DNA of 64,000 bases. Source: Sphingomonas sp. LR60. GTDB lineage: Bacteria; Pseudomonadota; Alphaproteobacteria; Sphingomonadales; Sphingomonadaceae. The stretch is from contig NZ_JASPFK010000001.1 in the NCBI RefSeq assembly GCF_036855935.1, forward strand, positions 1,275,501 to 1,339,500. Reading direction: 5' to 3'. The translations under genes and the position numbers were made by a program. Position 1 is the stretch's first letter. Each line of letters opens with the position of its first letter. Shown in pieces: positions 1 through 64,000 of this stretch. Under the pieces are notes generated by a model. The model was not told the origin of the DNA, ran no database searches, and saw only the letters and a list, made by a program, of their open reading frames with translations.

Positions 1-276
1 GATCCGGCGCTGCTCGCGACGTGGCTGGCGCTATGGAGCCTGGCGCGGGGTGACGTGGCGATGCTGGCGCGGCATGAACATCATTATGCGGATTTTCGGG
101 CGCGGTTGGAGGACTTGCTTGCCGAGTGTGGCGTGGCGCCCGCGCGGGTGCGGCTGGCGGCGATCGGGGTTACCGCATTGGTCGATGGCTTGTGGCTGGA
201 GTTGTGCCTGTCGCCCGACAGCTTCTCCGCCGAAGAGGCGCGGCAGATCGCGGCGGCATATCTGGCGGGGTTGTGA
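1..276 (+). CDS. TetR/AcrR-family regulator, C-terminal end (partial, BetI-like)
   Basis: The reading frame is open from the first base and ends at TGA 274-276, so only the last 91 residues are present. They form the ligand-binding and dimerisation half of a TetR-type repressor. The stretch TALVDGLWLELCL followed by SAEEARQIAAAYL resembles the C-terminal helices of BetI-type repressors. The DNA-binding helix-turn-helix lies outside the window, so neither ligand nor operator can be named. A palindromic intergenic repeat and the convergent M20 peptidase gene follow. The family call is fairly firm from the helix pattern. The BetI subtype is an inference from similarity only. Confidence 0.7.
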   Translation, partial: DPALLATWLALWSLARGDVAMLARHEHHYADFRARLEDLLAECGVAPARVRLAAIGVTALVDGLWLELCLSPDSFSAEEARQIAAAYLAGL

Positions 277-314
277 AGTGAGATCATCAAGGACGTTGGT
301 CAAACATCCTGATC

Positions 315-389
315 GTCATTACGAGCGTAGCGACGTAAGCTAGGGCGTCCTGATCCGGCTCTGGATTGCTTCGCTACGCTCGCAATGAC
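315..389. repeat. Palindromic intergenic repeat, copy 1
   Basis: The arms at 315-333 and 371-389 are near-perfect inverted repeats (GTCATTACGAGCGTAGCGA against its complement) around a central GGCGTCCTGATCCGGCTCTG. A second copy with the same centre lies at 57893-57967. It sits between two converging genes and may also act as a bidirectional transcription stop. Confidence 0.75.
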
Positions 390-396
390 GAACCCG

Positions 397-1782
397 TCAC
401 TTCGACAGATCGGTGAACAGTGAGTCGTAATAAGCGATGCCGAGCGCGATATTGTCGATCGGGGTACGCTCGTTGAGGCCGTGGCTGAAATCGTCCGATT
501 CCTTGATGAAGGTCGGGCTCGCGCCATAGCTGGGGACGTGGTGATAGCGGAACCACATGCTGTCGCTCGCGCCCGCCGACATGCTGGGAAATACCGGCAC
601 GCCCGGCCGGGTCTTGGCGATCGCCTTGGTCACTGCGGCAACGAAATCGGGGCGCATCGGCGAGGCGTCGTTGGGGACCGAGCCCTCGCTGACGTCGCGG
701 ATCGTGAGCTTCGGCTCGGCGGCGACCTGCTTGAGCGTCACCATCACGTCGGCCGGTTTCACGCCGGGGAAGATGCGGCAATTGATGTTCGCGGTCGCGC
801 GCTGCGGCAGCGCGTTCAGCGCATGGCCGCCATTGATCATCGTCGCGACGCAGGTGGTGCCGATCTGGCCGACATAGGCGGGGTCGGCGGCGAGCGTGGC
901 GATCGCTTTCTCGTCCTTCGGATTGGCAGCAAAGGCGCGCATCGCTGCGGCGAGCGCGCCGCTTTTCTGCTTCGCCGCTTCCTGGAAGAACTTCTTGGTA
1001 AGGTCGGACAGTTGTGGCGTGAAGCGGTAGTTGCCGATCCGCACCAGCGCCGCCGACAGTTGATTGATCGCGTTTTCGGGGCGCGGGGCCGAACTGTGTC
1101 CACCGGGGTTGGTGACGGTCAGTTCGAAATCGGCATAGGTCTTTTCCGCGCCGTTCCAGGTGAAGAACTGCGCGCGGCCATCTTCGCCAAGCCGTCCGCC
1201 GCCGCCATCGATGTTGATGACCAGCTCGGCGTTCTTCAACTGCTCCGCGATGAGCGCGCTGGTCTTCATGCGCGTTTCCTCATCGCCGGAGAATTCGAGC
1301 ACGATGTCGCGACGCGGACGATAGCCGGCGCGCTTCATCTGCAACAAGGCCGCGATCGTCACCGCGGCGTCGAGCTTCATGTCGGTCGCGCCGCGGCCGT
1401 AGAGATAGCCGTTCTCGATCACCGGAGTGAACGGATCGCGCTGCCAGTCGGCGGGCTTCGCCTCGACGACGTCGATATGGCCGGAGATCACCAAAGGCTT
1501 GGCGGCGCGGTCGCTGCCCGGCCACCGTGCGATGAGGTAGGCGGTGTCGTCGACGGGGGTGACGGTGACGTCGGTGATTCCGCCCGCGACCAGCACCGAC
1601 TTCAGATAGGCGGCGAGCTGCGGGGTCTGGTTGCCCGGGCCGGCGACGCTGCGGAAGGCGATCGCCCGCTTGGCGATGTCGAGCGCCTGGGTTTCCGCGG
1701 CCGATTTTGCATGGAGCGCGGAGGTGGGCGCGACACTGAGCAACGTGGCGCCAAACGCAAGACGAACCCAATTACGCTTCAT
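397..1782 (-). CDS. M20/M28-type zinc metallopeptidase, exported
   Basis: A 461-residue M20-family peptidase. An N-terminal signal peptide (about residues 1-25, ending near ALHA) sends it across the inner membrane. The metal site is readable: GHIDVV with His102 and Asp104, GRGATDMK with the bridging Asp, GDEET with the catalytic Glu168 and ligand Glu169, and a late His in DDFSHGLNERTP. Such enzymes cut dipeptides or remove terminal or acyl groups from peptides; the exact substrate cannot be told. The start ATG at 1782 has GGGGA seven bases upstream. It lies 78 bases after the large metalloprotease gene on the same strand and is probably co-transcribed, which suggests periplasmic peptide breakdown. 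Confidence 0.88.
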   Translation of the reverse strand: MKRNWVRLAFGATLLSVAPTSALHAKSAAETQALDIAKRAIAFRSVAGPGNQTPQLAAYLKSVLVAGGITDVTVTPVDDTAYLIARWPGSDRAAKPLVISGHIDVVEAKPADWQRDPFTPVIENGYLYGRGATDMKLDAAVTIAALLQMKRAGYRPRRDIVLEFSGDEETRMKTSALIAEQLKNAELVINIDGGGGRLGEDGRAQFFTWNGAEKTYADFELTVTNPGGHSSAPRPENAINQLSAALVRIGNYRFTPQLSDLTKKFFQEAAKQKSGALAAAMRAFAANPKDEKAIATLAADPAYVGQIGTTCVATMINGGHALNALPQRATANINCRIFPGVKPADVMVTLKQVAAEPKLTIRDVSEGSVPNDASPMRPDFVAAVTKAIAKTRPGVPVFPSMSAGASDSMWFRYHHVPSYGASPTFIKESDDFSHGLNERTPIDNIALGIAYYDSLFTDLSK

Positions 1783-1860
1783 AATGTTTTCCCCGCCATG
1801 CTTTCGCGGACGCTAGGCCGCTCAAGCGAAAAGGCAACCTGCTTGCCGCCGTTGTCTGCG

Positions 1861-4276
1861 TCACCCGCCGATCGGCATCCCCGGCGGGATTGCCGGGACC
1901 GACCGTTTGGTGGGCGCAAGGGCGCGCTCGAGGGCAGTCGTGTCGCCGAGCAGGCGCGCTACGCCTTGAGCCCATGGATCGCGCTTGTCGCGCCCGAACC
2001 GCTCGCGCAGCCCTTCGAGCGCTCCGTCGAGCCGCAGCGCCACGTCCGGCGTGGTGGCGGGCGCGCGCGCGGCGGAGGCGATCGCGAGTATGGTGCGCAG
2101 GGCGATCCGCTGTGTCACCGCATCGTCATGGCGCATGATGATGTCGCGGGTGAGGCGGTCGAGCAACGTGTTCACACCGGGCAGCGCTTCGTCGGCTGCG
2201 TGCTGGAGGTGGAGGCGGGTGAGGCGTGTCGGGGCGAGCAGGGTTTCCAGCGTCACCTGCGCCGCGACGTCGGTTGCCACGAGCGGATCGAACACCGCGC
2301 CACCGGCGGTGTCGAGCACCTCGCTGTCGTATTGCGGATCGGCGTTGCCGTTGACGCCGGACGATAATGTCAGGGCGAGCGCGGGCGGCACCGTCAGTGC
2401 TGCGGGTGACAGCGTCGCGAGCAGCGCGTCGAGCGCCTCGGCTTGTTCCGCTGCGCTTCCGCGGGTCGGCGCGGGGGCGCTGTCGCCGGCCGTCGCGTAG
2501 CTATAATGTACCCCGCCCAAGGTTTTGCCAATCGCGGCAACGGCGTAGCGGTGGAACAGCCACACCGGAACGAAGCTGCGGCGCAGGTCGGAAAGCGGCG
2601 CACCGGCGTGGAGCACGCCGGGGCCGAAGCGCGCGAGGGCAACGCGGCGCACTGCCATGACGTGCGCAAGGTCGGCCGGTCCGTCGTCGCCTTCGGTCCA
2701 CATGCTGTCGCCGGGGACGGCGAGGCTTGCGTCGCGGCCATCGATATCAGTGAGATAGCGCATCCCGGCACGTTGCGCGGCGTCGGCCTTCGCCGCGGCG
2801 GCGGCGTCCGGATCGGTGCCGGCGGCGGGCTGGCCATAGAGCCAGTCGACCGTGAACTTGTCCCACTTGCCGATCCCGGTTGCGTAAGCATCGGAAAGGT
2901 CGATCAGAATCACCGTTCAGCGCGACCTTGGCGAAGGGATAGTCCATGACCGATGCGCGCCCTTGCGTGCTGGCCGCGAAGTTGTGGGAGAAGCCTAGCG
3001 CGTGTCCGACCTCGTGCGCACCCAGCTGACGAATCCGGGCCAAGGCGACGCGGACCGGGTCGTTGGCGGTGCCCTTGTTTTCCTCCGCGGTGCCTACCAA
3101 TGCCTCGAAAATAACGATGTCCTGGCGAAGACGGAGGCCCTCCAGGACGACATTGCCCTTGATGATCTCGCCCGTGCGCGGATCGGTGACACCGCCGCCG
3201 TACGACCAGCTTCGCGTCTGGCGCTCGTTCCAGTTGACGACATTGTAGCGCACGTCCTGCGGGTCGGCGTCGGGCGGGAGCACGCGCGCCGCGAAGGCGT
3301 CGATATAGCCGGCGGCGTCGAACGCCTGGTTCCACCACGCGACGCCCTCGATCAGTGCGGTGCGGATCGGCTCGGGCGCCTTGTTGTCGATGTAGAAGAC
3401 GATCGGCTTGCGCACGCGCGAGCGCGCCGCGCCGGGATCAAGCTTCTCGATGCGGAAGTGGTTGGCATATTGCTGCAAGACGGGGGCGCCGAGCGGCGTG
3501 TTAAATTCGTAGACCGGGGTGGCGAAGGTGCCCGACCGAATATCGAAGCGGCGCGGGACGAAGCCGGGGGCGGGCAATCGGATCAGCGAGTGGTGGACGG
3601 TGAAGCTCACCTGACGCCCGTCGGGCGCGATCGTGTCGACCTCCTTGCCGGGCGTCTCCGACGCGTAGGTCTGCACCGCCTCCATTTCGATGTTGTCAGG
3701 GAACGCCTTGACCGAGCCAGGGTCGACCGCGCTGAGCGCGTCGATCAACTTGAACCCCTTCGCCTCGGCCTTGAGGCGGTCGGCGAGCCGCATCGTGTCG
3801 CGGAGCAGGAACGGCGCAAGATCGACCGTCACCGTGCCGTCGGGGGCGGATGACGCGACATCGAGCATCGCGATCGTGCTGAACGGGAAATCGGCGCTGG
3901 CGCCGCGCCGTTCGAGCGCGTCACCTGAGGACCGGTAGCGCGGGTTCTCGAACACGACGGCGACCTTTTTGCCGAGCCGCCGGAAGGCCAGCAACTGCGT
4001 GTCGCCGACCATGCCGTGATCGATGCGGATCGGCGCGGAGCCGAGCCCGGTCTTGAGCGCGGTGGCGTAGAGGAAGCGGCCCGACATGCCGTCGGCGTCA
4101 GGGCGGGGGAGCGTGACCAGCACCTTGCCGCTATCCCGCTCGACCGTCACCGGCAGCAGCGTGGGTGTGGCCGCGACGGTGGCGCGCTGCTGCGCGGTGG
4201 CCTGCACGGCTGCCGCGCTGGCAGCGATGAGGAGCGACACGCGCAGCGCGCGGCGGAGACGGTCAAAATGAGTCAT
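1861..4276 (-). CDS. Zinc-dependent metalloprotease, DUF5117/DUF4953 type (frameshifted as given)
   Basis: A large secreted protease of about 804 residues once one extra base is removed. The N-terminal part begins with a signal peptide (start ATG 4276, AAAGGGG just upstream). It continues through a DUF5117-like region to the zinc motif HEVGHALGFSHN (His421, Glu422, His425, His431). About 30 codons later, near 2905-2912, the frame breaks. The continuation (IDLSDAYATGIGKWDKF and onward to 1861) is in the neighbouring frame, and removing one base joins ALNGDS to IDLSDAYA, the expected family sequence. The length is 1 mod 3, so one base is in excess. It is followed by the M20 peptidase gene. A consensus error is more likely than a true pseudogene because both halves are well preserved. 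Confidence 0.82.
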
Positions 4277-4398
4277 GCGGCCCCTTTGTTTTGCAGTCGC
4301 GAAGAACGCTAACACAGATGTCATTGCGCATCCCGCCTCTTTCGATCACTCTGCCGGCGCAAATTGATGCTTTCGAACAATCCAAAGGGGGTTTGGCG

Positions 4399-4884
4399 AT
4401 GGATTTCATCTCGACTGACCTGGATCAGACCGACTGCCGGCTGCTTGGCGAACTCTCGATCGACGGACGGATGTCCGATGTCGCGCTCGGCGAGCGCGTG
4501 AATCTGTCGAGCACCGCGACGGCGCGGCGGCGCAAGATCCTGGAAGAGCGTGGATTGATCGCAGGCTATACCGCCAGCCTCGATCTCGATCGGCTCGGCT
4601 ATGGGATCATGGTGCTGGTGTCGATCGAGCTGAACTCGCAGGCGGAGCAGGCGCTGATCGAATTCGAAGAGGCGGTGATGCAATGCCCGTCGATGAGCTT
4701 TTGCAGCTTCGTTTCCGGCGACACCGATTTCGTGATGATGGTGCATGTGCGTTCGTTCAACGATTACGATCGCGTCTATCGCAGCGAACTGTCGCGGCTG
4801 CCGTATGTCGCCAAGATCCGCAGCAGTTTCATCATGCGGCAGGTCGCCCGGCGTGGCGTGCCGCCAGTGGTGTTCGAGCGGTAG
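4399..4884 (+). CDS. Lrp/AsnC-family transcriptional regulator
   Basis: A 161-residue regulator. Residues 1-60 form the winged helix-turn-helix (DQTDCRLLGELSIDGRMSDV, then NLSSTATARRRKILEERGLI). Residues 65-150 form the ligand-binding RAM domain that lets these proteins assemble into octamers and sense amino acids. ATG 4399 is preferred over an in-frame codon further upstream because a GGGGG sits about eight bases before it and the domain begins there. It is divergent from the metalloprotease (122-base gap) and precedes a TonB receptor and amidohydrolase. It therefore probably controls peptide or amino-acid acquisition in response to an amino acid. The effector is unknown. Confidence 0.9.
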   Translation: MDFISTDLDQTDCRLLGELSIDGRMSDVALGERVNLSSTATARRRKILEERGLIAGYTASLDLDRLGYGIMVLVSIELNSQAEQALIEFEEAVMQCPSMSFCSFVSGDTDFVMMVHVRSFNDYDRVYRSELSRLPYVAKIRSSFIMRQVARRGVPPVVFER

Positions 4885-5369
4885 TGGCTCAGTAGTCTGG
4901 ATCGCTAAGGGTTTAGCGAGCCCGTGGGGCTCGCGCGCTCGCGGTGCGAGCGCACACCCTCACCCTGCTCCGACTAAGTCTTCGCTGCGCGAAGCCCAAG
5001 TCTGCGCAACCCTCTCCCCTCGGGGAGGAGAGAGGGCAGGGAAGCACCATTAAACAGCACCGAAACGGACCCTTTGCTTGATTTGTAATTGATCGAGGCT
5101 GTTCGCGATGAAAATCATCACGTCTCAGCCAAAGTGGCGTGAATTTTCCGAGGATCGCCCACCCCCTTACGTGCAAGCTTATAACCATCGAAGCGGTTGC
5201 TGGCGCATTAATGTTGCGCAAGGCGCTGCCGAGGGACGGTTGCACTCGCTAAACGCGGGGCAGGTCCGGTCGCATGTATGGCGCCGTGAAGGCGCACCGG
5301 CCGTGACGATTGAGACCGGGGAGAGCGATGCCAGCGAGGCTGGTCGATTCTTCTCGGGGGTGTGCGGAC
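4885..5369. other. Gene-free stretch upstream of the TonB receptor
   Basis: 485 bases between the Lrp-type regulator and the TonB receptor. The first part (about 4915-5040) carries palindromic repeat DNA, including the arm pair CCTCTCCCC / GGGGAGGAGAGAGG at 5010-5036. The rest must contain the receptor promoter, but no convincing -35/-10 pair could be assigned. Short open frames here have no recognisable product. Confidence 0.6.
5010..5036. repeat. CCTCTCCCC palindrome, possible terminator
   Basis: A stem with left arm CCCTCTCCCC and right arm GGGGAGGAGAGAGGG around a short loop, about 125 bases after the Lrp gene. Related CCCTCTCCCC hairpins occur at 33381-33406, 11250-11270 and between kdpB and kdpC. 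It may stop transcription from the Lrp gene, but it lacks a run of T. Confidence 0.55.
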
Positions 5370-8318
5370 ATGCAGATATCATCAGCGACGGCGCAGCGAC
5401 GGCGTTACACGATCCGGCTCGCCAGAATGCTGCTGCTCGGAACGACGGCGACGGCGTGGGGCGGCGTCGCGGCGGCGCAAGTGCCCGTATCTTACGCAGC
5501 GCCGCAGCCGGCCGACGTTGCAACCGACACCGCTCCGGCCGACCCGATGGCGGTGCAGGATACCGGGGCCGACCCCGCCCCCGACGACATCGTGATCACC
5601 GGCAGTCGCATCGTCCGCGACGGATATAGCGCGCCGACCCCCGTTACCGTGCTGGGCGCAGCCGAACTGGCCGCGCAGCGCCCCGCCAACGTCTCCGACT
5701 TCGTCAACCAACTGCCGTCGATCGCGCAGGGCAGCACCGCGGCGAACAGCTCGGGCTCGCTGTCGAACGGCCTTGCCGGGATCAACTCGGTCAACCTTCG
5801 CGGGCTTGGCGCGGGACGGACGCTGGTGCTGCTCAACGGGCAACGATCGGTCGCCTCCGCGGTCAACGGCGTGGTCGACGTGAACACCTTCCCGCAGGAC
5901 CTGATCGAGCGCGTCGAGGTGGTGACCGGCGGCGCGTCGGCGCAATATGGCTCTGACGCGGTCGGCGGTGTCGTTAACTTCGTCCTCGACGAGAAGTATC
6001 GCGGGATAAAGGTCGCTGCCGACACCGGCATCACGGAGCGCGGCGACGGCCACAATTACCGGTTCTCCGCGACGGTCGGCAAGTCGCTGGCGGATGACAG
6101 GCTGCACTTGCTCGCCAGCGCCGAATATTATCATCAGGACGGCGTCGCCACGATCGCGCGCGACTGGAACGATCGCGGTTATTTCCAGATCAACAATCCG
6201 GCCTACACCTCCACCAACGGCCTGCCGCAGCGGCTGGTCGGCGAGGGCTTCGGCCCGGCGACCTATACCGCGGGCGGGCTCGTTACGTCGGGGCCGTTGC
6301 GCGGCACCTATTTCCTTACGCCCGGCACCACCGGGCAGCTCAATTACGGTATTACCAACGCGACGTCCTCCCCGTGGATGATCGGCGGCGACTGGCGCAC
6401 CACGCTCGCCGGACACGTCGGCACCAATTCATTGTTGCCGAACGAGAAGCGCATCAGCCTCTTCTCGCGGGTCGGCTTCGACCTGGCCCCCGACGTGCAG
6501 ATTTACGGCCAGGTATCGTTCAACCGATATGAAGGGCAGAGCTTCTACCAGCAGACGCCGAGCACCGGCGTCACGATCCGCGCCGACAACGCCTACCTGC
6601 TCACGCAATTTCCCGATGTCGCCGCGCGCATGGCGGCGGCGGGTGTCTCGACGCTGTCGATCGGCACCTCCAACGCCGGCTTTCCCGTACCCGGCAGCGA
6701 CAATCGTCGCGACGTTTATCGCTATGTCGGCGGGGCGAAGGGCAAGTTGAGCGTGTTCGACCGCAGTTGGTCGTGGGACGTCTATTACCAGCACGGCCTC
6801 ACCAAGTCGCACGAGGAACTGACCAACACCTGGAACAACGCGCGCATGGCGCTGGCGCAGGACGCGGTGCTGTCGGGTGGCCAGATCGTCTGCCGCTCGA
6901 CGCTGACCAGTCCGGGCAATGGCTGCGTGCCGATCGACCGGCTGGGGATCGATGGCCCGTCCGCTGCGGCGCTTGGCTACATCTACGGGACGGCGCAGCC
7001 GCAGCGCGACCAGTCGATCCAGCAGGATGTGGCGTCGGCGAGCATGAGCGGCACGCTGTTCGACCTGCCCGGCGGCGCGGCGGCGATCGCGTTCGGCGGG
7101 GAATGGCGCAAGGAACAGATCGACGGCCGCGTCGATCCGCAATTCAGCTCGGGCTGGCTGTACGGCAATTACCTGGTCAACCGCGGCGACTATAACGTGA
7201 AGGAGGGCTTCGTCGAAGTCGACCTGCCGCTGTGGAAGGGGCTGACGGTCAACGCCGCCGGGCGCTACACCGATTATTCCACGTCGGGTTCGGTGTTCAC
7301 CTGGAAGGCCGGCGCGACGTTCGAGCCGATCCCGGACATCAAGTTCCGCGGCACCTATAGCCGCGACATCCGCGCGCCAAATCTGCAGGAATTGTTCGCC
7401 GCGGGGACGGCGCGTACCAACACCGTGATCCTCCCGGCCAACGCGCCCGTCATGGGATCGCAGCAGTTCCTCGAGAATACGATCGGCAACCGCGCGCTCG
7501 ATCCCGAGAAGGCGAAGAGCTGGACGGTCGGTGCGGTGACGACGCCGCGCTTCCTGCCCGGCTTCACCGCTTCGTTCGACTATTACGATATCCGCATCAG
7601 CGATGCCATCGGGACGATCACGGCGCAGAACACGGTCGATTTTTGTTATTCCGGCACGACGCGCTATTGCGACAACATCGTCTACACCGGCGGTGCGCTC
7701 AGTTCGATCATCATCCAGCCGTTCAACTTTGCCAGCCAGGTCGAGAAGGGCTTCGACATTGCGGTGAGCTATCGCCGCGACCTTGCCGAGATTTCCTCCT
7801 CGCTACCCGGCCGTCTGACGATCAATGGCGCGGTGACGCATTATATCGAGAACGTCATCGACAACGGGATCTTCCCGATCGATTACGCCGGGGTCAATGG
7901 CGGCAGCCTGTCGGGGACCTATTCGTCGCCGAGCTGGCGCTACCGCGTCAGCGCCTTCTACGAGGTCGATCCGTTTACGCTCAACCTCGTCGGTCGCGGG
8001 TTCGGCGCCGGCGTGTACGGCAACGATTATATCGAGTGCACCAGCGGCTGCCCGACGTCGACGACGCGATATCGCACGATCAACGACAACGATATCGGCG
8101 GCGCCTTCTACCTCGACGCCTCGCTGGGCGTGAAGCTGCGCGCGGGCGACCGCGAGGGATCGCTGACGTTCATCGTCACCAACCTGCTCGACAAGCAGCC
8201 GCTGCTCGTCGGCAATGGCCCCGACGGCAACAACACGCCCGCTTATCCGCAAACGTCGCGCAGCCTCTACGACGTGCTCGGGCGCAGCTTCCGCGTCGCC
8301 TTCACCATGAACTTCTGA
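5370..8318 (+). CDS. TonB-dependent outer-membrane receptor
   Basis: A 982-residue outer-membrane importer. The start ATG 5370 follows GGGGG with a nine-base spacer and opens a signal peptide (about residues 1-37, ending AAAQ). The plug domain starts near IVITGSRIVRDGYSAPTPVT and contains the typical NLRGLGAGRTLVLLNGQR and VEVVTGGASAQYGSDAVGG elements. The rest is a 22-strand barrel ending in a C-terminal Phe (FTMNF), as expected for Bam-assembled proteins. The amidohydrolase gene starts 26 bases later, so the pair is probably one operon. With the proteases on the other side of the Lrp gene, an amino-acyl or peptide ligand is a reasonable guess. The sequence alone does not identify the ligand. 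Confidence 0.92.
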   Translation: MQISSATAQRRRYTIRLARMLLLGTTATAWGGVAAAQVPVSYAAPQPADVATDTAPADPMAVQDTGADPAPDDIVITGSRIVRDGYSAPTPVTVLGAAELAAQRPANVSDFVNQLPSIAQGSTAANSSGSLSNGLAGINSVNLRGLGAGRTLVLLNGQRSVASAVNGVVDVNTFPQDLIERVEVVTGGASAQYGSDAVGGVVNFVLDEKYRGIKVAADTGITERGDGHNYRFSATVGKSLADDRLHLLASAEYYHQDGVATIARDWNDRGYFQINNPAYTSTNGLPQRLVGEGFGPATYTAGGLVTSGPLRGTYFLTPGTTGQLNYGITNATSSPWMIGGDWRTTLAGHVGTNSLLPNEKRISLFSRVGFDLAPDVQIYGQVSFNRYEGQSFYQQTPSTGVTIRADNAYLLTQFPDVAARMAAAGVSTLSIGTSNAGFPVPGSDNRRDVYRYVGGAKGKLSVFDRSWSWDVYYQHGLTKSHEELTNTWNNARMALAQDAVLSGGQIVCRSTLTSPGNGCVPIDRLGIDGPSAAALGYIYGTAQPQRDQSIQQDVASASMSGTLFDLPGGAAAIAFGGEWRKEQIDGRVDPQFSSGWLYGNYLVNRGDYNVKEGFVEVDLPLWKGLTVNAAGRYTDYSTSGSVFTWKAGATFEPIPDIKFRGTYSRDIRAPNLQELFAAGTARTNTVILPANAPVMGSQQFLENTIGNRALDPEKAKSWTVGAVTTPRFLPGFTASFDYYDIRISDAIGTITAQNTVDFCYSGTTRYCDNIVYTGGALSSIIIQPFNFASQVEKGFDIAVSYRRDLAEISSSLPGRLTINGAVTHYIENVIDNGIFPIDYAGVNGGSLSGTYSSPSWRYRVSAFYEVDPFTLNLVGRGFGAGVYGNDYIECTSGCPTSTTRYRTINDNDIGGAFYLDASLGVKLRAGDREGSLTFIVTNLLDKQPLLVGNGPDGNNTPAYPQTSRSLYDVLGRSFRVAFTMNF

Positions 8319-8344
8319 CCGCCGAAACCAACGGGAGATACGAT

Positions 8345-9946
8345 ATGACGAGGTTCCGCAACGCCGTGACCGCGCTGCTGCTCGGTACGCTGATCGCACC
8401 GCAGGCGGCGCTGGCGCAGGCCGGCAAGGCGCTGAAGCGCGAGGCCGAGGAGAAGGTCGATGCGCAGGCCAAGGACATCCAGGTGATGGTCGACCAGGTG
8501 TTCAGCTATGCCGAGCCCGGTTTCCAGGAGGTGCGCACGTCCGCCTATCTCGAAGATGTGCTGGAGAAGGCGGGCTTTACCGTGACGCGCGGCGTCGCGG
8601 GCATCCCGACCGCGTTCACCGCGACCTGGGGCGAGGGTGGGCCGCTGATCGCGTTGGGCAGCGATATCGACGGGCTGCTGGGCGTGTCGCAATATCCGGG
8701 TATGGCCGAGGCCAAGGCGATGGTCGAGGGCGGTCCCGGTCACGGCGAGGGTCACAATGCCGGGCTGCCGCTGGTGATCGCGGCGGCGATCGCGACCAAG
8801 TCGGTGATGGAGAAGCACCACATTCCCGGGCGGCTGATGATCTGGCCGGGCGTTGCCGAGGAGCTGCTCGCGACCAAGGCCTATTACGTTCGCGACGGGC
8901 TGTTCAAGGGCGTCGACGCCTGCATCTTCACGCACGTCAGCAGCGAGTTCGGCACCGCTTACGGCGACTTCGGGATGAACGGCATGGTGTCGGTCGAGTA
9001 TCAGTTCAAAGGCAAGACCGCGCATTCGGCGGGGATGCCGTGGGAGGGGCGCTCGGCGCTCGACGCGGTCGAGTTGATGGACACCGCGTGGAACTTCCGG
9101 CGCGAGCATCTGCCCGTCACGCAGCGTTCGCACTATGTCATCACCGATGGCGGCGGGCAGCCGAACATCGTGCCGGCGACGGCGGCGGTCTGGTATTATT
9201 TCCGCGACCGCAGCTTCAGCGCGATTAAGTCGATGTTCGAGACGGGCAACGAGATTTCGGAGGCCGCCGCCAAGTCGACCGGTACCACCGTCACTCACCG
9301 CGTGCTCGGTTATGCTGCGCCCAATTTCGGCAACAAGCCGATGGCCGAGGCGGCCTATGCCAATATCGCCGCAGTCGGGATGCCGCGCTGGTCGGCCGAC
9401 GACCAGATCTTCGCCAAGGCGGTGCAGCAGGCCAACCAGCGCAAGGTCGAACCGCTCAAGGCCAAGGTGAGCGACCTGTCGACCCCCGAAAACCGCCCGC
9501 AGTCGATCGGCGGCGGGTCGGACGACATCGGCGATATCATGTGGGCGGTGCCGACGATCACGATCCGCTTCCCCTCCAATGTGCCGAACATGATCGGCCA
9601 CCATCTCACCTCGGCGATGGCGATGGCGACCCCGATCGCGCACAAGGGCGCGGTGGCCGGCGCGAAGGCGGTGGCGATGACGGTGCTCGACCTGATGACC
9701 TCGCCCAAGTTGCTGGTGCAGGCCAAGAGCTATTTCAACGACGTGCAGTTGAAGACCGACACTTACGCGCCGCTGATCACGGCGCAGGACAAGCCGGCGA
9801 TCTGGCTGAACGAGAAGATCATGCGCGAGATGCGGCCGCAGCTCGAGAAATTCTATTACGATCCGGCGAAATATCCCAGCTATCTCCAGCAGCTCGGGAT
9901 CACCTATCCGAATGTTGCAGCGCCGGTTGCGTCGGCGGCACAATAA
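8345..9946 (+). CDS. M20-family amidohydrolase, AbgB-like, exported
   Basis: A 533-residue metallo-amidohydrolase. Residues 1-24 are a signal peptide (start ATG 8345, GGGAGA upstream). The body matches p-aminobenzoyl-glutamate hydrolase subunit B-like enzymes: EPGFQE near the start, the metal-site stretch GHGEGHNAGLP, GVAEE with the catalytic Glu pair, the dimerisation-domain signature GKTAHSAGMPWEGRSALDA, and a late SIGGGSDDIGD segment. Such enzymes hydrolyse amide bonds of acylated amino acids. The gene directly follows the TonB receptor and is closed by a strong terminator hairpin, so it probably processes what that receptor imports. The exact substrate is not readable. Confidence 0.88.
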   Translation: MTRFRNAVTALLLGTLIAPQAALAQAGKALKREAEEKVDAQAKDIQVMVDQVFSYAEPGFQEVRTSAYLEDVLEKAGFTVTRGVAGIPTAFTATWGEGGPLIALGSDIDGLLGVSQYPGMAEAKAMVEGGPGHGEGHNAGLPLVIAAAIATKSVMEKHHIPGRLMIWPGVAEELLATKAYYVRDGLFKGVDACIFTHVSSEFGTAYGDFGMNGMVSVEYQFKGKTAHSAGMPWEGRSALDAVELMDTAWNFRREHLPVTQRSHYVITDGGGQPNIVPATAAVWYYFRDRSFSAIKSMFETGNEISEAAAKSTGTTVTHRVLGYAAPNFGNKPMAEAAYANIAAVGMPRWSADDQIFAKAVQQANQRKVEPLKAKVSDLSTPENRPQSIGGGSDDIGDIMWAVPTITIRFPSNVPNMIGHHLTSAMAMATPIAHKGAVAGAKAVAMTVLDLMTSPKLLVQAKSYFNDVQLKTDTYAPLITAQDKPAIWLNEKIMREMRPQLEKFYYDPAKYPSYLQQLGITYPNVAAPVASAAQ

Positions 9947-9953
9947 AGGCGCA

Positions 9954-9999
9954 CGGCACGCCACCCTCATTGCGCGGGCGTGGCGTGCCGACGTTCTTT
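9954..9999 (+). terminator. Rho-independent terminator after the amidohydrolase
   Basis: A perfect 11-base stem (9954-9964 CGGCACGCCAC paired with 9980-9990) is followed by ACGTTCTTTT. It begins eight bases after the amidohydrolase stop and separates that operon from the xylanase gene. Confidence 0.8.
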
Positions 10000-10070
10000 T
10001 CCGGGATATCTCTGGCGCTTGCCGTCGTTACATCGTGTACTCTGCGCACGGCGGAGCGCGAGGTGCGGGA

Positions 10071-11207
10071 ATGAGCGAGAAGATCACGAGGCGTGCGAGC
10101 CTGGCCGGGGCGGTTGCCCTTCCTTTCGCGCTATCCGGCAATGCCCCGGCAGCCGAGGTCGGGCTCGATGCGGTGGCGCGGGGACGGGGGATGCGGTTCG
10201 GATCGGCCTTGTCGGCGCGGGCGCAGGGGGCGTCGATGGACAACCCGGCCTATGCCGCGCTGCTGCGCGCCGATTGCGGGCTGCTCGTCGCCGAAAACGA
10301 GATGAAGTGGCAGCACCTCAGGCCGGCGCCGGGCAAGTTCGACTTCGCCGCGTTCGACCGCATCATGGCGTGGGGGACGGCGAACCACATGGCGGTGCGG
10401 GGCCACAACCTGCTGTGGCAGCGCCGTAAGTGGATGCCGGTCTGGCTGGAGAAATACGACTTCGGCGCGCGCCCGGCCCGCGCTGCAGCCGACATTCTCG
10501 TCGAACATATCACGACGGTGACAAAGCGGTACGGCAAGCGGATCGAGAGTTACGACGTGGTCAACGAAGCGGTGACACCGGAAACCGGCGCGCTGGAGGA
10601 AACTGCGCTGAGCCAGGCGATGGGCGGTACGGAGGCGACGCTCGACCTCGCTTTCCGTACCGCGCACGCGCAGGCGCCGCATGCCGAGCTGGTCTATAAC
10701 GATTACATGAGCTGGGAGCCGGGCAATGCCGCGCACCGGGCCGGGGTGTTGCGGTTGCTGGAAGGGTTCCGGCGACGCGGGGTGCCGGTCCATGCGCTGG
10801 GCGTGCAGTCGCATATCGTGACCGCCGGTCCCGATACGAGCGGCAGTGCCCGCGGCTATGAGCGCAACTGGCGGCAGTTCCTGGATGCGGTGACGGGCAT
10901 GGGATACCGGCTGCTGATTACCGAGCTGGACGTGCGCGACAACGGCTTGCCGGCAGATCCGGCGGTGCGCGACCGCGGGGTTGCGGATTACGCGCGACGC
11001 TATCTCGACGTCATGTTCTCCTATCCGCAGCTTCGCGACGTGGTCGCGTGGGGGCTGTGCGACCGGTTCAGCTGGATCGGTCCGTTCGAGCCGCGCCCGG
11101 ACAAGGCGGCGCGGCGGCCGTGTCCCTATGATGCCGATTACCGCGCCAAGCCATTGCGCGCGGCGATTGCGGCCGCATTTGCGAGGGCGCCGGCGCGGGG
11201 GACGTGA
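10071..11207 (+). CDS. Endo-1,4-beta-xylanase, glycoside hydrolase family 10
   Basis: A 378-residue GH10 xylanase that cuts the beta-1,4 xylose backbone of xylan with retention. The start ATG 10071 is followed by TRRASLAGAVALP, a twin-arginine signal, so it is probably exported folded. The family signatures are in order: ENEMKWQHL near residue 75, the acid/base Glu166 in YDVVNEAV, VHALGVQSHI, and the nucleophile Glu285 in LLITELDVRDNG. The closing WGLCDRFSW motif is also present. It is a single catalytic domain without a binding module. It converges on the TonB receptor that follows and is the first gene of the polysaccharide locus. Confidence 0.95.
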   Translation: MSEKITRRASLAGAVALPFALSGNAPAAEVGLDAVARGRGMRFGSALSARAQGASMDNPAYAALLRADCGLLVAENEMKWQHLRPAPGKFDFAAFDRIMAWGTANHMAVRGHNLLWQRRKWMPVWLEKYDFGARPARAAADILVEHITTVTKRYGKRIESYDVVNEAVTPETGALEETALSQAMGGTEATLDLAFRTAHAQAPHAELVYNDYMSWEPGNAAHRAGVLRLLEGFRRRGVPVHALGVQSHIVTAGPDTSGSARGYERNWRQFLDAVTGMGYRLLITELDVRDNGLPADPAVRDRGVADYARRYLDVMFSYPQLRDVVAWGLCDRFSWIGPFEPRPDKAARRPCPYDADYRAKPLRAAIAAAFARAPARGT

Positions 11208-11219
11208 AGGATGGGGGGC

Positions 11220-11270
11220 TGTCTCGGTGAGACACGACCCCACCGCCGGCCCCTCCCTGAAGGGGAGGGG
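11220..11270. terminator. Two hairpins between convergent genes (bidirectional terminator)
   Basis: A small hairpin TGTCTC-GGT-GAGACA (11220-11234) is followed by CCCCTCCC-TGAAG-GGGAGGGG (11250-11270). Both lie in the 78-base gap between the xylanase stop and the TonB receptor stop, so they can serve transcripts from either side. Confidence 0.6.
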
Positions 11271-11285
11271 GCTCATTATCCTGCT

Positions 11286-14200
11286 TTAGTAATTGGCGCG
11301 CAGGATGACCGAGAAGCGGCGGTCGTTCGTGAAGTACGAACGGGGCGCCAGATCGTCGGAGCCGCCCTTGTACGCCTGAAGCAGCTTCGTGGTCGTGTTG
11401 GTCAGGTTCACACCCTGCACGCCCAGCTTTACGTAGCGATTGATGTTGATGAAGGCGGAGGCGTCGAGCTGCCCGGTCGCGTCGTTGAAGATCGACGTGT
11501 ACGGGAAGATCACGTCGGCGGCGGTCAACAGGAACCGCGAGCGCCAGTTATATGCGGCGCGCAGCGAGATCGGTCCCTTTTCGTAGAAGGCGGTCGCGTT
11601 GAAGTTATGCTTCGACAAGCCTTCCAGCGGCAGATTGCCCTTCGGGATCGTCGATCCCGACGACGGCGTACCACCGTTCAGGAACGAGTTGGGAAGCCCC
11701 GAACTGTCGATGAAGGTGTAGTTGCCGTTGAAGCCGAGCCCGTTGAGGAAGCCGGGCAGGAAGTCGAAGGTCTGCTGATAGGCGACTTCGAATCCCTTGA
11801 TCTTGCCCTTGCCGGCATAATTGGCGGGACCACGCGCCTGAATGTTCTGCGTGATGCCGTTGTTGGTGACCGAACGATTGACGAGCGACTGGTAGAAGAA
11901 GCCGTCGACGCTTTTGTAGAAGGCATCGATCGACAACTGGCCGACGCGCGCGAAATACCATTCGAGCGTGGCGTCGAACTGCCAGGCGGTGGCCGGCTTC
12001 AGATACGGATTGCCGGCGTTGATCGTGACGGTGCCCGATCCCGGCTCCAGCGCGTAGGTCACGTACGGACGGATGTTCGCGAAGTCGGGGCGGGTGAGCA
12101 CCTTCGATCCGGCGAGGCGCACGATCAGGTCGCGCGTCACGCCAAGCTTCAGGTTCGCGCTCGGCAGGAAATAGCCATAGCTGTTGCTGAAGAACGCCGG
12201 CTGCGAGGCATAGCCATCGGTCGCGAAGGTGCGCAGTCGGTTGTATTCGGTCGCGCCGAGATTGCAGACGCCGCCGGGCTGGGTGACCTGCACCGTTCCA
12301 TCGGGCAACTGCCGCGACGTGGCGACGCAGCGGGTGGAGAACGGATCGGCGACGCCGAGTTCGCTGCGGTTTGGTACGGCGGTTTCGGTGCGCGAATTCA
12401 CCGTCGTGCGGACATAGCGCACGCCGATGTTACCGGAGACGCGAACGTCACCGAACAACGGCTCGTTGTTGCCGAACTGCAGCATTGCATAAGCGGCGGA
12501 GTCCATCTGGCGAACGTTCGACACTTCGGACGGAAGGAAGGCCGTGCCCGGGATCGCGCCTGTCCGCTGCCCCGCCCCGACGAACCGGTTGGTCGCCGTG
12601 GCACCGTTGGTGTTGCGCCAGATATCGTTCTGGGTCTGGAAGAAGCTGACCGCAGAGTTGTAGTCGTTGATGAGGTCGCCGTTGTAGAAATAGGCGCTCG
12701 GCGGCGCAGAGGTTTGGCCACGGTAGAAGTTGTTGAACGAGTAGAGCGAAGACTTGCTGGCGTCGCCCTGGTTGAAGGTGACCGGCGCACCCGACCAGAT
12801 CTCGCTGATCGCGCCCCAGTTATACGCGGTGTAGCGCACGTCCTGCGTACGCTCGGCATAACGCGCGCCGAACTTGACGCGCTGCAGGAAGTCGCCGTCG
12901 TCAAACTTGTAGGCGAAGTCGCCCTTGACCTGATATTCCTCACCGACGCTGTGTTCGATGTGATCCATCGCCGCGCGCCAGAACTGGAAATCGCGGCTCG
13001 CGAAATATTCGCTGTCCGTGGCTGCGGCCATCGCCGGATTGGGCGTCGCCCAATTGGCGGCGAGCGTCAGCGGCTTGTGCGGGATGACATTGGGTAGCTT
13101 GCCGGTCAGGTCAACCTCGCTGTCCGCGAAGGTTGAGCCGAAGACGCTGAGATCGGTGACGTCGTGCTTGGCATAGGTATAGTCGACGTCGAGCCCGATC
13201 GACCAATGGTCATCCGGATTGATCTTGAGATTGAACCCGGCGTCCTTGACGAGATTCTCGTCATAGACCTGCCGCCGTGACAGCGATTGCTGCGCGCCGC
13301 CCGATGGCACCGTCGTCGTGGGCGAACCGCTTGAGGCCGTGCGCCAGCCCGCGCCCGGCAGCGTGATGAACCCGCTCTGGAACAGGCCATTGCTGTCGTA
13401 GACGTAGTTCGGATAGGCGCCGCCGGCCGGATTGTAGCCGTTGCCGCGCTGATTGTTGCCGAACACAAACTGGCCGGAGCCGTTCAGCTGGCACTCGGCG
13501 CGCGTCGTGGCGTTGCCGGCGCCGTTGACCGGCCCATTGCTGTTCTGCTGACAGCCGGCGGGATAGGTGCTGTATTCCGAAAGGTCGGGCGCGGTTTCGA
13601 ACGTGTGTTCACCCCAGGCATTGCTGGAATGCGTGCGCAGGAATTGCGCGGTGAAGGTCGTGCGCTCGTCGTTGCTCTGCCACTGTACCGCCAGCGCCTG
13701 GCCATCGCGCTTACGGTCATAATCCTGGCTGCGGAACTGGCCGCCGATCGGCGCATAGGCGATCGCGGTCGGATCGGCGAAGCCGTCCGCGCCGGGCGTG
13801 CCGGCATTGCCGCAGACGTTGGCGGGATTGGGGAAGTTCCCGCCGCCGACGCCCGTCACCGAGCCCGGAAGCAGCGTGTTCGAGTCGGTGATGCCGGGCA
13901 GCTGGTTGCGGCAGGTGACCGTGGTGTTGGTGCCGGTGCCGGTCGCCGCCTGGACGCCGTCGCGTGTCTGGAAGTTGGTGACCTGAATACCGTCGGCACG
14001 GCTCTTGAGCCGCGAGTAAGAGGCGTTGGCGAGGAAGCCGAAGCGACCGATCGGCGTCTCCCACGTATTCGATACGAGCAGCGAGCCGGTCGGCGCCCAC
14101 TTCTTGGCGAAGTCGCCGTAGTTCGCCTCGACGCCGCCACCGATGTGGAAGCCCTTGTTGTCGAAGGGCTTGCGCGTGTTGAGGTTGACGGTACCGGCGA

Positions 14201-14822
14201 GGCCGCCCTCGACCAAGTCGGCGGTCGCGTTCTTGTAGACCTCGACCGAGCCGAGCAGCTCGGAGGGCACGTCGGCAAAGTTGATCGCCTGGCCACCGAT
14301 GCCGGCCGAGAAGGTGTCGCGGCCGTTGAATTCCGAGCGCACGAAGTTGAGGCCGCGAACGTTGACGCCCGAGCCTTCGACCGAGAAGTGATCCGGGTCG
14401 TTGTTGCCGGCGAAGCGGTTGATCGACACGCCGGGGACGCGTTGCAGCGCCTCGGTCACCGAACGGTCGGGAAGCGCACCGATATCCTGTGCGGTGATCG
14501 CGTCGACGACGGTGTCGGAATTGCGCTTGATCGCCTGTGCGTTGGCAAGGCTCTGGCGGATGCCGGTAACGACGACGTCGTTATCGCCCGCCGCATCGCT
14601 GGCGGGGACGTTGCCGGTCGATTGTGCGGCGGGATCACCACCGGGGGCGTTGACCGAGGCCGCGGCGCCGGCGGTGTTCTGGCCGCTGGCGGCACCGGTC
14701 TGTGCGAAGGCTGGTGCGCTCAACGCGAACACGCACATCGCGGTCGCGGATACGCCAGCAAGGATCGCCTTGTTGCGAGTCCGGGTATGGGCCCCGCGCG
14801 CGAGCAAAATCCCGTCGACCAT
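11286..14822 (-). CDS. TonB-dependent receptor, Xanthomonas/Caulobacter (TIGR01782-like) carbohydrate type
   Basis: A 1178-residue outer-membrane importer of the group that takes up plant oligosaccharides. ATG 14822 is chosen because GGTGGGG lies about nine bases upstream. A further ATG eight codons earlier lacks a ribosome site. The signal peptide ends near APAFAQ, and a long linker precedes the plug. The plug has the group's signatures: VVVTGIRQSL, IGALPDRSVTEALQRVPGV, NVRGL, and YKNATADLVEGGLAGTVNL. The barrel ends in Tyr (VILRANY). It is divergent from the halogenase operon with a shared 226-base control region containing a LacI-type palindrome. The neighbours (GH10, GH5, GH2) imply xylan fragments as ligand. 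Confidence 0.93.
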   Translation of the reverse strand: MVDGILLARGAHTRTRNKAILAGVSATAMCVFALSAPAFAQTGAASGQNTAGAAASVNAPGGDPAAQSTGNVPASDAAGDNDVVVTGIRQSLANAQAIKRNSDTVVDAITAQDIGALPDRSVTEALQRVPGVSINRFAGNNDPDHFSVEGSGVNVRGLNFVRSEFNGRDTFSAGIGGQAINFADVPSELLGSVEVYKNATADLVEGGLAGTVNLNTRKPFDNKGFHIGGGVEANYGDFAKKWAPTGSLLVSNTWETPIGRFGFLANASYSRLKSRADGIQVTNFQTRDGVQAATGTGTNTTVTCRNQLPGITDSNTLLPGSVTGVGGGNFPNPANVCGNAGTPGADGFADPTAIAYAPIGGQFRSQDYDRKRDGQALAVQWQSNDERTTFTAQFLRTHSSNAWGEHTFETAPDLSEYSTYPAGCQQNSNGPVNGAGNATTRAECQLNGSGQFVFGNNQRGNGYNPAGGAYPNYVYDSNGLFQSGFITLPGAGWRTASSGSPTTTVPSGGAQQSLSRRQVYDENLVKDAGFNLKINPDDHWSIGLDVDYTYAKHDVTDLSVFGSTFADSEVDLTGKLPNVIPHKPLTLAANWATPNPAMAAATDSEYFASRDFQFWRAAMDHIEHSVGEEYQVKGDFAYKFDDGDFLQRVKFGARYAERTQDVRYTAYNWGAISEIWSGAPVTFNQGDASKSSLYSFNNFYRGQTSAPPSAYFYNGDLINDYNSAVSFFQTQNDIWRNTNGATATNRFVGAGQRTGAIPGTAFLPSEVSNVRQMDSAAYAMLQFGNNEPLFGDVRVSGNIGVRYVRTTVNSRTETAVPNRSELGVADPFSTRCVATSRQLPDGTVQVTQPGGVCNLGATEYNRLRTFATDGYASQPAFFSNSYGYFLPSANLKLGVTRDLIVRLAGSKVLTRPDFANIRPYVTYALEPGSGTVTINAGNPYLKPATAWQFDATLEWYFARVGQLSIDAFYKSVDGFFYQSLVNRSVTNNGITQNIQARGPANYAGKGKIKGFEVAYQQTFDFLPGFLNGLGFNGNYTFIDSSGLPNSFLNGGTPSSGSTIPKGNLPLEGLSKHNFNATAFYEKGPISLRAAYNWRSRFLLTAADVIFPYTSIFNDATGQLDASAFININRYVKLGVQGVNLTNTTTKLLQAYKGGSDDLAPRSYFTNDRRFSVILRANY

Positions 14823-14930
14823 CGTCAAATCCCCACCTAATTTCACACCTGAACCGATGTCTCATCACCAACATGGTGCGGCATCTTAGGTCCTTGGGTA
14901 CGACCGTCGTGGTACTAACGCAAGACAGTT

Positions 14931-14944
14931 TGTTTGCGCTAACA
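14931..14944. promoter_or_regulatory. LacI-family-type operator (predicted)
   Basis: TGTTTGCGCTAACA is an almost perfect 14-base palindrome (one mismatch) with the central GCGC and outer TGTT/AACA typical of LacI/GalR-family sites. It lies 109 bases before the TonB receptor start and about 105 bases before the first halogenase. A sugar-responsive repressor could therefore control both directions. No such repressor gene is in the window. Confidence 0.45.
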
Positions 14945-15048
14945 GCGATATTTCTTCGGCGGCGGAATGACGGTTCCGGCCGAGGGAAATCACGGTATGA
15001 CGAGGGTCGCGGGAACACGTACGAGCGTGTCATTGTGGGATAGGATGG

Positions 15049-16563
15049 ATGGAGCGGGCAGCGAAACAGCGGGTGGTGGTCGTCGGCGGGGGCACCTCCG
15101 GCTGGATGACCGCGGCGGCGCTGGCGAAGCTGCTGCCGACTCGCTGTTCGGTAGAGCTGGTCGAATCGGAGGCGATCGGGATCATCGGCGTCGGCGAGGC
15201 GACCTTGCCGCACATTCGCGCCTTCAACGAACGGCTTGGCATCGTCGAGGCGGAGTTCATGGCGGCGACGCGCGCCACCTTCAAGCTGGGGATCGAGTTT
15301 CGCGACTGGGGGCGGATCGGCGACAGCTACATCCATCCGTTCGGCACGTTCGGGCGCGGCAGCGGCGCGGTGCAATTCCACCATTATTATACGCGGCTGT
15401 TGCGCGCCGGGGTGGCGTTGCCGCCGATCGAGACATTCTCGATGGCCTGTTCGCTGGCGCGCGCGAAGCGCTTTGGTCAACCGTCGGGCGACGGGCAGCA
15501 GATCGCCTCGACGTTCGGCTACGCCTATCAATTCGATGCGGTCGCCTTCGCGCCTTACCTGCGCCGCTTCGCCGAGCAACTCGGCGCGCGGCGGACCGAG
15601 GGGCGGATCGTCGCGGCGGAGCGCGAGGCGGAAAGCGGCGACGTCACCGCGCTCGTGCTCGACGACGGGCGGCGGGTCGAGGGTGATCTGTTCGTCGATT
15701 GCTCGGGCTTTGCCGCGCTGCTGATCGGGAAGGAGCTGGGCGAACCGTTCGAGGATTGGTCGCGCTGGTTGCCCGCCGATCGCGCGGTGGCGATGCCGTG
15801 CCGCACCGAAACCTCGGTGACGCCCTATACCAGCGCGGTGGCGATGCCGTCGGGGTGGCGGTGGCGGATCCCGCTCCAGCATCGCACGGGCAATGGCTAT
15901 GTCTTCGCGAGCGATTTCCTGTCGGAGACGGAAGCCGCCGATGCGCTGACCGCGGTGGTCGAGGGGGAGCCGCTGGTCGCGCCGCGCACCTTGCGGTTCA
16001 AGGCGGGGCGGCGGGCGCGGAGCTGGTCGGGCAATGTCGTGGCGATCGGGCTGGCTTCGGGGTTCCTCGAACCGCTGGAGTCGACGAGCCTCTATCTGGT
16101 GCAGCAGGCGATCACCGCATTGGTGGAGCTGTTTCCGGAACGCGCGATCTCGGCGGTCGATCGCGACGAGTTCAACCGGCTGATCAACATGGAATATGAC
16201 CGGGTCCGCGACTTCCTGATCCTGCATTATCATGCGACGGAGCGCGATGACTCGCCGTTCTGGAACTATGTCCGGACGATGCCGATCCCCGACAGCCTCG
16301 CCGAGAAGATGGAGCTGTTCCGCCGGCGCGGGCGGGTGGTGAAATATCGGGAGGGTGCGTTCCTCGATGCCAGCTGGGTGTCGGTCTATCTCGGCCAGCG
16401 CGTCGTGCCGGTCGGCACCGATCCGCGCGCGGACGGGCCGTCGCTCGACAGTCTGGTCGCCGGGCTGGAGCGGATGCGCGGCGAGATCGCCGCGGCGGTC
16501 GGCGCGATGCCCGATCACGCCGCGTTCCTGGCGCACTATTGCCCGATGCCGGCGGCGGCGTGA
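15049..16563 (+). CDS. Flavin-dependent (tryptophan-type) halogenase 1
   Basis: A 504-residue FADH2-dependent halogenase homologue. The FAD-binding GGGTSGW is at 13-19 and GVGEAT at 47-52. Lys79 in ATFKLG corresponds to the catalytic Lys that activates hypohalous acid in PrnA-like enzymes. WRWRIP is at 270-275, and Glu344 in PLEST matches the second catalytic residue. All elements for halogenation are present, so it is predicted active; a separate flavin reductase would be needed. Relatives in sugar-uptake loci of sphingomonads, Caulobacter and Xanthomonas are common, and those assayed act on indole-type compounds. The natural substrate is unknown. It is first of a tightly packed operon; the next gene starts two bases after its stop. 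Confidence 0.9.
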   Translation: MERAAKQRVVVVGGGTSGWMTAAALAKLLPTRCSVELVESEAIGIIGVGEATLPHIRAFNERLGIVEAEFMAATRATFKLGIEFRDWGRIGDSYIHPFGTFGRGSGAVQFHHYYTRLLRAGVALPPIETFSMACSLARAKRFGQPSGDGQQIASTFGYAYQFDAVAFAPYLRRFAEQLGARRTEGRIVAAEREAESGDVTALVLDDGRRVEGDLFVDCSGFAALLIGKELGEPFEDWSRWLPADRAVAMPCRTETSVTPYTSAVAMPSGWRWRIPLQHRTGNGYVFASDFLSETEAADALTAVVEGEPLVAPRTLRFKAGRRARSWSGNVVAIGLASGFLEPLESTSLYLVQQAITALVELFPERAISAVDRDEFNRLINMEYDRVRDFLILHYHATERDDSPFWNYVRTMPIPDSLAEKMELFRRRGRVVKYREGAFLDASWVSVYLGQRVVPVGTDPRADGPSLDSLVAGLERMRGEIAAAVGAMPDHAAFLAHYCPMPAAA

Positions 16564-16565
16564 CG

Positions 16566-18032
16566 ATGCTCGACGGGCCGATCCGGCACATCGCGGTCGT
16601 GGGGGGCGGCATCGTCGGCTGGTCGGCGGCGGCGGCGCTGCGGCGGCGCGTGCCGGGGGTGGCGGTCACGATCGTCGCGACGTCGCCGGCGCCGGATGCG
16701 CTGGCGGACCTGATGCCCCAGACCTTGCCGTCGGCGATCGGCTTCCACGACGACCTCGGGCTGCGCGAGGACGATGCGGTGCTCCGCCCGGGCGGCGGGT
16801 GGCGGCTGGGGACGTTGTTCGAAGGGTGGGCGGACGATCTGCCGTCCTATGTGCATGCATACGGTCCGTACGGGCAGCCGTTCGGGACCGCATCGTTCCA
16901 CCATCACTGGGCGCGGGCGGCGCGCGCCGGAACCGCCGCGCCGTTCGACGACCATGCGCCGGTGGCAGTGCTGGCGCGCGCCGGACGGATGGCGTTGCCG
17001 TCGGCGGCGCTCTTCGCCGGGATCCAGCCGGCGTTGGTGCTCGACGTCGTGCGCTATCGTGCGATGCTGGAGGCGTTCGCGCGACATCTGGGGGTCGAGG
17101 TCGTTGCCGGGGCGGCCGCGGCGGTCGAGCGGCGCAGCGAGGATGGGTTCGTCGAGCGACTGAGGCTGACCGATGGCGGCACGGTGAGCGCCGACCTGTT
17201 CGTCGATGCCAGCGGTCCGCGCGCGACGGTGCGGGGCGCGATCGACGAGGAGTGGGAAGACTGGGCGCGGTGGCTGCGGTGCGACCGGCTGATCATGGCG
17301 GAGGGCGCGGCCGAACCCTTGTCGCCGCTCGACCGGGTCACCGCCTTGCCCGCCGGATGGCGCTGTCGGAGCGCGGCACCGGGGCGGGTGCTGCAAGGTG
17401 TGTGCTACGCGAGTGCGCTGTCGTCGGACGAGGCGGCGCGGGCAGAGCTGTCGGTGGCGGCAGGTCCAGCGATCGCGTTCCGGCAAGGGACGCGGCCGAC
17501 GCCATGGGCGCGCAACTGCGTCGCGATCGGCGATGCGGCGACGGTGATCGAACCGCTCGACTTCACCAACCTGCATCTGGCGCATAGCGCGATCGACCGG
17601 ATCGTGGCGATGCTGCCCGGACGCGCCTGCCATCCGCTCGAGATCGCGGATTACAACCGCCAGGCGCAGGCCGAAGTCGTCCGCGTGCGGGATTTCGTGC
17701 TCTGTCACTATGCGACGGCGCGGCGCGGGGAGCCGTTCTGGCAGCCGCCGCGCGACCTTCCCGACAGTCTCGCGCGGACGCTGGCGCTGTTCACGGAGCG
17801 GGGGAGATTGCCGTTCTTCGAGGAAGAGACGTTCGCGCGCGACGACTGGCTGGCGGTGCTGCTGGGGCAGGGTGCGCTGCCGCGGCGGATCGATCCGCTG
17901 ATCGATACCACCCCGGCCGCCGAGAGCGAGCGGGCGATGGCGGCGTATCGGGCAGCGATCCAGCAGGCGGCGCTGCGCTGTCCGACGGCGGACGCTTATT
18001 ACAACATGCAGCGGGAAATGCTGGTCCAATGA
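16566..18032 (+). CDS. Degenerate halogenase homologue 2 (catalytic residues lost)
   Basis: A 488-residue homologue of its neighbours. The FAD motif GGGIVGW (13-19) survives, but every halogenation element is altered. There is no GVGEAT. The catalytic Lys position reads GGGWRLG (Arg80). WxWxIP has become GWRCRSAAP, and PLEST is EPLDFT with Asp332 for Glu. The C-terminal half (ERGRLPFFEEETFARDDW) still aligns with the other copies. It probably still binds flavin but cannot halogenate by the known mechanism. It could be a regulatory or structural partner, or a flavoprotein with a different reaction. The frame is intact and it is coupled to halogenase 3 by a four-base ATGA overlap, so it is not simply decaying. 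Base composition resembles its neighbours. Confidence 0.85.
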   Translation: MLDGPIRHIAVVGGGIVGWSAAAALRRRVPGVAVTIVATSPAPDALADLMPQTLPSAIGFHDDLGLREDDAVLRPGGGWRLGTLFEGWADDLPSYVHAYGPYGQPFGTASFHHHWARAARAGTAAPFDDHAPVAVLARAGRMALPSAALFAGIQPALVLDVVRYRAMLEAFARHLGVEVVAGAAAAVERRSEDGFVERLRLTDGGTVSADLFVDASGPRATVRGAIDEEWEDWARWLRCDRLIMAEGAAEPLSPLDRVTALPAGWRCRSAAPGRVLQGVCYASALSSDEAARAELSVAAGPAIAFRQGTRPTPWARNCVAIGDAATVIEPLDFTNLHLAHSAIDRIVAMLPGRACHPLEIADYNRQAQAEVVRVRDFVLCHYATARRGEPFWQPPRDLPDSLARTLALFTERGRLPFFEEETFARDDWLAVLLGQGALPRRIDPLIDTTPAAESERAMAAYRAAIQQAALRCPTADAYYNMQREMLVQ

Positions 18033-19624
18033 ACGAACATACCATTCGCAGCATCGTCATCCTCGGCGGCGGGACCGCGGGCTGGATGGCGGCGGCGGCG
18101 CTTTCCCGCTTTATGAACAATGGCGTGACGCGCGTAACGCTGATCGAGTCCGAGGAGATCGGCACCGTGGGGGTCGGCGAGGCGACGATCCCGCCGCTGC
18201 GCACGTTCAACCAGATGCTGGGGATCGACGAGCACGACTTCATTCGCGAGACCGGCGGGACGTACAAGCTGGGGATCGAATTCGTCGGCTGGGGCGACGT
18301 CGGCGAGCGCTATTTCCACCCGTTCGGCGCGCATGGGCACGACCTGGGCGGTGTCCACTTCCACCAATTGTATCTTCGCGAGCGGCAGCGGCGCGTGCTG
18401 CCCGACATTTCGGCCTGGTCGATGAGCGCGGTGGCGGCGCAGGCGGGCAAGTTCGCGCCGCCCGCCGCGCAGGCGCAATCGGCGGTGAAGGACCTGTTCT
18501 ACGCCTATCACTTCGATGCCGCGCGTTATGCGGGCTTCCTCCGCCGCTACGCCGAGCGGAACGGGGTGCAGCGGGTGGAAGGCAAGGTGACCGCGATCGC
18601 CCAACGGCCCGAGGACGGGCATGTCACGGCGCTGAAGCTGGAAGACGGGCGCGTGATCGGCGGCGACCTGTTCATCGACTGCTCGGGCTTTCGCGGCGTG
18701 TTGATCGAGGAAACGCTCGAAACCGGCTATGACGATTGGCGGCATTGGCTGCCGTGCGACCGCGCGGTTGCGGTGCCCAGCGCCAACAGCGGCGACCCGG
18801 CGCCGTTCACGCGCGCCACCGCGCGCGGTGCAGGCTGGCAATGGCGCATTCCCTTGCAGGAGCGGACCGGCAACGGGCTGGTCTATTGCAGCGACTTTCA
18901 AACACAGGAAGCGGCGGAGCGCGAGTTGCTCGCCAATCTGGAGGGCGCGCCGCTCGCCGATCCGCGCCATTTGTCGTTCACCACCGGGCGGCGGAAGCTG
19001 GCGTGGAACCGCAACGTCGTCGCGCTTGGGCTGGCGTCGGGGTTCATCGAACCGCTGGAGTCGACCTCGATCCACCTGGTCCAATCGGGGATCGCGCGGC
19101 TGATCGCGCTGTTCCCGGATCGCCGCTTCGACCCCGTCGAGCGCGACGAATATAATGCGCAGATGCACGAGCTTTATGCCGACGTGCGCGACTTCGTGAT
19201 CCTCCACTACAAGGCGACGCGCCGCCGCGACACGCCGTTCTGGGAACGGTGTCGCACGATGGACATCCCCGACAGCCTCGCGCGCAAGATCGACCTGTTC
19301 CGCGGCAAGGGTCGCGTGTTCCGCGAAGGGCGCGAGCTGTTTGCGACGACCAGCTGGGTCAGCGTCTGCTTGGGGCAGCATATCGTCCCGGAGAATTACG
19401 AGCCGGCGGTCGATGCGCTCGACGAGCAGCGCGTCGCGGCGGCGCTGGACCAGATGCGGCACGACTATCTGGAGGTCGCGGCACGGCTGCCCACCCATGG
19501 CGACTTCCTGCGGCATCTCACGGAGATCGCAGCCGTCGCGCCACCTGCGCCGCCGCCGGAGGCCGCACCGACCTTTTCCTTCGCGTCGGAAAAGCCGTTC
19601 GATTTCTCGGCGGACCCGTTGTGA
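18029..19624 (+). CDS. Flavin-dependent (tryptophan-type) halogenase 3
   Basis: A 531-residue halogenase homologue with a complete active site: GGGTAGW (13-19), GVGEAT (48-53), Lys80 in GTYKLG, WQWRIP from 270, and Glu344 in PLEST. Compared with copy 1 it has a longer C-terminal tail that is rich in Ala and Pro (PPAPPPEAAP) and of unknown use. Its ATG overlaps the stop of the degenerate copy, and its stop overlaps the GTG of copy 4. The four proteins are therefore probably made from one message in related amounts. As with copy 1, substrate and flavin reductase partner are unknown. Confidence 0.9.
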   Translation: MNEHTIRSIVILGGGTAGWMAAAALSRFMNNGVTRVTLIESEEIGTVGVGEATIPPLRTFNQMLGIDEHDFIRETGGTYKLGIEFVGWGDVGERYFHPFGAHGHDLGGVHFHQLYLRERQRRVLPDISAWSMSAVAAQAGKFAPPAAQAQSAVKDLFYAYHFDAARYAGFLRRYAERNGVQRVEGKVTAIAQRPEDGHVTALKLEDGRVIGGDLFIDCSGFRGVLIEETLETGYDDWRHWLPCDRAVAVPSANSGDPAPFTRATARGAGWQWRIPLQERTGNGLVYCSDFQTQEAAERELLANLEGAPLADPRHLSFTTGRRKLAWNRNVVALGLASGFIEPLESTSIHLVQSGIARLIALFPDRRFDPVERDEYNAQMHELYADVRDFVILHYKATRRRDTPFWERCRTMDIPDSLARKIDLFRGKGRVFREGRELFATTSWVSVCLGQHIVPENYEPAVDALDEQRVAAALDQMRHDYLEVAARLPTHGDFLRHLTEIAAVAPPAPPPEAAPTFSFASEKPFDFSADPL

Positions 19625-21146
19625 GGACGGACGCGATCCGCCGTGTCGTGATCGTCGGCGGCGGCACCGCGGGATGGATGGCGGCGGCGGCGATCGCGCG
19701 CGTGCTGGGCGAGATGCCGGGGCTGGCGATCGAACTGGTCGAGTCCGAGGCGATCGGCACGGTCGGGGTCGGCGAAGCGACGATCCCGCAGATCGTGCTG
19801 TTCAACAAGATGCTCGGCATCGACGAGGCCGACTTCATGCGCGAGACCCGCGCGACGTACAAATTGGGGATCGAGTTCGTCGACTGGCTTCGGCCCGGGC
19901 ATCGCTATGTCCATCCGTTCGGCTCGTACGGGCTGGATATGAAGGGCATCGAGTTTCACCATTTCTGGCTGAAGGGGCAGGCGCTGGGCGACGACACCCC
20001 GCTCGACGCCTATTCGCTGGCGATCGTCGCCGGGCTGCAACGACGCTTCGCGCACCCGCGTCCGGATCAGCCGGGATCGCCGCTGTCGAAGCTGGGCTAT
20101 GCCTTTCAGTTCGATGCGGGGCTGTACGCGCGCTTCCTGCGGCGGCTGGCGGAAGCCAATGGCGTGCGCCGCACCGAGGGGCGGATCGTGTCGGTCGAGC
20201 GCGATGCGGAGAGTGGCCATGTCGCCGCGGTGGTGCTCGAATCCGGTGCGCGCGTCGAAGGTGACCTGTTCATCGATTGCTCCGGATTCCGCGGGCTGCT
20301 GATCGAGGGCGAGATGCAGGCTGGCTTTGAGGATTGGAGCGACTGGTTGCCGTGCGACCGCGCGGTGGCAGTCCCGTGCGCGAACGGCGGCGACCGGCAG
20401 CCGCTGACGCGTTCCACCGCGCGCTCTGCGGGCTGGCAATGGCGCATTCCGCTCCAGCACCGCATCGGGAACGGTTATGTCTATGCCTCGGCGCATCTGT
20501 CGGACGATGAGGCGGCGGCGACGTTGCTCGGCAATCTCGACGGGGCGCCGCTCGGCAAGCCGCGCTTCCTGCGCTTCACGGCCGGGCATCGACGGCGGGC
20601 GTGGGTGGGGAATGTCGTGGCGCTGGGGCTGGCGGGCGGGTTTCTGGAGCCGCTGGAATCGACGAGCATCCATCTCGTCCAGTCGGCGATCGCGCGGTTG
20701 CTTACCTATTGGCCGACCCGCAGTTTCGACCAGCGCGAGATCGATCGCTTCAACACCGCGCATGTCGCCGACTATGTCGACATCCGCGACTTCCTGGTGC
20801 TGCATTATAAGGCGACCGAGCGGCGGGACAGCGCCTTCTGGGATTATTGCCGCGAGCTGGCGCCACCTGCGGGGCTTGCCGAGAAGCTGGCGATCTTCGC
20901 CGCGAACGGACGCGTTTTCCGTGAGGGCGAGGAATTGTTCACCGAGACGAGCTGGCTGTCGGTGATGGTCGGGCAGGGCGTGACGGCGGGGGGTATCACC
21001 CGGCCGCCGACCTGCTGTCCGACGCCGAGACGCTGACGCGGCTCGCGCACATCCGCCATGTGGTGGCCGAGACCGCCGCGCTGCTGCCCGAGCAGGACGA
21101 ATTGCTGCGGCGGATGGGATGCGACGTGATGGGCGTTGCCGCATGA
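19621..21146 (+). CDS. Flavin-dependent (tryptophan-type) halogenase 4 (frameshifted near its end as given)
   Basis: About 508 residues after correction. It starts at GTG 19621, overlapping the previous stop. The active site is complete: GGGTAGW (13-19), GVGEAT (49-54), Lys81 in ATYKLG, WQWRIP, and Glu346 in PLEST. The frame breaks in a run of six G at 20988-20993 and, as given, ends early at 21036. With one more G the frame reads on through YHPAADLLSDAETLTRL to TGA 21144-21146. The cupin-like gene then starts with an ATGA overlap, as all its neighbours do. That restored coupling is good evidence that the longer form is the real protein. Confidence 0.85.
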
Positions 21147-22153
21147 CGCCCGCACCGCTTCCCGAGTTGGAGGGCATCGACCGGCGTACCTTCGAAGCGG
21201 AGATCCGTCCCGCCGCGCGCCCGGTGGTGCTGCGCGGCATCGCCCGCGACTGGCCGGCGGTGACGGCGGCGCGGGCGTCGGCGGAGGCGGGCGTCGGCTA
21301 TCTCAAGCGGTTCAGCCGGCCCGATCCGGTGTCGGCGATCCTTGGTGAACCGTCGATCGAGGGGCGCTTTTTCTACACGCCCGATCTGGGCGCGATGAAC
21401 TTCGTGCGCGGGCAGACACCGCTCGACCCGTTCCTCGATCGGCTGCTTCGCGACCGCGATCATGCGCAGCCCTATGCGATGGCGATCCAGTCGGTCCCGC
21501 TGCCGGAGCTGTTGCCGGGATTCACGGAAGAGAATGCCACCACGCTGGTCGCGAGCGAGGTCGTGCCGCGGATGTGGCTGGGCAATGCGATCCGTGTCGC
21601 GACGCATTACGACCTGATGGAGAATATCGGCGTCGTGGTGATGGGGCGGCGGCGGTTCACGTTGTTCCCGCCCGAGCAGGTGGCGAACCTCTATATGGGG
21701 CCGCTGGAGCTGACGCCCGCGGGGACGCCGGTCAGCCTCGTCGATCCGGACGATCCCGATTATCCGCGCTTTCCGCGCTTTGCCGAGGCGGCGCGCGTCG
21801 CGCAGGTGGCGACGCTGGAGCCGGGCGACGGCATCTATATTCCGTTCCACTGGTGGCACGCGGTGCGGTCGCTCGACGCGGTCAATGCGTTCGTCAATTA
21901 CTGGTGGAACCCGGCACCCGCGGGGCTCGGTAATCCGTATGATGCGCTGCTGCACGCGCTGGTGGCGATCGCGCCGCTGCCGGCGGATCAGCGCGCCGCT
22001 TACCGCGCGGTATTCGAGCAACTGGTGTTTCGCGGCAACGGCGATCCGGCAGCGCACCTCCCCGACACGGCGAAGGGCGTGCTGGGACCGATCGATGCCG
22101 CGACCGCCGCGCGGATCCGGGCGACGCTGCGGGAAAGTCTCGCGCGGTCTTAA
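21143..22153 (+). CDS. Cupin-like (Cupin_8/JmjC-type) protein 1
   Basis: A 336-residue protein of the cupin_8 group, relatives of Fe(II)/2-oxoglutarate oxygenases such as FIH and JmjC hydroxylases. The iron triad is visible: His155 and Asp157 in THYD, and His239 in HWWHAV. Supporting elements are RRRFTLFPPEQVANLYMGPLE and LEPGDGIYIPFHWW. ATG 21143 is chosen over an upstream frame because it overlaps the corrected stop of halogenase 4. Family members hydroxylate protein or small-molecule side chains; this one's target is unknown. Its coupling to the halogenases suggests it acts on the same substrate or product. A second copy lies head-on 12 bases downstream. Confidence 0.87.
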   Translation: MTPAPLPELEGIDRRTFEAEIRPAARPVVLRGIARDWPAVTAARASAEAGVGYLKRFSRPDPVSAILGEPSIEGRFFYTPDLGAMNFVRGQTPLDPFLDRLLRDRDHAQPYAMAIQSVPLPELLPGFTEENATTLVASEVVPRMWLGNAIRVATHYDLMENIGVVVMGRRRFTLFPPEQVANLYMGPLELTPAGTPVSLVDPDDPDYPRFPRFAEAARVAQVATLEPGDGIYIPFHWWHAVRSLDAVNAFVNYWWNPAPAGLGNPYDALLHALVAIAPLPADQRAAYRAVFEQLVFRGNGDPAAHLPDTAKGVLGPIDAATAARIRATLRESLARS

Positions 22154-22165
22154 GCCGTCGTTCGC

Positions 22166-23182
22166 CTAGACGCGGCCGCCGAGCAGACGGATCAGGAAAC
22201 CGCGGAGCCGTTCGGTGCGCGCCGGGCTTCCCGCCGACAGGATACCGCGTGCCGCCTCGGGCAGATGCGCGCCGGCGTTCGCGGCGTCGTCGTCGAAGAC
22301 ATAATGGTCGAACCATGTGCGCCATGCCGCGCGCGGTGCCGGCGGCAGGTCGCGGATCGCCATCAGCGCGTGGACCAGCGCGCCGAACGGCGATGCGGTT
22401 TCCTCATGCGTCCACCAGTAATTCACGAGCACGTTGAGCCGGTCGAGCGCGGCGACGTGATGCCACCAGATCGCCGGGATGAAGATCGCGTCGCCCGGCT
22501 CCAGCTCCGCGACCTGCGCGTGCGCGAGCGCGGCGGAAAAGCGCGGATAGCGCGCGAGATCGGGCGCATCGGGATCGACCATGCTCGATGGCGGACCGGC
22601 CAGCGTGTTGTCGAGCGGGCCGATGTAGAGGTTGGCGAGCTGATCGGGCGGGAAGAGCGTGAAGCGCCGCCGGCCATGAACGACGCAGGCGATGTTGTTC
22701 GACTGGTCGTAATGCGTCGCGACGCGGGTCGCGTTGCCGATCCATAAGCGTGCCGGGGCGTTGCCGGTCGGCAGGTCCAGCGCATTGTCGGCTTCCCAGC
22801 CGGGCAGATGATCGGGCGCGGTCGCCGCGTTGGCGTAGAGCGCGTGCGGCGCCGCGACATCGTCGGTGGCGTAGCTGAGCAGCTGGCCGAGCAATTGTCC
22901 CAGCGCGACCTTCTGCCGGTGGAAGTTGAAGCCGGTGAGGTCGTGGTTGTAGAAGAAGCGGCCGCCGATCTCCGGCGCGCCGATCATCACGTCGAGCGGT
23001 TGCCCGCCGCCGAAGCCGGCCAGATAGGCGGCGATCGCGCGGTCGCCGCCGGCGCCGGCGCGCACCGCCGCCCAGTGGCGAACCTGTCCCCGCAGCACGA
23101 CCGGCGCGTAGCCGCTCGCGACCTCGTTCGCGAAGGTGGCGGCGTCGACCGCGTCGCGCTCGGTGACATGTTGGCCTGGCAT
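22166..23182 (-). CDS. Cupin-like (Cupin_8/JmjC-type) protein 2
   Basis: A 338-residue paralogue of the preceding gene on the opposite strand. It shares ATRVATHYD (iron-binding His and Asp), the nearly identical RRRFTLFPPDQLANLYIGPL, and LEPGDAIFIPAIWWHHV with the third ligand His. It starts at ATG 23182, three bases after the stop of the GH5 gene, so the two form one transcript. Two such genes at one sugar locus suggest paired or sequential oxidation steps. No substrate can be assigned from sequence. Confidence 0.87.
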   Translation of the reverse strand: MPGQHVTERDAVDAATFANEVASGYAPVVLRGQVRHWAAVRAGAGGDRAIAAYLAGFGGGQPLDVMIGAPEIGGRFFYNHDLTGFNFHRQKVALGQLLGQLLSYATDDVAAPHALYANAATAPDHLPGWEADNALDLPTGNAPARLWIGNATRVATHYDQSNNIACVVHGRRRFTLFPPDQLANLYIGPLDNTLAGPPSSMVDPDAPDLARYPRFSAALAHAQVAELEPGDAIFIPAIWWHHVAALDRLNVLVNYWWTHEETASPFGALVHALMAIRDLPPAPRAAWRTWFDHYVFDDDAANAGAHLPEAARGILSAGSPARTERLRGFLIRLLGGRV

Positions 23183-23185
23183 ATA

Positions 23186-24199
23186 TCAGCGTCGTTCGGG
23201 GATCAGCGCGGCGCGGATCGGCTCGACCCACCGGTCGCGATCGATGTCGTAGACGATGAAGTCGCTGTCGAACTGCCAATAGGCCCAGGGGAAACCGTGC
23301 GCCTCCGCCTCGCGCCGTACCGTGGCGGTGTAGCGCGCGCGCGCGGCGATCGGGGTGCCGCTTTTCTCATAAGCGCCGAACTCGCCCATCAGCACCGGGC
23401 GATCGTTCGCCTTCGACCAGGCGGCGACCTTGTCATAGTCGGCGCGGATGCGCGCTTCGTCGGCGGTGGTGAAGGGGATGTTCTTGAGCTTGGCGGTGTC
23501 GCCCGCCCAGGACGCGCCCTGATGCGTGAAGCGGAACGGCTCGTAGGAGTGGAAGGTGACGAGGATGTTGCGGTCTTCCTTGGGGAGTTGCAGCGTCGGC
23601 AGCTCCTCGAGGTTGTTCCAGCGCGTCGGGCCGACCACCAGCGTGCGCCGCGGGTTGCTGGATCGTACGAGCGGGATCAGCTTGGCGAGCATCGCGTTCC
23701 AGCGCGCGGCGTCGAGCGGGGCGTGGGGCTCGTTGAGCAGCTCGAACAACACGGTGTCGGGGGCGTTGCGGTAGCGGTCGCCGACCTGCTGCCAGAAGGC
23801 GAGCAGCTTCGGCTCGCACGCGTCGGGGTCCTTCGAGCAGACGTCGAAATCATGTTCGTCGAGGATGACGCCGAGCCCGGCCGCCGACGCCTCGCTGACG
23901 ACCCAGTCGAGTGTTTCCAGCCACTTCGGGTCGAGGCGGTTCTGCGCATCCATGTGGCGAAACGATTGCAGCACGACGCGCACGAAATCGAAGCCGCCCT
24001 TTTTGATGATCTGGAAGTGGCGCGCCTTGAAGCGTGCTTTGGATCGGTCCTGCCAGAGCGGATCGTAGCCGATGATGTTGACGCCGCGCTTGAGCCGGGT
24101 GGCGCTGGTCCAGGCGGGGCCGATCCCGGCGGGGGCGGCCGAGGCGGTGGGAGCGGTGAGGGATGCGGCGGCGCTCAGCAGAAGAAAACTCAGGGGCAT
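23186..24199 (-). CDS. Glycoside hydrolase family 5 (cellulase-like), exported
   Basis: A 337-residue TIM-barrel hydrolase. The start ATG 24199 has AAGGA upstream. Residues 1-22 are a signal peptide. The family marks are RGVNIIGYDP near the start, HMDAQNRLDPKWL, the acid/base Glu157 in ELLNEPH and the nucleophile Glu273 in VLMGEFGAYE. GH5 members act on beta-1,4 glucans, mannans or xylans. The nearby GH10 and GH2 genes make a hemicellulose more likely than cellulose. It is followed at once by the second cupin-like gene. Confidence 0.88.
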   Translation of the reverse strand: MPLSFLLLSAAASLTAPTASAAPAGIGPAWTSATRLKRGVNIIGYDPLWQDRSKARFKARHFQIIKKGGFDFVRVVLQSFRHMDAQNRLDPKWLETLDWVVSEASAAGLGVILDEHDFDVCSKDPDACEPKLLAFWQQVGDRYRNAPDTVLFELLNEPHAPLDAARWNAMLAKLIPLVRSSNPRRTLVVGPTRWNNLEELPTLQLPKEDRNILVTFHSYEPFRFTHQGASWAGDTAKLKNIPFTTADEARIRADYDKVAAWSKANDRPVLMGEFGAYEKSGTPIAARARYTATVRREAEAHGFPWAYWQFDSDFIVYDIDRDRWVEPIRAALIPERR

Positions 24200-24607
24200 C
24201 AAGCCGATCCTTCGCGATCAGAGACGATGGTGGGCACGATAGTTCAGGTGTTTGGGGATGTCTTTCGACAAAAGCCCGTTCGCGATGCCGGGTATGCGTT
24301 CCTGGTCCAGAACCTTCTGGCAGGCTCGGGTGAGGCTTGAGCCGGCGTTCCGCTTCTCGCGAGGTCGGTGAGAGGCGGGATCCCGGAACAGTCGATTGGC
24401 CTTAGATCGGCGGATTGATCTGTCATACCAAATTTGTCATCCTTTTGGCGGAATGTTCGGTATAAGCAGATGAAAAGCTGCGTTTCGTCGGGTAACGACG
24501 ACGAGTTGCTTGGAAAATAGAATATCCGTGATAGACCGCGATATGCCCGGACGATAAAACTGGTCAGGCCGATTTGGCTGAACTAGGATGGGGCAAGGGA
24601 GAGGGAT
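24200..24607. other. Divergent control region between GH5 and GH2
   Basis: 408 bases with no supported gene. The half nearest GH2 (about 24420-24560) is markedly richer in A and T than its surroundings and is the likely site of the promoter. The segment CATACCAAATTTGTCAT near 24424 looks like a loose inverted repeat but is too imperfect to name. The LacI-type palindrome found before the halogenases was not found here. Confidence 0.5.
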
Positions 24608-27261
24608 ATGAGGGTTCGGCTCGGATCGATCGCGCTTGCCATGCTGCTGGCTGCGCCCGCCTTCGCGCAGGCCGACCGGCAGGTCGTGCCGCTGGCGCAA
24701 GGCTGGGAATTCAGCCGCGGCGGCGCGTTGCCCGACGAGGTCACCTTTGCCGCGGATCGGCGATGGGAAAAGGTCTCGGTTCCCCACACCTGGAATCGCG
24801 TTGGCTATTACGTTCCGAATCCGCAGGATCACGTCAATCGTGCCGACACAATCGACAAATATCAGGGGATCGGCTGGTATCGGCTGACCTTCACGCCCCC
24901 GGCCGATTTCGACAAGCGACGTGCGTGGTTACAGTTCGATGCGGCCAGCCGTACCGCCGAAGTCTGGCTCAACGGGCAGCGGTTGGGCGAGCATCGCGGC
25001 GGCTTCTCGCGGTTCCGTCTCGACGCGAGCAGCGCCCTGCGTGTCGGTCAGGCCAATGTGCTGCTGGTCAAGGTCGACAGTACGCAACCCGAGGCGGACA
25101 GTTCGACCGCCGACGTGCTGCCGCTCGCCGGCGATTTCTTCGTCCACGGTGGTCTGTATCGTCCCGCCAGCCTGATCGGCACCGACGCGGTGCATATCGA
25201 CATGCTCGATGCGGGCGGCAGCGGCATCCTCGCGACGACGCGCTCGATCGAGGGGGAGCGGCAAAGATCGACGTGCGGGTGAGGGCGCGCAACGACGGCA
25301 AGCGCGCGCAAGCCAGCCAGATCATCGTGCGGCTGGTCGATGCGGGCGGCAAGACGGTCGCGACGGATGCGCGCCGCGTGACGCTGAAAAGCGGCGGGGC
25401 GGCGGAGACGACGCAGGTGCTGACGGTCGCGAACCCGCATCTGTGGAACGGTGTCGCCAATCCTTATCTTCACCGCTTGGTCGTGGAGGTCGCCTCTCCG
25501 TCGGGGACGGTGTTCGACCGGGTCGAGCAGCCGTTCGGCATCCGCACGATGCGCGCCGATCCGGTGCGTGGCTTCCTGCTCAACGGCCGGCCGCTGCGCC
25601 TGCACGGCGTCGGCTATCATCAGGATCGCGAGGGTAAGGGCTGGGCGACCACGTCCGCCGACATCGAACAGGATGTCGCGATGATGCGCGACATGGGCGT
25701 CAATTCGATCCGGCTGACGCATTACCAGCATGGGCAGACGATCCACGATCTCGCCGACCGCTATGGCTTCGTCCTGTGGGACGAGATCCCGCTCGTATCC
25801 AAGTGGACGCACGGCGAGGCGATGACGGCGACCCCGGCGCTGCGGGCAAATGCGCGACAGCAATTGCGCGAGCTGATCCGGCAGAATGGCAACCACCCGT
25901 CGGTGGTGAGCTGGGGGATCGCCAACGAGGTCGATTTCGGCAAGTCGATCCCGGCGTTCATCACCGCCAAGAGCGGCGAGGCGCCCGATCCGCTGCCGCT
26001 GCTGCGTGAGCTGGATGCCTTTGCCAAGGCGGAAGATCCTTCGCGGCCGACCGCGCTCGCCACCTGTTGCGAGCGCGACATCGGCCCGACGTCGGCGGTG
26101 CCGATCACCGCGGTCGCCGCCGATCTCGGCGGGGCGAACCGCTATTTCGGCTGGTATTTCGGCACGCCCGCCGATCTCGGGCCGCATCTGGACGAACTTC
26201 ATGCCAAGCGTCCGGGCCAGCCGCTGTCCGTAACCGAATATGGCGCGGGCGGCGCGACGACGATCCACACCGACAATCCCTTGGGCGGGCGCGTCGATCA
26301 GCGCGGGCGCAACCAGCCCGAGGAATACGAAAGCTATATCCATGAACGCGCGTGGGAGACGCTGTCCGCCAAGCCGTACCTGTGGGGGACGTGGCTGTGG
26401 AATTCGTTCGACTTCGCGACGACGGTGCGTCGCGAGGGCGACGGGATCGACATCAACACCAAGGGGCTGGTCACCTATGACCGCAAGATCCGCAAGGACG
26501 CCTTCTATTTCTACAAGGCGAACTGGAACACGGCGCCGACCGTCCATGTCAACGGCAGCCGCTATGTCGATCGCGCCTATCCGGCGACCGATGTGCGGGT
26601 CTATTCGAACGCGCCGCGCACCGAATTGCGCGTCAACGACCGCCTCGTCGGCACGCTTTCGGCCTGTCCGCAAATGACCTGCGTCTGGCCGAAGGTCGCG
26701 CTGACCGCCGGCGCCAACCGCGTCGTCGCGCGCGGGCTATTCCCCGACGGCGCGCAGGAGGATGCGGCCGTCTGGCAGCTGGCACCCGAGGCGCTACGCA
26801 CGATCCGCATCGACAGCGGCGCGCTGGTCGCCGCCGACGTCGCGGGCAAGCGGTACGGCTCCGACGACTTCTTCGATGGCGGCAAGGCGGGGCAGGTCAA
26901 CGCCTGGTCCGGCTATGGCCCGCGCCCCGCGCCGAAGGTGGTCGAGGGGACCAGCGAAGGCGCGGTGGTCGAGACCTATCGCGAAGGACGCTTCTCGTAT
27001 GACGTGCCGGTCGCCAACGGCCGCTACACGGTTGCGCTGACCTTCGTCGAACCGTCGTCGACGGCGGGGGCGCGCCGCTTCGACGTAGTGGCCAACGGCA
27101 AGCGCGTGTTGCCGGCGTTCGATGTCGCTCAGGCGGCGGGCGGAACGATGAAGGCGATCACCCGTCGCATTCCGGTGCAGGTCTCCGACGGCAAGTTGCG
27201 ACTGGCGTTCGTGCCCGTGCAGGGCGACGCGATCGTGTCGGGCATCGAGATTACGCGATGA
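24608..27261 (+). CDS. Glycoside hydrolase family 2 (beta-galactosidase-like) with C-terminal malectin-like domain (frameshifted as given)
   Basis: An exported enzyme of about 884 residues after one base is restored. The start ATG 24608 follows GGGAGAGGG, and the signal peptide ends APAFAQ. The order of domains is a jelly-roll sugar-binding domain (WEKVSVPHTWNRVG, YQGIGWYRLTF, RGGFSRFRLD), an immunoglobulin-like domain and a TIM barrel. The acid/base Glu sits in WGIANEVDFG and the nucleophile Glu in VTEYGAGG. A malectin-like carbohydrate-binding domain forms about the last 150 residues. The frame breaks in five G at 25252-25256, where one more G joins RSIEG to GAAKIDVRVRARND. It probably removes sugars from imported or released hemicellulose oligosaccharides. 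GH2 covers several sugars and the true one is not readable. Confidence 0.86.
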
Positions 27262-27300
27262 CGCCGTCGTTCAGACGTACAATGCAGGAAGGTCGATGAC

Positions 27301-28490
27301 GTGTTGATGACGCAGACGATGCGCTGGTTCGGGCCCAAGGACCCGGTCCGGCTGCATCATATCCGGCAGGCGGGCGCGACGGGGATCGTCACCGCGCTCC
27401 ACGAGGTGCCGAACGGCGCGGTGTGGACGCGCGAGGCGATTGCCGCGCGGATGGCCGAGATCGCGGCGGCGGGGCTTGAGTGGCGGGTGGTGGAGAGCCT
27501 GCCCGTCGACGAGCGGATCAAGACCCGATCGGGCGATTGGGACCGGTTGATCGATCATTACCGCCAGTCGCTGATCAACCTCGCGGCGTGCGGGATCGAG
27601 GTCGTGACGTATAATTTCATGCCGTTGCTCGATTGGACGCGCACCGACCTCGCGTGGGAACTGCCCGATGGCGCGCGGGCGCTGCGCTTCGAGGCGGTTG
27701 CGGTCGCGGCCTATGACATGTTCATCCTGCGGCGGCCGGGCGCGGCGGACAGCTATGACGCGGCGACGCAAACGGCGGCCGAAGCGCGCTACGCGGCGAT
27801 GGACGCGGCGGCGCGCGCCACGCTGGAGCGCACGATCATCGCCGGGCTGCCGGGGAGCGAGGAGGGCTTTACCTCGGCGCAATTCCTCGCGGCGATCGGC
27901 ACCTATGCCGGGATCGACGCGGGTGGGCTGCGCGACCATCATGTCGCTTTCCTCGAGGCGGTGTGCCCGCTGGCCGACGAACTCGGCCTGCGCCTCGTCG
28001 TGCATCCCGACGATCCGCCGTTCCCGATCTTCGGGCTGCCGCGCGTCGTCAGCACCGAAGCCGATGTCGCCGACCTGTTCGCCCGTGTTCCCAATCGCTC
28101 GAACGGCCTGTGCATGTGCACCGGATCGTTCGGGGGCGCGCTGACAACGATCTGCCGGGGATGGTCGATCGGCTGGGCAGCCGGATCGGTTTTCTCCACC
28201 TGCGCTCGGTCCAGCGCGAGCCGAACGGCGCCTTCCATGAGGCGGAGCATCTGCGCGGCGACGCCGATATGGCCGCGGTGGTCGCGGCGGTGCATCGTCT
28301 GTCGGCGCGCGAAGGGCGGAGCATACCGATGCGCCCCGACCACGGGCATCAAATGCTCGACGATCTGCACCGGGAAACCAACCCGGGCTATTCGCTGCTC
28401 GGGCGGATGCGAGGGCTGGCCGAGTTGCGCGGCCTCGAACGCGGTATCGCCTTTGGCGCGGGCGAGGCGAAGACGTCGGTCGCGCGCTGA
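27301..28490 (+). CDS. uxuA: Mannonate dehydratase (frameshifted as given)
   Basis: About 396 residues after correction. The enzyme removes water from D-mannonate to give 2-keto-3-deoxygluconate, the step by which glucuronate from glucuronoxylan enters central metabolism in the cytosol. The start [20 protein letters not shown] is diagnostic. GTG 27301 is preferred because AGGAAGG lies eight bases upstream; an ATG two codons later is possible. The frame breaks in five G at 28132-28136. With one more G, CTGSFG continues as [14 protein letters not shown] through [12 protein letters not shown] to 28490. It follows GH2 closely and is probably co-transcribed. Confidence 0.88.
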
Positions 28491-28504
28491 CGTTACTGCG
28501 CATG

Positions 28505-28542
28505 GTGAATGCGGGTGGCTAGGTCGCGCCACCCACATTCAC
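28505..28542. terminator. Bidirectional terminator hairpin
   Basis: GTGAATGCGGGTGGC pairs with GCCACCCACATTCAC across an eight-base loop, with one internal mismatch. It lies between the convergent uxuA and GH16 genes and can end both transcripts. There is no long T-run. Confidence 0.7.
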
Positions 28543-28577
28543 GAGCGCCGATCTTCAAGCCAGCGCGGCGACGATCA

Positions 28578-29699
28578 TCAGCGCGGCTTCCATGCGGTGA
28601 TATAGTCTACCTCCAGCGACTGCGGATAGGTGATCTCACCGGTCTTCGGCGTCTTGGTCGCCAGATTGACCAGATAATAGAAGGGCGAGGTGAAGTAATC
28701 GGCGTCCGCCACCAGACGATCGACTTCCTTGCCGTCCATGTAGATCACGATCGCGGGCTTGCCGTCGATCTTGGCATTGCCGCGCAGATCGATGCCATAG
28801 GTGTGCCAGTCGCCGTCGCCGATCGCATCCGACAGGCTGTAGCCGCTGTAATTGCCGCTCGACTTGCCCCCGGCCCAGCGGTGGACGGCATGGTGATGGC
28901 CGCGCTTGTTGCCGAGGCCGTAATATTCGATGCCGTCGACCTCCAGGTGGCCGCGGTTCTTGGGATCGTCGGGGCTGAGCAGCCAGAACGCCGCCCAGGT
29001 GCCCCAGGCGGTCGGCATCTTCATGCGCGCTTCCCAATAGCAGCCAGCGCAGGTGTAGCCGGCCTGGTTGGGCTGGATCATCGCGGCCTGATAGGCCTGC
29101 GTCGAGCTGACCGACTGGACGAGCCCGCTGCGCGCGCCCGACGCATCCTTATAGGCATTGAGGATCAGCTTGCCGTTGGCGAACGAATATCCGGCGCTGC
29201 CGGCGGCGTCGAACTTGGTCATGCCGAAGTCGGAGTGGCCGCGCGCGAAGAGCATCGGGCCGGTGAGGCTGACCGTCCCGTCGAACCTCTCGCAATGATC
29301 GATCTTGACGTTGAGCAGGCTCAGCGGGCGACCGACATAGCGTTCGTCCCAGCCGTTGACGCCGCCGCTCTTGGTGGTGATCTCGGGCAGCGACGAGGTG
29401 TCGGTCTGCGCGTAATTGCCGCTGCAGGGCGAGACCGCACCGATCTCCGCCGGGCTGGGGAGCGCGAGGCTGCCGGAGGATTGGGTCGGTGCTTCGGCGG
29501 GCGACGAGGCCGGCACGGCGGTCGGCTCGGGCGTGGGTGTAGGGGTCGGAGCCGGGGTGATCGTCGCTGTCGGCGACGGTGTCGCGACGACCGTTACCGG
29601 CGCGACGGTGCCGGTCGGGGAACCGGACGACTGGCCACCGCCGCAAGCGGCGAGGCTGGAGAGCAGCAGGGAGGAGAGCGCAGCGCGATGGTAAGTCAT
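28578..29699 (-). CDS. GH16-family polysaccharide hydrolase, lipoprotein
   Basis: A 373-residue protein. The N-terminus is a lipoprotein signal with lipobox LAAC near residue 19, followed by Gly/Ser and a 60-residue Thr/Pro/Ala-rich linker. The C-terminal 270 residues form a laminarinase-type jelly roll. The catalytic ExDxxE motif reads EVDGIE (Glu253, Asp255, Glu258) and is preceded by TWAAFWLLSPDD. GH16 enzymes cut beta-1,3 or beta-1,4 glucans and galactans with retention. A close paralogue without the lipid anchor lies inside the exopolysaccharide cluster (44704-45642). The substrate could be dietary polymer or the cell's own polysaccharide. Confidence 0.85.
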   Translation of the reverse strand: MTYHRAALSSLLLSSLAACGGGQSSGSPTGTVAPVTVVATPSPTATITPAPTPTPTPEPTAVPASSPAEAPTQSSGSLALPSPAEIGAVSPCSGNYAQTDTSSLPEITTKSGGVNGWDERYVGRPLSLLNVKIDHCERFDGTVSLTGPMLFARGHSDFGMTKFDAAGSAGYSFANGKLILNAYKDASGARSGLVQSVSSTQAYQAAMIQPNQAGYTCAGCYWEARMKMPTAWGTWAAFWLLSPDDPKNRGHLEVDGIEYYGLGNKRGHHHAVHRWAGGKSSGNYSGYSLSDAIGDGDWHTYGIDLRGNAKIDGKPAIVIYMDGKEVDRLVADADYFTSPFYYLVNLATKTPKTGEITYPQSLEVDYITAWKPR

Positions 29700-29857
29700 G
29701 CCGATACTTGTCGCATCGCGCGCTTAGTTTCTGGCTAATGAACAGGGTTTATCGAAGGTAACCTTTTAGAATCTGAAGGGATATTCAAGATGAACGAGTG
29801 ACGTGTCGCATCGTTACGGATGTGGAAGGTGTAGGTAGGATCTGTGCCAAATACACT

Positions 29858-29896
29858 AGCCGCCCGGACCCGATGGCGTGTCGCGGCCGGGCGGCT
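29858..29896 (-). terminator. Terminator hairpin after the DUF1501 gene
   Basis: A perfect ten-base stem (AGCCGCCCGG at 29858-29867 with 29887-29896) lies about 65 bases past the DUF1501 stop. On the plus strand it is followed by CTTGATATTT. Confidence 0.6.
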
Positions 29897-29960
29897 CTTG
29901 ATATTTAAGGATTGCGGTAAGGTTTGACGTCGCTATTTGGTAAGCGTCCGATGTGCTGCT

Positions 29961-31352
29961 TTAGCCGAGGAAACCGACATTGCGCGTCGACGCGTCGTAA
30001 TTTCCGATATTCGGCAGCACCGTTGCCATGTCGCCGGCCGACACTCCGAACCAGTTCGCCAGCGTGGCCGCATATTGATCGACCGCCATCGTCGGGAGCA
30101 GGCGTCCTTGGCCGACGTCGCTGGCGGTGCCGTTGCCGATTTCGGGCGGCGTGCCGTAGAAGCGGCGTCCGCTCACCGCGCCGCCGACCGCGAAATGCAT
30201 CGAGCCCCAGCCGTGATCGGAGCCGTCGTCGTTCGACACCAACGTGCGCCCGAAGTCCGACGCGGTGAAGGTCGTCACCTTTTCCGATACGCCGAGCGCC
30301 TCGGTGGTGTCGTGGAACGCGCGGATCGCCTCGCTCACGCGCTGCATCAGCACCGGATGATCGGTCGCGAGATTGTCGTGCAGGTCGAAGCCGCCCATCG
30401 ACACCATGAACACCTGTCGCCGCATCCCCAGTCCGGCGGAGACCGAGATCATCCGGGCGACCATCTTGAGCTGGTCGGCCAAGGAATTGGACGCCGGAAA
30501 CAATGGAAAGGCGGAGGCGGGGGCCTGGTTCAGCGCGCCGGTCACCTGATCGTAAGTGTCCAAGGCGCGGCGCGAAATGGTCGCATGTTCGGCGGCCAGC
30601 ATGCTCGGCGACTGCGCCGTCATCATCGCCTTCAGCGCCTGCTGCGCAGCGGACGAGGTGTAGAGCGTCGAGGCGCGGCCGAGCAGGGCGACCGGGCCGC
30701 CGGTGCCGACCGAATAGGACAAGGCGCTGCGGCCGCTAAGGAATACCGCGTTGCCGGTGGCGTTCATGCAGGTGAGCGTCGCGGTGCCGTTGCCGTTCTG
30801 GAACACGTCGCCGATCCGGCCGCCCCATCCCGAAGGCGCACCTTCGGGGTTCGACGCCATGAAGAAGCTCTGCTGATCGTTATGGCTGAACAAGCGCGGC
30901 GGCAGCCGTACGGACTTGGCGGCGAATTGCGCCTTGGTCGTCGGCTGCATCAGGGTGCCGACGTTGAGCATGACGGCCATGCGCCCGGCATCGAACAGCG
31001 GCTTGAGCGCCGTCATGCTGGGGGCCAATGCATATTGCCGGCCACCGCCGAGATCGGCCGACGGCGTCAGCGCGGTATTGGCGAGCGCCTCACGTTCGAG
31101 CGCGATGTTACGACGCGCCGCATAATACAGGCCGTGACCCGCCGTGTCGTACGGCACGACCGTATTGGCATAGTCCATCCCGCCATAGAGGAAGACGCAG
31201 ACCAGCGCCTTATAGTCGTTGGCGGTCGCAGCCGCCGCCTCGCCGATCGCGCCGAGGCTGGTCAGGAATGGCGCGGCGACGCCGGCCATGCCGAGCGCGC
31301 AGGAACGCTTGAGAAAGGCGCGGCGCGACTGATCGTGGACAAATCGGCTCAT
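29961..31352 (-). CDS. DUF1501 family protein, Tat-exported
   Basis: A 463-residue protein. QSRRAFLKRS followed by a hydrophobic stretch (residues 8-40) is a twin-arginine export signal. The mature part has the DUF1501 marks VFLYGGMDYANTVVPYD, a central SHNDQQ, SMGGFDLHDN and SDFGRTL with DHGWGSMHF, which resemble the metal site of the alkaline phosphatase/sulfatase fold. Function is not established for the family. It starts one base after the DUF1800 stop, and the two families nearly always occur together. The pair is probably a secreted or surface complex. Confidence 0.88.
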   Translation of the reverse strand: MSRFVHDQSRRAFLKRSCALGMAGVAAPFLTSLGAIGEAAAATANDYKALVCVFLYGGMDYANTVVPYDTAGHGLYYAARRNIALEREALANTALTPSADLGGGRQYALAPSMTALKPLFDAGRMAVMLNVGTLMQPTTKAQFAAKSVRLPPRLFSHNDQQSFFMASNPEGAPSGWGGRIGDVFQNGNGTATLTCMNATGNAVFLSGRSALSYSVGTGGPVALLGRASTLYTSSAAQQALKAMMTAQSPSMLAAEHATISRRALDTYDQVTGALNQAPASAFPLFPASNSLADQLKMVARMISVSAGLGMRRQVFMVSMGGFDLHDNLATDHPVLMQRVSEAIRAFHDTTEALGVSEKVTTFTASDFGRTLVSNDDGSDHGWGSMHFAVGGAVSGRRFYGTPPEIGNGTASDVGQGRLLPTMAVDQYAATLANWFGVSAGDMATVLPNIGNYDASTRNVGFLG

Positions 31353-31353
31353 G

Positions 31354-33089
31354 TTACTTCACCACCAGGAATTCGGGAGCGGCCAACGTCAGCAGGATCG
31401 CGATGCCGACGCGGTTGATGGGGCCATTGCTTGCCGTCGCGGAGACGCTGTCGACCGCGGTCTTGATCATGCTCGTGCTCGCCGGGGAGAGCTGGCCGGC
31501 GGCGAGCAGCAGATTGACCTCGGTGACCAGGGCCGAGCTGTCGGCGGCGATCGCCAGCATGTCGGCATAGTCGGCGGTGACGTCGCCCATGCCCTTGCCG
31601 ACCACCTTCTGCATGTAATTGACGTAGCCGATCACGGATTGTTCGTTGGTCAGCTGGAATTCGGGTGCGACCAGTCCCGCCTGCGCGACGGAGGTCGCCG
31701 GTGGCGTGTAGCCGGGGCGGTAGAAGTTGAAGACGCTGGGGCTGCGGCCGGGCGACTGGCCCAGCGCGTTGGTCACCGACGACGTGTCGCCGAAGCCCCA
31801 GGCATCGGACGGCGAGCCGGCCTTGAAGGCGCGCGCCCAGGCGGTCAGCCGCAGGATCGGCGCCCGCAACCTTCCGGTGGTCGTGCTGGCGAGCGAAGCG
31901 GCCGAACGCGCATCGGCATCGAGCAGGATCGCGGTGATCACCGCCTTCATGTCGCCGCGCACTCCGGCACCGTTGTCGGTAAACACCGCCGAGACGCGGG
32001 CGACATAGGCGGGCGAGGGGTTCGACGTCACCAGCTTCTGGATCAACTGCCGCGACACGAACGGGGGAAGGTTCGGATGTGCGAAGATGGTGTCGAGCGC
32101 GGCCTTAATGGCGGCCATGCCTTCGCCGGAAACGGTCGTCCCAAGGAAGCTGGACGCGCCGGTTTCATGCAAAGCGGCGTTCATCTGGAGCGGCAGGCGG
32201 GTGCGCTCCGTGGTCGCCGAGACGTTCGATGCCCAGTTAAGGCCAGTGAACACGCGCGCCAGGCCGGACACGTCGGCGACGGTGAACGTCTCCGACGCCG
32301 CGAGATTGGTCGATTTGGGCGTACCGTCCGGTGCCAGCAATTGCGTGCCGAGCGTGAAGAGCTGCAATAATTCGCGCGCGTAGTTTTCGTCGGGCTGCGC
32401 GCCGGTGGTCGGGTTCGCCTTACGATTGCCCATGTACGTCAGAAACATCGCCATCGCCGGGCTGAAGGTGGCGGCGTTCAGGATGTCGCGATAATTGCCG
32501 AAGGCGTTGTCGAGCAGCGCATCGACATAGGCCGCCATCGTGAACTGCTTGAAGCTGCTGACCAGTCCGCCGATGCCGACGACCAGGATGTCGAGCAGCG
32601 CCATGCCAACGCGCTGGCGAAGCTGACCGGGATCGGAGACCAATTGCCGCCACATCGTGGCGTCGAAGCCGGCTTGATTGCCCTCATTCGCCGGAACGCC
32701 ATAGCCGCTGGCGGTGAGCCAATCCCAGTGCGAGGTCGCACGAGGCATCGCGAACTGTTCCTTGAGCCACGCCGAATAGCCCGACGCCATCAGCGCGTCG
32801 ATCGATGCGCGCGTCCCCCCATCGTGGCCTGTTGCAGGAAGCGGCTCGCCTCCATTGCGGTCGGCTTCGCCTCGACGACCACGACCGGGGTCGTCGGGCC
32901 GGCGACCGACGGCGTCGATGCCACCGGTGCCGGGGACGCCTCGCTTCCACCGCCGCCACATGCTTCGAGCAACAGCATCGCCGCCAGCGCTGGCGCCGTT
33001 TTGGTTGCGCCGGTGGTGCCGCCCAGCTGGACGCACGGCTGCTCTGCCTCGCTGCACGGGGGCAGCGACGCTCCGTCGTTTTCGAACAA
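31354..33089 (-). CDS. DUF1800 family protein (frameshifted as given)
   Basis: About 578 residues after correction. The N-terminal part has an apparent lipobox-like LLLEACGGGG and a Pro/Val-rich linker, then begins the domain with EASRFLQQATMGG. The frame breaks at six G (plus-strand C-run 32815-32820). One more G joins it to TRASIDALMASGYSAWL and the rest of the domain: VGMALLDILVV, ENYARELLQLFTLG, and PSVFNFYRPGY near the end. The start is uncertain: TTG 33089 with AGGA upstream is the best available, since no ATG lies in a suitable place. Function of the family is unknown; it pairs with DUF1501. Confidence 0.8.
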
Positions 33090-33415
33090 CGCCTTATTCC
33101 TGTAGATGGCGGCGCGGGCCGCTCGCTTCTGTCCCGCTGCCTCTAAACAGGCTTACTTAAAAAGCTGTTGAGGGGGTGCGACGGTGCGGTCTTTTTGATG
33201 CGGCGGGCATGGCCGCGCATTTTGCTGATCGAAGCAGCGGAGCGAGCCACCTGATCTGGTGCGGCCGGGTGAGTGCAAGCGGCGAGGTGTGCGAGGTAAG
33301 CGCTCGCCAAGCGAGCCGTTGGCTCGCTCGACCCCTCACCCAAGCTGCGCTAGCCAGCACGCTGGCAAGCTTCGCTATCCCTCTCCCCTGTCCAGGGGAG
33401 AGGGCACAAGGATTC
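33090..33415. other. Gene-free stretch with palindromic repeat
   Basis: 326 bases separating the DUF1800 operon from the exopolysaccharide cluster. About 33290-33410 is repeat-like sequence of the same kind as at 4915-5040. The DUF1800 promoter must lie in the part near 33090-33200 but was not identifiable. Confidence 0.55.
33381..33406 (-). terminator. Hairpin after the glycosyltransferase gene
   Basis: A perfect 11-base stem, CCCTCTCCCCT with AGGGGAGAGGG around GTCC, starts ten bases past the stop of the glycosyltransferase gene at 33416. It is also one of the repeated CCCTCTCCCC palindromes of this window. Confidence 0.65.
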
Positions 33416-34420
33416 TTAGGCGGCTGAATTGCCTCGACGGCTCGCAAGCCGGGCCTTGATCTTGTGCGGGAGGCGGTGGCGGAAATAGCGATCCGCCCCC
33501 TTGTAGAGGAAGTAGCTGAGGCCCGGATGCCGTGCGAAGCGCGCCACCGCCGCGGTCAGCCGGCCGCCTTTGACGTCCGACTTGAACTGAACGCTCTGAT
33601 CAGAGGCGATGGTCGCACGCATCGCGGTGCGCAATGCGGCGCTTTCCGCGGCGTTCAGCTTCGCGCCGTACAGGTCGCCGAAAAACGTATAGATCGGGAA
33701 GTGCTCGTCGAAGCGATAGCGCGAGGTCGATGCCGCGGAGGCCTGACCGGAGATTTCGCCGCGGGCGGTGGTGTAGATGTACATCGGCTGGGCAATGACG
33801 CGCCCCTTCGCGCCGTGCGCGAGCAGCTCCATGTAGAAGAGCGAATCCTCGCCCATATGGTATTCCGGACGGTAGCGTACGCCGGTCTGCGTCAGGAACG
33901 CGCGACGGATCAACGGCTTGAGCAGGCCCCATTTGAAGCTTCGCCCGACGCGTTCCTCGACGAGGTGGGTGGCGAGCGTCCATTCGCGGTCGGGGGCATC
34001 GGGCCGCGACGAGGCGCGCGAAATCTGCTGCGCGGTGGCATCGTAGAACAATTGATTGTCGGCCACGATGTCGAGCGCGTGTCGCTCGGCATAGGCGACC
34101 AGAGTAGCGAGCCGCTCGGGCGTGAAGGCGTCGTCGGCGTCGAGCACCGCCACCCAATCGCCGCGGGCATCCTCGATCCCGCGGTTGCGCGCGACGCTCT
34201 GCCGGCTGTTGCGTTCGAGCGGGATGACCCGCACCCGCTTGTCACGCGCCGCCAGCGACCGCGCCATCTCCAGCGTATCGTCCGGCGAGGCATCCTCGAC
34301 GATGATCGCTTCCCAGTCGGTCAGCGTTTGCGCGACAAGGCTGTCGATCACGCGTGGGAGAGTCGCGGCGGCCTTATAGGCGGCGATGACCACGCTGACC
34401 TTGACTGTCGATTCCGTCAC
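33416..34420 (-). CDS. Glycosyltransferase family 2
   Basis: A 334-residue GT-A-fold transferase acting at the cytosolic face of the membrane in polysaccharide assembly. The N-terminal nucleotide-sugar domain shows VSVVIAAYKAAATLPRVIDS, EDASPDDTLE, the ARNRGIEDARG segment and the metal-binding DADD. The acceptor side follows with GEDSLFYMELL. GTG 34420 has GGGGG a few bases upstream. Donor and linkage are not predictable. It is the last gene of the run with epsG, epsF and epsE on the same strand. Confidence 0.9.
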   Translation of the reverse strand: MTESTVKVSVVIAAYKAAATLPRVIDSLVAQTLTDWEAIIVEDASPDDTLEMARSLAARDKRVRVIPLERNSRQSVARNRGIEDARGDWVAVLDADDAFTPERLATLVAYAERHALDIVADNQLFYDATAQQISRASSRPDAPDREWTLATHLVEERVGRSFKWGLLKPLIRRAFLTQTGVRYRPEYHMGEDSLFYMELLAHGAKGRVIAQPMYIYTTARGEISGQASAASTSRYRFDEHFPIYTFFGDLYGAKLNAAESAALRTAMRATIASDQSVQFKSDVKGGRLTAAVARFARHPGLSYFLYKGADRYFRHRLPHKIKARLASRRGNSAA

Positions 34421-34542
34421 CAAGCCCCCAATTGACTAATCCGAAGCGCAACCGACCTGCGTTTAGGGCGGTTCCCGCCGAACGGGCAAGCGCTTCGCGG
34501 ATCGCCTTCACGCATCATAGGTACGATTGTCGGGCGTGCGCC

Positions 34543-35196
34543 TCAGGCGGTGAGCATGATCCCGCCGACCACCGACAGCCCGGCGTCGTCGCAGCTGTCC
34601 AGCATCCGCGATGCGCGCCGCGCGCGCGTGACCCCGTCGCGCGTCACCAGCAACGCGCCGCCCCCGGCGAGCGCGGCGACCTGGTAATCGTTCGACGTCG
34701 CGGCCGCGCCCGTGTCGATGAAGATCGCACCGAATTCCGCGCGCCGACGTTCGATCAGCGATTGAAGCGGGCTGTGGATCAGCGGAGCCTGCTCCACCTT
34801 CAGCAGATCCGCCGCGGGGACCACGGTCAGATGATCCAGCCCGCGGATACGCTGCCCGCCGATCGGCGACGGCTGCGACGTCATCGAGCCGAATTTGTGA
34901 TGCAGGCTGGGGTTCTGCATGTCGGCGTCGATCAGCAGGGTAGGGACCCCGCCGGTCGCAAAGAGGCAGGCGAGATTGGCGGCGACGGTCGAGCGCCCCT
35001 CGTAGCGATCGGGGCTGATGACCGCGAGTGCGCGATGGCCGTTGTCGCCGCCGAACCAGCGGAGTGCGAGCGTCTGGGCGAGCCGGCGCAGGTCGGCGGC
35101 GCGCGACGAATGCGGATTGCGCAGCACGACGATGTCGTCGCTCACCTCGGCGACGTGGGTCCCGGGGTTCGGGCTGAAGGCTATATTCGTGTCCAC
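34543..35196 (-). CDS. epsG: EpsG-like polysaccharide-assembly ATPase (CpsD/BY-kinase type)
   Basis: A 217-residue P-loop protein that partners the chain-length regulator EpsF at the inner membrane. The Walker A region reads SPDRYEGRSTVAANL, with Arg where most P-loops have Lys; this EGRS form is, as far as I know, usual for the EpsG branch. Walker A-prime is TLLIDADMQNPSLH, and a Walker B-like FIDTG follows. No C-terminal tyrosine cluster is present. GTG 35196 has GAGGTG upstream. It lies 127 bases after epsF, with a strong hairpin in between, so its level may differ from that of epsF. Confidence 0.82.
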   Translation of the reverse strand: MDTNIAFSPNPGTHVAEVSDDIVVLRNPHSSRAADLRRLAQTLALRWFGGDNGHRALAVISPDRYEGRSTVAANLACLFATGGVPTLLIDADMQNPSLHHKFGSMTSQPSPIGGQRIRGLDHLTVVPAADLLKVEQAPLIHSPLQSLIERRRAEFGAIFIDTGAAATSNDYQVAALAGGGALLVTRDGVTRARRASRMLDSCDDAGLSVVGGIMLTA

Positions 35197-35282
35197 TGCT
35201 CACCTCGACTTGAGTGCGGCGGTCCCGCTCGAGCGACCTGTCGTTCGTCAGGTCTTCGGGGCCATGTGTTCGTTGCGTCACT

Positions 35283-35317
35283 CCGGCTGCCCGCGACCGA
35301 TCGTAGCGGGCAGCCGG
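35283..35317 (-). terminator. Hairpin between epsF and epsG
   Basis: A perfect 12-base stem (CCGGCTGCCCGC with 35306-35317) and an 11-base loop begin seven bases past the epsF stop. It has no T-run, so it may attenuate rather than fully stop transcription into epsG. Confidence 0.6.
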
Positions 35318-35323
35318 CCTTGG

Positions 35324-36709
35324 CTAGTGCTTCGCCGACGGCAACAGACCCGCGACGAACCGCGGCAGCTGCGTCTGACGATGCCCCTGCGGGCGGATGC
35401 TGCCCAGATCGGGAATGCCGAGCAGCGTTTCGAGCTGCGAACTCAAGCGGATGCGGCGATCGAGGAACTCGAGTGCCAGCACGATCGCGACCCCGAGGCC
35501 CAGGCCCAGGATCAATCCCGCGAGCACGCTGCGCAGGCGACGCGGTGCGACCGGGGTCGTATCCACCGTAGCCTTCGACAGCAGCGAGATGTTGTTCTCG
35601 GCATTGTTGCCGAGCACCAGCAACTGCGCACGACGCTGCGCGACCTGATCGTAGGACGTGCGGAGGTTGGCGAGATCCTGCTCCATCACCGACACTTCGT
35701 TCTGGTCGGCGCGCGCGCGGATGACCTGGTCACGCTGCCGATTGACCGCCGAGTTCAGGCCGCCTTCGGCCGCGCGGGCCTGTGCGGCGGCAGCGGCGGC
35801 GCTCTGGCGGATCAGCCGCTGTTGCGCCGCCAACTGTCCGCGCAGCCCCGCCAGCTGCGAGACGAGCTGCTTATAGTCGGGGTGGTTGGCGCCCAGCGTC
35901 GTCTGGAGCAGCTGGCGCTGCCCCTCGACCCGCGCGATCTCGGTCTGCAACGACTGCACGACCGGGCTCGACAGCGCGTCGGGCAGCGCGGCGCCGCCGG
36001 CGCGTGAGGCCGCCGCAGCGGATTGCGCCTGCGCGGTCGCCAGGCCCGACGACAATGCGGCGAGTTGCGCGGAGTCGGGATCGCTCTCGCCCTTCGACGA
36101 GACGATGCCGAGCTGCCGCTCCTTCGCGGCGAGCGCCTTCTGGCGCTCGGTCATCTGCTTGGCGATCGCGTCGAGTTGCTTGGTGTAGGCGGCGACGGTG
36201 CGGCGCGCCGGCTCGCCCTGCAGGTCGACGTTCACATCGATGAAGGCCGTGGCGAAGGCATTCGCCATTTGCGCGGAGAAGACGGGATCACTGCTGGCGT
36301 AGCTGATGTCGATCACGCGCGAATTGACGGCGCTGGACGCGACGTTGAGCCCGCCGCTGATCTGGCGTGCGATCACTTCGTCGAGCGGGCCGTTGCTCGG
36401 ATCCCATCCGAAGCGTTCGGCGGCGCCGGGTGCCTTGGCGAGCCCGGTGCGCGCGACGACCTGACGCGCCACCCGCTCGCTCTTCAGAATGTCTTCCTGC
36501 GTCAGCAGATAGTCCGACGAAAGCTGCTCGGCGATCGTCCGGGAGCCGAGCGTTTCGGGTGACTGCACGACCGCGACGACGGAGGCGGTCGCCTCATAGG
36601 TCGATGGCCAGAGCAGGGCGTACAAGACCGCCAGCGTCAGACCGAGCGCACCGCACAGCGCGATGACCAGCCAGCGGAGCCGCAGGACCTTCAAGATATG
36701 CGCAATCAC
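35324..36709 (-). CDS. epsF: EpsF-like chain-length determinant (Wzz/GumC family)
   Basis: A 461-residue polysaccharide co-polymerase that sets polymer length at the inner membrane. An N-terminal membrane helix (about 12-32) and a C-terminal one (LAGLILGLGLGVAIVLALEFL, about 405-425) flank a long periplasmic part. That part is rich in Ala/Gln heptads (about 170-350), consistent with coiled coil. EFLDRRIRLSSQLETLLGIPDLGSI after the last helix is the family's cytosolic tail. It starts at GTG 36709 with AGGAT upstream, 14 bases after epsE, so the two are co-transcribed. Confidence 0.9.
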   Translation of the reverse strand: MIAHILKVLRLRWLVIALCGALGLTLAVLYALLWPSTYEATASVVAVVQSPETLGSRTIAEQLSSDYLLTQEDILKSERVARQVVARTGLAKAPGAAERFGWDPSNGPLDEVIARQISGGLNVASSAVNSRVIDISYASSDPVFSAQMANAFATAFIDVNVDLQGEPARRTVAAYTKQLDAIAKQMTERQKALAAKERQLGIVSSKGESDPDSAQLAALSSGLATAQAQSAAAASRAGGAALPDALSSPVVQSLQTEIARVEGQRQLLQTTLGANHPDYKQLVSQLAGLRGQLAAQQRLIRQSAAAAAAQARAAEGGLNSAVNRQRDQVIRARADQNEVSVMEQDLANLRTSYDQVAQRRAQLLVLGNNAENNISLLSKATVDTTPVAPRRLRSVLAGLILGLGLGVAIVLALEFLDRRIRLSSQLETLLGIPDLGSIRPQGHRQTQLPRFVAGLLPSAKH

Positions 36710-36723
36710 GGCAATGATCCTAT

Positions 36724-37531
36724 TCAGAAGATGCGCGAACCGACGACGATCAGATCCCGCGGCTTGACCGGCTCACCAGTCTTCGCCTTGAACGTCCGAT
36801 CGGCGGCATTTTCATTCCGCGTGACCTTGACCCGCCCGGACGACCCGCGCGGGGTGAGGCCCCCGGCAATCGCGATCGCGCGGCCGACGGTCAGATTGGG
36901 CTCGATCGGATAGGAGCCGCCCTTCTGGACCTCGCCGGAAATGTAGAAGGTCGCCGCGTCGTTGACGATCAGCGTGTCGCTGGGTTGCAGCACCACGTTG
37001 CTTCGGCCGAGCAGGACGTCCTGGGCGGGAATGGTGCGCTTTTCCGCGCCGTTCCGAGATCAGCTCGATCGTTCCGCCACCGGCGCCCAGCACCGCACCG
37101 GCGCGCGCGAGCACGTCGCTGATCCCGATCTGGCCGCGTTCGAGCGGATATTCGCCCGGCTTGGTGACGTTGCCGAGCACCGAAACCGTGCGGCTGCGAT
37201 AGGTCTGCACCAGCACGTTGACGACCGGCGCCTTGAAGATGTCCGCCGCGCGAAGACGCCGTGCGATTTCGGCACCGGCCTCCGGCGCGGTCATGCCGGC
37301 GACGCGGACGTTGCCCACCGAGCCGAGCGGGATCGTGCCGTCGGCACCTACCTCGACGACCGAAGTATAGTCGGGCGCGCGATAGACCATGACCGACAGG
37401 ATGTCGCCCGGGCCGATCTGATACGACCGGTTCTCCGTCGCGGGAGCCTGTCCCGCGAGCGCGGGCGTGAAGGTCGACGTCACGGCGACCGCACCCAGTG
37501 CCAACGCGCATGCGATTTTCGGCAGTAACAT
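36724..37531 (-). CDS. epsE: EpsE-like polysaccharide export protein, Wza/GumB family (frameshifted as given)
   Basis: About 268 residues after removal of one base. ATG 37531 with AAGGAGA ten bases upstream opens a signal peptide ending TPALAG. The poly-export domain begins YQIGPGDILSVMVYRAPDYT and contains GNVRVAGMTAPEAGAEIARRL. SLBB repeats follow (VSVLGNVTKPGEYPLERG, and FYISGEVQKGGSYPIEPNLT in the second frame). The frame breaks around 37055-37065, where ELIS must join NGAEKRTIPAQDVLLGR. The gene length is 1 mod 3, so one base is in excess. It forms the outer-membrane channel of the export machine with EpsF. Confidence 0.85.
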
Positions 37532-38334
37532 CGCGGAATGATCTCCTTGCCAGCGGCGTTGGGTCACGAGGGGAATATTGTCAGCTTTGTGCAAGATAGC
37601 ATGAGCTTTCCACTACCTGCGGGTGTAACTCTTTACAATCGACGCGGCGTCCGCCTGCCGTGCGGCCGTCGAGCTGCCGCCGCCTCGATTCCGATCCTAT
37701 GCTTTCCCCCGACCGGCCGTTGATCGGCCGACTATCCGTGCAGACTTCGCCTGCTTCATTTTCCCGGCGTGTAAGGGTTTATCGAAGTTCCGCAAAGGCC
37801 AATCGGCCCCGACGCTTTTCGAAGGCGTTCATTCTGAGACACGGGGTCCTCGCTTCTTGGTGCCGCCTGGCGAGTCTGCACCTAATCTCCTCGATACTCT
37901 AAGCGAAAGGTGATGTCCCGATGACAGCCGCCGCTTGCGCGGTGCAGCATAATCTGGGTAAATCATTCACATGCACGCCATCCCTCGCCTCAGGGCGCTC
38001 GATCGGAGGGCGCGAATCGTTTGTGCGGGACATGTTGCCGTGTGCGGCAGCGGTCGCCGCTCTTCGTTACTGGCGGGCGGGATCGCTCGATATGGTCGGG
38101 ACGCCACCCCGGTGAGCCGGAGCGTAGGCGCGACGTCCGCGTCCGACAGCAGGTTTGCCTTGCCGCGCGTGGATCGGCGACCGGGCGAAGGTATTTGCTG
38201 ACGCCTCGGGATCAACTGTTTGGCAGCAACGAGCGTGCCTGCCGGTGGCGGATCGCGCGGATCATGGCTCGGCCAAAGGGGACGACGATGCGGAATGTTT
38301 CAAGCGCGGTGAATGCGCTCGGCGGAGGGCAGGA
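37532..38334. other. Long gene-free divergent region inside the exopolysaccharide cluster
   Basis: About 800 bases between epsE (leftward) and the flippase (rightward). It must hold promoters for both arms. Two short open frames are visible. One is 64 codons (37921-38115) with AAAGGTG upstream. The other ends in a GTGA overlap with the flippase start (for example 38263-38338, 25 residues, beginning MARPKGTTMRN). Neither resembles a known protein, so neither is called. No clear operator or hairpin was found. Confidence 0.5.
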
Positions 38335-39864
38335 GTGAGCGCAAAAGCGTCGCCAACGGAAATCGGCATCGACGAGGCGCGGCGGCGTTCCCGCAAGGGG
38401 CCGCTTCTTCTGTTGATGCGGCGCGCGCTGATGCTGCTGATCACGCTTCTGTCGACGGTAACGGTGGCGCGCCTCGTGGCGCCCCGGGAATATGGTCTTG
38501 CCAATATGGCAACGGTCATCCTCGCGTTCGGGCAGGTGTTCCGCGACTTCGGCATGACCAATGCGGTCATGCGCAAGGAGCAGATCGACCGCGACGAGCT
38601 GTCGTTCATCTTCTGGTTCAACGTCGCCGCGACGTTGCTGATCTCCGCCATCATCGTCGTCTCAGCCCCGGCGATCAGCGATTTCTATAAAGAGCCGGCG
38701 GTGCTGTGGGTCATCGAATTCTCGGTGATCGGCTTCGTCGCTTCAGGGGTGGCGCTACAGCACGTCGCGCTGCTCAACCGCGAATTTCGCTTCGGCGTCG
38801 TCGCCGCGGTCGACATCTTCGCGCTGCTGATCGGTTTCATCACGACGCTGACGCTGGCGTTCATCCGGCACGACGTCTGGGCGATCGTGACCGGCACCGT
38901 CGTCCAGAGTGTCGTCGGATCGAGCCTGTTCCTCTTCATCTCGAAGTGGCGCCCCGACAGGCCGAAGCGTCCCGAGAACCTTGGTGACCTGCTGAAGTTC
39001 GGCGCCAACACCTCGATCTTCTCGATCTCGGTGTTCCTGTCGGGCAACGTATCGGTGGTGGCCATCGGCCATTATCTTGGGTCGGCGCTGCTCGGGCAGT
39101 TCAATCGTGCGCAAACTTTGTTTGCGTTGCCGAGCACCAACCTCGTCCAGCCGATCTCGCAGGCGACGATCCCGCTGCTGCGGCGGTTGCGGTCGCAGCC
39201 CGAAGAATATCGCGCGACCTACGTCGGCCTCGTGCGAAATCTGTGCGCGATCCTGACCCCGGCGGCAGTGATCCTCGCCTTTGGCGGACCGAGCATCGCC
39301 ATCTGGCTGCTCGGACCCAAGTGGGTGATCGCGGGCAAGATCCTGGCGGCGCTTGCACCGGCGCTTGCCGGCGTTGGGCTCGGCTATGCGATCGCCGACC
39401 TTTTCATCACGCAGGATCGCTCGGCAGAGATGCGGACGCTCGGGCTGTTCGAAATGGTGATCCGCGTCGGGGCGGTGCTGTTCGGCGTGCAATTCGGCGT
39501 GATCGGCGTCGCGATCGCCTTCTCGACCGCGACGCTGGCCGTGGTGCTGCTGCGGCTGTTTGTGGCAGGGCGTCGCGGACCGGTGACGGCAGCGGATCAG
39601 CTTCGCGCCGTGATCCCCAGCATACCTTTGTTCGTGGGCGCGTTGGTCGGCTGCGTCGCGGTCATGCTGCTCACTCGCGACAAGAACCTTTCGGCGACGA
39701 TCCTGTCGCTCATCTACATCGCGGCCGGCAGCGCCGGCACCGTGGCGGTCGGTTGTTGTTTTGCAGGGTCGCGCCAGTCGCTGCTCGATCTGGCGCGCGT
39801 GTTCGGGCTGGCGCGAGCGGCTGGCGCGCTGACGAAGCGATTTCGGCCGAAGTCGGCCGCGTAG
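38335..39864 (+). CDS. Oligosaccharide flippase (Wzx/MOP superfamily)
   Basis: A 509-residue membrane protein that moves lipid-linked repeat units across the inner membrane. About twelve to fourteen hydrophobic segments are spread over the length, for example LMLLITLLSTVTVARLVAP, FIFWFNVAATLLISAIIVVS and LFVGALVGCVAVML. PREYGLANMATVILAFGQVFRDFGMTNAV matches the family's first two helices. GTG 38335 is chosen for GGAGG six bases upstream and because the first helix follows at a normal distance. It opens the rightward arm of the cluster, 84 bases before the pyruvyl transferase. Confidence 0.88.
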   Translation: MSAKASPTEIGIDEARRRSRKGPLLLLMRRALMLLITLLSTVTVARLVAPREYGLANMATVILAFGQVFRDFGMTNAVMRKEQIDRDELSFIFWFNVAATLLISAIIVVSAPAISDFYKEPAVLWVIEFSVIGFVASGVALQHVALLNREFRFGVVAAVDIFALLIGFITTLTLAFIRHDVWAIVTGTVVQSVVGSSLFLFISKWRPDRPKRPENLGDLLKFGANTSIFSISVFLSGNVSVVAIGHYLGSALLGQFNRAQTLFALPSTNLVQPISQATIPLLRRLRSQPEEYRATYVGLVRNLCAILTPAAVILAFGGPSIAIWLLGPKWVIAGKILAALAPALAGVGLGYAIADLFITQDRSAEMRTLGLFEMVIRVGAVLFGVQFGVIGVAIAFSTATLAVVLLRLFVAGRRGPVTAADQLRAVIPSIPLFVGALVGCVAVMLLTRDKNLSATILSLIYIAAGSAGTVAVGCCFAGSRQSLLDLARVFGLARAAGALTKRFRPKSAA

Positions 39865-39948
39865 TGGATTCTATGACAAATACTTTCCCCGAAGATCGAT
39901 CCGGCGCGGCGACGCGTGCGGGCGCTTCCTTCTTATTAAAGGCTGCAC

Positions 39949-41010
39949 ATGCGTACCCTCTATTACCGCGACAGCACCGGAAACTTCGGTGACGATCTAA
40001 ACGAGTGGTTGTGGGACAAAGCGTGGCCCGAAAAGCCGCGCGAGGAGACGAACGACAATCTGGTGCTCGTCGGCATCGGAACGATCTTCGGGCTCCATCC
40101 GCCGCCCGCCGATGCCGAGAAGATCGTGATCGGCACCGGGGTCGGCTATGATCCGATCCCGCCGCTCGACGACAAATGGCATATCCTTGCGGTGCGCGGC
40201 CCACTGAGCGCGCGTGCGCTGGGTATCGATCCGGCACTGGCGCAGACCGACGGCGCCGCGCTACTGCGCGCGTTGCCGCAATATGGCAAGCCGGCCGGGG
40301 AGCGGACCGGTGGGATCGTCTTCATGCCGCATCTCTCCGCCCGGCTGGGCAAGTGGGAAGCGGTGTGCAAGCGCGCGGGCATCGAATTCCTGAACCCGCA
40401 GTGGGATAGCCACTTGTTGCTGAGCCGCATCGAGCAGGCCGACCTGGTTCTGGCCGACGCGATGCACGCCGCGATCTGCGCCGATGCGCTGCGGGTGCCG
40501 TGGGTGCCGTGTGTGACCTCCGCCGAGATCAGCAGCTTCAAGTGGACCGACTGGAGTTCCAGCGTCGGGCTGCCGTATCGGCCCAACTTCCTGCCGTTCA
40601 GCAGCGTGCTGGAATATGCGCGCGATCGGATCGTCCGTCGGTTTGGGAAGCCACACTGCCTAGACGAGCAGTTGCTGGCCGAGATCGGCGACGATCGCGA
40701 GCGAATGCAGCAGGTGTTGCTCGACAATTTCGCGAAGAACTTCTCGCCCGAACATCTGCAAACCGCGCACCAGAAGCGTCGGTACAAGCGCGCGATGAAC
40801 GTCATCAAGTTCATGCGCAAGTCGCGGCTCGAGCTGCTGTGGAGCCCGATCGACGCGATCATGGTCGCACGCGCGGCCAAGGCGCTCAAGGCGCTGACGA
40901 ACCGCCCAAGCTATCTGAGCGAGGACAAGGACCTCGACCGCGCGGTCGCCGGTCTCAAGGACGCGCTGCGCCGCGCATCCGACCTGGCGCGGCGGCTGAC
41001 GCACGGCTGA
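39949..41010 (+). CDS. Polysaccharide pyruvyl transferase family protein
   Basis: A 353-residue member of the family that adds a pyruvate ketal from phosphoenolpyruvate to a sugar of an exopolysaccharide, giving it negative charge. The start YYRDSTGNFGDDLNEWLW is the family's opening motif (NxGDxL). LVLVGIGTIFG, GTGVGYDP, AVRGPLSARALGI and ADAMHAAICADALRVPWV follow in the expected order, the last with the conserved His. It acts in the cytosol on lipid-linked intermediates. It lies after the flippase and converges on the EpsL-like gene. Confidence 0.88.
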   Translation: MRTLYYRDSTGNFGDDLNEWLWDKAWPEKPREETNDNLVLVGIGTIFGLHPPPADAEKIVIGTGVGYDPIPPLDDKWHILAVRGPLSARALGIDPALAQTDGAALLRALPQYGKPAGERTGGIVFMPHLSARLGKWEAVCKRAGIEFLNPQWDSHLLLSRIEQADLVLADAMHAAICADALRVPWVPCVTSAEISSFKWTDWSSSVGLPYRPNFLPFSSVLEYARDRIVRRFGKPHCLDEQLLAEIGDDRERMQQVLLDNFAKNFSPEHLQTAHQKRRYKRAMNVIKFMRKSRLELLWSPIDAIMVARAAKALKALTNRPSYLSEDKDLDRAVAGLKDALRRASDLARRLTHG

Positions 41011-41297
41011 CGTGGTCGCGCTTCGGCTCCTGCCTCGTGCCGTCCGGTCAGGCGGTTCGGGGCAGATAACCGAATCTTCACCGCGCTGGTCCTAGTCCCG
41101 GCGGCGGTGGAGGTGTCGATGTGGCATGAATGGCAGCTTGTACCGCGACCGGGCAGCACGCGGGCATTGGTGATCGTCGATCATCAAGCGCGCCGGCCAA
41201 CTATCGCCGGCCGGCATTCGCAAGGTGGGATCACGGTGGCCGCGATGTCGAGCAACGGCAATCGGCGGCTGTAAGGAAGCCATCGATGAACGGGTCT

Positions 41298-42533
41298 TCA
41301 GTAGCTCAACTTCCGCGAAAGCGACAGCGTCACAGCATCTGAAGCAAAGCGAAACTGGCTGAGCGTCGCCGACCGGCCGATGTGATCATAGGCGACTTGG
41401 ACGACGAAGCGCGAGCCGGTGACCAGCGAGACGTTCGCATTGAACCGGGTGGTATTTTCCACACGGGCGAAGTTGAGCGGATCGTTGGCTTGCAGATCGT
41501 AGCGGAAGTTGCGGCGCACGCGATTGAGGCGACTGCCGACGTTCAACCGACCGAGCACGACCGCGGTGGCCGACACGCCATAGCTCGTGACCTCCACGCC
41601 GTTGGAAAACAGCCCATTTTCGGTCGAGAACGCACGGCGGAAGGCGGGCGTGACGAAGACGGTCGGCAACGGCGACCATTCGATCGCCGCGTCGGCCGTG
41701 ACGCCTTTGAAGTCCGCGTTCAACACTGATCGATCGTTGTGCCACGTATAACCGACGCTGCTGGTGATCTTCGTCAGCGCGGTCGGCGCATAGAGCAGAT
41801 GCGAGACGATCGAGTTCTCGACGAACTCGGGTCTGTAGCGCAAGAAGCCGTCGCCGAGCCGAACCTGACTGTCGGTGAAGGTCGTTGTTTGAAGTCGCGC
41901 GACCTCCAGCGTGATGCTGTTGCCGGTTGGAGAGAAATAGCCCAGTCCGCCGCCGTAGCCGAGACGAGCGTTGTCGTTTCGTTGCAGCGTGTCGTCTGCG
42001 GCGCGGCTGCGCGTGTAGTTCAACCGACCGACCGCGCGAATGTCGCCAAGTACGTTACGCGACGCATCGGTGGTCAGGCGAGTAAAGGATTGCAGGACGT
42101 TGCGCACCGCGCGACTGTCTTCGAAGGCGACCGGTCGCAGGCGATGCTCCGCGTACAACGTCACACCAGTTCGCGGGGCGGCGTAATCGACCTGCGACGA
42201 TCCCCCATATTGGAAGCGATTGAGCGTCGAATTGTAGGCATATAGCGACTGGCCTAGGCTGCCCGTCAACTCGGCAGACAGATCGCCGCGTTTGTCGCTG
42301 CCACTTGCTTCGATGCCGATGAAGTTGAACAAATCAGCACCCTCGTGGGGGTAGGTCTTGGCGACCGAATCCGGCACGCGGTAGATATTCGTGTCGGCGC
42401 GGCTGGAAGCGTCGACCGTCACCTCATATTGCTGCGCCCGCGCGATGCCGGGCACCAGCAGCGAAAGGACGGCGGCGGTCGTGCCGATCGCCAGCGGGGT
42501 GCGACGTGCTGTCGCTGCGGCGTTATTTGGCAT
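41298..42533 (-). CDS. epsL: EpsL-like outer-membrane beta-barrel protein
   Basis: A 411-residue protein with a signal peptide (ending GIARAQ) and otherwise short alternating hydrophobic/polar strands typical of a beta barrel, ending LSLSRKLSY. The pattern VTVDASSRADTNIYR near the start and GLGYFSPTGNSITLEVA in the middle match outer-membrane proteins of Eps clusters that are linked with exosortase systems. ATG 42533 overlaps the end of the upstream glycosyltransferase by 11 bases, so the two are co-translated. It may form or stabilise the exit path of the polymer. The family call rests on context as well as sequence. Confidence 0.75.
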   Translation of the reverse strand: MPNNAAATARRTPLAIGTTAAVLSLLVPGIARAQQYEVTVDASSRADTNIYRVPDSVAKTYPHEGADLFNFIGIEASGSDKRGDLSAELTGSLGQSLYAYNSTLNRFQYGGSSQVDYAAPRTGVTLYAEHRLRPVAFEDSRAVRNVLQSFTRLTTDASRNVLGDIRAVGRLNYTRSRAADDTLQRNDNARLGYGGGLGYFSPTGNSITLEVARLQTTTFTDSQVRLGDGFLRYRPEFVENSIVSHLLYAPTALTKITSSVGYTWHNDRSVLNADFKGVTADAAIEWSPLPTVFVTPAFRRAFSTENGLFSNGVEVTSYGVSATAVVLGRLNVGSRLNRVRRNFRYDLQANDPLNFARVENTTRFNANVSLVTGSRFVVQVAYDHIGRSATLSQFRFASDAVTLSLSRKLSY

Positions 42534-43674
42534 GGGCGGCCTCGGGAAAGGTTTCGGCGAAGCAGCGCTTCCAGGTGAAGGTCGACGCCCGCTCACGCAC
42601 CAGCGCGCCCTGGGTCGAACTCAATGCGGCGTCTGAACCATAGGAGGCGACCTGTGCCGCGAAACGGTCGACGTCGTCGGCGGGCACGACGGCGCCGGTA
42701 TCGCCCAGCACCTCGGGAATACCGCCGACCGCCGTCGTGATCGACGGGCAACCCTGCGCACCCGCTTCGATCAGCACCAGCCCGAAGCCTTCGATCTTGC
42801 CGGGCAGTTCGCGCGCGAACAACAGATGCGCGGCGGCGCGCTGGTAGAGCAATTTGATGTCGGAGATCGACAGCCGGCCGGGAAGCAGCGTTCGTACCCG
42901 ACGCTCAGCGGCTTCCGCTACGATCGCGCGCTCATAAGCCTCGTCTTCGGTGCGTCCGACGACGACATAGACCGGATCGGCGAGACCATATTGATCGCGC
43001 GCGCGCGCCAGAGCCTGGATCGTCTCGACCTGACCCTTGCGCGCCTCGAGCCGGCCGACGCTGCAGAACACCGGCGCGTCGGCGGGCAGATCGGCGAGTT
43101 CGGGATGCTCGAACGCGTCCCGTTCCGCGGGATCGAACCATTGCCGGTCGACCCCCAGATAGGTGATCGCTTCGTGCTTCGGCGTGCCGAGTTGAGCGCG
43201 GAAGATGTCGCCGGTCGCGCGCGAATTGTACGCGACGAGGTCGGCGCCGAGATACGCCTTCTGGATCAGCTTGAAGAGGATCGATCCCGGCTTGAACTTG
43301 GCCGCCTCGCTGCCGTGCACCATCACCCGATAGGCGCGGCGATGCAGCGGCTGGAGGAGCTTGAGCAGCAGGACGGTGCGAACGTCCGCGGCCAGCAGCA
43401 ACGTGTCGGCGGGCGCGCCACGCACCAAACGCAGCACCTGCAGGATCGCGGCGGGCGGGATCTTGTGGTGACGCAGGACGAGGTGATGCCGGACACCCGC
43501 CGGCAGCTCACCGGGGATGCCTTCGTAGCGCGGCGCGATGACGCTGACCGCCGCGCCGGCATCGACACCGGCGCGCGCCATCTCACCCGCATAAGTGCCG
43601 ATGCCACCGGGGAACGGCGGATATTCGCAGGTCACGATCATGACCGGCGGCGATGCGGCACCGTGGCGCGTCAA
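42523..43674 (-). CDS. Glycosyltransferase family 4
   Basis: A 383-residue GT-B-fold transferase. MIVTCEYPPFPGGIGTYAGEM is the N-terminal acceptor-domain loop. The donor domain begins at VFCSVGRLEARKGQVETI and has the EGFGLVLIEAGAQGCPSI segment with the conserved Glu residues. TTG 43674 is favoured as start because GGGAG lies seven bases upstream and it overlaps the preceding stop. ATG 43641 is the alternative and lacks a ribosome site. It is in a tight minus-strand run with a GT2 gene before it and epsL after it. Confidence 0.88.
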   Translation of the reverse strand: MTRHGAASPPVMIVTCEYPPFPGGIGTYAGEMARAGVDAGAAVSVIAPRYEGIPGELPAGVRHHLVLRHHKIPPAAILQVLRLVRGAPADTLLLAADVRTVLLLKLLQPLHRRAYRVMVHGSEAAKFKPGSILFKLIQKAYLGADLVAYNSRATGDIFRAQLGTPKHEAITYLGVDRQWFDPAERDAFEHPELADLPADAPVFCSVGRLEARKGQVETIQALARARDQYGLADPVYVVVGRTEDEAYERAIVAEAAERRVRTLLPGRLSISDIKLLYQRAAAHLLFARELPGKIEGFGLVLIEAGAQGCPSITTAVGGIPEVLGDTGAVVPADDVDRFAAQVASYGSDAALSSTQGALVRERASTFTWKRCFAETFPEAAHAK

Positions 43675-44645
43675 CTTGCGACTCCCATAGCCATCTGGCG
43701 TTCCCGTCCTCGCGATCCCAACATCTTCATAGCGAGCTTGGGGAAAAACCGTACCGCGATCAACGACGTCCATGCCCGTCGATTGAGCGGATGCGTACGT
43801 ACCGCAAACGACAGCAGCCCCAGCGCACCGTCCACGTCGTTCATCAGGAAACGATGGTTGCCGAGCTTGCGCGCGCGTTCGCTCAGGCGTTTCGGAACGA
43901 GGGTGAGCAGAGCGGGCGTGTCCGCCGCCGCCTTGAGCGCGACGAAGGCATGATGTGCCATCAGGTCCTTGCGACCACCGGTGATGCTGGTGTTGCGGTT
44001 GCGCTTGTAGAGCAGCGGCGCATCGACCAGCGCGAAGCGAGTGACGCGCGCGATCCGAAGGTAGAAATCGGTATCCTCGAAAATCCGCACCGCGGCATCG
44101 AACCCGCCGCACGCGTCATAGGCGCTGCGGCGGATCACCGTCGTGGACGGGATGATCGGCGGATCGTTGAGGAAATATTGCCGGATCAGGTCCGGCGCGC
44201 CGGTGATGTCGATGACGCCCGCCCGGCGTGCGCTGTCGATCGCGCCATCGGCAAACGTGAAATAGTCCGAATAGACCATTCCGATCGCCGGATCGGCGAA
44301 GACGGGCATCTCGCGCTCGAGCTTGTCCGCGCTCCACAAATCGTCACCGTCGAGGATTGCGAGGAACGGCGCGTCGGTCCGGCCGATCGCCAGCCGGCGC
44401 TGCCCCGGCAGGCCGACGCCGCCGGTGCCATAGATGATCGTGATGCGATCGTCCCATGCCTCGATGTCGCGCAGCACGGCGACCGTCTCCGGTGCAGAGC
44501 CGTCATCGGCGATGACGATCTGGTCGATCAGGTCGGCGCGCGATTGGTCGAGGACACTGCGCACGGCGTCGCCGATGTACGGCCCCTCGTTATAGCAGGT
44601 CATAATGACCGCCACGTGCGGCAGGGGTTCGTTGCTCGCCGTCAT
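43671..44645 (-). CDS. Glycosyltransferase family 2
   Basis: A 324-residue GT-A transferase. VAVIMTCYNEGPYIGDAVRS opens the nucleotide-sugar domain. IADDGSAPET, QRRLAIGRTDAPFLAILDGDD with the metal-binding DGDD, and GGFDAAVRIFEDTDFYLRIA (the ED catalytic pair) follow. Donor sugar unknown. It follows GH16b and is coupled to the GT4 gene by a TTGA overlap. Confidence 0.9.
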   Translation of the reverse strand: MTASNEPLPHVAVIMTCYNEGPYIGDAVRSVLDQSRADLIDQIVIADDGSAPETVAVLRDIEAWDDRITIIYGTGGVGLPGQRRLAIGRTDAPFLAILDGDDLWSADKLEREMPVFADPAIGMVYSDYFTFADGAIDSARRAGVIDITGAPDLIRQYFLNDPPIIPSTTVIRRSAYDACGGFDAAVRIFEDTDFYLRIARVTRFALVDAPLLYKRNRNTSITGGRKDLMAHHAFVALKAAADTPALLTLVPKRLSERARKLGNHRFLMNDVDGALGLLSFAVRTHPLNRRAWTSLIAVRFFPKLAMKMLGSRGRERQMAMGVAS

Positions 44646-44703
44646 ATCAGTCGTTCCATGAGTCAGGAGAGGCGAGATCGCAGCAGGGACGCACGATCAC
44701 CGT

Positions 44704-45642
44704 CTAGCGCCATACACGTACGTAGTCGGCGAGCAGCGTCTGCGGGAGCGTCACGGACTTTTCCTTACCGTTGATGGTAAGGCTCACCAGGTAATAGAAG
44801 GGATCTTCGAAGAAGTTGGCGGGGAGGGTGGCCCGCGCGACTTCCTGCCGATCGACGTAGATCACCGCCACCTGCGGTTGCCCAGGAGGACCGCGACGAC
44901 GGAGGTCGACACCGTAATCGTGCCATTGCCCGTCGGAGAGCGCAGGCACCTTGCTATAGCCGCCGACCCCGCGTTGATCGGGCCGGCGCGGCCAAAGGTG
45001 GGTCGCGTGGTGATGGCCGTTCTTGTCGCGGATGCCGTAATATTCGAGGACATCCAGCTCGCTGTGCCCGCGCTTGAGCGGATCGTCACGCGTGAGCAGC
45101 CAGAACGCCGCCCATGTGCCCTCCGCGACGGGCAGGCGCAAACGCGCCTCCCAATAGCAGCCGGCGCAGGTGAAACCGTTGCGACCCGGATCGACCGGAG
45201 CGCCGCGTGCCGCCTGATCGATGCTCAGAGACTGGACGTTGCCGCCGCGTATGTCGTCGCCGGATTGATAAGCGGTCAATGCGAGATAGCCGTCGCGGAA
45301 CGCATACGACTGGCCACCGGCCGGATCGAACTTGGCGCGACCGTAATTGGCATGTTGCTTGGCCCATAGCGTCGGACCGTCGAGGCTCAGCGGGCGATTG
45401 AAGTCTTCGGCATAGACGAGCCGGCTTCGCCCGAGATCGAGCGGAGTGCCGCGGTTGCTTTCGCTCCAACGCTGCGGCTTGCCCGGCGGTGACGGGGGAG
45501 GCGGCATGGGGCCACGGGCTTGCGCGTCGGCAGGCAGCGTCGATTGCGCCACCGCCCCGCCGGCCGTGCACAGCAGGCCGAGGACGGCGAGCGCCCGCGT
45601 CACACCTCGCAATGCACGTCCAGCCACAGTGTCTCCGCTCAT
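44704..45642 (-). CDS. GH16-family hydrolase inside the exopolysaccharide cluster, exported
   Basis: A 312-residue GH16 jelly roll with a cleaved signal peptide (ending GGAVAQ) in place of the lipobox of its paralogue at 28578. The catalytic ExDxxE motif is ELDVLE (Glu195, Asp197, Glu200), preceded by TWAAFWLLTRDD. The two share long stretches such as FTCAGCYWEARLRLP. ATG 45642 starts just before the hydrophobic core. An ATG 14 codons earlier would delay the signal. Its place among glycosyltransferases suggests it trims or releases the cell's own polymer. Confidence 0.85.
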   Translation of the reverse strand: MSGDTVAGRALRGVTRALAVLGLLCTAGGAVAQSTLPADAQARGPMPPPPSPPGKPQRWSESNRGTPLDLGRSRLVYAEDFNRPLSLDGPTLWAKQHANYGRAKFDPAGGQSYAFRDGYLALTAYQSGDDIRGGNVQSLSIDQAARGAPVDPGRNGFTCAGCYWEARLRLPVAEGTWAAFWLLTRDDPLKRGHSELDVLEYYGIRDKNGHHHATHLWPRRPDQRGVGGYSKVPALSDGQWHDYGVDLRRRGPPGQPQVAVIYVDRQEVARATLPANFFEDPFYYLVSLTINGKEKSVTLPQTLLADYVRVWR

Positions 45643-45704
45643 TACGCCCACGGTTTCAATGCACCTACTCTCGACCCCGGCCAAAATCTAGGCTGAGGCC
45701 CGGT

Positions 45705-45735
45705 CCGATCCGGGACGCGACGCGCACCGGATCGG
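45705..45735 (-). terminator. Hairpin after the GT4 gene
   Basis: CCGATCCGG (45705-45713) pairs perfectly with CCGGATCGG (45727-45735) eight bases past the stop of the glycosyltransferase at 45744. It has no T-run. Confidence 0.55.
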
Positions 45736-45743
45736 GCAACGAC

Positions 45744-46991
45744 CTAAGCGGCCAGCGAGCTTTTGTCGGTCTGCCGCGCTTCGCCCTTCACGCGCATCCG
45801 TGCGCGCACTTCGGGACGTGCGAACGTTTCGGCGTAGGCGGTGTCGAGTTGCTCGAACATCGACTTGAACGACCATTCGCTGACCGACATCCTGCCCGCG
45901 GCGGCGGTGAAGTCCGACAGTCGCTGCTGGTCGCGGACGAGCGCGACGCATTCCCTGGCGACGGCGGCGGCGCTCGGGTCGCGGACGATGACGCCGTTTA
46001 CCTGGTCGGTGACGATCTCGTCGATGCCGGGCACGAAGCTGACGACGGCGGGGCGGCCGCCGCCCATGCTCTGCACGATGACGCGCGGCAATCCCTCACG
46101 CAGCGATGCCAGTGTGCAGACGTCGGCGAGCGCGATGAGCTTCTCGGGATCGCTGCGGTGGCCGAGCAATCGCACGCGATCCGCGACGTTAAGGCTTTCG
46201 ACCAGCGCGGCGACATTCGCAGCCTCCGGACCATTGCCGGCGAGCAGCAAGCGGATGTTCTCGCCCGGCTTCACCATCTCCACAAAGGCGCGGATGAATT
46301 CGTCGTGCCGCTTGCGCGCTTCCAGCGCCGCGAGCATCAGGATGACCTTCGGCTTCTCGCCGCCTTCAGGCACGCCGACGATTTCGCGCCAATCGTCCGG
46401 CCAGCTCGCGCCGGGGAAGCGATCGATTTCCATCCCGGAGCGAACGACCGAATGCGCGCGGCGCATTCCGACGCGCGCATCGCGATAGGCCTGATGCGTG
46501 CCATGGCTGACGTGGATGAAATGATCCGTGATCGGGGCGACCGCATGTTCGGCGAGCAGGTAGGTGACCTTCTCGGCCACGCCGACGTTGCTGAAGGGGA
46601 GGATGTGGACGCCGTGCACGATCGCGGGCACGCCGGCGCGGCGCGCGGCGAGGCGCCCGAGGATCCCGGCCTTGCTGGTGTGGGTGTGGACGATGTCCGC
46701 GCTCAGCTCCACGAACATCTTCGTCAGCTTCTTGTACGCCGCCATGTCGTCCTTGATCGAGACGTGGCGAACAAGCTCTGGCAGCAGATGGACCTGAACG
46801 GCGGTGTTTTTCGCGCGATAGAAGTCGACGTCCGAATCGCGACCGCAGATGAGGTGAACGACGTGGCCGGATCTCAGCTGATGGAGGCACGAGCCCCAGG
46901 TATTCTCTTCCGCTCCGCCGGTCAGCATGCGCGTTTGCACGTGCACGATGACCAAGGACTTGCCCGCGGGGCGTTGTTCGAGATCTGACAT
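45744..46991 (-). CDS. Glycosyltransferase family 4
   Basis: A 415-residue GT-B transferase of the WecB/PimA-like GT4 group. The acceptor domain begins VIVHVQTRMLTGGAEENTW and contains DIVHTHTSKAGILGRLAARR. The donor domain has VILMLAALEARKRHDEFIRA, LLLAGNGPE and SLREGLPRVIVQSMGGGRP, the ExxPxxxxE-like donor site. TSKAGILGRLAAR is typical of transferases that start or extend at a lipid-linked sugar. ATG 46991 has GGGGAC upstream. It is the first gene of the leftward arm, after the control region at 46992-47381. Confidence 0.9.
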   Translation of the reverse strand: MSDLEQRPAGKSLVIVHVQTRMLTGGAEENTWGSCLHQLRSGHVVHLICGRDSDVDFYRAKNTAVQVHLLPELVRHVSIKDDMAAYKKLTKMFVELSADIVHTHTSKAGILGRLAARRAGVPAIVHGVHILPFSNVGVAEKVTYLLAEHAVAPITDHFIHVSHGTHQAYRDARVGMRRAHSVVRSGMEIDRFPGASWPDDWREIVGVPEGGEKPKVILMLAALEARKRHDEFIRAFVEMVKPGENIRLLLAGNGPEAANVAALVESLNVADRVRLLGHRSDPEKLIALADVCTLASLREGLPRVIVQSMGGGRPAVVSFVPGIDEIVTDQVNGVIVRDPSAAAVARECVALVRDQQRLSDFTAAAGRMSVSEWSFKSMFEQLDTAYAETFARPEVRARMRVKGEARQTDKSSLAA

Positions 46992-47285
46992 AAAGGTCCC
47001 CTGAGGCTTGCTATAGTGGAAGCATCGATAGAGCCGACGCGTGTAATGCGCGTTGCGCAGCCGGAAGGTTCATTCTTGAACTCTTCGGACGATTCGATGT
47101 CACGCTATCAAAGCGCGTGGGCCCGCTGTAGCGCCAATGATCGCATCGGCGCAAAATTCCGGCGTTCGGCCTCGGTGGTGACGGAGTTACACGATCGTGC
47201 AGGTCGTGGTGCCGAGCCGATCCCGCTCTATGCCGGCCTACGCCGATCTTATGTTCTTGTCGGCCACTCATGAAAGTTCGCCCCA

Positions 47286-47322
47286 GTTTTCGACCTCGGA
47301 AGACCGAGGGCCGAAAACTGAA
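47286..47322. terminator. Long hairpin downstream of the PEP-CTERM gene
   Basis: AGTTTTCG and CCTCGG pair with CCGAGG and CGAAAACT around AAGA, giving about 14 pairs with one small internal bulge. It lies about 60 bases past the PEP-CTERM stop. Confidence 0.65.
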
Positions 47323-47358
47323 GCGAACATTTCGTAACGTGCACGAAAGGCAGTATCA

Positions 47359-47379
47359 ATTCAGGCAAAGCGCCTGAAT
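47359..47379 (-). terminator. Terminator hairpin directly after the PEP-CTERM stop
   Basis: ATTCAGGC (47359-47366) pairs perfectly with GCCTGAAT (47372-47379) around five bases. It begins two bases after the TAA stop. With the second hairpin it forms a tandem stop for this probably strongly expressed gene. Confidence 0.7.
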
Positions 47380-47381
47380 GA

Positions 47382-48023
47382 TTATGCGATCGCCTTCTTC
47401 GACGTCGTGCGGCGCGAGCGCATCGTCAGGCCGATGACGCCGAAGCCACCGAGCATCATCATCCAGGTGCCCGGCTCAGGAACCGCAGCGGTGGTCTGGA
47501 AGCGGAAGCCCGACGGATTGATGTTCGCGTTCTGACCCGGGAAGTTGTTCGAGATCAGGAAGGTCAGGGTGTTCAGGCCGTTGCTGAGGCCGCTGACGCT
47601 GCCGGCGGTGAACGACTGATAGCCGCCGCCCGACACGCCGTTGACGGTGTTGCCGTTCAGCAGAACGCGGGTGACCTTGTCGTCGACCGCGAAGTTGAAG
47701 CTCAGCATGTCAGCTGCGCTGGCAGTGAACGTGTTGCTGTATACGTAGTAGCCCGGCTGGCTCGAAGCGCGGGCCGAGGTCGACACCCACTTCGAAACCG
47801 AATCGCTGGCGATCCAGTTGTTCACCATCGTGGTGACGACGGTCGCGGTGGTCAGGCCGCCGGTCGCGCTCGCCTGTGCGTTCGTCGGCGTGGTGGCCGT
47901 GTCGCCCAGGAAAGCGACCTTCCAGTTGGTGTCGATGCCGGTGTTACCGATCGTCGGAGCGGCAACCGCCGGAACGGCCGCAACCGCAGCGAGGGCGGCA
48001 ACCGCAGTGTAAAGTACGCGCAT
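47382..48023 (-). CDS. PEP-CTERM sorting-domain protein
   Basis: A 213-residue exported protein. Residues 1-22 are a signal peptide. The body is low in charge and rich in Thr, Asn and Ser, as expected for a surface or matrix protein. The last 30 residues are the PEP-CTERM tag: VPEPGTW, a hydrophobic helix (MMMLGGFGVIGL) and a basic tail (RSRR). The tag is recognised and cut by an exosortase in the inner membrane. No exosortase is in this window, so it must be encoded elsewhere. Proteins of this kind accompany exopolysaccharide clusters, and its place beside the eps genes fits a role in the matrix. Confidence 0.93.
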   Translation of the reverse strand: MRVLYTAVAALAAVAAVPAVAAPTIGNTGIDTNWKVAFLGDTATTPTNAQASATGGLTTATVVTTMVNNWIASDSVSKWVSTSARASSQPGYYVYSNTFTASAADMLSFNFAVDDKVTRVLLNGNTVNGVSGGGYQSFTAGSVSGLSNGLNTLTFLISNNFPGQNANINPSGFRFQTTAAVPEPGTWMMMLGGFGVIGLTMRSRRTTSKKAIA

Positions 48024-48413
48024 CTCAGTTCCCCTAAGTCATTGGCCATTATGCGTAACCACAACGGCGACGCCGTTCACTCGGAATTAATTCCAATTCA
48101 CCGTCGAGTAACCACGTTTCGTCCCAAATTGGCCCATTTTTCAAATGATGGCAAATCTTTTCGGGCGTTCAATCGGTTGCTCGCGAAGGTGCCGTTCTCG
48201 GCGTGTAAAAATGTGCTTTCGCGCTCGTGACGGGGAGGGAATGCCGATTCGAAGGCAGGGCGCCGCGCGCGCTAAGGTGCTGAGAAATGGCGTTCTATAT
48301 GCGCGCTATATGCGATTGCCGGGAATCGATCTCGAATTGCTACGCGCCACGGGCCTAATCGCGCTTCCCTGAAGGCGCCGCCATGAAGCGGCCGCTACGC
48401 CTTGGGGGCGCGA
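48024..48413. other. Divergent control region before the PEP-CTERM gene and the putative porin
   Basis: 390 bases without a gene. The part next to the PEP-CTERM gene is unusually rich in A and T for this window. It contains the perfect 12-base palindrome GGAATTAATTCC at 48083-48094, a possible regulator site. No sigma-54 pair (TGGC...TGC at proper spacing) could be recognised. Confidence 0.5.
48083..48094. promoter_or_regulatory. Perfect 12-base palindrome upstream of the PEP-CTERM gene
   Basis: GGAATTAATTCC lies 60 bases before the PEP-CTERM start. Its symmetry and position suit a dimeric regulator, but no family can be named. Confidence 0.3.
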
Positions 48414-49262
48414 ATGTATTTCTATCGTTTTGTGATCGCGGCAGCTTTTTGCGCAGTGCCGGCGACGGTCGAGGCGCAGGCGGCGCCGGAGGATCAGCCG
48501 GCGGTGGCGGTGAGCGGGTCGGCGACGATCGCATCCGACTATCGCTTTCGCGGGGTATCGCAGTCCGACCGGAACATGGCGGTGCAGGGCGGGATCACGA
48601 TCGCGCACGAAAGCGGCGTCTATGTCGGCACCTGGGCATCGAACCTGGCCGGCTGGGGCACGTTCGGCGGCGCGAATATGGAGCTGGACCTGATCGCGGG
48701 GTACAAGGCGAAGCTCAACGACGCCGCAACGCTCGACGTCGGGCTCACCTGGTACATGTATCCGGGCGGTGCCGCGAAGACCGACTTCGCCGAACCCTAT
48801 GTCAAGCTGAGCGGTACGACCGGTCCGGCGACGTTGACCGCCGGCGCGGCCTATGCGCCCAAGCAGCAGGCGATCGGCAAATGGTATGCGACCGGCGCCG
48901 ATGCCACAGCGGGCACCTACACCAGCCCCGGCAGCAAGGACGACAATCTGTACCTGTGGGGCGACGGTGCGGTCGCGGTCGCGGGGACGCCGGTTACCGC
49001 CAAGGCGCATATCGGACATAGCTGGGGACAGGACGGGCTGGGGCCGAACGCCACCGCGGTGTCGCCGACCGGCGCCTATTGGGACTGGTCGGTGGGTGCG
49101 GACGTCACCTTCGACAAGCTGACCCTGAACGTCAGCTACGTCGACACCGACATCACGCGCCGCGCCTCCCGCTACCTGCAACCCAGCTTCAGCGAGGGGC
49201 AGGACGGGACCGGATCGATCGCGGGCGGCACCGTCGTCGCCTCGCTGACCGCTGCCTTCTGA
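48414..49262 (+). CDS. TorF-family putative porin (Gcw_chp)
   Basis: A 282-residue outer-membrane protein. The signal peptide ends TVEAQA. The mature start VSGSATIASDYRFRGVSQSDRNMAVQGGI is the hallmark of the Gcw_chp/TorF family. The rest is alternating beta strands ending in Phe (SLTAAF), as in barrels. ATG 48414 is preferred over TTG 48402 because GGGGG precedes it by five bases. It lies just ahead of the kdp genes, with only 16 bases to the next small ORF, so it may be expressed with them and allow K+ or other solutes through the outer membrane. Transport function is not proven for the family. Confidence 0.85.
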   Translation: MYFYRFVIAAAFCAVPATVEAQAAPEDQPAVAVSGSATIASDYRFRGVSQSDRNMAVQGGITIAHESGVYVGTWASNLAGWGTFGGANMELDLIAGYKAKLNDAATLDVGLTWYMYPGGAAKTDFAEPYVKLSGTTGPATLTAGAAYAPKQQAIGKWYATGADATAGTYTSPGSKDDNLYLWGDGAVAVAGTPVTAKAHIGHSWGQDGLGPNATAVSPTGAYWDWSVGADVTFDKLTLNVSYVDTDITRRASRYLQPSFSEGQDGTGSIAGGTVVASLTAAF

Positions 49263-49278
49263 ACCGGGAGCCGACACC

Positions 49279-49362
49279 ATGCAGGACCTGCTGTGGATCG
49301 CGATCATGATCGGGCTGGTGGCGGCGACGCTCGCCTTCGTCCGGCTGTGCGACAACGCCTGA
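49279..49362 (+). CDS. Small membrane protein (27 aa) ahead of kdpF
   Basis: ATG 49279 with CGGGAG upstream opens a 27-codon frame encoding one hydrophobic helix (LLWIAIMIGLVAATLAFV) and a short polar tail ending CDNA. It sits between the porin and kdpF with ribosome-site-like sequence before both small frames. It may be an extra small subunit or stabiliser of the Kdp complex. The call rests on position and composition alone. Confidence 0.55.
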   Translation: MQDLLWIAIMIGLVAATLAFVRLCDNA

Positions 49363-49373
49363 GGAGCCACGCG

Positions 49374-49463
49374 ATGACCCTCGATCTCTGGCTCGCCGCG
49401 CTGACCGCGGCCGGGCTGCTCATCTATCTGGTGGCGGTGCTGATCCGCCCCGAACGCTTCTAG
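49374..49463 (+). CDS. kdpF: K+-transporting ATPase small subunit KdpF
   Basis: A 29-residue single-helix protein (MTLDLWLAALTAAGLLIYLV, tail ending RPERF). It matches KdpF in size, in position directly before kdpA and in the LxxLLxxYLVxxLxxPExF pattern. KdpF lies in the membrane against KdpA and stabilises the complex. It starts 12 bases after the preceding small frame, with GAGGAG upstream. Confidence 0.88.
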   Translation: MTLDLWLAALTAAGLLIYLVAVLIRPERF

Positions 49464-49477
49464 AAGGAGGCGATCCC

Positions 49478-51182
49478 ATGACCATTCAGGGCTGGTTCCT
49501 GATCCTCGCCTTCGTCGGCATCTTGCTGGCGCTCGCCAAGCCGGTCGGGCTGTGGCTGTTCGCGCTGTACGAAGGGCGGCGCACGCCGCTGCACATCGTC
49601 CTCGGCCCGGTCGAGCGCGGCTTCTACAAGCTGTCGGGCATCGATCCCGCCGAAGAGCAGGGCTGGCGCCGCTATGCGGTGCACATGCTGCTGTTCAACG
49701 CGGCGCTGATGCTGTTCACCTATGCCGTGCTGCGCTTGCAGGCAGTGCTGCCGGGCAATCCGCAGGCGCTGGCCGCGCCGAGCGAGCATCTGTCGTTCAA
49801 TACCGCGATCAGCTTCACCGCCAACACCAACTGGCAGAGCTATGGCGGCGAGAGCACGATGTCGAACCTCAGCCAGATGCTGGGGTTGACGATCCACAAC
49901 TTCCTGTCGGCGGCGACCGGGATCGCGCTGGCATTCGCGCTGTTCCGCGGGTTCGCGCGGCGCGAGGCCAAGTCGGTCGGCAATTTCTGGGCGGACGTGA
50001 CGCGAGATCACGCTCTACCTGCTGTTGCCGCTCTGCATCGCCCTGACGCTCTTCTATATCGCCAGCGGCGTGCCGCAGGCGCTGGCGGGGGTGGTCGACG
50101 TGCAGACGCTGGAAGGCGCGCGCCAGTCGATCCTGCTCGGCCCGGTCGCCAGCCAGGAAGCGATCAAGATGCTCGGCACCAACGGTGGCGGGTTCTTCAA
50201 CGCCAATTCGGCGCATCCGTTCGAGAACCCGACCGCGCTGACCAACCTGGTCCAGATGCTGTCGATCTTCATGATCGGCGTCGGGCTGACGTGGACGTTC
50301 GGCAAGGCGGTCGGCAACACGCGGCAGGGCTGGGCGATCCTCGCGGCGATGATGATCCTGTTCCTCGCCGGCACGACCGTCACCTATTGGGCGGAGGCGG
50401 CGGGCAATCCGGTGCTCCACCAGCTCGGCGTCGCGGGCGGCAATATGGAGGGCAAGGAGGTGCGGTTCGGCATCGCCGCCTCCGCGCTGTTCTCGGTCGT
50501 CACCACCGCGGCCTCGTGCGGCGCGGTCAATGCGATGCACGACAGCTTCACCGCGCTGGGCGGGCTGGTTCCGCTGTTCAACATGCAATTGGGCGAGGTC
50601 GTGATCGGCGGCGTCGGCGCAGGCATCTACGGCTTCCTGCTGTTCGCGATCCTGGCGGTGTTCGTCGCCGGGTTGATGGTCGGCCGCACGCCGGAATATG
50701 TCGGCAAGAAGATCGAGGCGCGTGAAGTGAAGCTGGCGGTGCTGGCGATCGCGGTGCTGCCGTTGATGATCCTGGGGCTGACCGCACTTTCGTCGGTCCT
50801 GCAACAGGGGCTGGCGGGGCCGCTCAACAAGGGGCCGCACGGGTTCAGCGAGATCCTGTACGCCTTCACCAGCGCAGTGGCGAACAACGGTTCCGCCTTC
50901 GCCGGACTGACGGCCAATACGCCTTATTACAACGGGCTGTTGGGCGTCGCGATGTGGGTCGGGCGGTTCTTCATCATCGTGCCGATGCTGGCGATCGCGG
51001 GCAGCCTGGCCGCGAAGAAATACACGCCGGAAAGCGCGGGGTCGTTCCCGACCACCGGCGGGCTCTGGGTGGGGCTGCTGGTCGGCATCATCCTGATCCT
51101 CGGCGGTCTCACCTTCCTGCCGAGCCTCGCGCTCGGTCCCATCGCCGATCATCTCGCGATGATCCGCGGCCAGCTCTTCTGA
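49478..51182 (+). CDS. kdpA: K+-transporting ATPase subunit A (frameshifted as given)
   Basis: About 567 residues after correction, the normal size. KdpA is the channel-like K+-selective subunit with ten membrane helices. AAGGAGG lies seven bases before ATG 49478. Selectivity-loop signatures are [13 protein letters not shown] in the first frame, [19 protein letters not shown] in the second, and later ANNGSAFAG. The frame breaks at 50003-50008, where [10 protein letters not shown] must join [13 protein letters not shown]. The length is 1 mod 3, so one base (probably the G at 50006) is in excess. All other kdp genes are intact, which argues for a consensus error. Confidence 0.9.
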
Positions 51183-51193
51183 TCGGGCGCATC

Positions 51194-53227
<2,034 letters not shown>

Positions 53228-53344
53228 TTTGGAAGCCTCTCCCCCTCGGGGGGGGCGGCGGGGTGGTTGTGGCGCGGGTCCGTTCCCTCTCCGCCCCACC
53301 CCCAGCCCCTCCCCTCAAGGGGAGTGGAGCGAAGGGAAACAGAG
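53228..53344. repeat. Palindromic repeat DNA between kdpB and kdpC
   Basis: A 117-base spacer in an otherwise tightly packed operon. It contains CCTCTCCCCCTCGGGGGGGGCGG-like sequence and the hairpin CTCCCCT-CA-AGGGGAG (53309-53324), both of the same class as the repeats at 5010 and 33381. It may lower or stabilise expression of the downstream genes. Confidence 0.6.
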
Positions 53345-53917
53345 ATGAATACCGATATCAAAACCGCTGTGCGGCCCGCGATCGTCATGACGATCCTGTT
53401 CGCGATCTTGCTCGGTCTGGTCTATCCTGTCGCGATGACAGGCTTGGGTCAGATGATCTTCCCCGCGCAGGCGAACGGCAGCCTCGTCCGCGACGCGTCG
53501 GGGCGCGTGATCGGCTCGACGGTCGTCGGGCAGGCGTTCGTCGCCGGGCGCTATTTTCAGACGCGGCCTTCGGCGGCGGGCAAGGGCTATGACGGGCTGG
53601 CCTCGTCGGGGTCGAACCTCGGGCCGACCAGCAAGGCGCTGGTCGAGCGCGTGACGCAGGACGTCGCGACGCGGCGCGGCGAGGGGGTGACGGGCGACAT
53701 GCCCGCCGATCTGGTCACCGCGAGTGGGTCGGGGCTCGATCCCGATCTGTCGCCTGCGGCCGCTTTGGCGCAGGCGCCGCGGGTCGCGCGGGTGCGGGGC
53801 CTGCCGGTCGATCTCGTGCGTGCGCTGGTGACGGCGCAGACCGAGACGTCGCTGCTCGGCGACGCGCACGTCAACGTGCTGGCGCTCAACCGCGCGCTGG
53901 ACGCCACCGCGCGCTGA
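53345..53917 (+). CDS. kdpC: K+-transporting ATPase subunit C
   Basis: A 190-residue subunit with one N-terminal membrane helix (AIVMTILFAILLGLVYPVAM) and a periplasmic domain. GQAFVAGRYFQTRPSAAGKGYDG, ASSGSNLGPTSKAL and the closing GLDPDLSPAAALAQAPRVAR are the family's conserved blocks. It supports assembly of the KdpFABC complex. ATG 53345 is preceded by GGGAAACAGAG. Its stop overlaps the kdpD start. Confidence 0.95.
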   Translation: MNTDIKTAVRPAIVMTILFAILLGLVYPVAMTGLGQMIFPAQANGSLVRDASGRVIGSTVVGQAFVAGRYFQTRPSAAGKGYDGLASSGSNLGPTSKALVERVTQDVATRRGEGVTGDMPADLVTASGSGLDPDLSPAAALAQAPRVARVRGLPVDLVRALVTAQTETSLLGDAHVNVLALNRALDATAR

Positions 53918-56592
53918 TGCCGCCCAACGGCGACGCCCGGCCCGATCCCGACGCCCTGCTGCGCGCCGCCGCGCAGGAAGGGCGCGGGCGGCTGAAGATC
54001 TTCCTCGGCGCGGCGCCGGGCGTCGGCAAGACCTATGAGATGCTGTCCGAGGGCAAGGCGCGGCGGCGCGACGGGGTGGACGTGGTCGTCGGCATCGTCG
54101 AGACGCACGGCCGCGCCGAAACCGAGGCGCTGACGCGCGGGCAGGAGATCGTCGCGCGCCGGGCGGTGAACCACGACGGGCATCTGCTGCACGAGATGGA
54201 CCTCGACGCGGTGCTGGCGCGCGCGCCGCGGCTGGTGCTGGTTGACGAGCTGGCGCACACCAATGCGCCGGGCAGCCGGCATCCGAAGCGCTATCAGGAT
54301 GTCGAGGAACTGCTCGCCGCCGGGATCGACGTCTATTCGACGGTCAACATCCAGCATGTCGAGAGCCTCAACGACATCGTCGCCAGCTTCACGCGGGTGC
54401 GGGTGCGCGAGACGGTGCCCGACAGTGTCCTGGAGGCGGCCGAGATCGAGGTCGTCGATATCCCGCCGGACGAACTGATCGAGCGGTTGAAGGCGGGCAA
54501 GGTCTATCTGCCGCAGGAGGCGACGCGCGCGCTGGGGCATTTCTTCTCGCGCTCGAACCTGTCGGCGTTGCGCGAGCTGGCGCTGCGGCGCGCGGCGCAG
54601 GCGGTCGATGCGCGGATGCTGGATGACGTGCGCGCGCTCGGGCTCGGCGGGACCTGGGCGGGGAGCGACCGGATCGTCGTGGCGATCAGCGAGCTGCCGG
54701 GCAGCGACGTGCTGGTGCGCGCGGGCAAGCGGATCGCCGACGGACTGCGGGGGCCGTGGACCGCGCTGTTCGTCGAGACGCCGCGCGCCGCGCACTTCAC
54801 CGACGCACAGCACGCGCGGGTGGCGGCGGCGATGACGCTGGCGACGCAGCTGGGCGCGGCGGTCGCCACCGTGCCCGCGACGCATGTGGTGGAGGGGATA
54901 CAAGGCTTCCTCGCGGATGCGCGCGCGACCCAATTGGTGCTCGGCAAGTCGCCGCGGTCCCGCTGGTTCGAGTTGCGGCACGGGTCGGTGGTCGATCGGC
55001 TGGTGCGCGACACGCCCGACGTGACGGTGCACGTCCTGCCGGTCGCGGCGGGCGCGGGGCGGACCGAGCGCGGCAAGCGGCGGCCGGCGCGATGGGGGGC
55101 ACCGTCGGGCTATGCGGTGACGAGCGCGATGGTCGCTGGGGTGACGGCGGCCGGAAGCGCGCTGGTCCATGTCATCGACCTCGGCAACGTCGCCTTGCTC
55201 TATCTGCTGCCGGTGATGACGGCGGCGAGCCTCTACGGGCTGCGCACCGGATTGTTCGCGGGGCTCGCCTCCACGCTGGCCTATAATTTCTTCTTCCTGC
55301 CGCCGGTGGGGACGCTGAGCATCAACAATCCCGAGAACGTCATGTCGGTGGTGGTCCTGCTCGGCATCGCGTTCGCCACCAGCCAGTTGACCGCGCGGGT
55401 GCGGGCGCAGGCCGATCTCGCCGCCGCCAGCGCGCGCACCAACGCGACGCTCGCGGGGTTCCTGCGCCAGATCGCGGCGGTCAACGACGCCGATCAGGCG
55501 GCGCGGATGATCTGCGACGACGTGCGGCGATTGCTCGACGTGCATGTCGTGCTGCTGGGTGCGGCGGCGGATGGGCCGCTGGAGGTGCTGGCGGCGAGCG
55601 ATCCCGGTTATCGGCTGGACGCGATGGACAATGCCGCCGCCAATTGGGCGTTCGACACCGGCAGCCCGGCGGGCAAGGGATCGGGGACGCTGACCGCCTC
55701 CGAATGGCTGTTCCAGCCGCTCAAGGCCGGCGCGCGCACGCTGGGGGTGCTGGGGGTGGCGAACGACGGGGGCACCAATCCAGTGCGCGCCGATCAATTG
55801 CCGCTGCTCAGCAGCCTGCTCGACCAGTCGGCGCTGGTGCTGGAGCGATTGCGGTTGCAGGCGGAGATGCGCGATCTGGACGTGGTGCGGACGCGCGACC
55901 GGCTGCGCGCGGCACTGCTGTCGTCGGTCAGCCACGACCTGCGCACGCCGCTGACCGCGGTGATCGCCGCCGCCGACCAGCTCGACCATGGCGCGACGCC
56001 GGAACTGATCGGCACCATCAAAAGCGAATCGGCGCGGCTCAATCGCTTCGTGGCGAACCTGCTCGACATGGCGCGGGTCGAGGCGGGTGCGATCCGGCTG
56101 AACGTCGAGGCGATCGACCTGAGCGATGCGGTGACCGGCGCGGCGCATGACGCGCGTCGCGCGCTGGAGGGACATGGCATGCGGCTCGACGTGCCGCCCG
56201 ACCTGCCGCTGGTGCGCGCCGACCCGCAATTGCTCCACCATTGCCTGCTCAACCTGCTCGACAATGCCGGACGCTACGGCGAGCCGGGCAGCGAGATCGT
56301 CATCGAGGGACGGCACCGGTTCGGGGAGTTGCGGCTTGTCGTGCTCGATCACGGGCCGGGCCTGCCGCCGGGGCGGGAGGCGGAGGTGTTCGAGACCTTC
56401 ACGCGGCTGGAGGGTTCGGACCGCGCGATCGGCGGCACCGGGCTGGGGCTGGCGATCGTCAAGGCGTTTGCGGAGGCAATGGGGATGATGGTCGAGGCGA
56501 GCAATCGTGGCGACGGGGGCGGGGCGGCGTTCACCCTGGTCTTTCCGGCGGCGTCGATCGTGCGCGATGCCGAGATGGAAGGTCGATCCTGA
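53917..56592 (+). CDS. kdpD: Sensor histidine kinase KdpD
   Basis: An 891-residue membrane sensor of K+ limitation. The N-terminal KdpD domain has the Walker A GAAPGVGKT (31-39) and DELAHTNAPGSRHPKRYQDV. A universal-stress-like domain, four close membrane helices (about 405-500) and a GAF-like domain follow. The kinase core has H-box SSVSHDLRTPLTAV with His673, then the ATP-binding boxes NLLDNAGRYG, DHGPGLPPG and GTGLGLAIVKAF. It phosphorylates KdpE. ATG 53917 overlaps the kdpC stop, and its own stop overlaps kdpE. Confidence 0.97.
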   Translation: MPPNGDARPDPDALLRAAAQEGRGRLKIFLGAAPGVGKTYEMLSEGKARRRDGVDVVVGIVETHGRAETEALTRGQEIVARRAVNHDGHLLHEMDLDAVLARAPRLVLVDELAHTNAPGSRHPKRYQDVEELLAAGIDVYSTVNIQHVESLNDIVASFTRVRVRETVPDSVLEAAEIEVVDIPPDELIERLKAGKVYLPQEATRALGHFFSRSNLSALRELALRRAAQAVDARMLDDVRALGLGGTWAGSDRIVVAISELPGSDVLVRAGKRIADGLRGPWTALFVETPRAAHFTDAQHARVAAAMTLATQLGAAVATVPATHVVEGIQGFLADARATQLVLGKSPRSRWFELRHGSVVDRLVRDTPDVTVHVLPVAAGAGRTERGKRRPARWGAPSGYAVTSAMVAGVTAAGSALVHVIDLGNVALLYLLPVMTAASLYGLRTGLFAGLASTLAYNFFFLPPVGTLSINNPENVMSVVVLLGIAFATSQLTARVRAQADLAAASARTNATLAGFLRQIAAVNDADQAARMICDDVRRLLDVHVVLLGAAADGPLEVLAASDPGYRLDAMDNAAANWAFDTGSPAGKGSGTLTASEWLFQPLKAGARTLGVLGVANDGGTNPVRADQLPLLSSLLDQSALVLERLRLQAEMRDLDVVRTRDRLRAALLSSVSHDLRTPLTAVIAAADQLDHGATPELIGTIKSESARLNRFVANLLDMARVEAGAIRLNVEAIDLSDAVTGAAHDARRALEGHGMRLDVPPDLPLVRADPQLLHHCLLNLLDNAGRYGEPGSEIVIEGRHRFGELRLVVLDHGPGLPPGREAEVFETFTRLEGSDRAIGGTGLGLAIVKAFAEAMGMMVEASNRGDGGGAAFTLVFPAASIVRDAEMEGRS

Positions 56593-57284
56593 TGCCCGCC
56601 AAGGTCCTGATCGTCGACGACGAGCCCGCGATCCGGCGGTTGCTGCGCAATACGCTGTCGCGCGCGGGCTATGAGGTGGTCGAGGCGGGGAACGCGAAGG
56701 ACGCGTTGCAGCAGGCGGCGGCCGAGCATCCGGCGGCGATCCTGCTCGACCTCGGGCTGCCCGACCGCGACGGGCTGAGCCTGATCCCGTTGCTTCATGC
56801 GGGTGGCGAGGTGGTGATCCTCGTCGTCTCGGCACGCGACGCGGTCGACGAGAAGGTCGCTGCGCTCGACCTCGGCGCGGATGATTTCGTCGGCAAGCCG
56901 TTCGACACCGAGGAATTGCTGGCGCGGCTCCGTGTGGCGCTGCGGCATCGCGGCCCGGCGGTCGAGGTGCAGAAGAGCGTGACGCGTGGCGATCTCGACA
57001 TCGATCTCGACCGACGGATCGTGCGACGCGATGGCGCTGAAGTGCATCTGACCCGCAAGGAGCATGATGTGCTGGCGATGCTGGTCCGGCACATCGGCCG
57101 GATCGTCACGCACGACAAGCTGCTCGATGCCTGTTGGGGCGGGGACGAGGATGCGCGGATCGAATATCTGCGCATCGTGATCCGCAACCTGCGGCAGAAG
57201 CTGGAGGCGCCCGCGCCGGTCGGTAGCGTGATCGCGAACGAGCTGGGGGTCGGCTATCGGTTGCGGAGCGACGGCGCGATTTGA
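56592..57284 (+). CDS. kdpE: Response regulator KdpE
   Basis: A 230-residue OmpR-type regulator. The receiver domain has the acidic pocket VDDE (9-11), the phosphorylated Asp53 in LLDLGLPDRDG and Lys in VGKPFD. The C-terminal winged helix (about 130-228) has VHLTRKEHDVLAML and the recognition region YLRIVIRNLRQKLE. Phosphorylated by KdpD, it activates kdpFABC. ATG 56592 overlaps the kdpD stop. A weak perfect hairpin (CCCCGGCG-TT-like, 57481-57498) lies about 200 bases past its end. Confidence 0.96.
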   Translation: MPAKVLIVDDEPAIRRLLRNTLSRAGYEVVEAGNAKDALQQAAAEHPAAILLDLGLPDRDGLSLIPLLHAGGEVVILVVSARDAVDEKVAALDLGADDFVGKPFDTEELLARLRVALRHRGPAVEVQKSVTRGDLDIDLDRRIVRRDGAEVHLTRKEHDVLAMLVRHIGRIVTHDKLLDACWGGDEDARIEYLRIVIRNLRQKLEAPAPVGSVIANELGVGYRLRSDGAI

Positions 57285-57480
57285 CGCGCGCGCACGGAGC
57301 GAGACGAAGATCGACCATATCATGCGGCCGGATCGACGCACGAGTGGCCACGGTAGCTGGCTTAGAGTTTGATCCAGCTGGCTTGAACCATCGCTATTTG
57401 CGCGCCGGCGAAGGCCGCGGCCCGGGTGGATAGGTCTGCGAGATAGAGCGCAACGCGCATCAGCAGCGTCCCCAACTGGG

Positions 57481-57498
57481 CCCCGGCGTTCGCCGGGG
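57481..57498. repeat. Short perfect hairpin CCCCGGCG/CGCCGGGG
   Basis: An eight-base perfect inverted repeat with a two-base loop (TT) in the 298-base gap after kdpE. Such GGCG-TT-CGCC elements are common between genes in sphingomonads and may be a fragment of a dispersed repeat or the kdp terminator. The rest of the gap shows nothing. Confidence 0.5.
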
Positions 57499-57582
57499 TG
57501 CACTCGGCTTGGATGGATCATACCATAGCGGCACGCCGCCCGGCTGATCGGAACGCGCTGTCCGCCTGCCGGTTGTGGTGGG

Positions 57583-57861
57583 ATGGATCAAGGCGAGTCT
57601 CGAGCAGCGACGCTCCATGGGTTGCAAGCGCGGATGGAGGCGGCTGCGGCGGCGCTCGATTACGAGGAAGCGCGGCGGTTGCGCGACGTGATCGGCTTGT
57701 TGCGGAATGGCGCGACGATCGAGGAAGCGGCGGCGGCGGATGGGCTCACGCGCCAGCAGCCGGGTGCGATGGGGTTGGGGACGAGCCGCCAGCAGGTGGT
57801 GCCGCCAGAGGGGTGGAAGCCGCCGCGGAAGCCGGACCCGATGACGCGGGGAAAGTGGTAG
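57583..57861 (+). CDS. Small UVR-motif (UvrB/UvrC motif) protein
   Basis: A 92-residue cytosolic protein. Residues 14-41 (LQARMEAAAAALDYEEARRL and following) match the UVR helical-hairpin motif through which UvrB binds UvrC. The rest is basic and Pro-rich (PPEGWKPPRKPD). It has no nuclease or helicase domain. Stand-alone UVR proteins of this size are common in alphaproteobacteria and lack a proven function; they may mediate protein contacts in stress or repair. ATG 57583 has GGTGGG upstream. Confidence 0.75.
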   Translation: MDQGESRAATLHGLQARMEAAAAALDYEEARRLRDVIGLLRNGATIEEAAAADGLTRQQPGAMGLGTSRQQVVPPEGWKPPRKPDPMTRGKW

Positions 57862-57892
57862 ATCATCATGCCGTGAGGTCGGGGTGACGGTC

Positions 57893-57967
57893 GTCACTGC
57901 GATCGAAGTGAAGCAGTCCAGGGCGTTCTGGTCCGGCTCTGGATTGCTTCGTTACACTCGCAATGAC
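57893..57967. repeat. Palindromic intergenic repeat, copy 2
   Basis: Shares the centre GGTCCGGCTCTGGATTGCTT and the outer GTCA...AATGAC arms with the copy at 315-389. Again it lies between converging genes (the UVR protein and the LysR regulator). Confidence 0.7.
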
Positions 57968-58027
57968 GGGTGGGTCGGGTAACCGTCTTTCTTCGTTGCT
58001 GGTGAGATCAGGTCCGGGATGACGGGG

Positions 58028-58879
58028 TTAGGGCAGCGCTTCTCGCAAGCCGGCGATCAAGGCGGCGTCGGCGGGCAGGTGTGCGGCGAAGACCAGTCCG
58101 ACGTCGCGGCTCGCGTCGAAATCTTCCAGCGGCACGCGCGCGACGCCGTCGGCTTGGAAGCTCTCCGGCATCACCGTGATGCCCAACCGCGCACGGACGT
58201 GCGACAGGGCGCGATCGTCGCTGGTCGTGCGCGCCGGGAAGAACGGACGGACGCCGCGTGCGGTGAAGAAGCGGCTTGTCTCCGACAGCATCTCGCAATG
58301 GCGGCGGACGATCATCGGTTCGTGCGCGATCTCCTCGGCGCGCAGCGATGCGCGCGCGGCGAGCGGATGCGTCGCGCCGATCGCCAGCGCATAGCCCTCG
58401 GTGAGCAGATGCTGCCCGGCACTGCGATCGTCGCCGTCGCGCAGGATCGTCAGCGCGGCGTCGATCCGTCCGCGCGCGAGCCGGGCACGCAGGTCGCGTT
58501 CGTTGCCCTCGACCAGTTCGACGCGCTCGCAGGTGCGCGTCGCCAGCCAGCGCTCGATCCAGTGGCGCGGGATCGTGGTCAGCACGCCGACCCGCAGCAG
58601 TGGGGCGGATGCGGAGCCGGTCACCGCGCGCTCGGCGGCGGCGAACCCGCTCTCGATCGCGCGCGCGTGGGCGAGCAGGCCGGCACCCGCCTCGGTCAGC
58701 GCGACACGGCGGTTGGTGCGGTTGAACAGCGTGCGGCCGAGCGACGCCTCCAGCCGGGCGATGCCGACCGACAGCGTGGGTTGCGTGACGTTGCACGCGG
58801 CGGCGGCGCGCGAGAAATTGCCGGTGTCGACCACCGCGAGGAAATAGCGCAAGTGATAGCGGTCGATCATAGACGACAT
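58028..58879 (-). CDS. LysR-family transcriptional regulator
   Basis: A 283-residue regulator. The N-terminal helix-turn-helix (residues 6-65) reads LRYFLAVVDTGNFSRAAAAC, then TQPTLSVGIARLEASLGRTL. The rest is the periplasmic-binding-like effector domain, beginning about residue 93 (LRVGVLTTIPRHW). It is divergent from liuA with a 205-base gap containing a dispersed palindrome, so it may control the leucine genes. Many liu clusters use a MerR-type regulator instead, so the link is only positional. Two adjacent ATG codons make the exact start uncertain by three residues. Confidence 0.9.
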   Translation of the reverse strand: MSSMIDRYHLRYFLAVVDTGNFSRAAAACNVTQPTLSVGIARLEASLGRTLFNRTNRRVALTEAGAGLLAHARAIESGFAAAERAVTGSASAPLLRVGVLTTIPRHWIERWLATRTCERVELVEGNERDLRARLARGRIDAALTILRDGDDRSAGQHLLTEGYALAIGATHPLAARASLRAEEIAHEPMIVRRHCEMLSETSRFFTARGVRPFFPARTTSDDRALSHVRARLGITVMPESFQADGVARVPLEDFDASRDVGLVFAAHLPADAALIAGLREALP

Positions 58880-58963
58880 CTATACCCAGTTTCGGCGCGT
58901 TTCAATTTTGCCGGGTGACCTCGACACTCTACAGAGTGTTCTATCAAGCGGCGTCACCCACGC

Positions 58964-59028
58964 CGTTCGTGCTGAGCCTGTCGAAGCACGTGCCTTGGGG
59001 CACGCCCTTCGACAAGCTCAGGGCGAAC
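58964..59028. repeat. REP-like palindrome (GAGCCTGTCGAAG type)
   Basis: GTTCGTGCTGAGCCTGTCGA pairs with CTTCGACAAGCTCAGGGCGA across a nested hairpin CGTGCC-TTGG-GGCACG. This is a widespread sphingomonad intergenic element. Here it sits in the control region between the LysR gene and liuA. Confidence 0.8.
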
Positions 59029-59084
59029 GGGGGTGATGATCGTAAAAGCCCGGCAAGACGGGCAAGGACGGATAGGAGAGAGCG

Positions 59085-60251
59085 ATGGACCTCGATTTCG
59101 GTCTGGGCGAGATGGCGGACACGATCCGCGAGACGGTGCGACGCTTCGCGGCCGATCGGATCGCGCCGATCGCGGCGCAGGTCGATGCCGAGGATCGCTT
59201 TGCGCGCGAGTTGTGGCCGGAGATGGGCGCGCTGGGGCTGCACGGCATCACCGTCGAGGAGGCCGATGGCGGGCTGGGGCTCGGCTATCTGGAGCATGTG
59301 ATTGCGTGCGAGGAGGTCAGCCGCGCCTCGGCGGCGATCGGGCTCAGCTATGGCGCGCATTCCAACCTGTGCGTCAACCAGATCCGCCGCTGGGGCTCGG
59401 CCGAGCAGAAGGCCAAGTATCTGCCGAAGCTGGTCTCGGGCGAGCATGTCGGCAGCCTGGCGATGTCCGAGGCTGGTGCGGGATCGGACGTCGTGTCGAT
59501 GAAGCTGCGCGCGACCAAGGTCGATGGCGGGTGGCGGCTGAACGGCACCAAGTTCTGGATCACCAATGCGGCCTATGCCGATACCCTGGTCGTCTATGCC
59601 AAAACCGATGTGGAGGCGGGGTCGAAGGGGATTACCGCGTTCCTGATCGAAAAGGGCTTCGACGGGTTTTCGATCGGGCAGAAGATCGACAAGCTGGGGA
59701 TGCGCGGATCGCCGACCGCCGAACTGGTGTTCGACGATTGCTTCGTCGCGGATGCGCAGGTGATGGGGCCGCTGAACGGCGGGGTGAAGGTGTTGATGTC
59801 GGGGCTCGATTACGAGCGTGTCGTGCTGTCGGGTATCCAGCTGGGCATCATGCAGGCGTGTATCGACACGGTGCTGCCCTATGTTCGCGAACGCAAGCAG
59901 TTCGGGCGGGCGATCGGCGAGTTCCAGCTGATGCAGGCGAAGGTCGCCGACATGTATGTCGCGCTCAATTCGGCGCGGGCCTATGTCTATGCGGTGGCGA
60001 AGGCGTGCGACGCGGGGCGGACGACGCGCTTCGATGCGGCGGGGTGCATCCTGCTCGCCTCCGAAAGCGCGGTGAAGGTGGCAGGCGAGGCGATCCAGGC
60101 GCTGGGCGGCGCGGGCTATACCAAGGACTGGCCGGTCGAGCGTTATTGGCGCGACGCCAAGTTGCTCGATATCGGCGCGGGGACCAACGAAGTGCGACGG
60201 ATGCTGATCGGGCGCGAGCTGATCGGGCACGACGCGCCGAGGGCGCAATGA
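59085..60251 (+). CDS. liuA: Isovaleryl-CoA dehydrogenase
   Basis: A 388-residue acyl-CoA dehydrogenase that oxidises isovaleryl-CoA to 3-methylcrotonyl-CoA with FAD, in leucine breakdown. The N-terminal helical domain is followed by [19 protein letters not shown] and WITNAAYAD (FAD and substrate contacts). The C-terminal domain has [15 protein letters not shown] and [11 protein letters not shown]. Glu244 in [10 protein letters not shown] is the catalytic base at the position used by isovaleryl-CoA dehydrogenases rather than by medium-chain enzymes, which supports this assignment. ATG 59085 has GGAGAG upstream. Its stop overlaps liuB. Confidence 0.94.
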
Positions 60252-61843
60252 CCGCGATCCGCTCGCTGGTCGATACGGGCGCGGCGACGTTCGCGGCCAA
60301 TGACGCGCACAACCGCGCGCTGGCGGCGGCGTTGCGCGAGAAGGCGGCGGCGAGCGCGCTGGGCGGGTCCGAGCAGCATCGCGCGCGGCATGTCGCACGC
60401 GGGAAGCTGCTGCCACGCGAGCGGGTCGACCGGCTGCTCGATCCGGCCGCGCCGTTCCTGGAGATCGGCGCGCTGGCGGCGAACGGTATGTACGAAGATG
60501 GCGCGCCGGGCGCCGGGATGATCGCGGGCGTCGGGCGCGTATCGGGGCGCGAGTGCATGATCGTCGCCAATGATCCGACCGTGAAGGGCGGCGCCTATTT
60601 TCCGATGACGGTGAAGAAGCATCTGCGCGCGCAGGAGATCGCGCGCGAAAACCGCTTGCCGTGCGTCTATCTGGTCGACAGCGGCGGGGCGAACCTGCCG
60701 CATCAGGCGGAGGTGTTCCCCGATCGCGAGCATTTCGGGCGGATCTTCTTCAATCAGGCACAGATGTCGGCGGAAGGCATCGCGCAGATCGCGTGCGTGA
60801 TGGGGAGTTGCACCGCGGGCGGCGCCTATGTGCCGGCGATGTCGGACGAAAGCGTGATCGTGCGCAACCAGGGGACGATCTTCCTCGCCGGACCGCCGCT
60901 GGTCAAGGCGGCGACGGGCGAGGTGATCTCGGCCGAGGAATTGGGCGGGGCGGAGACGCATGGGCGACGGTCGGGGGTTGTCGACCATGTCGCCGAGAAT
61001 GACGAACATGCGCTGCTGATCGTCCGCGATATCGTCGCGACGTTGGGCAAGGCGCGCGCGCCCGATGTGTCGCTTGCCGAGCCGCGCGCACCGTTGCTCG
61101 ACGCGCGGGAGCTGTACGGGATCGTGCCGCAGGACGTGCGGGCGCCGTATGACGTGCGCGAGGTGATCGGGCGGATCGTCGACGGCTCGGAGTTTCACGA
61201 GTTCAAGGCGCTGTACGGCACCACCCTGGTGTGCGGCTTCGCGCATATCTGGGGGATGCCGGTCGCGATCCTGGCCAACAACGGCGTGTTGTTCAGCGAG
61301 TCGGCGCTGAAGGGCGCGCATTTCATTGAGCTGGCGTGCCAGCGGCGCATCCCCTTGCTGTTCCTGCAGAACATTTCCGGCTTCATGGTCGGCGGAAAGT
61401 ATGAGGCGGAGGGGATCGCCAAGAACGGCGCGAAGCTGGTGACGGCGGTCGCGACCGCATCGGTGCCGAAGATCACATTGTTGATCGGCGGCAGCTTCGG
61501 GGCGGGCAATTACGGGATGTGCGGGCGCGCTTATTCGCCGCGCTTTCTGTTCAGCTGGCCGAACGCGCGGATCTCGGTGATGGGGGGCGAGCAGGCGGCG
61601 AGCGTGTTGGCGACGGTCCACCGCGACGCGGAGACGTGGACACCCGAGGAAGCCGAGCGCTTCAAGGCGCCGATTCGCCAGAAATATGAGGACGAGGGCA
61701 ATCCTTATTACGCCACCGCGCGGCTGTGGGATGACGGGATCATCGATCCGGTGCAGACCCGCGACGTGCTGGGGCTCGCCTTTGCCGCGACGCTGAACGC
61801 GCCGGTGCCCGAACGCGCGCAGTTCGGCGTGTTCCGGATGTGA
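60248..61843 (+). CDS. liuB: 3-methylcrotonyl-CoA carboxylase beta subunit (carboxyltransferase)
   Basis: A 531-residue carboxyltransferase that moves CO2 from biotin to 3-methylcrotonyl-CoA. The two crotonase-like halves are visible. The first has [38 protein letters not shown] and [16 protein letters not shown]. The second has [39 protein letters not shown] and [20 protein letters not shown]. The last two blocks are typical of methylcrotonyl rather than propionyl enzymes. ATG 60248 overlaps the liuA stop. It needs the biotin subunit encoded at 62328. Confidence 0.95.
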
Positions 61844-61857
61844 TCCCAGGAGAGACG

Positions 61858-62327
61858 ATGATGATCCTGCTGATGCTGTTGGCGCAGACCACGCCCGTCG
61901 CCCCGATCGTCAAGGGCACCGCCTTGCCGCCGCCGGGCACCGAAGAGGCGCAAGTGATGGCGCCGGTCGAGGCGCTGCTCCGCGCGATCGAGACCAGCGA
62001 CCGCAGCGCCGCGCTCGCCGTGACCTTGCCCGAGGGGACGATCACCGCGACGCGCACCGGGCCGGACGGCTCGCCCCAGCGGCGGACGCTGCGCTGGGCC
62101 GACTGGGCGGCGCAGCTCACCCCCGAGCAAGGCCAGGTCGTCGAGAAGCAGGGAACGCCCGCGATCGAGATCGACGACAATGCCGCGATGGTATGGGCGC
62201 CCTATACCGTCACCGTTGCGGGCAAGCCGGTGCAATGCGGGTATAATCTGTTCGACGTGGTGCGCGGGGCGGCGGGATGGAGGATCCTGAACGTCACCTA
62301 TTCGGCGCGCGAGACGGGGTGCACGCC

Positions 62328-62331
<4 letters not shown>
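61858..62331 (+). CDS. NTF2/SnoaL-like small protein between liuB and liuD
   Basis: A 157-residue protein. ATG 61858 has AGGAGA five bases upstream. A short hydrophobic start (MMILLMLLAQ) may be a signal peptide. The body, beginning EEAQVMAPVEALLRAIETSD and ending with a strand-rich part (AAMVWAPYTVTVAGKPVQCG, then GWRILNVTYSARETGC), has the outline of the NTF2-like/lumazine-binding fold of DUF4440-type proteins. No catalytic residues can be named. It is locked into the operon: it follows liuB by 14 bases and its stop overlaps the liuD start. Confidence 0.7.

Positions 62332-64000
<1,669 letters not shown>

Follow-up and report, generated by a model that had tools for sequence, protein, structure and literature searches.

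Four coupled halogenase homologues, one without the catalytic lysine, beside a TonB-dependent receptor and glycosidase genes in Sphingomonas sp. LR60

Gene content and layout of the locus

The window analysed here is a stretch of 64,000 nucleotides from Sphingomonas sp. LR60. Four PF04820 halogenase homologues within it, with pairwise identities of 32.6–54.2%, form one coupled operon that continues into an FIH-like Cupin_8 oxygenase. Copy 1 (15049..16563, + strand; PF04820 603.2 bits) is followed after a 2-base gap by the ATG of copy 2 at 16566 (16566..18032, +; 329 bits), which overlaps the start of copy 3 at 18029 in an ATGA (18029..19624, +; 660.8 bits). Copy 4 (19621..21146, +; 624.4 bits) starts with a GTG at 19621 within a GTGA overlap with copy 3. 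An earlier note on this DNA, made from the letters alone, had described four coupled halogenase reading frames with this gap and these overlaps, and the profile matches (603, 329, 661 and 624 bits) bear that description out. Copies 1, 3 and 4 each carry the GxGxxG FAD motif, the catalytic Lys, WxWxIP and the catalytic Glu, in agreement with the Lys and Glu that the same note had placed there. Copy 2 has Arg for Lys, Asp for Glu and WRCRSA for WxWxIP; judged by its profile match it is a halogenase homologue, and with neither the catalytic Lys nor WxWxIP it is not classed here as a halogenase.

The open frame of copy 4 stops early, at 21036, because a single base shifts the frame within a G run near 20,990. 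A second frame, with residues that are conserved in relatives, carries on to 21146 and overlaps the Cupin_8 ATG at 21143, as had been proposed for the corrected gene. Copy 4 orthologues are intact in three relatives (L023, L025 and L026). The shift is likely to be an assembly indel because two other genes of the window, UxuA and a DUF4953 met-zincin gene, are also split and a halogenase elsewhere in the same genome is in pieces.

Divergent from the operon lies a TonB-dependent receptor (TBDT) gene of the TonB-Xanth-Caul type (11286..14846, −; TIGR01782 652.9 bits, cut-off 310; PF07715 and PF00593), with a GH10-family gene next to it (9912..11207, +; PF00331 243.9 bits) whose homologues turn up in the sequence fetched for 11 other module loci. 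On the other side, Cupin_8 (JmjC/FIH-like) oxygenase A (21143..22153, +; PF13621 206.9 bits) is ATGA-coupled to the end of copy 4 and is convergent with Cupin_8 oxygenase B (22166..23182, −; PF13621 225 bits), which has homologues in the modules of many relatives. A GH5-family gene (23186..24202, −; PF00150 143.9 bits), which also adjoins the module in L029 and L030, is followed by a GH2-family gene with a malectin domain (24574..27261, +; PF02836, PF00703 and PF11721) and by a UxuA mannonate dehydratase gene (27301..28490, +) that is frameshift-split, with profile positions 1–248 in one frame and 250–349 in another. Both cupins contain the iron triad HxD...H (HYD at 155 in A and at 157 in B, plus a distal His) and are best explained as FIH-like Fe(II)/2-oxoglutarate oxygenases. 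The nearest solved relatives of cupin A are FIH, its best PDB match, and JMJD5, both at about 71 bits; these are protein hydroxylases by name, which would fit a protein target without proving one. There is no flavin reductase gene in the operon, and no export signals were seen by eye on the halogenases or cupins.

Xanthomonas CUT loci, as described in the available text of PMC1790865, place a TBDT beside plant-polysaccharide enzymes, in a putative xylan cluster among others. The window shows the same composition, with a TIGR01782 TBDT beside GH10, GH5, GH2 and UxuA, and the sugar-locus setting proposed earlier is supported. The word “halogenase” is absent from the main text of that paper.

Between the TBDT and copy 1, in the divergent promoter region, lies a 14-base palindrome with a GCGC centre (14931..14944, +; TGTTTGCGCTAACA, 0 mismatches to the searched pattern). 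It is a LacI-type operator-like site that may resemble a Caulobacter XylR site. In a search with a consensus taken from the window's own palindrome, 14 of 27 upstream regions, the window's among them, hold a similar site with at most two mismatches, versus 71 of 5400 random windows. Near TBDT starts, the counts of similar palindromes are 10 of 29 for module TBDTs, 12 of 65 for other FDH-linked ones and 2 of 52 for those that are unlinked; with this spread, no xylose-specific operator is claimed.

Recurrence of the module and its receptor partner

PF04820 matches occur in at least 46 of 61 genomes (own genome included), in at least 45 of them over the cut-off, with up to at least 21 matches per genome. 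The regions fetched for comparison comprised 20 that were mostly picked for clustered matches, two named loci (S. gellani and S. desiccabilis) and 80 more, 77 of these from a phylum search in which at most 5 candidates were scored per genome and 3 from the 61-genome search. Modules with the order TBDT / copy 1 – copy 2 – copy 3 (– copy 4) are found repeatedly in Sphingomonas, commonly followed by a Cupin_8 gene, and some of them have no copy 4. An 87-row quick tree sorts the orthologues of copy 1 (12 rows), copy 3 (12 rows) and copy 4 (8 rows) into separate groups, each with 100% support; 18 second-place genes form one group with 99% support, and four others are long branches of unsure place. 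As read from this tree the four copies are ancient and co-retained and include no recent duplicates, which agrees with the shared gene order and co-retention that the earlier note had suggested looking for in other sphingomonads. The conserved Lys-less copy 2, the second Cupin_8 gene on the other strand and the recurrence of the arrangement had escaped that note.

Sphingomonas sp. LR60 itself has 14 PF04820 matches, read as 13 genes (one in pieces) at seven loci. All seven adjoin a TIGR01782 TBDT, of which 26 are over the cut-off genome-wide, and all four Cupin_8 genes of the genome are at halogenase loci. SapC has four matches, read as three genes, two of which are at halogenase loci; no halogenase or TBDT was found in the 20-kb stretch around the third. 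Among 60 further halogenase loci (L093–L152, two of them overlapping), a TBDT lies within 4.5 kb at 48, Cupin_8 at 22 and SapC at 23, and no TBDT was found within that distance at 12. A second common layout is TBDT – (halogenase) – SapC – Cupin_8 – halogenase. Within genomes, distances among paralogous TBDTs correlate modestly with those among their halogenases (rho 0.279 for 66 pairs from 86 loci; 8 of 2000 shuffles were as high). Gene neighbourhoods identify the TBDT as the constant partner of this class of cassette, which appears to follow the TBDT and not one polymer.

The glycosidases beside the module vary. Of 31 loci that bear a Lys-less gene, 12 have a GH10 gene like that of the window within the sequence fetched, versus 0 of 78 other fetched halogenase loci. 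All ten genomes that yielded a window-type module, LR60 itself among them, have GH10 genes, versus 10 of 27 others of the genus (one-sided p = 0.0005); this count leaves out matches below 35 bits in G029 and G032, and the check for the module did not cover every one of the 27. Elsewhere, modules lie beside GH16/GH1/GH3 (L031) or GH43/GH9/GH3 (L091). GH10 is no proof of xylan because Sphingomonas sp. LM7 carries such a gene within an exopolysaccharide cluster, according to the available part of PMC11340318. The module copy in the window is probably xylan-linked, as judged from its neighbours. Phenolic groups on xylan, named earlier as a possible substrate, find no support here and were set aside, since the same module also occurs at GH16/GH1/GH3 and GH43/GH9/GH3 loci while its TBDT is constant. 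What stands of the earlier interpretation is the sugar locus, the PrnA-type Lys and Glu and the co-retention; the xylan or phenolic substrate is not supported.

The Lys-less second gene

Catalytic residues were surveyed in 211 halogenase-family reading frames of at least 380 residues from 20-kb loci. The catalytic Lys is present in 179, all of which keep the Glu and both W of WxWxIP, and is absent from 32, one of them the L019 fragment. The remaining 31 Lys-less frames, in 31 loci, each lie directly downstream of a canonical copy (31/31), in a sample that is not random, that counts related loci many times and that very diverged second genes may escape. Lys is replaced by Arg in 22 of these second-place frames and by Ala in 3, Ser in 3, Val in 2 and Leu in 1, and the pattern, seen in several families of the phylum, also holds in L073, L075 and L079 from other families. 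Among the copy-2 orthologues of alignment A1, the Arg is invariant (13 of 13 rows). The Glu is kept in 12 and WxW in 11 of the 32 Lys-less frames, so the copy-2 proteins are not uniformly stripped of catalytic residues.

Five close genomes (ten pairs each) gave a dN/dS of 0.27 for copy 2, 0.16 for copy 1, 0.17 for copy 3, 0.13 for copy 4 and 0.135 for the TBDT. Copy 2 is faster evolving yet constrained and, to judge by this purifying selection among close relatives, has probably been kept as a pseudo-enzyme that partners copy 1.

Candidate substrates of the cassette

The gene family is already known. The best solved relatives of copy 1 are BrvH (PDB 6frl) and Xcc4156 (PDB 6y1w), at 462–471 bits with near end-to-end alignment. 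Passages of the two structural papers describe both enzymes as having solvent-open pockets, lacking the loop that binds Trp and not accepting free Trp; a peptide or some other larger compound is put forward there as the substrate (PMC5945002, PMC7336383). A second halogenase gene also lies beside the BrvH gene in the account given in PMC5945002, whereas the window operon has three canonical copies and one Lys-less copy with Cupin_8. PrnA and RebH belong to the same family, PF04820, and share their catalytic Lys and Glu positions with copies 1, 3 and 4, but they are more distant from copy 1 (about 273–286 bits), and no biosynthetic cluster was seen at the window locus. MibH (PDB 5uao) resembles the mechanism proposed below in that the Trp it chlorinates must be part of its substrate peptide, as reported in the available text of PMC5945002 and PMC7336383. 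It differs in its distance from copy 1 (213 bits) and in its substrate, a lantibiotic precursor; unlike the MibH case, the coupled operon of the window has no room for a precursor gene.

Building on the observed gene content, gene order, residues, co-retention and TBDT linkage, we tentatively favour a plant-glycan uptake locus with a receptor-dedicated modification cassette of the BrvH/Xcc4156 kind that acts on a protein-sized target, with the Trp677 loop of the TBDT as lead candidate. The locus would serve TonB-dependent uptake of a plant glycan, probably xylan, and the receptor and cassette would probably be co-induced from the divergent promoter with its LacI-type operator-like site. Copies 1, 3 and 4 would be flavin-dependent halogenases of the canonical kind with an open pocket like that of BrvH and Xcc4156, and copy 2 would probably work with copy 1, for example in a heterodimer or as a substrate-presenting subunit. 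The most likely substrate would be protein-bound, namely an aromatic residue of the TBDT, which is the only non-enzyme protein of the module. Modification would have to precede export of the TBDT, since the halogenases and cupins appear to have no export signals themselves.

The codon of Trp677 (TGG) lies at 12816..12818 (−) within a Y-N-W-G loop motif, and the residue is a candidate target or ligand-binding residue. Trp in the loop that follows the FGxRYxxR strand occurs in 48 of 48 Cupin_8-linked TBDTs, in 22–23 of 51 FDH-linked TBDTs without Cupin_8 and in 12–14 of 56 unlinked TBDTs; Trp677 is invariant in the 34 rows of alignment A2, which were chosen as module-type TBDTs. The unlinked set comprised TBDTs of the LR60 genome and of six other genomes plus two neighbour TBDTs, and linkage was assessed for most of them from 1.5 kb of flanking sequence. 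The second TBDTs of L026 and L131, two rows of the table, were counted as unlinked, and TBDTs shorter than 800 residues, protein repeats and TBDTs of 20-kb loci with the nearest partner 0.6–3 kb off were left out. When all residues at all positions were scanned, with gene neighbourhood as the sole basis of grouping, the loop Trp ranked first between Cupin_8-linked and unlinked TBDTs (difference 0.857), ahead of F872 (0.783) and W1099 (0.732), which are among other residues that separate the linked from the unlinked groups. It was barely first when all linked TBDTs were compared with unlinked ones (0.564 versus 0.562).

The loop motif differs among TBDT clades (YNWG, DTWGG/NDWGG and GDWG), and the Trp is fixed within a few of them. 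An independent-pairs test of linkage against loop Trp was not significant (median p 1), and the corresponding test for Cupin_8 was uninformative, with nine pairs, none of which differed in Trp. One TBDT of a Trp clade (L213) has no cassette that could be found in its 20-kb stretch. With a trait fixed in few clades and no support from the pairs test, shared ancestry or ligand binding explains the loop Trp equally well, and the association of Cupin_8 with the loop Trp, strong in the raw counts, is a clade-level one that serves here as a lead. The motif N-W-[GA]-x5-W was rejected as a strict mark of loci with a Lys-less gene: it is present without the gene in L106, L122, L130, L131 and L137, and the reverse is true of L094. 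A more specific version, which we regard as quite unlikely in its entirety, is that the loop Trp, mostly in [N/D]-W or [N/D]-x-W, would be halogenated, and a neighbouring Asn/Asp perhaps hydroxylated, by the adjacent cassette, with the Lys-less pseudo-halogenase as the recognition subunit of copy 1.

The main competitor to a protein-bound target, and the earlier note's own view, is that a small aromatic compound (indole, auxin-like or hydroxycinnamate) is halogenated while entering with, or signalling, the plant polymer. We consider it possible, on the unlikely side. It would accord with enzymes that look cytoplasmic, with the frequent company of GH10 and with reported activities, namely bromination of free indole by BrvH and activity of Xcc4156 towards indole and its derivatives (PMC5945002 and PMC7336383, in their available text). 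The activity of BrvH on indole is low, however, and its authors doubt indole as the natural substrate in the text of PMC5945002; in addition, the same module lies at beta-glucan-type loci (GH16/GH1/GH3) and at loci without GH10. No gene for the breakdown of aromatics was noticed in the neighbourhoods as scanned for other purposes.

The homologues might instead be non-halogenating flavin monooxygenases or hydroxylases that oxidise a Trp/Tyr residue or a small aromatic in the manner of the QhpG maturase. Cupin_8 oxygenases travel with the halogenase homologues, and there is weak NCBIfam similarity to QhpG (25–31 bits, cut-off 240) and to LodB or GoxB. These QhpG/LodB-type equivalog scores, at 23–31 bits against cut-offs of 240–400, fall far short of assignment, whereas the halogenase Lys, Glu and WxWxIP are kept in copies 1, 3 and 4 and the Glu and WxW accompany the Lys in 179 of 179 frames, which makes this explanation unlikely. 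Finally, the frameshift in copy 4 and the two other split genes of the window could point to recent tandem duplication or an assembly artefact without function. The probability of this is negligible, given pairwise identities of 33–54% among the copies, dN/dS values of 0.13–0.27, the same gene order in the named S. gellani and S. desiccabilis, and a tree that refutes it by placing the copies with their own orthologues in groups common to several species. A repeat artefact or misassembly was accordingly rejected, and the misassembled repeat of recent identical duplicates that the earlier note had raised against itself was not found.

Halogenases of the BrvH/Xcc4156 group, for which structures have been solved, occur in many Pseudomonadota. 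If the more specific version with a halogenated loop Trp is true, it would mean receptor tuning by halogenation and would supply a native substrate for this orphan group. The constant TBDT, the frequent Cupin_8 and the fixed second-place Lys-less paralogue raise two specific questions, namely whether the loop Trp is modified and whether copy 2 binds copy 1. No link of these halogenases to TonB loci or TBDT modification was found in the part of the open-access literature that was covered. Nor does that part describe the conserved second position of the Lys-less paralogue, its setting with a TBDT and Cupin_8 or the loop-Trp lead, although earlier reports may exist, in subscription journals for instance. 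The sole genetic hint met comes from Sphingomonas sp. LM7, where, out of 250 mutants with a non-mucoid phenotype, one insertion lies in a gene annotated as a tryptophan halogenase (available text of PMC11340318).

Split genes and the adjoining region

Two genes in the window are divided between reading frames. A frameshift breaks the DUF5117/DUF4953 met-zincin gene (1861-4324, minus strand) into a pair of overlapping ORFs, one matching the earlier portion of the profile and the other the portion after it. UxuA (27301-28490, plus strand) is read in two frames, which cover profile positions 1-248 and then 250-349. The stretch immediately past the glycan-use genes (28578-36996) begins with genes for GH16, DUF1501 and DUF1800 and then passes into an exopolysaccharide-type region of the glycosyltransferase/Wzz kind.

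Another halogenase class and SapC

Separate from the four halogenase copies of the operon is another Lys-bearing class, whose halide site reads EAT/EAS, in which K-Q-G is frequent at the Lys and SapC is frequently close by; its members include those at L015 (8206-9804), L017 (9929-11389) and L116 (5600-7135), with more at other loci. A solitary SapC gene lies in the LR60 genome itself (G000:C1:75981-76643), and neither a halogenase nor a TonB-Xanth-Caul receptor was found in the 20-kb stretch around it (L220).

Receptor loops and a mutant in strain LM7

At L083, L112, L145 and further loci, halogenase-linked TonB-dependent receptors without Cupin_8 have a G-[YF]-[FY]-[LM]-T-like motif in the same loop where Cupin_8-linked receptors have Trp. 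In Sphingomonas sp. LM7, Table 1 of PMC11340318 lists one transposon insertion in RS06730, annotated as a tryptophan halogenase, among 250 non-mucoid mutants.
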